A stretch of 23,376 nt of DNA from a virus. Below, one piece after another: positions 1 to 23,376 of this stretch. Numbering within the stretch: the first letter of the stretch is position 1; every line of letters starts with the position of its first letter. Under the pieces are notes generated by a model, which had not been told where the DNA came from, did not search any database, and was given only the letters and a program-made list of their open reading frames with translations. The DNA is taken from the IMG/VR virus record IMGVR_UViG_3300042892_002440, positions 1 through 23,376 of that record. One strand, given 5' to 3'. The position numbers and the translations under genes were made by a program.

Positions 1-104
1 CCAATACTGATAGCCCAAGCCAGTACTTCCATGACAAACCTAAAAGGGTGGGTCTTGTAATCACTTTTGATCCATTCAAATATGCCGGTTAAAATGTTGT
101 TCAT
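1..104 (-). CDS. Partial small phage protein, N-terminal 34 residues
   Basis: The gene starts at the ATG at 104 and runs off the left edge, so only about 34 residues are visible. The first residues (MNNILTGIFEWIKSDYKTHP) are followed by a hydrophobic stretch (VMEVLAWAISI) that probably begins a membrane segment. The start overlaps the uvdE stop codon in an ATGA junction, which indicates translational coupling and supports this start. The sequence resembles short one-helix membrane proteins seen in T4-like aquatic phages; this is recognition by eye, not a search. Function unknown. Confidence 0.7.
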   Translation of the reverse strand, partial: MNNILTGIFEWIKSDYKTHPFRFVMEVLAWAISI

Positions 105-1132
105 TGTGTGGCCAGCCATTGCTGGTATAATTGGTCTCGAGCCAGGTTCTTGCCTTTGGCCTCGCACTGAATGTTGAATTGATCAGCAAATGTCAGCGCC
201 CAGTCATTCACAGCTTCGTTCCAATAAAAGTCACTATGAGCTCGCAGTTTTTGCTTTTTGTAGCCCTGTGCCAACAGCGCACTCAAGTCAGGCTTTACTG
301 TGCGAGAGTGGTCAACAAGGCAGTCTTCACGACTAACTGAGTAGTGTAGTGTAGGACGCACACCACGCCAAGACTCAATAACCCGTTGCGCACGTGAGTC
401 CGTAGGGGCGATGTATTCTCCGGTGTTGATCCAATGGTGATGGATATCCAACACAAGAGCCACATGATCAGCCACGGCAAGAGTAACGTCAAGTCCATTT
501 GTAAGTTCGTCATTTTCTATAGTTATGAGGTTGCGAGCCTCTGGAGACAATCTGCCCAGGGTTCGCAGAAACTTTGCAGGACCGCCTTTGCCTGATAAGT
601 GTACGTTAATCTTAAATCCGTGATCATGATACGTGTTTCCATACCCCATCCACCGGGCCATATCTGCATGATACTCGAATTCCAGAATGCTTCGTTCAAC
701 GATTTCATCCGATTCGCTTGCCAGCACACAAAATTGCCCTGGATGGAAGGATAGCCGTACGCCAAGACGCCGAGCAGCGTCACCCACCGGCGCGAATATG
801 CGTTCGCAGTGATCTTGTATTTCACGTCGTTGCCACCAATTGATCCAGGAGGGTTCTGTGTAGCCCTGTAACATTTCTGATCCCAGTCGCACCATTCTGC
901 GTTCGGGTTCCATTGTGCCCACACGCTCAACCATTTTCAAAGCAGCGGCAGCGTTATGGTTCATGATATCCCACTGACGCTGATCAGCTTCGGTAGCATG
1001 CTCACGAAGCCAGCGCATGGTAGTTGATCTTCCGTTTATATCACGGTCCACAGCATTAACTTTCATACCCCCAGTTTCCTCAGGATCATTAAGCCATTTG
1101 CAACAAAAGCCAAATCTAGATGTGTGTGTCAT
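101..1132 (-). CDS. uvsE: UV damage endonuclease (UvdE/UvsE family)
   Basis: A 343-residue protein of the UV damage endonuclease family, TIM-barrel metal-dependent nucleases that nick DNA 5' of UV photoproducts and so start an excision repair independent of UvrABC. Visible family motifs: HPGQF at 130-134, NVHLSG at 176-181, the metal-site Glu in ENDE at 206-209, DIHHHW at 229-234, HSDFYW at 299-304 and EAKGKNLA near 324-331. The length matches full-length bacterial homologues. I chose the ATG at 1132 over the TTG five codons upstream because the upstream codons lie inside the -10 region of a perfect promoter. No Shine-Dalgarno precedes the ATG and the predicted transcription start is at the ATG itself, so the mRNA is probably leaderless. 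Its stop overlaps the next gene start (ATGA). A role in repair of sunlight damage to phage DNA is inferred. Confidence 0.93.
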   Translation of the reverse strand: MTHTSRFGFCCKWLNDPEETGGMKVNAVDRDINGRSTTMRWLREHATEADQRQWDIMNHNAAAALKMVERVGTMEPERRMVRLGSEMLQGYTEPSWINWWQRREIQDHCERIFAPVGDAARRLGVRLSFHPGQFCVLASESDEIVERSILEFEYHADMARWMGYGNTYHDHGFKINVHLSGKGGPAKFLRTLGRLSPEARNLITIENDELTNGLDVTLAVADHVALVLDIHHHWINTGEYIAPTDSRAQRVIESWRGVRPTLHYSVSREDCLVDHSRTVKPDLSALLAQGYKKQKLRAHSDFYWNEAVNDWALTFADQFNIQCEAKGKNLARDQLYQQWLATQ

Positions 1133-1138
1133 AAGTAT

Positions 1139-1167
1139 ATTATACAAGATTTAGACAGTTGTGTCAA
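1139..1167 (-). promoter_or_regulatory. Perfect sigma-70 promoter driving uvsE
   Basis: On the minus strand, TTGACA (1167-1162), a 17-nt spacer and TATAAT (1144-1139) give a full consensus match. The predicted start point, seven bases below the -10 box, is the A of the uvsE ATG at 1132. The promoter lies in the divergent gap shared with the plus-strand gene at 1192. Confidence 0.88.
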
Positions 1168-1191
1168 GTCTTTTTGAAAAAGGTAAACATT

Positions 1192-1533
1192 ATGAAATAT
1201 TGGATTGAATCTAAATGGGCAGTGGGATCAGTTTTTCCAGACACTATTGAAGACGTTCATGCTATTGGCAAACAAAATGGCACAGATGACGCAGTGTTAG
1301 CAAAAATTTACGAGGCAGCAGATGTACAAAAGTTATTTTCTCTTGACCCGCATCCACTTGATTATCTTACAAAAAATAGCGATGGTACTACACTTTTGGG
1401 ATTTTATCAAACCGACAAAGAAAAAGCTCTTGAATGGGTAGCATGGCGAAACCAAAATCTAAGCCCACTACAAATTCATTGTGTTCTTAAAGAAGAAGCC
1501 GAACCCGGTGATCCAGGATACGTTGCTCCTTGA
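1192..1533 (+). CDS. Hypothetical protein, 113 aa
   Basis: One of three plus-strand genes. I place the start at the ATG at 1192 (MKYWIESKWAVGSVF) because AAAAAGG lies eight bases upstream; an upstream GTG at 1159 has no such site and falls in the uvsE promoter. The protein is acidic to neutral with no membrane segment, and contains GTDDAVLAKIYEAADVQKLF and a C-terminal LKEEAEPGDPGYVAP. I recognise no domain. It is divergent from uvsE and convergent with the amidinotransferase gene, ending six bases from that gene's stop. No terminator hairpin is visible in the six-base gap. Confidence 0.7.
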   Translation: MKYWIESKWAVGSVFPDTIEDVHAIGKQNGTDDAVLAKIYEAADVQKLFSLDPHPLDYLTKNSDGTTLLGFYQTDKEKALEWVAWRNQNLSPLQIHCVLKEEAEPGDPGYVAP

Positions 1534-1539
1534 CACAAA

Positions 1540-2457
1540 TCAGTTGGTTTGCCGCACAAGGTCTAACGTAACACAATGGAAGCCGCCTCCTAGAGTGCGG
1601 CTTTGTCGCAACCGCATGGGAATCACTTCAAATTGGTAACTTTTTAGGGTTTTGATCAATTCGGTTTGGTCAGCGTCACAGATCACAGTGTGTGGATCTA
1701 CCACCAACATGTTCATGGCAATCCATTTTGATGCATACGGATAACGGTAAAAATCCTGAGCAACCACATCGTTGATCCAAATTTTATGCCATCCATCAAA
1801 CACTCGGGGCACAGTATCAAACCCAACTCTCTGACCGTTTAGCATGACTAGGCCTTCGCGTAGTGGCACAATGGTAGAATCAATGTGTACCCCGGCGTAA
1901 AAATTGCACAGTTCTATTGTGACATCTGGAAACTGGTCGCACAGCCAACTGTAGGCTTTTCGATTACCCGACGCTGATTCCAAGTACAACATCTTGTCGC
2001 CCAATCTGCACACATTAGCAGCATCCAAAGTCATGCCTTCGTTGCGTGGCATGAATCGATAATGGTCAGCTGAATCCACAATGTCGTGATAGCACTGCAA
2101 TTCCATATCTCTACAGGGATACATCATGGCAGGATCCACTATAGTAGACCCATACACTAGAAATCTATCACGTGGGCAGTAGTTGTACATGCCATCATGA
2201 GTTTGGAAGTTAAGCGGATCTGGACGTACAACTTCTACTCCTAGACTGATCAGTGTGGTTGCTAGGATATCCAGATCTTCATTGGCTTCGTCGATTATTC
2301 TTTGTGGTACAGGCCCACTTGGCACAGGTGTTTCTTTCCAAGTGGTCTTTTCTGACTCTCGTGAAAACACAGGATCGTTCACAGGCCAGTTGGCGTGAGT
2401 GGCACTGCCTACTACAATTTTTTTAAGTGGGCTCCACTCGTCAACAGTTGATATCAT
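1540..2457 (-). CDS. Amidinotransferase (glycine/inosamine amidinotransferase-like)
   Basis: A 305-residue member of the guanidino-group-modifying enzyme fold that includes arginine:glycine amidinotransferase and StrB-type amidinotransferases, which move the amidino group of arginine to an amine through a covalent Cys intermediate. The visible catalytic set is Asp145 in LDAANV, His191 in GVHIDST and Cys295 in the glycine loop GGGFHCVTLD, in the expected order. The N-terminal LKKIVVGSA also fits. The length is shorter than eukaryotic AGAT (which has a leader) and close to bacterial and phage forms. The start overlaps the stop of the upstream hydroxylase-like gene (ATGA), so the two are coupled. 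The acceptor amine is unknown; the neighbouring sugar-nucleotide dehydrogenase suggests an amino-sugar or another small amine, which is inference. Arginine deiminase-like hydrolase activity is a less likely alternative. Confidence 0.85.
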   Translation of the reverse strand: MISTVDEWSPLKKIVVGSATHANWPVNDPVFSRESEKTTWKETPVPSGPVPQRIIDEANEDLDILATTLISLGVEVVRPDPLNFQTHDGMYNYCPRDRFLVYGSTIVDPAMMYPCRDMELQCYHDIVDSADHYRFMPRNEGMTLDAANVCRLGDKMLYLESASGNRKAYSWLCDQFPDVTIELCNFYAGVHIDSTIVPLREGLVMLNGQRVGFDTVPRVFDGWHKIWINDVVAQDFYRYPYASKWIAMNMLVVDPHTVICDADQTELIKTLKSYQFEVIPMRLRQSRTLGGGFHCVTLDLVRQTN

Positions 2458-2972
2458 ATGTGTCCAGTAATTTGTAATGTGTAGCGGTCCTCAAGACCAA
2501 TGTTGGCTGCCATATGTGGCAAATCGTACACCCATTCAACGGTGTCTCCAGCTTTCCAGTCAACATAAGGCCGGCCGTCTACTTCAAGATAATGACCTGG
2601 TTTCCAATCTTCCAACAACAACAAAGCACGGCGAATTGAAGTTTCTTGTCCTTGAAGATTGAAAAGTTCAACATAGCGTTTGTACAAATCTTGATGCACT
2701 GGCATCACTGTGTCAGTACTCATGCGATAAAACGCCAGGCCAATATCTTTCCACCCCTGAGCCTCGTATATTTTAATAAACTTGTCAGCCCAGGTAGGAA
2801 GTCGATGCCGCATGTCACACAGGCCCCCACAAATTTTGCTGGTGTATCCTTGTGCAGTCCAAAGAGCTACACTTGTTGGATCATTAAACGGTTCTTGGAT
2901 GTAGTCCAATGTTTTGAATTCATCATCCCAAAACCGGTCAATGTGATATTTAAAAACCACGTGTGTTGCCAT
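2454..2972 (-). CDS. Aspartyl/asparaginyl beta-hydroxylase-like Fe/2-oxoglutarate dioxygenase
   Basis: A 172-residue protein with the layout of the cupin-fold Fe(II)/2-oxoglutarate hydroxylases. An HxD motif is at 93-95 (VMPVHQDLY), a distal His is at 153 (DLPHMAANIG) and Arg163 (DRYTLQITG) could bind 2-oxoglutarate. RRALLLLEDWKPGHYLEVDG between them matches the strand-rich core. I use the ATG at 2972 (MATHVVFKYH) rather than one 35 codons upstream, because those upstream codons lie inside the preceding gene and do not look like part of this fold. The start overlaps the end of the dehydrogenase gene by 23 bases, and the stop overlaps the amidinotransferase start (ATGA), so the three genes form one translation-coupled unit. 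The substrate could be a protein side chain or a small molecule; nothing here decides. Confidence 0.68.
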   Translation of the reverse strand: MATHVVFKYHIDRFWDDEFKTLDYIQEPFNDPTSVALWTAQGYTSKICGGLCDMRHRLPTWADKFIKIYEAQGWKDIGLAFYRMSTDTVMPVHQDLYKRYVELFNLQGQETSIRRALLLLEDWKPGHYLEVDGRPYVDWKAGDTVEWVYDLPHMAANIGLEDRYTLQITGHI

Positions 2973-4191
2973 AATGAACAACTTCAACGTTGTCAGTTGA
3001 TTTAAGTTTGCGCCAAGGATCAACAATAATACTGCCCGGCACGATTGTGCAATATGCTTGAGTATCTGCTTGATCACCTATGTATTCATACGTGATCTTG
3101 CGATTGTGTGCCCACAAAAATACTGCTGGTTCGTCTACACTATCAACCACATGAGTTTTGTCATCGGCCAGTGGATCAACATAAACTACCTTGCGGCCTT
3201 CTTGTTCAATGTAGTGTCCTACCAGCGTTGAATAGCTGCCAATGCAATACTCCACATCAGGCTTGTATGCTTTGCCGTGAATCACAATGGGCAAGTTATT
3301 GTTCATCACACTCAAGTCTAACAAAAACATAGCTAAGTTTTTGGCTTGTACTTCTCTGGCATGCATAACTGTGTCAAACAAGTCGTAACCAATGTTGTAT
3401 TCTTTTGCCAACCAACGCAATGCAATGTTGTCACGTGGATGACAGGCACCTGCGTCGCCCATGCCTGCTGTCATGTATTTAGGTCCCATGATGCGCATGG
3501 TTGAACGTGCTAGTGCATCTGTAACCACATCCACATTGATATTGCCAATGCGTAATGCAAAGTCCTGAATCATGTTGACCAATCCAACTTTGGCTGATAT
3601 AAAAGTGTTATAAAAAATCTTAATAGCTTCACATTCATCCCAGGTACCAACTTCATAGCGTGGGTCGTTTTTCATGATGGTCTTGTACAAATCAATCAAC
3701 TCGCCGGCCACCCCAGTGAGTGATCCATCTTCTGTGCCAATGATTACCATCTCAGGATTGGCCATATCCCACTTGACTGATCCCATGGCAATCAAATAAG
3801 GATTGTAGCAAAACTGATGCTTGGCGTCAATCAATGGCACAAATTTCTTGCGGGTGGTACCTGGCAGTACTGTGCTTATTAACACAATTTTTTTACTGCT
3901 TTTGGCATATTTGTTCACATTGTGAATGGCATCAATCACAGCGTCATGTCCAAAGTCTCGAGGCTCCATGTGACTAGATGGTACTGACCCGTCATATCCT
4001 TCTGCATGCGGGGTTGGCACTGCAATGAAGATCCATTCACTGTTGTCCACAAGTTCTTCAATGCCACAGACTTTTACCGAGTCGCTGGTTCGTGGGTAAA
4101 TATCATACCCCCACACTTGATGTTTCTCAGCCATAACTTCGGCACAGTCCAACCCAAGTTTTCCAATCCCAATAAAACCAATTTTTGCCAT
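2950..4191 (-). CDS. UDP-glucose/GDP-mannose 6-dehydrogenase-like protein
   Basis: A 413-residue protein built like nucleotide-sugar 6-dehydrogenases, which oxidise the sugar C6 to a uronic acid with NAD+. The N-terminal Rossmann domain has GIGKLG with Gly8, Gly10 and Gly13 (MAKIGFIGIGKLG). AVPTP at 57-61 and STVLPGTTRK near 106 fit the family. The catalytic Cys is probably Cys250 in GDAGACHPRDNIAL, and EAIKIFYNTFISAKVG at 188-203 fits the Lys/Asn helix. GKAYKPDVEY at 306-315 starts the C-terminal domain. One oddity: the usual NPEF with its catalytic Glu reads NPYLIAMG at 130-137. The start at 4191 has AAAGGAA just upstream and a TATAAT-type promoter. The gene heads a coupled three-gene unit. 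Confidence 0.82.
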   Translation of the reverse strand: MAKIGFIGIGKLGLDCAEVMAEKHQVWGYDIYPRTSDSVKVCGIEELVDNSEWIFIAVPTPHAEGYDGSVPSSHMEPRDFGHDAVIDAIHNVNKYAKSSKKIVLISTVLPGTTRKKFVPLIDAKHQFCYNPYLIAMGSVKWDMANPEMVIIGTEDGSLTGVAGELIDLYKTIMKNDPRYEVGTWDECEAIKIFYNTFISAKVGLVNMIQDFALRIGNINVDVVTDALARSTMRIMGPKYMTAGMGDAGACHPRDNIALRWLAKEYNIGYDLFDTVMHAREVQAKNLAMFLLDLSVMNNNLPIVIHGKAYKPDVEYCIGSYSTLVGHYIEQEGRKVVYVDPLADDKTHVVDSVDEPAVFLWAHNRKITYEYIGDQADTQAYCTIVPGSIIVDPWRKLKSTDNVEVVHYGNTRGF

Positions 4192-5443
4192 GAGCGTTCC
4201 TTTAGATAGATTATACAATTTTTTGCAAGACATTTGCAACCATGATGTTTTAATTTATCGTTATTTTCCACATGGATCAAAAAAAATGCAGGATTGCAAA
4301 TTGCTTGCAATCGACTTGAATATGACCAAGATTGATCGGTTCAACAAAATGTATGTGTTTTGCCATGATCAGGAATTGCTAAATTCAAAAGATTTTCCAA
4401 AAGTGCCAAGTGGCATTACAGATATTCCATTGAATGCATATCGATTACTTTCGGCTAACACAATGAACAAATATGATCGCATAATTGTTGTGCATTCAGA
4501 ACTCAACAGTCCTGAAGTAACTTGGTTTGAAGAAAACGGAGCAGTCACAGTTTATTGGTGGAGTCATGCTGTGATTGCTCGAGACTGGTTTCGATATGCC
4601 AACATAGATCCCAAGTTCAACAGTCAGTCTTGTGAGTTGCAGCAAGATTTTTTAATTTATAATCGAGCCTGGCAAGGAACCCGAGAGTATCGATTGAAGT
4701 TTGCCGAGCTTGTGGTCAGTCACAATCTAACTCAACACTGTCGCATGGGGTTCAACCCAATAGACGAACAACACTATCATCAGCACCAATTTAGTAATTC
4801 TGCATTTGAAATTAACAACCACAAATTAGAAAACCACTTTCCAACAAACAATACCAACAGTTCAGCCAGTGCTGATTACTGCTCTCAAGATTATTTAGAA
4901 ACTGGACTTGAAATAGTATTAGAAACAATAGTTGATGATCAACGATGGCATCTAACTGAAAAAACTCTGCGGCCAATTGCTTGTGGGCATCCTTTTATGA
5001 TCTTAGGTACGCCAGGCATTCTTAGATATCTACGCAAATATGGATTCAAAACATTTTCACCGTTGATTGACGAAAGCTACGATGACATGCAAGATCCGGT
5101 AGAAAGGATGCAGGCTATCATTGATGTTATGAAACGTATTGCTGCCATGAGCACCGCTGACAAACTGGTGTTGTATCAACAGATGCAGGCAATTTGCAGC
5201 CACAACAAAGATAGATTTTTTAGCGATGAATTTTTAACCTGTGTCATCGAAGAGTTCAAACAAAACTTTGAGCAAGCGGCCGAACAAATGAAAAAATATC
5301 AAACTGGAGCATATTTTAAGTTGTTTTTACAAACATTCAAAAACACAACAAGTCGACTGCCTGTACCTAGACAAGAGATTGTAAAAATGTGGCAAATATT
5401 ACACAATGCAAATTGTCAACCTATGCTGCCAGAGAAGATTTAA
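4190..5443 (+). CDS. Conserved phage protein, possible glycosyltransferase-like
   Basis: A 417-residue plus-strand protein. The most recognisable part is at 255-298: LTEKTLRPIACGHPFMILGT followed by LRKYGFKTF and IDESYD. I have seen this kind of sequence in T4-like phage proteins and in poorly characterised glycosyltransferase-like families, where a TEK/RP segment precedes a PF-G motif; this is recall, not a search. The N-terminal half holds DRIIVVHSEL (96-105) and VYWWSHA (121-127). No membrane segment is evident. The start is uncertain. The ATG at 4190 gives a natural-looking N terminus (MSVPLDRLYNFLQD) but has no Shine-Dalgarno and overlaps the start codon of the divergent dehydrogenase gene; the next in-frame ATG is about 32 codons on. 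It ends in a 23-bp convergent overlap with the next gene. A role in sugar transfer is inference from the neighbour. Confidence 0.7.
   Translation: MSVPLDRLYNFLQDICNHDVLIYRYFPHGSKKMQDCKLLAIDLNMTKIDRFNKMYVFCHDQELLNSKDFPKVPSGITDIPLNAYRLLSANTMNKYDRIIVVHSELNSPEVTWFEENGAVTVYWWSHAVIARDWFRYANIDPKFNSQSCELQQDFLIYNRAWQGTREYRLKFAELVVSHNLTQHCRMGFNPIDEQHYHQHQFSNSAFEINNHKLENHFPTNNTNSSASADYCSQDYLETGLEIVLETIVDDQRWHLTEKTLRPIACGHPFMILGTPGILRYLRKYGFKTFSPLIDESYDDMQDPVERMQAIIDVMKRIAAMSTADKLVLYQQMQAICSHNKDRFFSDEFLTCVIEEFKQNFEQAAEQMKKYQTGAYFKLFLQTFKNTTSRLPVPRQEIVKMWQILHNANCQPMLPEKI
4210..4239 (-). promoter_or_regulatory. Probable sigma-70 promoter for the dehydrogenase operon
   Basis: On the minus strand TATAAT is at 4215-4210, with TTGCAA (4239-4234) as a four-of-six -35 match across an 18-nt spacer. 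The predicted start near 4203 gives a leader of about 12 nt that begins at the AAAGGAA Shine-Dalgarno. The -35 match is imperfect, so this is less sure than the other promoters listed. Confidence 0.45.
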
Positions 5444-5786
5444 TTAGAATTGGAGACCAATCTGTGCCTGGCGGATTGGCAATATATTCATCAACACGTT
5501 CGGACAAATGTTGATAGAAAGTGTCCATTTCACCATTCCAACAGCCTGTTAGCGAATGCAATGCGCTACGACAGAATTCCCAGTTTTGTAGTTGATACTG
5601 TTCTATTAATTGTTGATGTATATGTTTATTAGACTCTAATCGCGGAAACTCTGCCAACGGCAAGTTGTCAATCACACAATAGGTCTTTACCAATTGCTCC
5701 GATGGCATTATCTTGAATGTGTCTAGTTCTAAAACAGTGTGAGCACTGGATACAGTGTTAATAGCGTCGCCAAATATTATGTTCAT
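5421..5786 (-). CDS. Hypothetical protein, 121 aa
   Basis: A single minus-strand gene between two plus-strand genes. AAAAGGAAAT shortly before the ATG at 5786 supports the start. The protein begins MNIIFGDAINTVSSAHTVLE, is soluble-looking, and has a central YCVIDNLPLAEFPRLES and a C-terminal IANPPGTDWSPI. The mix of residues and the good ribosome site argue for a real gene, but I recognise no family. Its 3' end overlaps the end of the upstream plus-strand gene by 23 bases in convergent orientation, so the two transcripts would be antisense at their tails. It is divergent from the phosphoesterase, with only 25 bp between the two starts. Confidence 0.65.
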   Translation of the reverse strand: MNIIFGDAINTVSSAHTVLELDTFKIMPSEQLVKTYCVIDNLPLAEFPRLESNKHIHQQLIEQYQLQNWEFCRSALHSLTGCWNGEMDTFYQHLSERVDEYIANPPGTDWSPILIKSSLAA

Positions 5787-5811
5787 TGTTATTTCCTTTT
5801 AAATATGTATC

Positions 5812-6603
5812 ATGCAACTTGCCTTTGATTTAATTTCTGATTTACACATTAGCACCTGGGAAGGTGAATTTGACTGGACCAATCGAGCCACTAGCCCACA
5901 CTGTATAGTGCTGGGCGATGTGTGTGAAGATCGAGCATCCTTGTACAAAACACTCGAGCATCTTGGAAAGTGTTATCAAGCTGTGTTTTATGTTGACGGT
6001 AATGATGAACATGTGGATTTTTTTAATGATCTTGCATTCAGTTATGAAGAAATGAGTCAACGAATTGGTCAAATTCCCAATGTGGTGTATCTACAAGACA
6101 ACGTGGTAGTGATCAATGGTGTGGCTATTTTGGGCACAAATGGTTGGTGGGCATTTGACTTTGACAACACAATCGATCCTGAAGCAGTAAGAGATTGGTG
6201 GTGCGAAAAATATAACTTCACGCACGATAACTATAACGCCATACGTCGGGCCAGCACCACTGATGCCAACTACTTGATAGCCAGTGTAAAAAAACTACAA
6301 ACTCATAGAGACGTAAAGAAAATTGTCATAGCCACTCACACTGTGCCCATGCCTGCATTGATCGCACACGACATTGATTTAGCAGACAAACTCAAATTCA
6401 ACACCATGGGCAACAGGCACATGCTGAATGCACTAGACGTGGATACCGAACACAAAATTGATACATGGTGTTTTGGACACTATCACGGCAAAGTTGACCA
6501 GTATCGAGATGGTGTTCGTTATGTTAACAATTGTCGTGGTCGCGGGCAAACACCGTGGTCGCAGTATGTGTATCATCCACTGCGTGTGGTTGTTGATTAT
6601 TAA
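5812..6603 (+). CDS. Calcineurin-like metallophosphoesterase
   Basis: A 263-residue protein with the full dimetal phosphoesterase motif set in order: DLH at 10-12, GDV at 35-37, GNDEH at 63-67 (the GNHE position, with Asp-Glu in place of His-Glu), ATHTVP with His176, and GHYHG at 222-226. The family hydrolyses phosphomono- or diesters, including nucleotides, nucleic acids and phosphoproteins, with two metal ions. The substrate is not readable here. No Shine-Dalgarno precedes the ATG at 5812, and only 25 bp separate it from the divergent gene, so the mRNA leader must be short or the promoter must lie inside the neighbour. The stop codon overlaps the clpS stop on the other strand. Confidence 0.88.
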   Translation: MQLAFDLISDLHISTWEGEFDWTNRATSPHCIVLGDVCEDRASLYKTLEHLGKCYQAVFYVDGNDEHVDFFNDLAFSYEEMSQRIGQIPNVVYLQDNVVVINGVAILGTNGWWAFDFDNTIDPEAVRDWWCEKYNFTHDNYNAIRRASTTDANYLIASVKKLQTHRDVKKIVIATHTVPMPALIAHDIDLADKLKFNTMGNRHMLNALDVDTEHKIDTWCFGHYHGKVDQYRDGVRYVNNCRGRGQTPWSQYVYHPLRVVVDY

Positions 6604-6908
6604 GTTGTTTCGGGTTCCAGTTTGATCTGGAGCGGATAGTTTTGTGCTCTAGCACTCACAGTAACTTCAACACCTTTTTGTTCGGCAATTTCGTAAGGCA
6701 ACACTGCCACACAAGCAGAACCTTCTTCGTGAATGTCAATGGTGATTTGTTCTGCGGTTTCGGGAGTGTATTCAAAATATTCAACCAGACTTTCGACCAC
6801 AAACTCCATGGAAGTTGCGTTGTCGTTCAAGTAAACCACGCGAAACATAGGTGGCTCTTTTACAGCCTCTGATGGTTTGATTCGTGTGCGGGTATCGCTC
6901 TGTGCCAT
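6600..6908 (-). CDS. clpS: ClpS, N-degron adaptor for Clp protease
   Basis: A 102-residue protein matching ClpS, the adaptor that delivers proteins with N-degrons to ClpAP (ClpCP in some bacteria). The core reads FRVVYLNDNATSMEFVVESL and then IDIHEEGSA, with PYEIAEQKG and a final PLQIKLE. By alignment to E. coli ClpS from memory, Asp35, Thr38, Met40 and His66 of the N-degron pocket are kept, while Asp36 is replaced by Asn. AAGGA lies six bases before the ATG. The gene follows hsp20 after a strong hairpin. No ClpA or ClpP lies in this window, so it would have to work with host ClpA/ClpP or use the pocket for another purpose. Confidence 0.92.
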   Translation of the reverse strand: MAQSDTRTRIKPSEAVKEPPMFRVVYLNDNATSMEFVVESLVEYFEYTPETAEQITIDIHEEGSACVAVLPYEIAEQKGVEVTVSARAQNYPLQIKLEPETT

Positions 6909-6934
6909 TTCTATTCCTTGCTTTGCTATACAAT

Positions 6935-6960
6935 CAGTGGCAGCAGGATTGCTGCCACTG
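6935..6960 (-). terminator. Strong hairpin between hsp20 and clpS
   Basis: A perfect 11-bp inverted repeat (arms 6935-6945 and 6950-6960) with a four-base loop, just past the hsp20 stop. On the minus strand it is followed by ATTGTATAGC, not a clear U-run, so it may act as a weak terminator or as an mRNA 3'-end stabiliser or processing site rather than a classic intrinsic terminator. Arms are GC-rich in an AT-rich setting. Confidence 0.6.
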
Positions 6961-6976
6961 TATTTACACTATTATA

Positions 6977-7429
6977 TTAGGAAGTGTAGGTGATCGCAAT
7001 GGTCTTTGGCTTGGCATCTTCGGGCACTTCACGTTTCAAGTAAACGCTTAGGATACCAAGTTCAAGGTGAGCATTGCTGATTTCCACATGATCCGCAAGC
7101 TGGAATTCACGACGGAAATCTCTGTTGCTGATACCTTTGTGCAGGTAGTTTGGCACAATCTTTTCGCTGTCAGACTGATACTCTTTGCCTTCAATGATCA
7201 AGAACTTTTTGTCCTTGGTAACTGAAAGATTATCAAGCCCAAAACCAGCCACAGCAAGACTAATCATGTACTCATCTTCATTGATTTGTACAATATTGTA
7301 AGGTGGATAGTTTGTGCTAGATTGTTGGGCACTCACACGCATGAGTTCATCAAACATGTTATCGAAACCGATACCAAATTTGTGAATTGCGGGAATGTCG
7401 AAAGAGCGAAGGGCGAGAGTTTTTGTCAT
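6977..7429 (-). CDS. Hsp20-family small heat shock protein (IbpA-like)
   Basis: A 150-residue alpha-crystallin-type chaperone that holds unfolding proteins to prevent aggregation. The alpha-crystallin domain spans about 42-138 and includes YMISLAVAGFGLDNLSVT, REFQLADHVEI and the characteristic LGILSVYLKRE. The C-terminal IXI anchor is Ile144-Ala-Ile146. The N-terminal LRSFDIPAIHKFGIGFDNMF resembles IbpA-type proteins. AAAGGAG lies seven bases before the ATG. The gene has its own -10-like site and a 5' leader with a hairpin, set off from the S21/75-aa genes upstream. Small heat shock proteins are known in T4-like phages of aquatic hosts; a role in virion protein folding or the host stress response is inferred. 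Confidence 0.95.
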   Translation of the reverse strand: MTKTLALRSFDIPAIHKFGIGFDNMFDELMRVSAQQSSTNYPPYNIVQINEDEYMISLAVAGFGLDNLSVTKDKKFLIIEGKEYQSDSEKIVPNYLHKGISNRDFRREFQLADHVEISNAHLELGILSVYLKREVPEDAKPKTIAITYTS

Positions 7430-7463
7430 TTGTTTTCTCCTTTATATAAGCAAGATGACTTGT

Positions 7464-7491
7464 AATGTAGCCCCACTATGGGCACTACATT
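7464..7491 (-). promoter_or_regulatory. Hairpin in the hsp20 5' leader
   Basis: AATGTAG and CTACATT arms (7 bp), extended by CCC/GGG with a small bulge, sit immediately below the predicted hsp20 transcription start. The Shine-Dalgarno lies outside the stem, about 20 bases downstream. It could stabilise the mRNA 5' end or take part in temperature or translation control; no classic ROSE or fourU pairing with the Shine-Dalgarno is seen. Confidence 0.45.
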
Positions 7492-7493
7492 GT

Positions 7494-7504
7494 TATTTAT
7501 TATA
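7494..7504 (-). promoter_or_regulatory. Putative hsp20 promoter (TATAAT overlapping AATAAATA)
   Basis: On the minus strand TATAAT (7504-7499) overlaps AATAAATA (7501-7494). The first fits a sigma-70 -10 box but has no good -35 (ATAAAA at the right distance). The second fits the NATAAATA form of the late promoter described for some marine T4-like phages. Which one is used cannot be decided here. Confidence 0.35.
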
Positions 7505-7516
7505 CACGAAGAAAAA

Positions 7517-7744
7517 CTATATTTTATTATTTAGGTCAGTTACCAGGCGGTAAGTTGTCCATTCTGGATGGTCTGGGTGTGGCACCCACGTCATTGCAAA
7601 TAGTGTATAAGATTCGTCTGAATCAAACGTAACCCGCAAGGTGTATTTGAATACTTTAGTACGGTATTTGATGTTGTATTTTACTGCCCATGCATTCAGT
7701 TTGGTTCGAACTAAGTCTGAGGACAACCGAAATTCAATGTACAT
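7517..7744 (-). CDS. Hypothetical protein, 75 aa
   Basis: A short soluble protein beginning MYIEFRLSSDLVRTKLNAWA, with alternating charged and aromatic residues (KYRTKVFKYTLRVTF) that suggest a small beta-rich fold and a C-terminal TYRLVTDLNNKI. Its ATG shares one base with the S21 stop (TGATG), so it is probably translated by re-initiation after S21. No family recognised. The tight coupling to clpX and S21 is the main clue to its role. Confidence 0.6.
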   Translation of the reverse strand: MYIEFRLSSDLVRTKLNAWAVKYNIKYRTKVFKYTLRVTFDSDESYTLFAMTWVPHPDHPEWTTYRLVTDLNNKI

Positions 7745-7968
7745 CAGTACATTTTTTTAGGTAGTGCTTGTTCGGCCAGTTGTCTGCGCAAGCGATTTTT
7801 GGCAGCACTGCGTTTGAGTTTGCGAGCAGTGGTGGGCTTGGTGTAGAATTCACGATCACGCAGATCGTTAAGAATGCCTGATGTTTGAATTTTTTTCTTG
7901 AATTTACGCAATGCTTTTTCTACATTGCCGTCAGCGACTATTACCGACCTTCCGTGCAATTTGCTCAT
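7744..7968 (-). CDS. rpsU: Phage-encoded ribosomal protein bS21
   Basis: A 74-residue homologue of bacterial small-subunit protein bS21. It shows the family pattern: [35 protein letters not shown] and a basic Ala/Arg/Lys tail (KRSAAKNRLRRQLAEQ). In bacteria bS21 sits on the 30S platform near the anti-Shine-Dalgarno and helps base pairing at initiation. Copies carried by phages of aquatic bacteria have been reported and are thought to replace or add to the host protein and bias initiation. The gene start lies 38 bases inside the end of clpX in another frame, and its stop shares a base with the next ATG. The length equals full-size bacterial bS21. Confidence 0.93.
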   Translation of the reverse strand: MSKLHGRSVIVADGNVEKALRKFKKKIQTSGILNDLRDREFYTKPTTARKLKRSAAKNRLRRQLAEQALPKKMY

Positions 7969-9163
7969 TGGGTGCCTTTAATTCTATAGGAGTATTTACC
8001 AAGTCATCAGTGATTTTTACTTGGTCAATTCCTTGTTCTTTGTAATGTGCCAAGTTGAACATGTGTGGCAGTAGCACACGTTCTAGTTCACTATGAAGGC
8101 CACGTGCTCCTGTTTTGTTTTTTAGAGTGTTCTTGGCCACTTGTTCTAGTGCTGTTTTTTCAAAATCTAAAGTGACTTGGTCTTGCACAAACAACCACTT
8201 GTACTGATCTACATAACTGTGTTTGATTTCTGTTAGGATAGATATTAAATCTTTTAGTGCAAGTTCGTTTAGTGCAACCCAACTTGGAAAACGTCCCACA
8301 AACTCCGGGATCATACCAAATTTAACTAGGTCGTCAGGAGTTACTTGATCAAGGTCGCCTGGTCGGTCTACTGACACATCAGCTTGAAATCCAATTGACG
8401 TGCCGCGAATACGGTTCTTCACAATGTTATCTAGACCTACAAATGCACCGCCAGCAATAAACAAAATATTGGTGGTGTCAATTTCTACAGTTTCACCATT
8501 GGGGTGTTTGCGTCCACCAGTGGGTGTGATTCTGCACTTGGTACCTTCTACCAACTTGAGCAAGGCTTGCTGTACGCCTTCGCCTGATACATCTCGTGTG
8601 ATGCTCTGACTTTCTGAACGTCGACTGACCTTGTCTATTTCGTCCACAAACACAATACCCTGTTGTGTTTTATCAATGTCGTTGCCTGACGCAGTGTACA
8701 GGCGCGAAATCAAACTTTCCACATCATCGCCTACATATCCTGCTTCGGTTAAAGATGTAGCATCAGCAATCACAAAAGGCACGTCTAAGTATCTAGCCAC
8801 TGAACGGGCCAACAACGTTTTGCCCGACCCTGTGGGGCCTAACATGAGAATGTTGACTTTTTCAATTTCGGTATTTTTGTCCTGATTGCGTATGCGCTTG
8901 TAGTGATTGGCAATGGCCACTGCCAACACCATCTTGGCTCGATCTTGCCCGATAACATACTGATCAAGATGTTTTTGAATTAGCCTTGGATCAAGAGAGA
9001 CATGTTCTGTAGTTTTGACTGTGGGTTCATCTACCAGCAAAGTCTCACACAATTCCACACATTCATTGCATATTGCAACGTCTTCTCCCACAATGAGTTT
9101 GATCACTGCGTCTTTGTGCTTGTTGCAAAAACTACAGCTATCAGGATTTTCAGTTAATTTCAT
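7931..9163 (-). CDS. clpX: ClpX, AAA+ unfoldase of ClpXP
   Basis: A 410-residue, apparently intact ClpX. The N-terminal zinc domain has Cys10, Cys13, Cys31 and Cys34. Walker A is GPTGSGKT at 109-116, the pore loop GYVG is at 142-145 and Walker B VFVDEID is at 171-177. The RKH substrate loop is at 218-220, the ClpP-docking IGF loop at 257-259, the arginine-finger segment PEFVGRFP at 286-293 and sensor-2 GARG at 352-355 (followed by His where E. coli has Arg). The kept IGF loop implies it can dock ClpP, presumably the host's, as none is encoded here. The zinc domain implies adaptor or substrate binding. The start overlaps the upstream membrane-protein stop (ATGA), and the 3' end overlaps S21 by 38 bases. 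It could redirect host proteolysis or remodel phage complexes. Confidence 0.96.
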
Positions 9164-10737
9164 ATTTTGGTTTCAGGGTTGAGCCGTGCGGCTATTTGTT
9201 CTTGTTCTAAATCACTCAGCAAATCTGGATCATACTCACCTGAGTCAATTTTGGCGATGAGATAATCAATGTATGCCGTGTCATAAGTGTAATTGTCTGA
9301 ATGGTCTTTGTCAATATGTATCCAACTCTTTCCGTTGTATTTGTACAACCGACTGGGTATGGCATCTACTTTTAAATATGTATCACCTTTGTTGGGCTGG
9401 TCAGGAAATTCTGTACCAAATGCATGTGTGGTTGCTGGGGGTTCTTGCCAGGGCAAATGATCAATTTGCCCACGAGCCAACTTGGTTCGCTGTGCTTTGA
9501 TAGTGTCGTCTGGATTGGCTGCTTTCCAAGCCTTGACGGCAGCATCGGGGTCTACCTCTGATGTTTCAATTTCTTCTACGGGCAATGGCTGATTAAAAAT
9601 AATTTCTACTTGTTTATCGGTATCGTTAAATGGCCCATCTATTACGTCACACGCTTTATTAGGACAAAATAGTCCAATGCCCGGTGCATTTAATAGAATA
9701 GTACCACACTTGTGGCAAGGTATTGTGTCCTCTGGAGTAGTGGCATCCTCTGCTTTATACACCATAGGCTTGAGATCTTTGAAGTGATCAAAAGGCTTGG
9801 CAAGATAAGGATAACGTTCGTTCCATGGTCGTTCGTCTTCTTTGCCGCCAAACATCCAACCTACTGGATGTGGATCTTTTGAGGGCTCGGCACTGGCCTG
9901 AATTTGTTCTATTTGTTCGTCAGTGAGTGGCCCATCATCAGGTTCGTACCGGGGTTCGTCGTGTACAAATCCGCCTGTGCCTTGTCGTGCCCATTCAAAC
10001 TGTTTGTTGGCAGCTAGGATAAGTGTAAGAGCTAGTGGATCAAACACCAGCACAATCATTATGATCATCCAACGCACTGCACGTTCTAACAGATTGTCAT
10101 CAGGATTGTCCCCGTACAGCAAGGCTGCAATGTATTTTATCGGTCCAACTTCCGCATCGACCTTGCGTACTTCAGCGGCAATAGGCGCACGGGCATCGTT
10201 AAGTTCCGCAATAGACTTTTGCGACTGTGATATTTCAGCTTGAAGTCTAGCACGTTCTTTCTGCTGGGCTCTTCGCATAGCCACAGCTTTTTCGGCACCC
10301 GTTTCTGTTGTTGAGCGGCCCAATACTTGGTCCACGCCCTCATCCATCTGTTTAAGTGCCCGACGGTTTGCTTCAATATTCTCTTTTTCGGTCTTGATCT
10401 TTTCATCATATATTGCTATCTTGCTGACAACATCGCCTGACACTAGGCTTTGATCTGAATGTGCTTTTGACAGGTATCCAAAAATACCCATACTGGTCAG
10501 TATCATTAAGAATGCTATGGCTGGTATCAAATACAGTTTGAACACAATGCCGGCACGTTTCCAGTTGTTGTGCAACCACACTGTGGCAACAATTTTGCCC
10601 AGTTCTAGTGAACCGCCCATGATGATCACCGGCAATACAGCCGCTGAAAATATAGCAGTAAGGCCGGCCACTGAGTACCAGGCAGCTACGGCACTTAAGA
10701 GTAATGCGGTGGCGAGAATTCCAAATCCAAATATCAT
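9160..10737 (-). CDS. Large membrane protein with coiled coil and zinc-ribbon-like motif
   Basis: A 525-residue protein. Hydrophobic segments at about 3-22, 24-46 and 66-89 are followed by a charged helical region (about 100-200, coiled-coil-like, rich in Lys, Glu, Gln and Arg), then a fourth membrane segment at about 222-243. A long soluble tail follows, with a Cys4 set (Cys341, Cys344, Cys358, Cys363) in CHKCG and CPNKAC that looks like a zinc ribbon. The layout recalls DUF4407-type proteins. From memory, similar N termini are common in aquatic T4-like phages, without known function. No good Shine-Dalgarno precedes the ATG at 10737, which lies five bases past the stop of the upstream gene, so coupling is likely. 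The tail ends overlapping clpX (ATGA). Confidence 0.82.
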   Translation of the reverse strand: MIFGFGILATALLLSAVAAWYSVAGLTAIFSAAVLPVIIMGGSLELGKIVATVWLHNNWKRAGIVFKLYLIPAIAFLMILTSMGIFGYLSKAHSDQSLVSGDVVSKIAIYDEKIKTEKENIEANRRALKQMDEGVDQVLGRSTTETGAEKAVAMRRAQQKERARLQAEISQSQKSIAELNDARAPIAAEVRKVDAEVGPIKYIAALLYGDNPDDNLLERAVRWMIIMIVLVFDPLALTLILAANKQFEWARQGTGGFVHDEPRYEPDDGPLTDEQIEQIQASAEPSKDPHPVGWMFGGKEDERPWNERYPYLAKPFDHFKDLKPMVYKAEDATTPEDTIPCHKCGTILLNAPGIGLFCPNKACDVIDGPFNDTDKQVEIIFNQPLPVEEIETSEVDPDAAVKAWKAANPDDTIKAQRTKLARGQIDHLPWQEPPATTHAFGTEFPDQPNKGDTYLKVDAIPSRLYKYNGKSWIHIDKDHSDNYTYDTAYIDYLIAKIDSGEYDPDLLSDLEQEQIAARLNPETKI

Positions 10738-10742
10738 AAAAA

Positions 10743-11063
10743 TTATTTACCAGGCGGTGGCATGGCAATCACCGCATGCTTTACTGCCACCCATGTGGCA
10801 AAGGTCTGATCTGGCACTTCAAACCAAATTAGAACAGGTTGCAATGAAACTCCCCACAATGAGGTGTGTTCTAATCTGCGTTTTACCCTGCTTTGAGTGC
10901 GCCAGTTTTTTCCAAACATTGCCCTAGCTTCCTTCATAACTGCATACCATTCTTCAACGGAGTGCAATCGAAACCAAATACGGTGCATGACCAAAGGCGT
11001 TTCTTTAAGCGAGTCAAGTGACTCAGGGATACTCAACGCAGAGCCCTCAATTTTGACAGTCAT
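10743..11063 (-). CDS. Hypothetical protein, 106 aa
   Basis: I place the start at the ATG at 11063 (MTVKIEGSALSIPESLDSLK) because GGAAAGG lies six bases upstream. The frame stays open for a further 56 codons toward the promoter, but those codons include rare-looking Arg codons and no ribosome site, and look more like structured leader RNA. The protein has RIWFRLHSVEEWYAVMKEAR and a basic patch (KNWRTQSRVKRRLEH), then a hydrophobic LIWFEVPDQTFATWVAVKHA, and ends in PPPGK. No family recognised. It is the first gene below a perfect promoter and leads into the membrane protein/clpX/S21 genes. Confidence 0.6.
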   Translation of the reverse strand: MTVKIEGSALSIPESLDSLKETPLVMHRIWFRLHSVEEWYAVMKEARAMFGKNWRTQSRVKRRLEHTSLWGVSLQPVLIWFEVPDQTFATWVAVKHAVIAMPPPGK

Positions 11064-11246
11064 TTCTAACCTTTCCAGATTTATCCTCTCGGCATACTCC
11101 CGGGGTATCAGCCCAGTTTTGATCCTAAGATCGAGGTCCTTGTCGCAACCTACAGGATTTAAGTCTAACTTGCCACGGTCCAAGCAGGCCCAGGTTATCG
11201 ATTCACCCCGCCTCACCATTAGACTACCCAATCTCTTTGATCATGC
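11064..11246 (-). other. 183-nt structured leader with a tRNA D-arm-like segment
   Basis: This is the predicted untranslated leader between a perfect promoter (start near 11246) and the Shine-Dalgarno of the 106-aa gene. It looks more GC-rich than its surroundings. TAGTCTAATGGTGAGGC (11228 down to 11212) pairs GTCT with AGGC like a tRNA D arm, but no complete cloverleaf follows. Further local stems are readable: AGGTTG/CAA-ACCT with a bulge, GATC-TTAG-GATC, and GGG/CCC around CTGATA. A tiny ORF, MIKEIG-stop, begins two bases below the predicted start. It could be a decayed tRNA, a riboregulator or an attenuator; I cannot assign it to a known RNA family. Confidence 0.4.
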
Positions 11247-11252
11247 ACAGTA

Positions 11253-11281
11253 ATTATAACAACACTCGAGGTGGCTGTCAA
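11253..11281 (-). promoter_or_regulatory. Perfect sigma-70 promoter above the clpX/S21 region
   Basis: TTGACA (11281-11276), 17-nt spacer, TATAAT (11258-11253). The TGA inside the -35 hexamer is the stop codon of the upstream gene. This promoter can drive the 106-aa gene, the membrane protein, clpX, S21 and the 75-aa gene. Confidence 0.88.
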
Positions 11282-11739
11282 GTGTTTTGTTTTTGTTTGA
11301 CTAAATTGCACACAGTTTGAAACTGCTCGTATGCATCACGCACACTAGGATGGGCCATGAGTTTGTCTGCTTCCGCAATCATGGCATTAACTGCCGCATC
11401 GGCATGATCTCTAGCACAGCCCAAGCTCAGCGTAGCCAAGTCATCACCAAACTCTTTGGCCAGCTTCTCCCAGGCTTTTTTTTGTCCGGGAGTAATGGGA
11501 GTTCTCTGTGGTTTCATTTCGCTGGCTTTTCTAAGAGAATCACAAATAGCATCCTCGGCCACACGTCCTGCCGCAATCATGGCAGCATAGTTGGGATCAA
11601 TGTTGTACCGGCGGCTTTGTCCCCCTGGGTAGCACATCACAATGTGTGTGCCCCGAGAGAAACTGTCCAAGTACTCACTGTCATATTCACTCACAGGCAC
11701 ATACCTGCGTCCCTTTTTTTCGTAGTAAATCTTTTTCAT
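11278..11739 (-). CDS. Hypothetical protein, 153 aa
   Basis: Starts at the ATG at 11739 (MKKIYYEKKGRRYVPVSEYD), which overlaps the lipoprotein stop (ATGA) and has GGAG six bases upstream; a start four codons earlier is less likely. A mixed N-terminal part contains FSRGTHIVMCYPGGQSRRYN. A middle section (TPITPGQKKAWEKLAKEFGD) is followed by a helical C terminus with HPSVRDAYEQFQTVCNL. The last segment resembles the end of the protein at 13075-13500, so the two may be distant relatives or share a binding helix. The stop codon is part of the next promoter's -35 box. The N-terminal pattern recurs in aquatic phage proteins of unknown function, by recall. Confidence 0.72.
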   Translation of the reverse strand: MKKIYYEKKGRRYVPVSEYDSEYLDSFSRGTHIVMCYPGGQSRRYNIDPNYAAMIAAGRVAEDAICDSLRKASEMKPQRTPITPGQKKAWEKLAKEFGDDLATLSLGCARDHADAAVNAMIAEADKLMAHPSVRDAYEQFQTVCNLVKQKQNT

Positions 11740-13055
11740 TGCAAACTCCATTGTGTTCGAGCATAACCAACATAAACTTTGTTGGCAACTGCGCTGGTAT
11801 ACGCAAAGTTCCAGGTGCCATTTACTTTTACAGGAATCATAATGCCCAGTCTATTAGATGGCGCACCTGTTACTGTTTGAAAATTAGTCAATAATTGGTC
11901 AAAATCTGTTTGTTTTGTTTGAACGAAAGATGTGGTAGTTGAGTTTGTCCAGAGTTGGTTACTATTACGACCCCAATTGTCCCACCCCATTAACCAAAGA
12001 TCCAACCGACCGTCATTGTTGTAATCAACCAAGAGCGGCGTGTAACTGCTCAATACCGCTGTGCTCCATCCACTCATTGCTGAACTAGTTACATCATCAA
12101 ACTGCCAATTGCCGCGATTCAAATAAATTTGCACACGACTTTCTGGAGTAGTAGTAACACCTTCTTTGGCACTTATCACAATGATGTCTTGCCACCCATC
12201 GTTATTCAAATCGCCCACTGTGCAACTAACATCGTGACTGAGTTCTGTTGCTGTTGTATTGCCAATGTCAAACCAAGGTGTGGGCAATATAGCCATCCGA
12301 GTAGGTGCAAGTGTGTTATCCAGTTTAAAAATATAAGTGTCTCGGAGTGGTAATGTGCCATTCATAGACAAGTCAGTTGCAACAACTTGTGTGGTTCCTG
12401 AACGATCAAAATCTCCTGCACACACTCCACTGCCTGCAATATACTCAGCATGTCCTTGTTGCCAGTCTTTGCGAGTGTTAAATGTAAACTGTCCAGTGCC
12501 ATCATTGGTCCATATATGACCTTGACTGTTTATAACGTCAATAAACCCATCATTGTTTACATCGGCTGCAACACTGCCATGGCTCCATGTAGAACCTGGA
12601 ACATTTACTTGTTGATGGCTTTGTCCTGGACGGCTGATAAACGCTGTACTTGCATTATTTAAAGTCCCAGGTATATCAGTAAACCCAGCAAAGAAGATGT
12701 CATCAACACCATCACGATTAAAGTCAGCCACAACAGGATAATTTACTGAGATACTATGATTGCCACCGAGGATATCTACTGTGGCATCAGAGACTGTGCT
12801 ATCGGACAAGCGGTATATTTTTACTGGTGGTGCTGTGGTATTTCTAATATACCAGCCGCTAAGTATCACGTACTTGGCACCATCAGTTGAAAAATTACCA
12901 GTAACAAGGCTTGGAATAAAGGTAGCAGGAGTAGAAATAAATCCAGCAGTAATAGCAACGCCATCGACCACTTGAGAAGTTGTTCCAGTTCCAGCTCCCC
13001 CACCACCACATCCTGTTAGAGCCACTGCTAGTGCAGGGATTACAAGTTTCCACAT
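11736..13055 (-). CDS. FG-GAP/VCBS-repeat lipoprotein
   Basis: A 439-residue protein with a lipoprotein signal: a short positive start (MWKLVIP), a hydrophobic core and the lipobox LTGC at about 13-16, followed by a Gly/Thr linker. The mature part contains at least five Asp-rich, calcium-loop-like repeats of FG-GAP/VCBS type: DFNRDGVDDIFFAG, DVNNDGFIDVI, a degenerate DFDRSGTTQVV, DLNNDGWQDIIV and DYNNDGRLDLWLMG. Such repeats build beta-propellers in secreted and surface proteins. AGGAG precedes the ATG. If expressed, the protein would be exported by the host and anchored in the cell envelope, so superinfection exclusion, receptor masking or envelope modification are possible roles; this is inference. 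A moron-like origin is possible, though the gene is tightly coupled (ATGA) to the next phage gene. Confidence 0.86.
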   Translation of the reverse strand: MWKLVIPALAVALTGCGGGGAGTGTTSQVVDGVAITAGFISTPATFIPSLVTGNFSTDGAKYVILSGWYIRNTTAPPVKIYRLSDSTVSDATVDILGGNHSISVNYPVVADFNRDGVDDIFFAGFTDIPGTLNNASTAFISRPGQSHQQVNVPGSTWSHGSVAADVNNDGFIDVINSQGHIWTNDGTGQFTFNTRKDWQQGHAEYIAGSGVCAGDFDRSGTTQVVATDLSMNGTLPLRDTYIFKLDNTLAPTRMAILPTPWFDIGNTTATELSHDVSCTVGDLNNDGWQDIIVISAKEGVTTTPESRVQIYLNRGNWQFDDVTSSAMSGWSTAVLSSYTPLLVDYNNDGRLDLWLMGWDNWGRNSNQLWTNSTTTSFVQTKQTDFDQLLTNFQTVTGAPSNRLGIMIPVKVNGTWNFAYTSAVANKVYVGYARTQWSLQ

Positions 13056-13074
13056 GGGAATCTCCTAAGTTAAA

Positions 13075-13500
13075 TTACGAATAAGTTCGATCCATTTTGA
13101 CATTGGTCAATCCAGCAACCATTTGGAATTTGTCCCAGGCATCTTTCACTGCCGGGCGAGATTCAAGTTCACTGTCCGGCAATACTGTTTCCAACCAGTA
13201 TTCTTGCCGGCGACTTGGGTGTGCGCCAAACTTGCGTGGCTGGTGTAGTCGACCAGTTTCCCAAAGTTCAATGCTGACACTGCGGAATTTATCTTCATCT
13301 TCTTTACTGTTGAAATCATAGGCACTCCATTCTGCTCGGCTACCGCCACCGAAGCAGTATCCATCCCAGATGCCTGCCCACTGCTCGTCATCTCTGGGAT
13401 CAAAGTCTGTGCGAGTGATCAGCACCAATACATCGTTCATGTCCACACGACCTTCCACAATGTCGCGAACGCAACGGCTGTAGCTTAGACCAATTTTCAT
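13075..13500 (-). CDS. Hypothetical protein, 141 aa
   Basis: Begins MKIGLSYSRCVRDIVEGRVD, a start I recall from conserved phage proteins of unknown function. The ATG at 13500 is preceded by a G-rich GGGGGAT, two bases after the upstream stop. Middle: TRTDFDPRDDEQWAGIWDGY, with a glycine turn and many aromatics. The C-terminal helix PAVKDAWDKFQMVAGL resembles the end of the 153-aa protein at 11278-11739. No membrane segment. It sits between two small genes and the lipoprotein in one probable operon. Confidence 0.72.
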   Translation of the reverse strand: MKIGLSYSRCVRDIVEGRVDMNDVLVLITRTDFDPRDDEQWAGIWDGYCFGGGSRAEWSAYDFNSKEDEDKFRSVSIELWETGRLHQPRKFGAHPSRRQEYWLETVLPDSELESRPAVKDAWDKFQMVAGLTNVKMDRTYS

Positions 13501-13502
13501 GT

Positions 13503-13733
13503 TTATCCCCCGTAATACTTAATAACTGTAGTCAATGCTTCGACCATGCGAGTGTTGATTGCTACATCTTCAGGGTGCAACCAGTATCCGCCTGGATTGG
13601 TATCCGTTTTAGGATTTTTCTTCCAGTCACTCAGTTCTTTTTTAAGATAGTCTCTTTGTTCTTTAAGAGCGAGCACAGTGATTCGATCGGCTGCTTCGCC
13701 GTCAAGCGTAATAGGACCAATTCGTTTACTCAT
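13503..13733 (-). CDS. Hypothetical protein, 76 aa
   Basis: A small soluble protein, MSKRIGPITLDGEAADRITV followed by LKEQRDYLKKELSDWKKNP, a probable helix with coiled-coil character, then NPGGYWLHPEDVAINTRMVE. Its ATG overlaps the ligase stop (ATGA), so it is coupled to the ligase. It could be a small DNA-metabolism accessory, but nothing in the sequence proves that. Confidence 0.68.
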   Translation of the reverse strand: MSKRIGPITLDGEAADRITVLALKEQRDYLKKELSDWKKNPKTDTNPGGYWLHPEDVAINTRMVEALTTVIKYYGG

Positions 13734-15103
13734 ACTTTTTCTCCTGCTTCAAAGTCACGGAATCTCAAGAACCTGGGGAATCGGAGACTGTAGGTTCCGT
13801 CTTGGTTTTGGGTGACTGCGTCCGCTTGGACTTCAACCAAGTGACCAAGTAACTGATCCCTACTGGCCCAATACTCATCGCGAAGAGCATCACTAAACCC
13901 ACTGCCAACATTAACACGAATTCTACGGTCATTATCATCTCCTTCACAGATTATAGCACCCAACCGGTTTTCGTTCCTACCAGTTCCTTGCTCAAATCCC
14001 ACAATAGTCAAATCTACTGAGATTGTGGGTTTCCATTTCATCCACGAGTCCGAACGTTTGCACTCATAAGGTGCGTCCAAACTCTTGATCATGATGCCTT
14101 CAAAGCCACCTTCCACAGCGGCCTCGGCATAGCGTTGCATGATGTCATGCCCTTCGGCTGTGTCTAGGTCCACATCCAAGCCAGGCATGATGCGCAGGCA
14201 TGCAGTTTCTTCCAGGCCAGGTCGGGCTGACTCTAGCCATTCTAACCGTTTGTGTTGCTGTGCATTCCAGTGGCCTTCTTGAAAGGCTTCAAGTGGGATG
14301 ATATCAAAAATGTGATATACCATGCCTGTGGTTTCGGCGTTTGATTTGCGATGTGCTTGGCGCATGAGTTGCTGAAAATTTTCACCCACAATCTCACCAT
14401 CCAACACATAATGCCCACCTGTGCCACGCCCGTATTGAAAGTGCTTGCGAACATCTTCAATGGCATCAGCGATCTGCGGAAAGTTCTCAAACTCTTTGCC
14501 ATTGCGACTGTACAGTGTGACATTGTCACCACTGACCACTGCCAACACACGCACCCCATCCAACTTGCACTCTAGGCGTTTGATACCTTTCATTTTCTTG
14601 GGATGGTCTGTTGAGTCTTGTGCCAACTGGCATGAGAATATGGGAATTTTATATTCAGTCTTGCCCACAACTTTGTTGATGGTCTTTTCTGAGATACCGC
14701 ATCGCAGGTCTTTGATCAACACACGACGGGCTAGATTGTTCCATTCTTCTGAGTCAAACTGCTGGCTCATTTTTTCAACTGCTTCTCTAGCACGATTGCC
14801 TGTGATGTATCTAGTGCGCAGGGCTTCTAGCATGGCCCAGAACTGTGTCCAAGGATTGGCACAACCAGTCAGCCCCTCAGTTTCAGGCACCTGGCGGATA
14901 CCAAACACATAGAACGGATTGTAGGCTTGGTAGCAATTGAACAAAAAACACTGCGCATCGGCACTGCCCAATTTTGCAGCCATTAGGGCTTTTTCAATCA
15001 CTTTCTCTTTGTGAATGCGACTGTCAGAGCTTTCTAGGTCTCGGATCCATCCTGCGGCCATTATGGCGTCAAACCTTGAGTGGCTGTAATCGGTTTCATT
15101 CAT
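13730..15103 (-). CDS. ATP-dependent DNA ligase (T4 gp30-like)
   Basis: A 457-residue ligase, near the size of T4 DNA ligase (487). The nucleotidyl lysine is Lys180 in CKLDGVR (KxDG motif I), with SRNGKEF at 199-205 (motif Ia/III region), LDGE at 234-237, EGIMIK at 335-340 (motif IV) and WMKWKP at 354-359 (motif V), followed by an OB-fold C-terminal domain. It seals nicks during phage replication and repair; uvsE in the same window would create nicks that need it. The start at 15103 lies 12 bases past the upstream stop; a better-spaced Shine-Dalgarno is not obvious. The last 170 bases also carry an out-of-frame ORF with a good ribosome site (separate entry). Confidence 0.95.
   Translation of the reverse strand: MNETDYSHSRFDAIMAAGWIRDLESSDSRIHKEKVIEKALMAAKLGSADAQCFLFNCYQAYNPFYVFGIRQVPETEGLTGCANPWTQFWAMLEALRTRYITGNRAREAVEKMSQQFDSEEWNNLARRVLIKDLRCGISEKTINKVVGKTEYKIPIFSCQLAQDSTDHPKKMKGIKRLECKLDGVRVLAVVSGDNVTLYSRNGKEFENFPQIADAIEDVRKHFQYGRGTGGHYVLDGEIVGENFQQLMRQAHRKSNAETTGMVYHIFDIIPLEAFQEGHWNAQQHKRLEWLESARPGLEETACLRIMPGLDVDLDTAEGHDIMQRYAEAAVEGGFEGIMIKSLDAPYECKRSDSWMKWKPTISVDLTIVGFEQGTGRNENRLGAIICEGDDNDRRIRVNVGSGFSDALRDEYWASRDQLLGHLVEVQADAVTQNQDGTYSLRFPRFLRFRDFEAGEKV
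13765..13932 (-). CDS. Possible out-of-frame membrane ORF nested in the ligase gene, 55 aa
   Basis: Same strand as the ligase but in a different frame, within its C-terminal coding region. AGGAG lies exactly six bases before the ATG at 13932. The product begins MTVEFVLMLAVGLVMLFAMS, continues hydrophobic to about residue 30, then has a basic WLKSKR and a polar tail rich in Ser, Thr and Pro, a typical single-helix inner-membrane layout. The Shine-Dalgarno overlaps ligase codons for an EGDDND stretch, so chance is a real possibility. If real it would be a small membrane protein made at the end of ligase translation. Confidence 0.33.
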   Translation of the reverse strand: MTVEFVLMLAVGLVMLFAMSIGPVGISYLVTWLKSKRTQSPKTKTEPTVSDSPGS

Positions 15104-15115
15104 ATACTTAACGCC

Positions 15116-15529
15116 TTACCAGGATGAGTTATAAAACACTTTCAAGCCCATGAACATTTCTGTTCTAGCGGCTTTGATAAACGCCAGGTCATGGTCGTAG
15201 TAGTGTTGATCTGAATTGTCACCAAAGAAGAATCCTGATGTAACAGGCAATTGACGCTTTTTAACATCGCGTTCAAGGGCATCCAAGTCCTCGGCAGTGA
15301 GTTCCATTTCTACGCCGTTGAACGAATCATATTTCAACTTCTTTTGTTCGGCTAATGTTTCCATCCAGCCATGCAGATTAGGATGCTTGCGCCAGTAGGC
15401 AATCTCACGTGGCTTGTTCACCTTTGTGTTTACATAATCCTTGGCGTCGTCGTTCCATTCGGCACCTTCATAATAGTCGCGTTGCTGGCCTTCACGGGTG
15501 GCCACATAAGCGTACATATCAAGACCCAT
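15116..15529 (-). CDS. Conserved phage protein beginning MGLDMYAY, 137 aa
   Basis: Start at 15529, with AAGGAG seven bases upstream; the longer frame above it belongs to the preceding gene's region. The opening MGLDMYAYVATREGQQRDYY is a pattern I know from many phage and prophage proteins of unknown function, usually followed by a WRKHPNLHGWM motif, which is also here. A charged helix (TAEDLDALERDVKKRQLP) is followed by FFFGDNSDQHYYDHDLAFIK. Soluble. It overlaps the end of the 55-aa gene upstream and leads into the ligase. Confidence 0.8.
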   Translation of the reverse strand: MGLDMYAYVATREGQQRDYYEGAEWNDDAKDYVNTKVNKPREIAYWRKHPNLHGWMETLAEQKKLKYDSFNGVEMELTAEDLDALERDVKKRQLPVTSGFFFGDNSDQHYYDHDLAFIKAARTEMFMGLKVFYNSSW

Positions 15530-15686
15530 AGTTTTCTCCTTGTTGATGACGGTATTCTCGTTTGAGCCAATATTTGTATTTGGCAAAATATTCAGACATT
15601 GGATAGGGCGGCATGCGGCCAGTCCATTCTTCTATTTCAAGGCAGTGAGCATACCAACGCTGATTTAACCAGCGTCGAAATGTCAT
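15519..15686 (-). CDS. Small basic aromatic protein, 55 aa
   Basis: A short gene in the gap between two larger ones. The ATG at 15686 overlaps the stop of the 94-aa gene (ATGA), and GGAGG lies just upstream. The product starts MTFRRWLNQRWYAHCLEIEE and ends KREYRHQQGENYGS; it is rich in Trp, Tyr and Arg, with one long amphipathic region. Its stop lies ten bases inside the next gene. The tight junctions on both sides and the strong ribosome site argue that it is real. No family recognised. Confidence 0.65.
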   Translation of the reverse strand: MTFRRWLNQRWYAHCLEIEEWTGRMPPYPMSEYFAKYKYWLKREYRHQQGENYGS

Positions 15687-15967
15687 GCTGCCTCCAACAT
15701 GTTAGCAGGCACACGCCACAAGCCTTGCGGAGTGCTCACTGTCACATACTTGATGGCAATCTTGCTCACAGTGCCTGACATGGTCATGCCACGTTTGGTG
15801 CTGTGAAACTTCACTGTGTCACCTTTGGCAAATTGGCGGATATTGTGTTTACGCAGGCTGGCCTTGGCAAATTGCACTGCACTGATGATGCTGTCAAGCT
15901 CAGTGTTTGAGAACTCACCAAACATGATTGCAGAGTTGACTTGCTGGATCTTGGACATTTGGGTCAT
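15683..15967 (-). CDS. Hypothetical protein, 94 aa
   Basis: Begins MTQMSKIQQVNSAIMFGEFS. The N-terminal half is helical (LDSIISAVQFAKASLRKHNI). The C-terminal half, KGDTVKFHSTKRGMTMSGTV followed by YVTVSTPQGLWRVPANML, reads like a small SH3/KOW-like barrel, the kind used for nucleic-acid or ribosome binding; this is a guess from pattern. AAAGGAG lies six bases before the ATG at 15967, inside a leader duplicated from the next gene upstream. A TTGACC/TATAAT promoter precedes it. Confidence 0.72.
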   Translation of the reverse strand: MTQMSKIQQVNSAIMFGEFSNTELDSIISAVQFAKASLRKHNIRQFAKGDTVKFHSTKRGMTMSGTVSKIAIKYVTVSTPQGLWRVPANMLEAA

Positions 15968-15971
15968 TCGG

Positions 15972-15995
15972 GGCTCCTTTGTTGCTTACTATGCC
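15972..15995 (-). repeat. 24-nt leader repeat, copy 1
   Basis: Identical over 24 bases to 16345-16368. It contains GCATAGTAAGC followed by AACAAAGGAGCC, that is the region from just below the -10 box through the Shine-Dalgarno. Confidence 0.9.
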
Positions 15996-15998
15996 TAA

Positions 15999-16027
15999 AT
16001 TATAACAGATTGGGAATTATTGGTCAA
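15999..16027 (-). promoter_or_regulatory. Sigma-70 promoter for the 94-aa gene and ligase operon
   Basis: TTGACC (16027-16022), 17-nt spacer, TATAAT (16004-15999). The TGA in the -35 box is the stop codon of the upstream 105-aa gene. Predicted start near 15992, leader about 25 nt. Confidence 0.82.
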
Positions 16028-16341
16028 GCCAATTCTAATTCTTTGGCAGGAAAACGGATCTGGCCTTCGTAGTCCAGTTGGCTTTGTTCAAACTCAGTAA
16101 GGTAGTCATCAGCCTCCACTGACCAGTCAATGATGTGCTCACGGAAGTACTCTGAGTCTGACTCAACTTTGGGACGAATCAAGTCCACAATCACGCCAGG
16201 TGCATAACGCAGAGGATCAAAATCACGGATCACATAGTCAGAACCGCCCTTGGCTTTCCAGTACTCAGGGCACTCACCTACACCGTCCCAATCATGGGCA
16301 CCGTAGTTTTCATAAACTTGGGTAGTGATCAGCAGTTTCAT
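16024..16341 (-). CDS. Hypothetical protein, 105 aa
   Basis: Start at 16341 with AAAGGAG upstream inside the repeated leader. The protein opens MKLLITTQVYENYGAHDWDG and continues ECPEYWKAKGGSDYVI, an opening I recall from phage proteins of unknown function. It is strongly acidic in its second half (VESDSEYFREHIIDW, DYLTEFEQSQLDYEG). Soluble, no domain recognised. Its stop codon forms part of the next promoter. It has its own near-consensus promoter embedded in the end of the micro-ORF above. Confidence 0.75.
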   Translation of the reverse strand: MKLLITTQVYENYGAHDWDGVGECPEYWKAKGGSDYVIRDFDPLRYAPGVIVDLIRPKVESDSEYFREHIIDWSVEADDYLTEFEQSQLDYEGQIRFPAKELELA

Positions 16342-16344
16342 TGT

Positions 16345-16368
16345 GGCTCCTTTGTTGCTTACTATGCC
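16345..16368 (-). repeat. 24-nt leader repeat, copy 2
   Basis: Same 24 bases as 15972-15995. In this copy the TAG within GCATAG is the stop codon of the 44-aa micro-ORF. Flanking -10 boxes are also alike, so a promoter-leader cassette appears duplicated. Confidence 0.9.
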
Positions 16369-16496
16369 ATAATTATAGCAAAATAGGCTTTTCTGGTCAA
16401 CCAAAATAATAACCCTACAATCACTAGGAGTTCTACTACTGTAAAATTAGTACGATAGTAGTAATCTAGTATTTTGCGTTGTATTTTGGTCCACAT
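16362..16496 (-). CDS. Micro-ORF, 44-aa single-helix membrane protein
   Basis: Starts at the ATG at 16496 (MWTKIQRKILDYYYRTN), with a hydrophobic helix FTVVELLVIVGLLFWL at about 18-33 flanked by basic residues (TRKAYF) and ending at TAG in the leader repeat. No Shine-Dalgarno. The A of the ATG is the predicted transcription start of a TTGACC/TATAAT promoter, the same geometry as uvsE, so it would be a leaderless message. The promoter of the next gene is written in its last codons (LT and II codons form the -35 and -10). The membrane layout and the shared geometry favour a real gene, but it could also be leader sequence. Confidence 0.5.
   Translation of the reverse strand: MWTKIQRKILDYYYRTNFTVVELLVIVGLLFWLTRKAYFAIIMA
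16372..16400 (-). promoter_or_regulatory. Sigma-70 promoter for the 105-aa gene
   Basis: TTGACC (16400-16395), 17-nt spacer, TATAAT (16377-16372), inside the 3' end of the micro-ORF. Predicted start near 16365. Confidence 0.82.
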
Positions 16497-16502
16497 GCCC
16501 TA

Positions 16503-16532
16503 ATTATAGCGGACAGTGCCTTTATTGGTCAA
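16503..16532 (-). promoter_or_regulatory. Sigma-70 promoter for the 44-aa micro-ORF
   Basis: TTGACC (16532-16527), 18-nt spacer, TATAAT (16508-16503). Predicted start falls on the ATG at 16496. It lies just below the stop of the 674-aa structural gene. Confidence 0.78.
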
Positions 16533-16550
16533 CCAGAGAAAATGTATACT

Positions 16551-18575
16551 TTAGTACACAGGAGTCACAGCAGGCACAGGAGTCACTGCTAACCGTGCCG
16601 CAGGAGTGGTGTTGACCCCTAATCCTGCCGCATTCAAAACTTGATTGTTTTGTCCTTCGCGCAAGGCACCCACTATGGCTTGGCCACCAATGATGCTGGT
16701 ATTGGCCACTTGTTCAAGAAAGTAAGCAGGACCACATGAACTGGTTTGAGTACCATAAATGGGCAATTGTTGCACAAAGCTCATTGTGCTGACCTTTTCA
16801 CCTGACTGGAGATTGGTGTAATCAATGCCAGCGGATGTTTGGTATGTTTTTTCTGTGCTGAGCACATTGGCAATGGCGGACCATGCTGTGTTTAATGTTG
16901 CGACATTGGACACGACTTGAGTGTTGGCGTTGTTGTAAATGTTAGTGATGTTGCCGTTAGCTCTGGTTATGTTGGCAACTACCACTGTGGCATTGGCTGC
17001 ACCAGCTATGGCTAGGTAGGCTGAATTAATGTTGGCAATGTTACTGGCATCTAGGGTCACAATATTGGCCATGGCTGAAGTGGCAATGGCCAGTTGTGCG
17101 GCAATGTTACTGTGATCAATTGCAGTACCAATTACATCACAAGTGGTTATAGTACCATCAGGTCCCGAGCCAGTGGCCATGTTACTGGAAAAATATGATG
17201 CTACAGAAGAATCAATGGCTGCGGTCTGAGCCTGGATCAATGGCAATCCAGCCATGGTACTGAGTCCAGCAATTGTCGTGGGCAACCAATAATCAGTGTT
17301 ATTGATGTTTATACCTGCAGGCACGTCTTGTTGAGCACGATAAAACACAGTGGCTGGATTTAACTGCGCCAATCCATTTACTGCCGGAGCATCGGCTACT
17401 AAATTGTCGGCCAGATAAAATGCATTGATATTCCACGGTGTTCGCGGTGCAGTATTAATTGTGGCAGCCAATGCAGGCAATGTAGCATTGGTAATGTTGG
17501 TAACTTGTTCAAGTGCCACTTGCACAGCTTTATTGGACACTGCCTGTGCTGGAGGAATCACTTTGCCTAAATCTTCACACCCATTGGGTGATGCTAGATA
17601 TGCTGATACGTTATCAGCTAGATTCATGTTCACACTGCCGTCGGCTCCGTATACCAAAACTGATCCTTCAGGTGTGGGAGTTTGTAATGTGGTATAACTA
17701 TAGGGGAATATCCTGGTTTGATCCAACAAGTCAGTCATGCTGTTAATGTCAGGTGTAGTAACTGCTAGTATACTTAACACCTGTTGCAATTCTGTGCCTG
17801 TAACATTGGCCATACCTTGATAGGCCAGGCGTTGCAATCGAAGATATTCGTTTTCTGAAACTGCATCCGGTCCGGCTAATAATGTTTGTATTTCTTTGGC
17901 TGTTAACCCTGCAGCCAGCAATGGTGTTTGTACAGGACTAAACACACCACCTACCATGTTGCCTTCTGCAGCCAGTTGCCGTAAAAGACCTGCAGGCGTG
18001 CCATACAAGCGAAGATCATTCAAGTTGGTTAAATTACCTTGATTGGTCATGTCTATGGCAAAGTTATCAAAATCTGGATTCACATCACTAATGCTATTTG
18101 TGGTCAAAGCATCCATATTAGTAAATGTAGGACCAAGATAGGTTTGTGCATTCACAGAAGAATTAATAAACTGATTGGTTGAGTTGATGTAACCTTGCAC
18201 AGCCATGAAGCCTTGCGCAAATCGGCCAACATCTCCATTACCTAAATAGTTGTTTCCAGTTTGTTGGATTAAGCCTGAAAACCCTGCAGGTACAGTGGAC
18301 ACAGGAGTAAGATTGGTAAAGGCAGCAGGAATGCTATCGCCTAATGCAGGAATGGTTGTGTTGCCAATGGTCAGCAATGATGTCAGGGTTGTTGCGTTAG
18401 CAAATGATGCGGCAGTATAGTTAGCCACTGCTGTGAGAAAATTTGGAATTGGTGAACCAGCATTGAATGATGCAATCGCAGTGGTCAATGCAGTGGGTAG
18501 TGGATCAATGCCAGTGTTATTCAACAAGGCCGAGGCTGCTGTTATTTGCAGTGGGGTTAGAATACCTTGTGCCAT
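16551..18575 (-). CDS. Probable virion structural protein, 674 aa
   Basis: A long protein very rich in Ala, Asn, Thr, Ile and Val and poor in Lys and Cys, starting MAQGILTPLQITAASALLNN. The second half holds degenerate helical or beta repeats of the type IANINSAYLAIAGAANATVV and ITRANGNITNIYNNANTQVV. The C terminus is low-complexity (RLAVTPVPAVTPVY). No enzyme motif and no clear signal peptide or membrane segment. The ATG shares a base with the PAAR stop (TAATG), so it is coupled to the spike-tip gene. In that context a baseplate, spike-associated or tail-tube-related role is likely; I recall similar proteins in aquatic T4-like phages annotated only as structural. No transcription terminator follows. 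Confidence 0.72.
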   Translation of the reverse strand: MAQGILTPLQITAASALLNNTGIDPLPTALTTAIASFNAGSPIPNFLTAVANYTAASFANATTLTSLLTIGNTTIPALGDSIPAAFTNLTPVSTVPAGFSGLIQQTGNNYLGNGDVGRFAQGFMAVQGYINSTNQFINSSVNAQTYLGPTFTNMDALTTNSISDVNPDFDNFAIDMTNQGNLTNLNDLRLYGTPAGLLRQLAAEGNMVGGVFSPVQTPLLAAGLTAKEIQTLLAGPDAVSENEYLRLQRLAYQGMANVTGTELQQVLSILAVTTPDINSMTDLLDQTRIFPYSYTTLQTPTPEGSVLVYGADGSVNMNLADNVSAYLASPNGCEDLGKVIPPAQAVSNKAVQVALEQVTNITNATLPALAATINTAPRTPWNINAFYLADNLVADAPAVNGLAQLNPATVFYRAQQDVPAGININNTDYWLPTTIAGLSTMAGLPLIQAQTAAIDSSVASYFSSNMATGSGPDGTITTCDVIGTAIDHSNIAAQLAIATSAMANIVTLDASNIANINSAYLAIAGAANATVVVANITRANGNITNIYNNANTQVVSNVATLNTAWSAIANVLSTEKTYQTSAGIDYTNLQSGEKVSTMSFVQQLPIYGTQTSSCGPAYFLEQVANTSIIGGQAIVGALREGQNNQVLNAAGLGVNTTPAARLAVTPVPAVTPVY

Positions 18576-18865
18576 TATGCTGCCACCCTAACGTTGTCTG
18601 ATCCACCAGATCTAGCATGTCCGCATGTGTCGCTGGCACCGGTGTAAACTATAGGAATGCCGCCAGCTCTAACTGAGCCTGACCCACCAGCTGTGACAGC
18701 TGAACAATGAATGGGCGGGGCTCGACGCTGACCGCAGGGTGGATGGGCACTTACAGAGTTGCCATCAACAATTACTGGTCGACCGTTGACTCGTACTGAC
18801 CCAACACCACCACTGGCCACGCCTCCTGCACCGTCTGCATCACCTACTCGTTGTACTGCTGGCAT
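18575..18865 (-). CDS. PAAR-repeat baseplate spike-tip protein (T4 gp5.4-like)
   Basis: A 96-residue Gly-rich protein with the PAAR pattern: MPAVQRVGDADGAGGVASGG, then VRVNGRPVIVDGNSVSAHPP, and repeats such as SGSVRAGGIPIVYTGASDTC. His and Cys residues (His38, Cys41, His49-Cys50 and a C-terminal DTCGHA) could hold the metal at the cone tip. PAAR proteins cap the membrane-piercing spike of contractile tails. The length is that of a one-domain tip protein. It lies one base below the Sm-like gene and overlaps the structural gene, giving one late-type module placed directly after nucleotide-metabolism genes. Confidence 0.87.
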   Translation of the reverse strand: MPAVQRVGDADGAGGVASGGVGSVRVNGRPVIVDGNSVSAHPPCGQRRAPPIHCSAVTAGGSGSVRAGGIPIVYTGASDTCGHARSGGSDNVRVAA

Positions 18866-18866
18866 T

Positions 18867-19160
18867 TTATCCCACTAAAATTCGCTTTTCTGGCACCTTG
18901 ATGCCTGTGGTTGCTTCGATGTATTTCATACGCACATTTTCATCCGTCAATGAATGAATAGCAACACAATTCATATTTAGCCGGGGATTTTTGTCAGGAT
19001 CTGCGGTAAACATCGATGGTACAAGTCCCATGCCTTGAGGGCCAGGAGCCACACTTACAGGGTCTTGTAGCATGGCAAACCCTTCGCCAGCGTCCACAAC
19101 TTTGGCAATCATTTCCTCGCCAGAGTTCAGTTTGAATGTGTAAACTTTTCCAATTTCCAT
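18867..19160 (-). CDS. Sm-like (LSm-type) phage protein, 97 aa
   Basis: Begins MEIGKVYTFKLNSGEEMIAK and continues VVDAGEGFAMLQDPVSVAPG, the strand pattern and spacing of an Sm1-like segment (LxSGEExxAKVV...LxDPVxV), followed by VPSMFTADPDKNP and a C-terminal MKYIEATTGIKVPEK. From memory, proteins with this pattern are frequent in T4-like cyanophages and related aquatic phages, sometimes named Hfq- or LSm-like. An RNA-binding ring is the expected form but has not been shown for this protein. The ATG shares a base with the glutaredoxin stop. Confidence 0.72.
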   Translation of the reverse strand: MEIGKVYTFKLNSGEEMIAKVVDAGEGFAMLQDPVSVAPGPQGMGLVPSMFTADPDKNPRLNMNCVAIHSLTDENVRMKYIEATTGIKVPEKRILVG

Positions 19161-19390
19161 TATTTGCTTTCTGTTAGTTTTGTTCTGAGTTCAGTGAACC
19201 CGCCTACCAGTTGATCATCTAAAAAGATCTGTGGTACTGTGCGAGCATTTGGTACTGCTTCTAATAGTTGTTCTCGTGTCCAACCATGCATGATATTGCG
19301 TTCTTCAAATTCAATGTTGCGTGATTTCAACAACGCCTTGGCTTGGTCGCAGTAAGGGCATTGGTCTTTTGACCATACAATTGCTTTCAT
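19160..19390 (-). CDS. Glutaredoxin
   Basis: A 76-residue thioredoxin-fold protein with the dithiol site CPYC at about 11-14 (SKDQCPYCDQAKALL), the cis-proline TVPQIFLDD at 52-60 and GGFTEL at 63-68. It reduces disulfides, with ribonucleotide reductase as the obvious partner: nrdB lies upstream in the same unit and NrdA ends in a CxxC-type redox tail. Length and motifs are those of a compact phage glutaredoxin (compare T4 NrdC). The ATG overlaps the preceding small gene (ATGA). Confidence 0.93.
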   Translation of the reverse strand: MKAIVWSKDQCPYCDQAKALLKSRNIEFEERNIMHGWTREQLLEAVPNARTVPQIFLDDQLVGGFTELRTKLTESK

Positions 19391-19596
19391 TTTTGTTTTC
19401 CTTTTAGTCTATAAATGGTGTGTTCGTGACGGTGATTCCAGATTATAATCTCTACTGGGTCTCCGGGTCCTGTGATAAATCTAGTGCCACAAACATGACG
19501 GCCCCATATCCATCTACCACTGAGATCACAACGACGTGGGATCAATGCAAATGTTTCTCGCCATTGGACTCGTTTGTAATGCCATTCGTCTATCAT
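19387..19596 (-). CDS. Small conserved protein between nrdB and glutaredoxin, 69 aa
   Basis: Begins MIDEWHYKRVQWRETFALIP, then RRCDLSGRWIWGRHVCGTRF, rich in Trp, Arg and His. I recall nearly identical small ORFs beside nrdB in T4-like aquatic phages. It overlaps nrdB at its start and glutaredoxin at its end, both by four bases, which argues for a fixed functional partnership. No domain assigned. Confidence 0.72.
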   Translation of the reverse strand: MIDEWHYKRVQWRETFALIPRRCDLSGRWIWGRHVCGTRFITGPGDPVEIIIWNHRHEHTIYRLKGKQK

Positions 19597-20693
19597 AGGT
19601 TGGGTAATTCGTCGTAGTCAATGGCATCACTCATGACGCCAATAACATAGTTGGTTGATTCGTTTTCCTGCAAGGCAGTTTGTTTCTTGCTGGTGTCCAC
19701 ATGCTTGTTGAACCATGGAATGGGTGTGGAGCGTGGTGCTGGTTCTAGATACTTGATGCCAATTTCTTTCAGAGCATTGGCCGCTGTATAATCCACAAAG
19801 TCTTTTAGGATCTGTGCATTGAGTCCAATCACCGGACCTCGGTTGAACAGGTAGTCTGCCCACTCTTTTTCTTCACGGATCACATCCAAGTACAGTTGAT
19901 ACACTTCAGCTTCACACTCTGCCTTGGCCTGAGCAAAGCGCGGATCTTCTTTGACCACTTGATTGATAATCCAAGCGGTCCATTCCTTGTGCAGGATTTC
20001 ATCTTGCAAGATCAACTGAATGATGTTGCCATTGCCAATGAAGATCTTGTTTTCTACCATGGCCAAGCTGGTGGCAAATGAGACCATGAAGCGGAATGCT
20101 TCTAACGCATAACTGGCATTGAGTGCCAACCAAATAGATTTGACGTGTGCATGATCCTTCACAGGAACTTCTAGTTCTTTTTCGCAATTGACCATGTGCA
20201 AGTGATCGTAATATCGGCCCACGCTTGACGCCATGTCCACAATCTCTTTGGTGTCGTGGATGGTGTTGAACACATCCTTAGGAACATTATAGATGTTGCG
20301 AATGATGTGGCTGTAACTGCGGCTGTGAATGTTGGTTTCAAAGAAACTCCAGTTGTACATTAACGCTTCCAGTTCAGGAATGCTTACTACAGGAGTAAAC
20401 ACCTGTGCTGGCCCACGACCTTGCAAGCTGTCCAGTGCAGTTTGACGCAAGAGATTGCTAGTGAAGATGTGTTTAACTGTGTCACTAGCTTCTTTAAAGT
20501 CGTTGGCATCTTTGCTTAATGAAATTTCTTCTGGAACCCAAAAGAAACCGCGAGCCTCTTGTTCGTACTTGGCCAGTTTGTTGTATTTGACTTCTTCAAA
20601 TCGCTGAATGGTCACAGGACCTGCTGGGTCCAAGAACATCTTGCGATTGAGATAGTCTGTTTTGGTTGATAAGTTGTATTGTGCTTGACTCAT
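19593..20693 (-). CDS. nrdB: Ribonucleotide reductase beta subunit, class Ia-type
   Basis: A 366-residue NrdB, which holds the diiron-tyrosyl radical that starts ribonucleotide reduction with NrdA. Ligand set by comparison with E. coli: Asp in TALDSLQGR, Glu in SFFETNIH, His in the same motif, Glu in MVENKIF, and Glu and His in LQDEILH. The radical Tyr is that of HSRSYSH. The Glu to His spacing in FFETNIH is one residue longer than in E. coli FSETIH. I use the ATG at 20693 (MSQAQYNLSTKTDY), with AGGA nine bases upstream, rather than one seven codons earlier that overlaps the aldolase gene. The C terminus (SDAIDYDELPNL) is the acidic tail that binds the large subunit. Confidence 0.95.
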   Translation of the reverse strand: MSQAQYNLSTKTDYLNRKMFLDPAGPVTIQRFEEVKYNKLAKYEQEARGFFWVPEEISLSKDANDFKEASDTVKHIFTSNLLRQTALDSLQGRGPAQVFTPVVSIPELEALMYNWSFFETNIHSRSYSHIIRNIYNVPKDVFNTIHDTKEIVDMASSVGRYYDHLHMVNCEKELEVPVKDHAHVKSIWLALNASYALEAFRFMVSFATSLAMVENKIFIGNGNIIQLILQDEILHKEWTAWIINQVVKEDPRFAQAKAECEAEVYQLYLDVIREEKEWADYLFNRGPVIGLNAQILKDFVDYTAANALKEIGIKYLEPAPRSTPIPWFNKHVDTSKKQTALQENESTNYVIGVMSDAIDYDELPNL

Positions 20694-20694
20694 T

Positions 20695-21345
20695 TTAATA
20701 TTTTCCTGATGCAAGAACTATCTTGCAAATGTGTTCTAATCTTTCAATGTGCTCATAAGCACGCCATGGTGTTGTATCAATAGCCACAACACCATGCCCT
20801 TTGATGCCCACTATGTCATAGGCAATATTACCACGGTCATCTAATTCCAACCGATAATGACACTGATCAGCAAGTTCTTGGCTAATTGGTTTTACATCAC
20901 CTACATTTGGTGCTACCTTGGTATAGCGATTGAGTTCTGGAAATGCATTACTAATAGTACTCAAATCAATACCAGCATGCATGGCTGCAATACAATAGGT
21001 TGGATGCACATGAACAACAACTCTAACATCGTTTGAGTGTTGTCCCATTTCTTTTTGCAATCCAAAATGCAGAGGCATTTCGCCGCTGGGCTTGAGATTA
21101 GAACTGATGTCAGTGTACTGATCTTCTTGCCAGGATTTTGTTAAAAATGGAGGAATAGGATTGACCTGATCAACCAATCGAATTTTTTTAAACTGATCAG
21201 GTTGTAGCGTTTGTTTGCGCACACCCGATGGTGTGATATAAAAGTGATCACGGTCGTGGTGACGAATAGAGATATTGCCATCTCTACTGGTTATCCAATT
21301 GCGTTTGTACGCATCTACTAATATGTCACAACAGGTTTCTAACAT
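20695..21345 (-). CDS. Class II aldolase/adducin family protein
   Basis: A 216-residue protein of the family of L-fuculose-1-phosphate and related zinc aldolases. Visible: GNIS at 23-26 (SRDGNISIR), YITPSG at 36-41, the catalytic Glu89 in KPSGEMPLH, zinc His112 and His114 in HVHPTYC, and His184 in GIKGHGVVAI. All the metal and acid-base residues are present, so an active enzyme is expected. The family also contains epimerases and decarboxylases, and the substrate cannot be read. It sits between a small membrane protein and nrdB, one base from the nrdB start, so it is expressed with nucleotide-reduction genes. Confidence 0.88.
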   Translation of the reverse strand: MLETCCDILVDAYKRNWITSRDGNISIRHHDRDHFYITPSGVRKQTLQPDQFKKIRLVDQVNPIPPFLTKSWQEDQYTDISSNLKPSGEMPLHFGLQKEMGQHSNDVRVVVHVHPTYCIAAMHAGIDLSTISNAFPELNRYTKVAPNVGDVKPISQELADQCHYRLELDDRGNIAYDIVGIKGHGVVAIDTTPWRAYEHIERLEHICKIVLASGKY

Positions 21346-21346
21346 T

Positions 21347-21523
21347 TTAATTGTTCCAGTGTCTTATTACACCTGCTATGATAAACAGGTTGGTTAGTAT
21401 ATAGCATAACACAATTGCTGTGCGTATACAAGCAACAAGATCTGATTCAGCGTCTGTGTTGCCTGCTTTGTTACCTATTGCTTTTGCCCAGAGTCGCCAT
21501 ATTTTATTTTTTGGTGAAAACAT
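21347..21523 (-). CDS. Small membrane protein, 58 aa
   Basis: Starts at the ATG at 21523 (MFSPKNKIWRLWAKAIGNKA), which has GGAAGG six bases upstream; a start 13 codons earlier lies within the methyltransferase gene. Basic N-terminal half, then a hydrophobic helix (IRTAIVLCYILTNLFIIAGV) and a short polar end (IRHWNN). The start overlaps the methyltransferase 3' end by 20 bases. The layout is similar to one-helix phage proteins of unknown function. Confidence 0.68.
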   Translation of the reverse strand: MFSPKNKIWRLWAKAIGNKAGNTDAESDLVACIRTAIVLCYILTNLFIIAGVIRHWNN

Positions 21524-22628
21524 AGACGCCTTCCCATTTTTCTCTACCTTGTTTTTTATCATTACCCACTCCGGGTCTAGTGTTTAACATCATTTTTATT
21601 GTGGTTTGATACTGAAAGCCCATTTGTTCTGCTGTACTAATCCATCTATCAACCACCTGGTATTTCTGAGTGTTTGTAATCTTGTAATCAGCAATGTTTG
21701 TAGCAAATACACCATCACTGTTTAATCCTTGATGTATACGTTGCATGGTAGGCACAACATACAATTCAAACCATTCATCCACCGTTGAACATCTGACCAT
21801 GCATTGTGTAGGCTCGTCACAGTATTTTTCTAGATTAAAATACGGAGGGCTACTGAACGCAAGATCAATATCTTCGGGCTGGAAGTTCTCACTTACATCA
21901 CAATGCAATGTACTGGTGCGACCATATGCTTCCGATATCAAACTAGATAGGTACTGCAAGTTTTCAAAAGTTTCTGTGTTGGGATCTATGCCAACATAGT
22001 TGTAGTTCATTCGACTACTGCTAATACCCAACAGTCGTCCACCGAACCCAGCAGAGTAATCATATATTGATCCCCACATCACGGGACATAAATGTTCCAC
22101 AATGCTTCTAGCATTTTGTGATTTAAAATTTTGAATGTTTTCGCCGGTAACCAGTTCTAATGCTCTACGTAATGCTGTAGGGTAAACTAATTTGACACCT
22201 TCTCTAAATTCAAAACAGATACGTATGGCTCTTTTTAATTTGGCGTCATTTAAAAATCTATCTCTTAAACTATTACTGCCTCGCCCCTTGGGCTCTGCAG
22301 TCATCATGTTTGGAAACAAAAATCTATTGATAGTCTGTCCGCGATTGTTACCTAACCCCAATGCATTGTTGCTTATTACATTGACTTTTTTATCTCGAAA
22401 AAGTCTTAATTCTTTTATCAAGCCTTGTTCTGTAAAGTAATCAATAGGCACAAGATTTATAGACCTATACAGATCTTTAATTTTTTCAATTGTGCCTTCG
22501 GGATCACTTTGATAGACATCCTTGGTGATCAAATCAAATTGATCATACAGATGCTCATATCCTGTGAAACAATCACCATGAATATTAGCAGGCTGGACAT
22601 TCCACTGTTGGTATAATCGATCTATCAT
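21504..22628 (-). CDS. SPPY-type DNA methyltransferase
   Basis: A 374-residue protein. An AdoMet-binding motif I-like segment YDYSAGFGGRLLG is at 189-201, and the catalytic SSPPY is at 259-263, the form found in N4-cytosine and N6-adenine methyltransferases. Motif I comes before motif IV. The N-terminal 180 residues (LGNNRGQTINRFLFPNMM, then GRGSNSLRDRF) have no recognisable restriction or target-recognition pattern. No partner endonuclease is nearby, so an orphan methylase that protects phage DNA or alters it is likely. It lies 23 bases past nrdA, without a clear Shine-Dalgarno, and overlaps the next gene. Confidence 0.84.
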   Translation of the reverse strand: MIDRLYQQWNVQPANIHGDCFTGYEHLYDQFDLITKDVYQSDPEGTIEKIKDLYRSINLVPIDYFTEQGLIKELRLFRDKKVNVISNNALGLGNNRGQTINRFLFPNMMTAEPKGRGSNSLRDRFLNDAKLKRAIRICFEFREGVKLVYPTALRRALELVTGENIQNFKSQNARSIVEHLCPVMWGSIYDYSAGFGGRLLGISSSRMNYNYVGIDPNTETFENLQYLSSLISEAYGRTSTLHCDVSENFQPEDIDLAFSSPPYFNLEKYCDEPTQCMVRCSTVDEWFELYVVPTMQRIHQGLNSDGVFATNIADYKITNTQKYQVVDRWISTAEQMGFQYQTTIKMMLNTRPGVGNDKKQGREKWEGVYVFTKK

Positions 22629-22651
22629 TTTCTTGAGGGCCGTGGTACACG

Positions 22652-23376
22652 TTAAAGTTTGCAGGCTTCGCAGTCTTCCTCAAGATCAAAATCAATCTCA
22701 AGCATGGGCGCAGGTGCATCTTCTTTGATCATTTTACTGCCGGCTTTGTTGATAAGGCTGTAATAGAATGTCTTGAGTCCCCAATGATGTGCTTGCATTA
22801 GGTTGCGAGCAATCAGTGTGGTAGGCACCTTGCGATCAGGCCAGTGTGCTGGATTGTAGAATGTGTTGGTAGAAATTGACTGATCAATATACGCTGCCAA
22901 CACACACGCGGTTTTCAAATAGCCAATGCAGTCTTTTTGTGCCCACATCAACTGGTACTTGTTTTTCAACCGGTGATACTCGGGCACAACTTGTGTGAGA
23001 CTGCCGGCTTTGGATTCTTTCACTGTGATCAGGCTCATGGGCATTTCAATGCCATTGGTTGAGTTGATCACCACAGAACTTGATTCAACAGGTGCCACTG
23101 CCATTAGAGTGGCATTGCGCACGCCATGTGTTTTCATTTGTTCACGCAAGGGTTCCCAGTCTAGCTCGGGTGAAAAGTCCGTGAGTTCATTGACCCCGGC
23201 AGCACGTCGTTCCCAAGGAAATACACCACGACCATACCAGGTGCGGTCTGAATCTTTGCAAGGACCACGCTCCTTGGCCAGCTCAACAGTGGCTTCGGTC
23301 AAGTAGTAGGCTTGGTGTTCCATCCACGTCTTGACTTCAGCCAAGGCGTCTGATTCTCCGTATTGGAGGCTGCGCT
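22652..23376 (-). CDS. nrdA: Ribonucleotide reductase alpha subunit, C-terminal part
   Basis: The right window edge cuts the gene; about 241 C-terminal residues are visible and the frame stays open to the edge (residues RSLQYGESDALAEV precede the first internal Met-like codon). The segment PVESSSVVINSTNGIEMP matches the phosphate-binding and active-site loop of class I NrdA, KTFYYSLINKAG carries the radical-transfer tyrosine pair, and EEDCEACKL is the redox-active Cys tail reduced by thioredoxin or glutaredoxin. The catalytic Cys and the ATP-cone region are outside the window. It heads the unit leading to the methyltransferase and nrdB. Confidence 0.94.
   Translation of the reverse strand, partial: RSLQYGESDALAEVKTWMEHQAYYLTEATVELAKERGPCKDSDRTWYGRGVFPWERRAAGVNELTDFSPELDWEPLREQMKTHGVRNATLMAVAPVESSSVVINSTNGIEMPMSLITVKESKAGSLTQVVPEYHRLKNKYQLMWAQKDCIGYLKTACVLAAYIDQSISTNTFYNPAHWPDRKVPTTLIARNLMQAHHWGLKTFYYSLINKAGSKMIKEDAPAPMLEIDFDLEEDCEACKL

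Follow-up and report, generated by a model that had tools for sequence, protein, structure and literature searches.

A conserved phage operon combining a StrB-type amidinotransferase with a 2-oxoglutarate oxygenase and a nucleotide-sugar dehydrogenase: a candidate glycan-decoration pathway

Gene clusters for glycan modification are known from phages, yet the sugars they produce are mostly guesses. Sugar and secondary-metabolite clusters of cyanophages, with carbamoyltransferases and 2-oxoglutarate enzymes among their members, were described by Iyer et al. 2021 (PMC7824862). In the Campylobacter phages CP220 and CPt10, a putative glycine amidinotransferase was noted in a swapped module of radical SAM genes (PMC2853527), and an ocean survey reported viral GAMT, a different enzyme from the amidinotransferase considered here (PMC11360552). 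The initial annotation of the present virus record did not know its four-gene set as a described phage system, and our search of the literature on amidinotransferase or inosamine with phage or cyanophage, with thin coverage of subscription journals, likewise found no paper on it.

We propose that the set belongs to a phage glycan-decoration pathway, in which an oxidised, hydroxylated and guanidinylated sugar would be made and transferred to a glycan, with the virion as the likeliest end point. We infer the chemistry, substrates and target from the families, catalytic residues, folds and gene order reported below, and assign this reading a probability of roughly 0.55.

Four genes and their predicted products

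The window, by which we mean the whole analysed stretch of 23,376 bases, contains the four open reading frames at the positions first given for them. Three lie on the minus strand and overlap head to tail: a nucleotide-sugar (UDP-glucose type) 6-dehydrogenase (UGD; 413 aa, 2950..4191), a hydroxylase-like Fe(II)/2-oxoglutarate oxygenase (2OG; 172 aa, 2454..2972) and a StrB-type arginine:X amidinotransferase (AMT; 305 aa, 1540..2457). UGD runs 23 bases past the start of 2OG, and the 4-base sequence ATGA holds both the stop of 2OG and the start of AMT. The fourth gene, on the plus strand (4190..5443), encodes a divergent glycosyltransferase-like protein of 417 aa (GT-like). Its ATG overlaps the divergent ATG of UGD in the palindromic CATG at 4189-4192. 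At least 10 loci, those of the closest relatives, retain this arrangement, and other loci have lost it. Elsewhere in the window, a UvdE-type UV endonuclease is encoded at 101-1147; in most relatives its gene directly follows the operon on the downstream side. Positions 6600-9163 encode a ClpS adaptor, an Hsp20 and a ClpX-like ATPase consecutively, an order conserved in more than 100 related loci; the neighbourhood of ClpS and ClpX is odd, since ClpS normally pairs with ClpA.

AMT is missed by Pfam and NCBIfam alone. In the PDB, a profile of 27 relatives best matches a pentein amidinotransferase over the full length, the inosamine-phosphate amidinotransferase StrB (1bwd; E 3.4e-89, 302 bits); HsvA (178 bits), the glycine amidinotransferase AGAT (171), SxtG (167) and the dimethylargininase DDAH (22) score well below it. 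These scores uphold the earlier call of a StrB-type enzyme as opposed to one of the glycine or dimethylarginine type. Residues D97, H191, D193, R210, S243 and C295 are invariant in 27 sequences, and D145 is found in more than 90% of them. In the alignment D97, H191, D193, R210 and C295 correspond to D170, H303, D305, R322 and C407 of AGAT, and AMT has the counterparts of AGAT D170, D254, H303, D305, R322, S355 and C407, which we take to be the catalytic and arginine-binding positions; judged by this alignment, the active site is complete. A quick tree unites the phage AMTs in one clade (support 100), grouped with StrB-type bacterial enzymes and the enzyme of cyanophage S-SCSM2R (support 90), and leaves the CP220 AMT and the AMT paralogues outside this set; the deep placements are unsure because several branches are long. 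A match in a Bacteroidetes MAG (L210, 61% identical) sits inside the phage clade and probably stems from a phage contig. Creatine-type auxiliary metabolism was rejected, AMT being far nearer to StrB than to AGAT.

The affinity to an enzyme of the streptomycin pathway, with Streptomyces griseus and further producers of the streptomycin type among the cellular relatives, would also suit the synthesis of an aminoglycoside-like or other guanidino metabolite in place of polymer decoration. DegT aminotransferases, carbamoyltransferases and epimerases likewise occur in such pathways, and a secondary metabolite was raised for one cyanophage cluster by Iyer et al. (PMC7824862). However, neither a cyclitol-forming set nor an exporter was seen with the operon, and the gene that recurs as its partner is glycosyltransferase-like; we hold a free small molecule to be quite improbable.

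No Pfam match exists for the window 2OG protein. It carries the HxD...H...R set as H94xD96...H154...R164, with H94, D96, H154 and R164 invariant in 27 sequences, S-SCSM2R included. The fold of its AF2 model (pLDDT 91.3) agrees with the initial hydroxylase-like label: the Foldseek matches are the Fe/2OG oxygenases AndA, AsqJ, P4H (4j25) and proline cis-4-hydroxylase. The double-stranded beta-helix, the HxD...H motif and the 2OG-binding Arg characterise the protein as an Fe(II)/2OG oxygenase.

UGD is matched by PF00984/PF03721, by PHROG 9148 (E 1e-89) and by UDP-glucose dehydrogenases of the PDB (E 3e-25); the match of its C-terminal UDP-binding domain is weak (PF03720, E 0.02). The catalytic Cys and Lys, C251 and K202, are invariant in 20 sequences, and the enzyme is an NDP-sugar dehydrogenase, as had been supposed. 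It is 56% identical to gp227 of Synechococcus phage Bellamy. The neighbours of the UGD-subfamily gene in Bellamy and HTVC008M are a carbamoyltransferase, a NadE-like gene and a methyltransferase, joined in Bellamy by glycosyltransferases.

GT-like belongs to no Pfam sequence family, a PDB sequence search gave nothing useful and tblastn of reference phages gave no match. GT-B enzymes have two Rossmann-like domains, the C-terminal one with the nucleotide-sugar site. The AF2 model of GT-like (pLDDT 92.5) resembles a GT-B glycosyltransferase, in line with the original suggestion, at a modest TM of about 0.4 to the top Foldseek matches (glycogen synthase, SdgB, SenB, TarM and alpha-1,3-fucosyltransferase); the GT-B fold is also that of UDP-N-acetylglucosamine 2-epimerases. 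The conserved core of the family reads TEKxLRPIxxGxPF...YLRxYGFKTF...DESYD.

Conservation of the operon and recurrence of its parts

Scans of viral contigs yielded 199 AMT and 169 2OG relatives, and the best 80 of each led to 95 distinct AMT loci, picked by similarity from IMG/VR records that may be redundant between samples and may be incomplete. In this sample 2OG lies just upstream of AMT in 95/95 loci, UGD is present in 92/95 and the divergent GT-like gene in 79/95, and all genes stand together in 77/95. Part of the loci were obtained with 2OG as bait; the loci obtained with AMT likewise show 2OG. The co-occurrence of the four genes is far above chance, and the same order, for which the initial annotation had advised a search in phages, recurs there as a unit. 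In four loci (L048, L103, L114 and L115) the missing GT-like gene is replaced by a DUF6492 protein, perhaps another glycosyltransferase. Two loci (L031 and L034) have a 2OG only 40-41% identical while AMT and UGD are at least 80% identical, so each slot of the operon is exchanged separately, yet retained. In a few relatives (L026:2867-3535, L097:8503-9060) the operon contains inserted ORFs that look, by eye, like GIY-YIG homing endonucleases.

In about 40 loci the operon is extended by a fibre-like gene, f16, directly or one gene after AMT. It is often accompanied by f22 or f31, two families with no Pfam, PHROG or PDB relative. The fibre-like character of f16 is suggested by a tail-fibre match in one member (E 0.002) and by a short module common to large ORFs; the gene is absent from the window and from most close relatives. 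Because f16 joins the operon, we favour a virion fibre as the target. The same fibre-like gene would fit direct protein modification, in which 2OG hydroxylates a virion protein, AMT amidinates its lysine-like amine to homoarginine and GT-like acts on the hydroxyl; the resemblance of the 2OG model to prolyl hydroxylases and the radical SAM maturase-like genes found with AMT in L002, L206 and CP220 point the same way. Such a scheme leaves UGD with no role, however, and the nearest relative of AMT acts on an aminocyclitol; we consider it very improbable.

Eighteen large relatives (G001-G018, 209-364 kb) place the operon in a genomic context. A freshwater origin is suggested for them by the context of the records and by the fact that no close reference phage is marine, rather than by sample metadata, and their identification as cyanophages was rejected, as 0/15 carry a photosystem reaction-centre gene. 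Each has 1-10 matches to the AMT profile (some genes give two pieces), 1-4 to 2OG and 2-14 to the multicopy GT-like family, and DegT-family matches occur in 17/18. At least eight of these genomes share a second cluster, likewise conserved, in which a DegT aminotransferase, two GT-like copies and an AMT paralogue are in most cases accompanied by an epimerase and a carbamoyltransferase. A third, in G010/L206, has short DegT, 2OG, GT-like, radical SAM and AMT genes back to back; nearly these parts form one run in S-SCSM2R—short DegT, radical SAM, GT, 2OG, AMT and GT. It is mainly because the parts recur in separate clusters that we believe them to act together on sugars. AMT paralogues lie near GT-like copies in 9/21 cases against 2.5 expected, copies that share descent and are not independent.

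Several more distant pentein paralogues, of the FWDGG[IVL]HC type, were also found; pentein/AMT paralogues occur repeatedly among the large relatives, and one subtype directly follows UvdE. The short DegT-like protein (about 200 aa; L169:6315-6911, L173:6576-7187, L206:1702-2373, L002:12293-12880) matches only parts of its family and often adjoins an epimerase; most large relatives have it, as does S-SCSM2R. A very large ORF of about 540-1450 aa, starting MFDVFYxGxKPNLF (L192:6450-10820, L209:3315-7118), is divergent to the GT-like pair of the second cluster and has no useful Pfam match.

GT-like is the fastest-changing member of the operon: its identity is about 40-50% in loci whose AMTs are 75-95% identical. 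Such change is expected under surface selection, and together with the multiplicity of the family it would suit an alternative that differs in target only: the same chemistry, applied to the LPS, capsule or O-antigen of the host, would block superinfection. Iyer et al. 2021 (PMC7824862) proposed host-surface remodelling for the sugar and glycosyltransferase clusters of jumbo cyanophages. Decoration of the virion would be compatible with fast divergence as well, however, and no membrane flippase, ligase or lipid-carrier transferase was recognised in the operon; we view a host-surface target as doubtful but worth keeping in mind.

A candidate route to a guanidino sugar

Under the proposed decoration of a virion glycan, UGD would oxidise C6 of a UDP-sugar to give a uronate, and 2OG would hydroxylate the sugar, or a protein residue due to carry it. 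AMT would move the amidino group of arginine to an amino group, on either the sugar itself or a near precursor of it, and so yield a guanidino sugar; GT-like may pass one of the sugars made by the set to a glycan. The product predicted from a StrB-type AMT is specific: a positively charged guanidino sugar, heavier by 42.02 Da. No aminotransferase is encoded within the window, so the four-gene set is not self-sufficient and its amino acceptor has to be supplied from outside; the amino group probably derives from DegT aminotransferases encoded at other sites of the genome. The small biosynthetic pathway first envisaged is thus supported in part: the genes form a conserved unit, but one that does not suffice by itself. 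The target is the weakest link of the mechanism; the likeliest one is the virion, for example the fibre protein encoded after AMT in many relatives, with the host surface as the alternative.

Decoration of a glycan, a DNA base or a protein had been suggested at the outset, and the DNA base has since become less likely. Guanidino or uronyl sugars might be placed on a modified base, much as T4-like phages glycosylate hydroxymethylcytosine, and the window also encodes a ribonucleotide reductase and a DNA ligase. Yet PF00303, the thymidylate synthase/dCMP hydroxymethylase family, is present in 5 and absent in 13 of the 18 large relatives, whose records may be incomplete, and QueC was found in 0/15. 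A hydroxylated base might also be reached by other routes. With PF00303 lacking in most relatives and QueC in all 15, DNA-base modification is disfavoured, and we rate it as unlikely. A 7-deazaguanine DNA route through preQ1 amidination was rejected, QueD- and QueE-like ORFs being seen by eye but QueC in none of the 15.

A glycan on the virion is the reading we favour, and a broader form of it can be put forward tentatively: large phages of non-photosynthetic freshwater hosts might possess a dedicated multi-locus guanidino-sugar system that coats virion fibres with positively charged sugars by the chemistry of aminoglycoside antibiotics. Carried by virions, the product would represent a novel type of decoration; on host glycans, it would be a new way of blocking competitors.

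Comparison with described systems

The operon is conserved across a lineage of large freshwater phages, and its 2OG-AMT pair extends to a cultured phage. In the marine cyanophage S-SCSM2R (PQ898602, SSCSM2R_301-310), 2OG is immediately followed by an inosamine-type AMT, with glycosyltransferases around them, a short DegT and a radical SAM gene. Its AMT is 38% and its 2OG 32% identical to those of the window, and neither a UGD nor a homologous GT-like gene lies beside the pair. StrB (1bwd) matches the window AMT over the whole length with conserved arginine-binding and catalytic residues; the Streptomyces members, however, are 38-39% identical to it and StrB has 348 aa against 305 aa, and the gene of the window enzyme belongs to a phage operon that includes UGD and 2OG and has no streptomycin genes. 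The module of the Campylobacter phages CP220 and CPt10 (PMC2853527) resembles the operon in combining, in CP220, an AMT with two genes of NDP-sugar-transferase fold and in being swapped as a module. It differs in having radical SAM enzymes in place of 2OG, and its AMT is only 25% identical to that of the window.

The sugar and capsular-polysaccharide clusters of jumbo cyanophages share glycosyltransferases, epimerases, carbamoyltransferases and 2OG oxygenases with the present phages, but penteins are unmentioned in their description (Iyer et al. 2021, PMC7824862). As in clusters of that type, glycosyltransferase and NDP-sugar synthesis genes stand in one run in the second cluster of the large relatives; the window itself has one GT-like gene plus UGD. 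The large relatives differ from the jumbo cyanophages in carrying no photosystem genes and in keeping one fixed UGD-2OG-AMT order. The StrB-type step and the fixed operon appear to be undescribed, whereas phage sugar clusters with glycosyltransferases, carbamoyltransferases and 2OG enzymes are known.

Follow-up and report, generated by a model that had tools for sequence, protein, structure and literature searches.

The clpX–clpS region and its predicted products

The window, by which we mean the whole 23,376-nt stretch analysed here, is a virus record in which no ends were found. On its minus strand an initial annotation had recognized genes for ClpX, bS21, Hsp20 and ClpS between positions 6600 and 9163, and profile matches recover all four (Table 1). 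The clpX product scores 522 bits against the NCBIfam ClpX model (cut-off 359), and bS21 is matched by both PF01165 (1.2e-18; 67 bits, cut-off 27) and NCBIfam Ribosomal_S21 (64.3 bits, cut-off 28.95). For Hsp20 (PF00011, 5e-13), the best NCBIfam model is IbpA, at 117 bits and below its cut-off of 212. ClpS is matched by PF02617 (1e-24; 86.6 bits against a Pfam cut-off of 23) and reaches at best 76.9 bits against the NCBIfam ClpS equivalog (cut-off 149); judged by these profiles it is a ClpS-domain protein, for which equivalence with bacterial ClpS is not claimed. The motifs named initially are all present, namely the four zinc cysteines, RKH, GYVG and IGF in ClpX and the C-terminal I-X-I in Hsp20, which reads I-A-I. 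ClpX additionally has its Walker A and B motifs, arginine finger and sensor 2. Absent from the initial annotation were orf75, orf525 and the RNA leader of hsp20.

Table 1. Features of the clpX–clpS region (positions in the window)
Feature	Position	Strand	Remarks
orf525	9160-10737	-	525-aa membrane protein; stop overlaps clpX start
clpX	7931-9163	-	410 aa; AAA+ unfoldase; zinc domain, pore loops, IGF ClpP-docking loop
bS21 (rpsU)	7744-7968	-	38-nt overlap with clpX end
orf75	7517-7744	-	75 aa, function unassigned; between bS21 and hsp20
AATAAATA	7494-7501	-	Resembles T4-type late promoter; upstream of hsp20
ROSE-like hsp20 mRNA leader	7424-7495	-	Model R1, 71.1 bits; window sequence in training set
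Upstream hairpin of hsp20 leader	7464-7491	-	Covarying stem, GCC...GGG core
CTTGCTT	7448-7454	-	Faces Shine-Dalgarno, one bulged G
hsp20 Shine-Dalgarno AAAGGAG	7437-7443	-	
hsp20	6977-7429	-	IbpA-like small heat-shock protein, C-terminal IXI
TGTAAATA, then perfect 11-bp hairpin	6935-6968	-	Between hsp20 and clpS; hairpin z -3.3
clpS	6600-6908	-	Presumed N-degron adaptor; conserved pocket and presumably ClpA-facing residues

Conservation and order of the cluster

We compared 89 representative phage loci (representatives of ClpX clusters at 90%, each with 8 kb or more of downstream sequence), which fall into three ClpX groups with about 45% identity between groups. At least two of bS21, hsp20 and clpS lie downstream of clpX on the same strand in 79 loci, with clpS found in 79, bS21 in 76 and hsp20 in 70 of the 89, and the gene order is kept in 59 of the 60 loci that have all three. 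Within group B, hsp20 was not found up to 10 kb downstream of clpX in 12 of 30 loci. The co-occurrence and synteny expected if the four genes form one module, as initially proposed, are borne out by these counts, and the genes keep together better than other window genes do, also in the cultured phages PA5oct and Paride. Leaving orf525 aside, the other window genes (25 checked) are retained in at most 9 of 30 and 14 of 32 loci of two distant groups, in a count that is blind by construction to genes more than 10 kb from clpX. The general layout reads orf525, clpX, bS21, hsp20 and clpS, with IF-3 between clpX and bS21 in one group and dnaK between bS21 and hsp20 in some cases. Judged from these loci, the cluster is an old one that giant bacterial viruses have conserved.

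The two additional genes differ in their spread. No family match was obtained for orf75 in profile searches, and it is restricted to the window-like group (17 of 27 loci, vs 0/30 and 0/32 in the others). The orf525 family, on the other hand, lies directly or shortly upstream of clpX in 26/27, 29/30 and 29/32 loci by group, and in 124 of 132 representatives overall. The orf525 product has a long coiled coil and, judged by hydropathy, four transmembrane helices; a fold search with the predicted model (mean pLDDT 78.5) gave no PDB match at E <0.001. We considered orf525 as a ClpX-specific partner and rejected this, as members of the family are also found in phages where no ClpX is annotated close by (one of these records being poorly annotated), at times next to cell-wall or lysis genes.

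A ROSE-like leader and promoter-like sequences

In the ROSE consensus, a UYGCU faces the Shine-Dalgarno (SD) sequence ahead of a small heat-shock gene. Among the phages, UYGC[U/G] lies 3–9 nt upstream of the SD for 92 of 97 hsp20 leaders and for 29 of 777 other SD-bearing genes, a control set from which 1034 genes without a recognisable SD had been dropped. The hsp20 leader shows 81 double-sided pair changes, vs 26 after shuffling and no more than 22 after sliding; its SD-facing helix 2 is paired in 96.9% of cells, and a separate upstream hairpin (helix 1) covaries as well. CUUGCUU is nearly invariant in its letters, beyond what pairing needs. Model R1 finds the element in phages upstream of hsp20, of full-length dnaK and of small ORFs, many of these matches being training sequences that match by construction. 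Cyanophage-type hsp20 leaders are matched in 6 of 7 genomes (29.6–42.8 bits); the best match in a 698-kb bacterial decoy reaches 15.5 bits; on E. coli, R1 gives 14.3 bits for ibpB and no match for ibpA.

Conserved and covarying, the hsp20 leader is thus an RNA element built like short ROSE elements. One relative matches Rfam ROSE_3 (E 1.1e-4), at 35.7 bits and below the curated cut-off of 43, and the leader of the window itself fails to match Rfam ROSE even when E is raised to 10; since the gathering score is missed, we call the element ROSE-like. With ordinary folding at 37 °C, the phage SD accessibility is 0.44 vs 0.46 in shuffled sequences, while the E. coli leaders give 0.06 vs 0.18 (ibpA) and 0.03 vs 0.16 (ibpB); ROSE thermometers are described as using non-canonical pairs (PMC4166951). 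Thermosensing by the leader is putative, as ROSE_3 scores below its cut-off and folding yields no extra SD occlusion. None of the matches listed in our literature searches was a phage ROSE-type leader.

At positions 7494–7501, AATAAATA resembles the T4-type late promoter. In the 100 nt preceding hsp20, 32 of 40 window-like loci have a late-promoter-like sequence with at most one mismatch, against 8.0 expected from mononucleotide shuffles, and TGTAAATA before clpS is related to it. Over the whole window such promoters are not clearly enriched (27 matches vs 20.5 expected, with 6 of 100 shuffles reaching that number).

Phage-borne Clp proteins in relatives

The initial annotation had found no ClpP or ClpA. 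This stands within the 23-kb window and fails beyond it: a neighbour contig (G043), 99.98% identical to the window over positions 1–19163, carries two ClpP genes 11–13 kb outside the window. With this near-identical contig to go by, the window's own phage probably has ClpPs too. On the neighbour contig, ClpP1 keeps its Ser-His-Asp triad (GQAASMG, HQPLGG, MERD) and scores 312.7 bits against NF001368 (cut-off 249) and 297.1 bits against TIGR00493, below the cut-off of 308.6. Among 44 large relatives, chosen as a subset of the large contigs found, ClpP is encoded in 41 (at least two copies in 21) and a ClpA-type Clp_N protein in 29; three records are without ClpP and 15 without a Clp_N protein, and those from IMG/VR may be incomplete. 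The Ser motif and His are kept in 15 of 15 canonical ClpP ORFs inspected, with HQP in 10. Two Walker A motifs are found in 17 of 18 Clp_N ORFs inspected, and the second half of all 18 contains the tripeptide IGF or LGF. For the four Clp_N proteins scored, ClpA is the best NCBIfam model over the full length (791–848 bits); all four stay below the equivalog cut-off of 993, hence our wording "ClpA-type".

The residues through which ClpX and ClpS would act in such a set are largely kept. In alignment columns, the ClpX docking loop reads IGF in 89 of 93 group A sequences (MGF in the other four) and in 55 of 57 of group C, whereas group B (n=54) is more varied, with 28 IGF, 14 IGI, 5 MGF, 4 VGF, 1 MGI and 1 IGL among the 53 listed; 31 of 57 group C sequences have GYAG as their pore loop. 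In ClpS, N34, D35, T38, V43 and H66 are found in 168 of 168 sequences, E79 in 165 and K84 in 166. We take N34, D35 and H66 to be the residues that bind the alpha-amino group, and E79 and K84 presumably face ClpA. Acinetobacter phage MD-2021a was rejected as a phage relative, as its contig reads tig-clpP-clpX and looks bacterial, and its ClpX is excluded from the column, cluster and tree counts.

A ClpX without ClpP is thus a fragment effect. Given the ClpP and ClpA-type proteins of the relatives and the near-identical neighbour, ClpX and ClpS are best read as two parts of one phage-borne Clp set, and the pairing of an unfoldase with the adaptor of another, initially deemed unusual, loses its oddity.

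Interpretation and alternatives

We read the window as part of a conserved protein quality-control and translation cluster of large phages, with its own Clp set and a stress-responsive leader, and give this reading a probability of about 0.62. Phage ClpX and phage ClpA would both work with phage ClpP, and phage ClpS would feed N-degron substrates to phage ClpA, the phage thereby bringing a nearly self-sufficient Clp protease. We infer that ClpX docks on phage rather than host ClpP; it may additionally dock on the latter. bS21 (and IF-3) may adjust initiation on host ribosomes, and Hsp20 (and DnaK) would hold the mass of late-made phage protein. The leader would keep the SD partly closed, with translation rising under heat or protein-aggregation stress. 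In short, these phages would have their own small stress response.

The initial annotation, partly supported as a whole, had instead proposed that ClpX and ClpS redirect host proteolysis by working with host ClpP and host ClpA. The conserved IGF loop and ClpA-facing residues would suit this, as would the chosen records without ClpP or a Clp_N protein, and Iyer 2021 proposed ClpS as an adaptor of host ClpAP (PMC7824862); with ClpP in most examined relatives and in the near-identical neighbour, and a ClpA-type protein in 29 of the 44, we nonetheless hold it to be quite improbable. That the genes sit together only through a common phage ancestor strikes us as very improbable: gene distances do correlate between loci (r 0.71–0.91), and phage ClpX fall outside the sampled bacterial ClpX in the tree (support 99), so that an old shared origin is possible, but most other window neighbours have been lost at equal divergence and the order survives where dnaK, IF-3 or other genes have been inserted. 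A late virion-assembly cassette, in which ClpX and Hsp20 chaperone heads and tails, bS21 boosts late translation and proteolysis is secondary, would account for the late-promoter-like sequences before hsp20 and clpS. It would also agree with reports that other phages express bS21 late, together with structural genes (PMC9723584), that ClpX may help assembly (Iyer 2021, PMC7824862) and that hsp20 may serve capsid scaffolding (PMC3037559). We consider it unlikely, as ClpS and ClpP with intact binding and catalytic residues point to degradation.

As for the leader, it could, though we are doubtful, be an operator that phage Hsp20 binds and releases when titrated by aggregates, as E. coli IbpA reportedly does with its own leader. 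The IbpA-like Hsp20, the near-invariant CUUGCUU and the lack of extra SD occlusion on folding all fit; the two-hairpin anatomy, however, is that of proven ROSE-like thermometers of Pseudomonas ibpA (PMC3669281), and the same element precedes dnaK and small ORFs. Both modes are compatible and do not exclude each other.

Extending our preferred reading, we tentatively suggest, at somewhat less than even odds, that large T4-type and jumbo phages own a heat-shock-like regulon: ROSE-type leaders would control Hsp20, DnaK and a small phasin-like protein, beside phage ClpX-ClpA-ClpS-ClpP and translation factors, keeping infected cells productive under heat or aggregation stress with no need of the host response. 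If phages do come with a protease of their own and with chaperone control that responds to stress, they partly replace host proteostasis and do not simply hijack it. A list of odd phage genes thus becomes one testable unit, present in the laboratory phages PA5oct and Paride. For Paride, replication on deep-dormant P. aeruginosa has been reported (PMC10761892); the main text of that paper, as far as available, contains neither "Clp" nor "ribosom", and the presence of the cluster makes a link to such replication an askable question. Moreover, 508 phage records have hsp20, mostly cyanophages; were the leader (6 of 7 tested) general in these and temperature-sensing, it would bear on phage yield in warming waters.

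Comparison with known systems

The Clp set published for Agrobacterium phage Atu_ph07 includes ClpX, ClpA, a ClpP-type protein and ClpS (PMC6102473). ClpX adjoins IF-3 in Sinorhizobium phage AP-J-162 (PMC11242549) and likewise in Sinorhizobium phage Phosso, whose genes are more scattered than those of the window; an ordered cluster or RNA leader is not named in the available text of the Atu_ph07 and AP-J-162 papers. Among 900 bS21 phages, Chen et al. 2022 (PMC9723584) list Hsp20 (127) and two Clp proteases (50 and 47) within ten genes; in their 47 genomes, bS21 lies among head genes, and the text at hand reports no order, ClpS or leader.

Also among the closest counterparts are PA5oct and Paride (Pseudomonas phages, Arenbergviridae), in which clpX, an overlapping bS21, two ORFs, hsp20 and clpS follow each other on one strand (the Paride clpX, unnamed in its record, was located by tblastn). 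They differ from the window in that orf525 was not found and the small ORFs are others. PA5oct ClpX is 40% identical to that of the window, and the phage encodes ClpP and ClpA at 10.6 and 23.9 kb from the clpX start; its ROSE-like hsp20 leader is the sole R1 match in the genome.

Phage RNA thermometers are known from lambda cIII and SPbeta blyA (fourU) (PMC10586365, PMC4166951), with other structures and on other genes. In the ROSE-like thermometers of Pseudomonas ibpA, a leader of about 60 nt forms two hairpins; heating melts the second, while the first remains (PMC3669281). The phage leader shares the small heat-shock gene and the two-hairpin anatomy, and differs in occurring in phages, in also preceding dnaK and a small ORF, in scoring below the Rfam ROSE_3 cut-off and in that its thermosensing is putative. 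Phage Clp sets and bS21-Hsp20-Clp neighbourhoods have thus been published before, whereas, judged by the literature matches listed, the ROSE-like phage hsp20 leader is the new element here.

Gene Order and Conservation of the Cluster

The window is a virus record of 23,376 bases whose ends were not found. In its cluster, the stop of orf525 (a membrane protein gene) overlaps the clpX start, clpX and bS21 overlap by 38 nt, and bS21 and the 75-aa ORF (orf75) by a single base, leaving two gaps of 87 nt (ahead of hsp20) and 68 nt (ahead of clpS). Family searches confirmed clpX, bS21, hsp20, and clpS as named in the initial annotation; a Pfam search of orf75 and orf525 gave no family match.

Features of the window and of two related loci
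Feature	Position	Strand
orf525, clpX, bS21, orf75, hsp20, clpS (in this order)	10737 down to 6600	minus
orf525	9160–10737	minus
hsp20 leader	7424–7495	
Alignment to Rfam freshwater-2	7427–7507	
TGTAAATA box, then perfect 11-bp hairpin, between hsp20 and clpS	6935–6968	
UDP-glucose dehydrogenase-like gene, downstream of the cluster	2950–4239	
Second QueD-like ORF of PA5oct, within the cluster between bS21 and hsp20	L159, 9751–10218	
Clp_N ORF of 1111 aa (L394)	G021:C1:212000–216600	

Relatives were collected from IMG/VR with the window ClpX (best 80 of 331 loci), ClpS (best 80 of at least 589), PA5oct ClpX (65 loci), Phosso ClpX (best 80 of 98), and bS21 (best 80 of 407); keeping only the best matches per scan biases the sample toward close relatives of each query. 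Clustering of ClpX at 90% gave 134 clusters. Representatives were counted only with at least 8 kb downstream, namely 27 window-like loci (group A), 30 found with PA5oct ClpX (B), and 32 found with Phosso ClpX (C); the remaining clusters and two cultured references were left out of the count.

Mean ClpX identity between the groups is 45–46%. Downstream of clpX (same strand, within 10 kb), clpS was found in 27/27 (A), 23/30 (B), and 29/32 (C) loci, hsp20 in 27/27, 18/30, and 25/32, and bS21 in 21/27, 28/30, and 27/32. Where all three are present, the order bS21–hsp20–clpS is intact in 21/21, 17/17, and 21/22 loci. As a control, these loci were screened over their whole length for thirty window genes (25 of them outside the cluster). 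Here, orf525 was recovered in 26/27, 29/30, and 29/32 loci; the best of the 25 outside genes were a DNA ligase (7/30 in B, 14/32 in C) and a 97-aa ORF (9/30 and 1/32), and 18 (B) and 16 (C) of the 25 scored 0. This comparison puts genes lying over 10 kb away from clpX at a disadvantage, since the loci do not extend that far. The names of the other window ORFs are our own reading. Furthermore, the distances of the four genes correlate (r 0.71–0.91, 77 loci) beyond all 300 within-group label permutations, which is what co-inheritance would give. In answer to the proposed check of co-occurrence and synteny, genes, order, and strand are mostly kept across the three groups, and the idea of one module has gained strong support.

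The clpX–bS21 slot measures 450–650 nt in 30 of 34 group C loci and, in the two cases scored, encodes IF-3 (137 and 126 bits against a cut-off of 60). Among cultured phages, PA5oct has the order clpX–bS21–two ORFs–hsp20–clpS with FtsH further on, Paride shares this order, and Salicola phage SCTP-2 reads topoisomerase–orf525 relative–clpX–bS21–clpS. In Phosso the genes are dispersed over 17 kb, and IF-3 adjoins clpX.

Some side observations concern the surroundings. The TGTAAATA box recurs in 25 of 40 window-like loci, and the UDP-glucose dehydrogenase-like gene in 24 of 27, with none in B or C. Members of the orf525 family (including L505–L509) are also found in phages that have no ClpX annotated nearby; in Pelagibacter phage Mosig and Flavobacterium phage immuto, the gene is close to genes for a cell-wall hydrolase or holin.

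Phage-Owned ClpP and ClpA-Type Proteins

We chose 44 large records (42 IMG/VR contigs of 103–578 kb, PA5oct, and Phosso). ClpP is present in 41 of these (at least two matches in 21), ClpS in 42, a Clp_N protein in 29, and IF-3 in 11; in another 37 records, most of them short, ClpP is present in 12. Decisive for the window is contig G043 (40,218 bases, 99.98% identical across window positions 1–19163), which carries two ClpPs 11 and 13 kb past the window's left end: ClpP1, with its triad present (NF001368, 312.7 bits), and a paralogue, a PF00574 protein of 191 aa. The earlier proposal that phage ClpX and ClpS may redirect the host ClpP pool is not upheld. Two Walker A motifs were read in 17 of 18 Clp_N ORFs; all 18 contain IGF or LGF within their second half. 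ClpA was the best model for all four proteins scored (791–848 bits, below the cut-off of 993). Judging by gene content, these phages come with a ClpP of their own and, in many cases, a ClpA-type protein as well.

The Clp_N ORF of L394 exceeds its relatives by about 350 aa, its second Walker A is not recognisable, and it possibly contains an intein inside the second ATPase domain. In PA5oct, DnaJ lies directly ahead of ClpA. Its record (MK797984) bears an ESI-MS/MS note on ClpP and FtsH (EST35_0272, EST35_0266), absent for ClpX and ClpS; the two proteins may have been detected in virions.

Functional Residues and Origin of ClpX and ClpS

Nearly all of 204 ClpX sequences keep the zinc cysteines, Walker B, arginine finger, and sensor 2. 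Groups A and B have the pore loop GYVG; in group C, 31 of 57 sequences have GYAG. Most A sequences retain the RKH loop (87/93), but few B (3/54) and only a minority of C sequences (20/57) do, and substrate handling may differ among the groups accordingly. Among 168 ClpS sequences, N34, D35, T38, V43, and H66 are invariant, while D36 is replaced by N in 92 and M62 by T in 122; both changes may shift specificity. In the ClpX tree, a branch with support 99 has on one side all 78 bacterial sequences used, taken from the query's 80 best matches, and a single old origin of phage ClpX is possible. CAKLQH020000005.1 (L160), named Acinetobacter phage MD-2021a, was rejected as a phage locus: its order tig–clpP–clpX looks like a bacterial chromosome. 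Such records pollute searches for phage ClpX and ClpS.

A Conserved Leader Ahead of Chaperone Genes

The most interesting part of the finding, absent from the initial annotation, is the hsp20 leader, which in the window reads hairpin – CUUGCUUA – UAU – AAAGGAG – AUG. The motif U-Y-G-C-(U/G) lies 3–9 nt ahead of the Shine-Dalgarno (SD) stretch in 92 of 97 hsp20 leaders of representatives (A 38/40, B 23/23, C 29/32, cultured 2/2) and at 29 of 777 other SD-bearing genes of the same loci. In four of the misses (L157, L267, L279, L300) the element precedes the gene before hsp20; the fifth, L380, has a variant still found by R1, a model built from such leaders. Across 54 aligned leaders, 93.7% of cells in the first stem are paired versus 46–65% when slid, and 81 double-sided changes compare with 26.0 in shuffles, pointing to strong covariation.

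R1 gives 94 matches at E ≤1 in 92 sources (1.69 Mb, training sequences included). Those at E <0.1 away from hsp20 precede dnaK in seven loci (ORFs of 617–628 aa; the two scored reach 998 and 991 bits, above the NCBIfam cut-off of 648), a small ORF in L267, L279, and L300 and at the end of L157, and an 8-codon frame in L380. Matches in L230, L231, and L266 (E 0.26–0.85) look like chance. HSP70 is present in 6 of 46 records and an R1 match at E ≤0.01 in 35 of 45; the genomes of PA5oct and Phosso have no match at that level other than the hsp20 leader. A further weak match (25–34 bits) appears in 13 window-like records, including G043, and each of the seven read lies ahead of an ORF of 88–91 aa, itself a few kb ahead of the second ClpP. 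One of four such ORFs tested resembles a phasin (E 0.028, far below cut-off); 'phasin-like' is a guess.

In the loci sampled, phage chaperone genes carry a conserved thermometer-like leader. The folding result counts against a thermometer: by standard folding, SD accessibility in the phage leaders equals that of shuffled leaders, unlike Escherichia coli ibpA and ibpB, whose SD is clearly more closed than in their shuffles. ROSE elements, RNA thermometers of bacterial heat-shock genes, depend on non-canonical pairs (PMC4166951), and these phages may infect hosts that live at lower temperatures; critically speaking, this account of the folding result is an excuse, not evidence. The near-fixed letters suit a protein-bound operator equally well. 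Given that fit and the lack of extra SD closure in folding, we call the element ROSE-like rather than ROSE.

Comparison with Known Systems

Seven Clp proteins are described in Atu_ph07 (PMC6102473), Clp proteins with clpX beside IF-3 in AP-J-162 (PMC11242549), ClpS, ClpP, and ClpX each separately in jumbo phages (PMC7824862), and Hsp20 and Clp genes in the bS21 neighbourhood (PMC9723584). A 2023 paper counts just one earlier phage RNA thermometer before adding its own (PMC10586365). Among the papers listed on RNA leaders, no title or excerpt reports a ROSE-type leader in phages, nor did the literature examined describe the ordered cluster; with most subscription journals outside this coverage, such absence is weak evidence of novelty.

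Of 18 leaders from relatives, 7 match the Rfam family ROSE_3 at E ≤0.5 (best 1.1e-4); among the cyanophage and Paride leaders, 3 of 8 do so at E ≤1. None of these reaches the family's 43-bit cut-off. The sole Rfam alignment on the window leader is the orphan freshwater-2 (RF02980), end to end at 23.1 bits versus a cut-off of 49.9; this motif may be a leader of phage chaperone genes in its own right.

By tblastn, hsp20 occurs in 508 phage records, mostly cyanophages. R1 matches six of seven cyanophage-type leaders (S-SM2, S-PM2, MED4-213, S-SRM01, P-RSM4, and C48C1; 29.6–42.8 bits), S-TIM5 giving no match, and the Paride leader at 29.5 bits; its best score in 698 kb of bacterial decoy DNA is 15.5 bits. 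In five of the six matching cyanophage-type leaders CUCGCU replaces CUUGCU, a form shared with the leaders of E. coli ibpA and ibpB.
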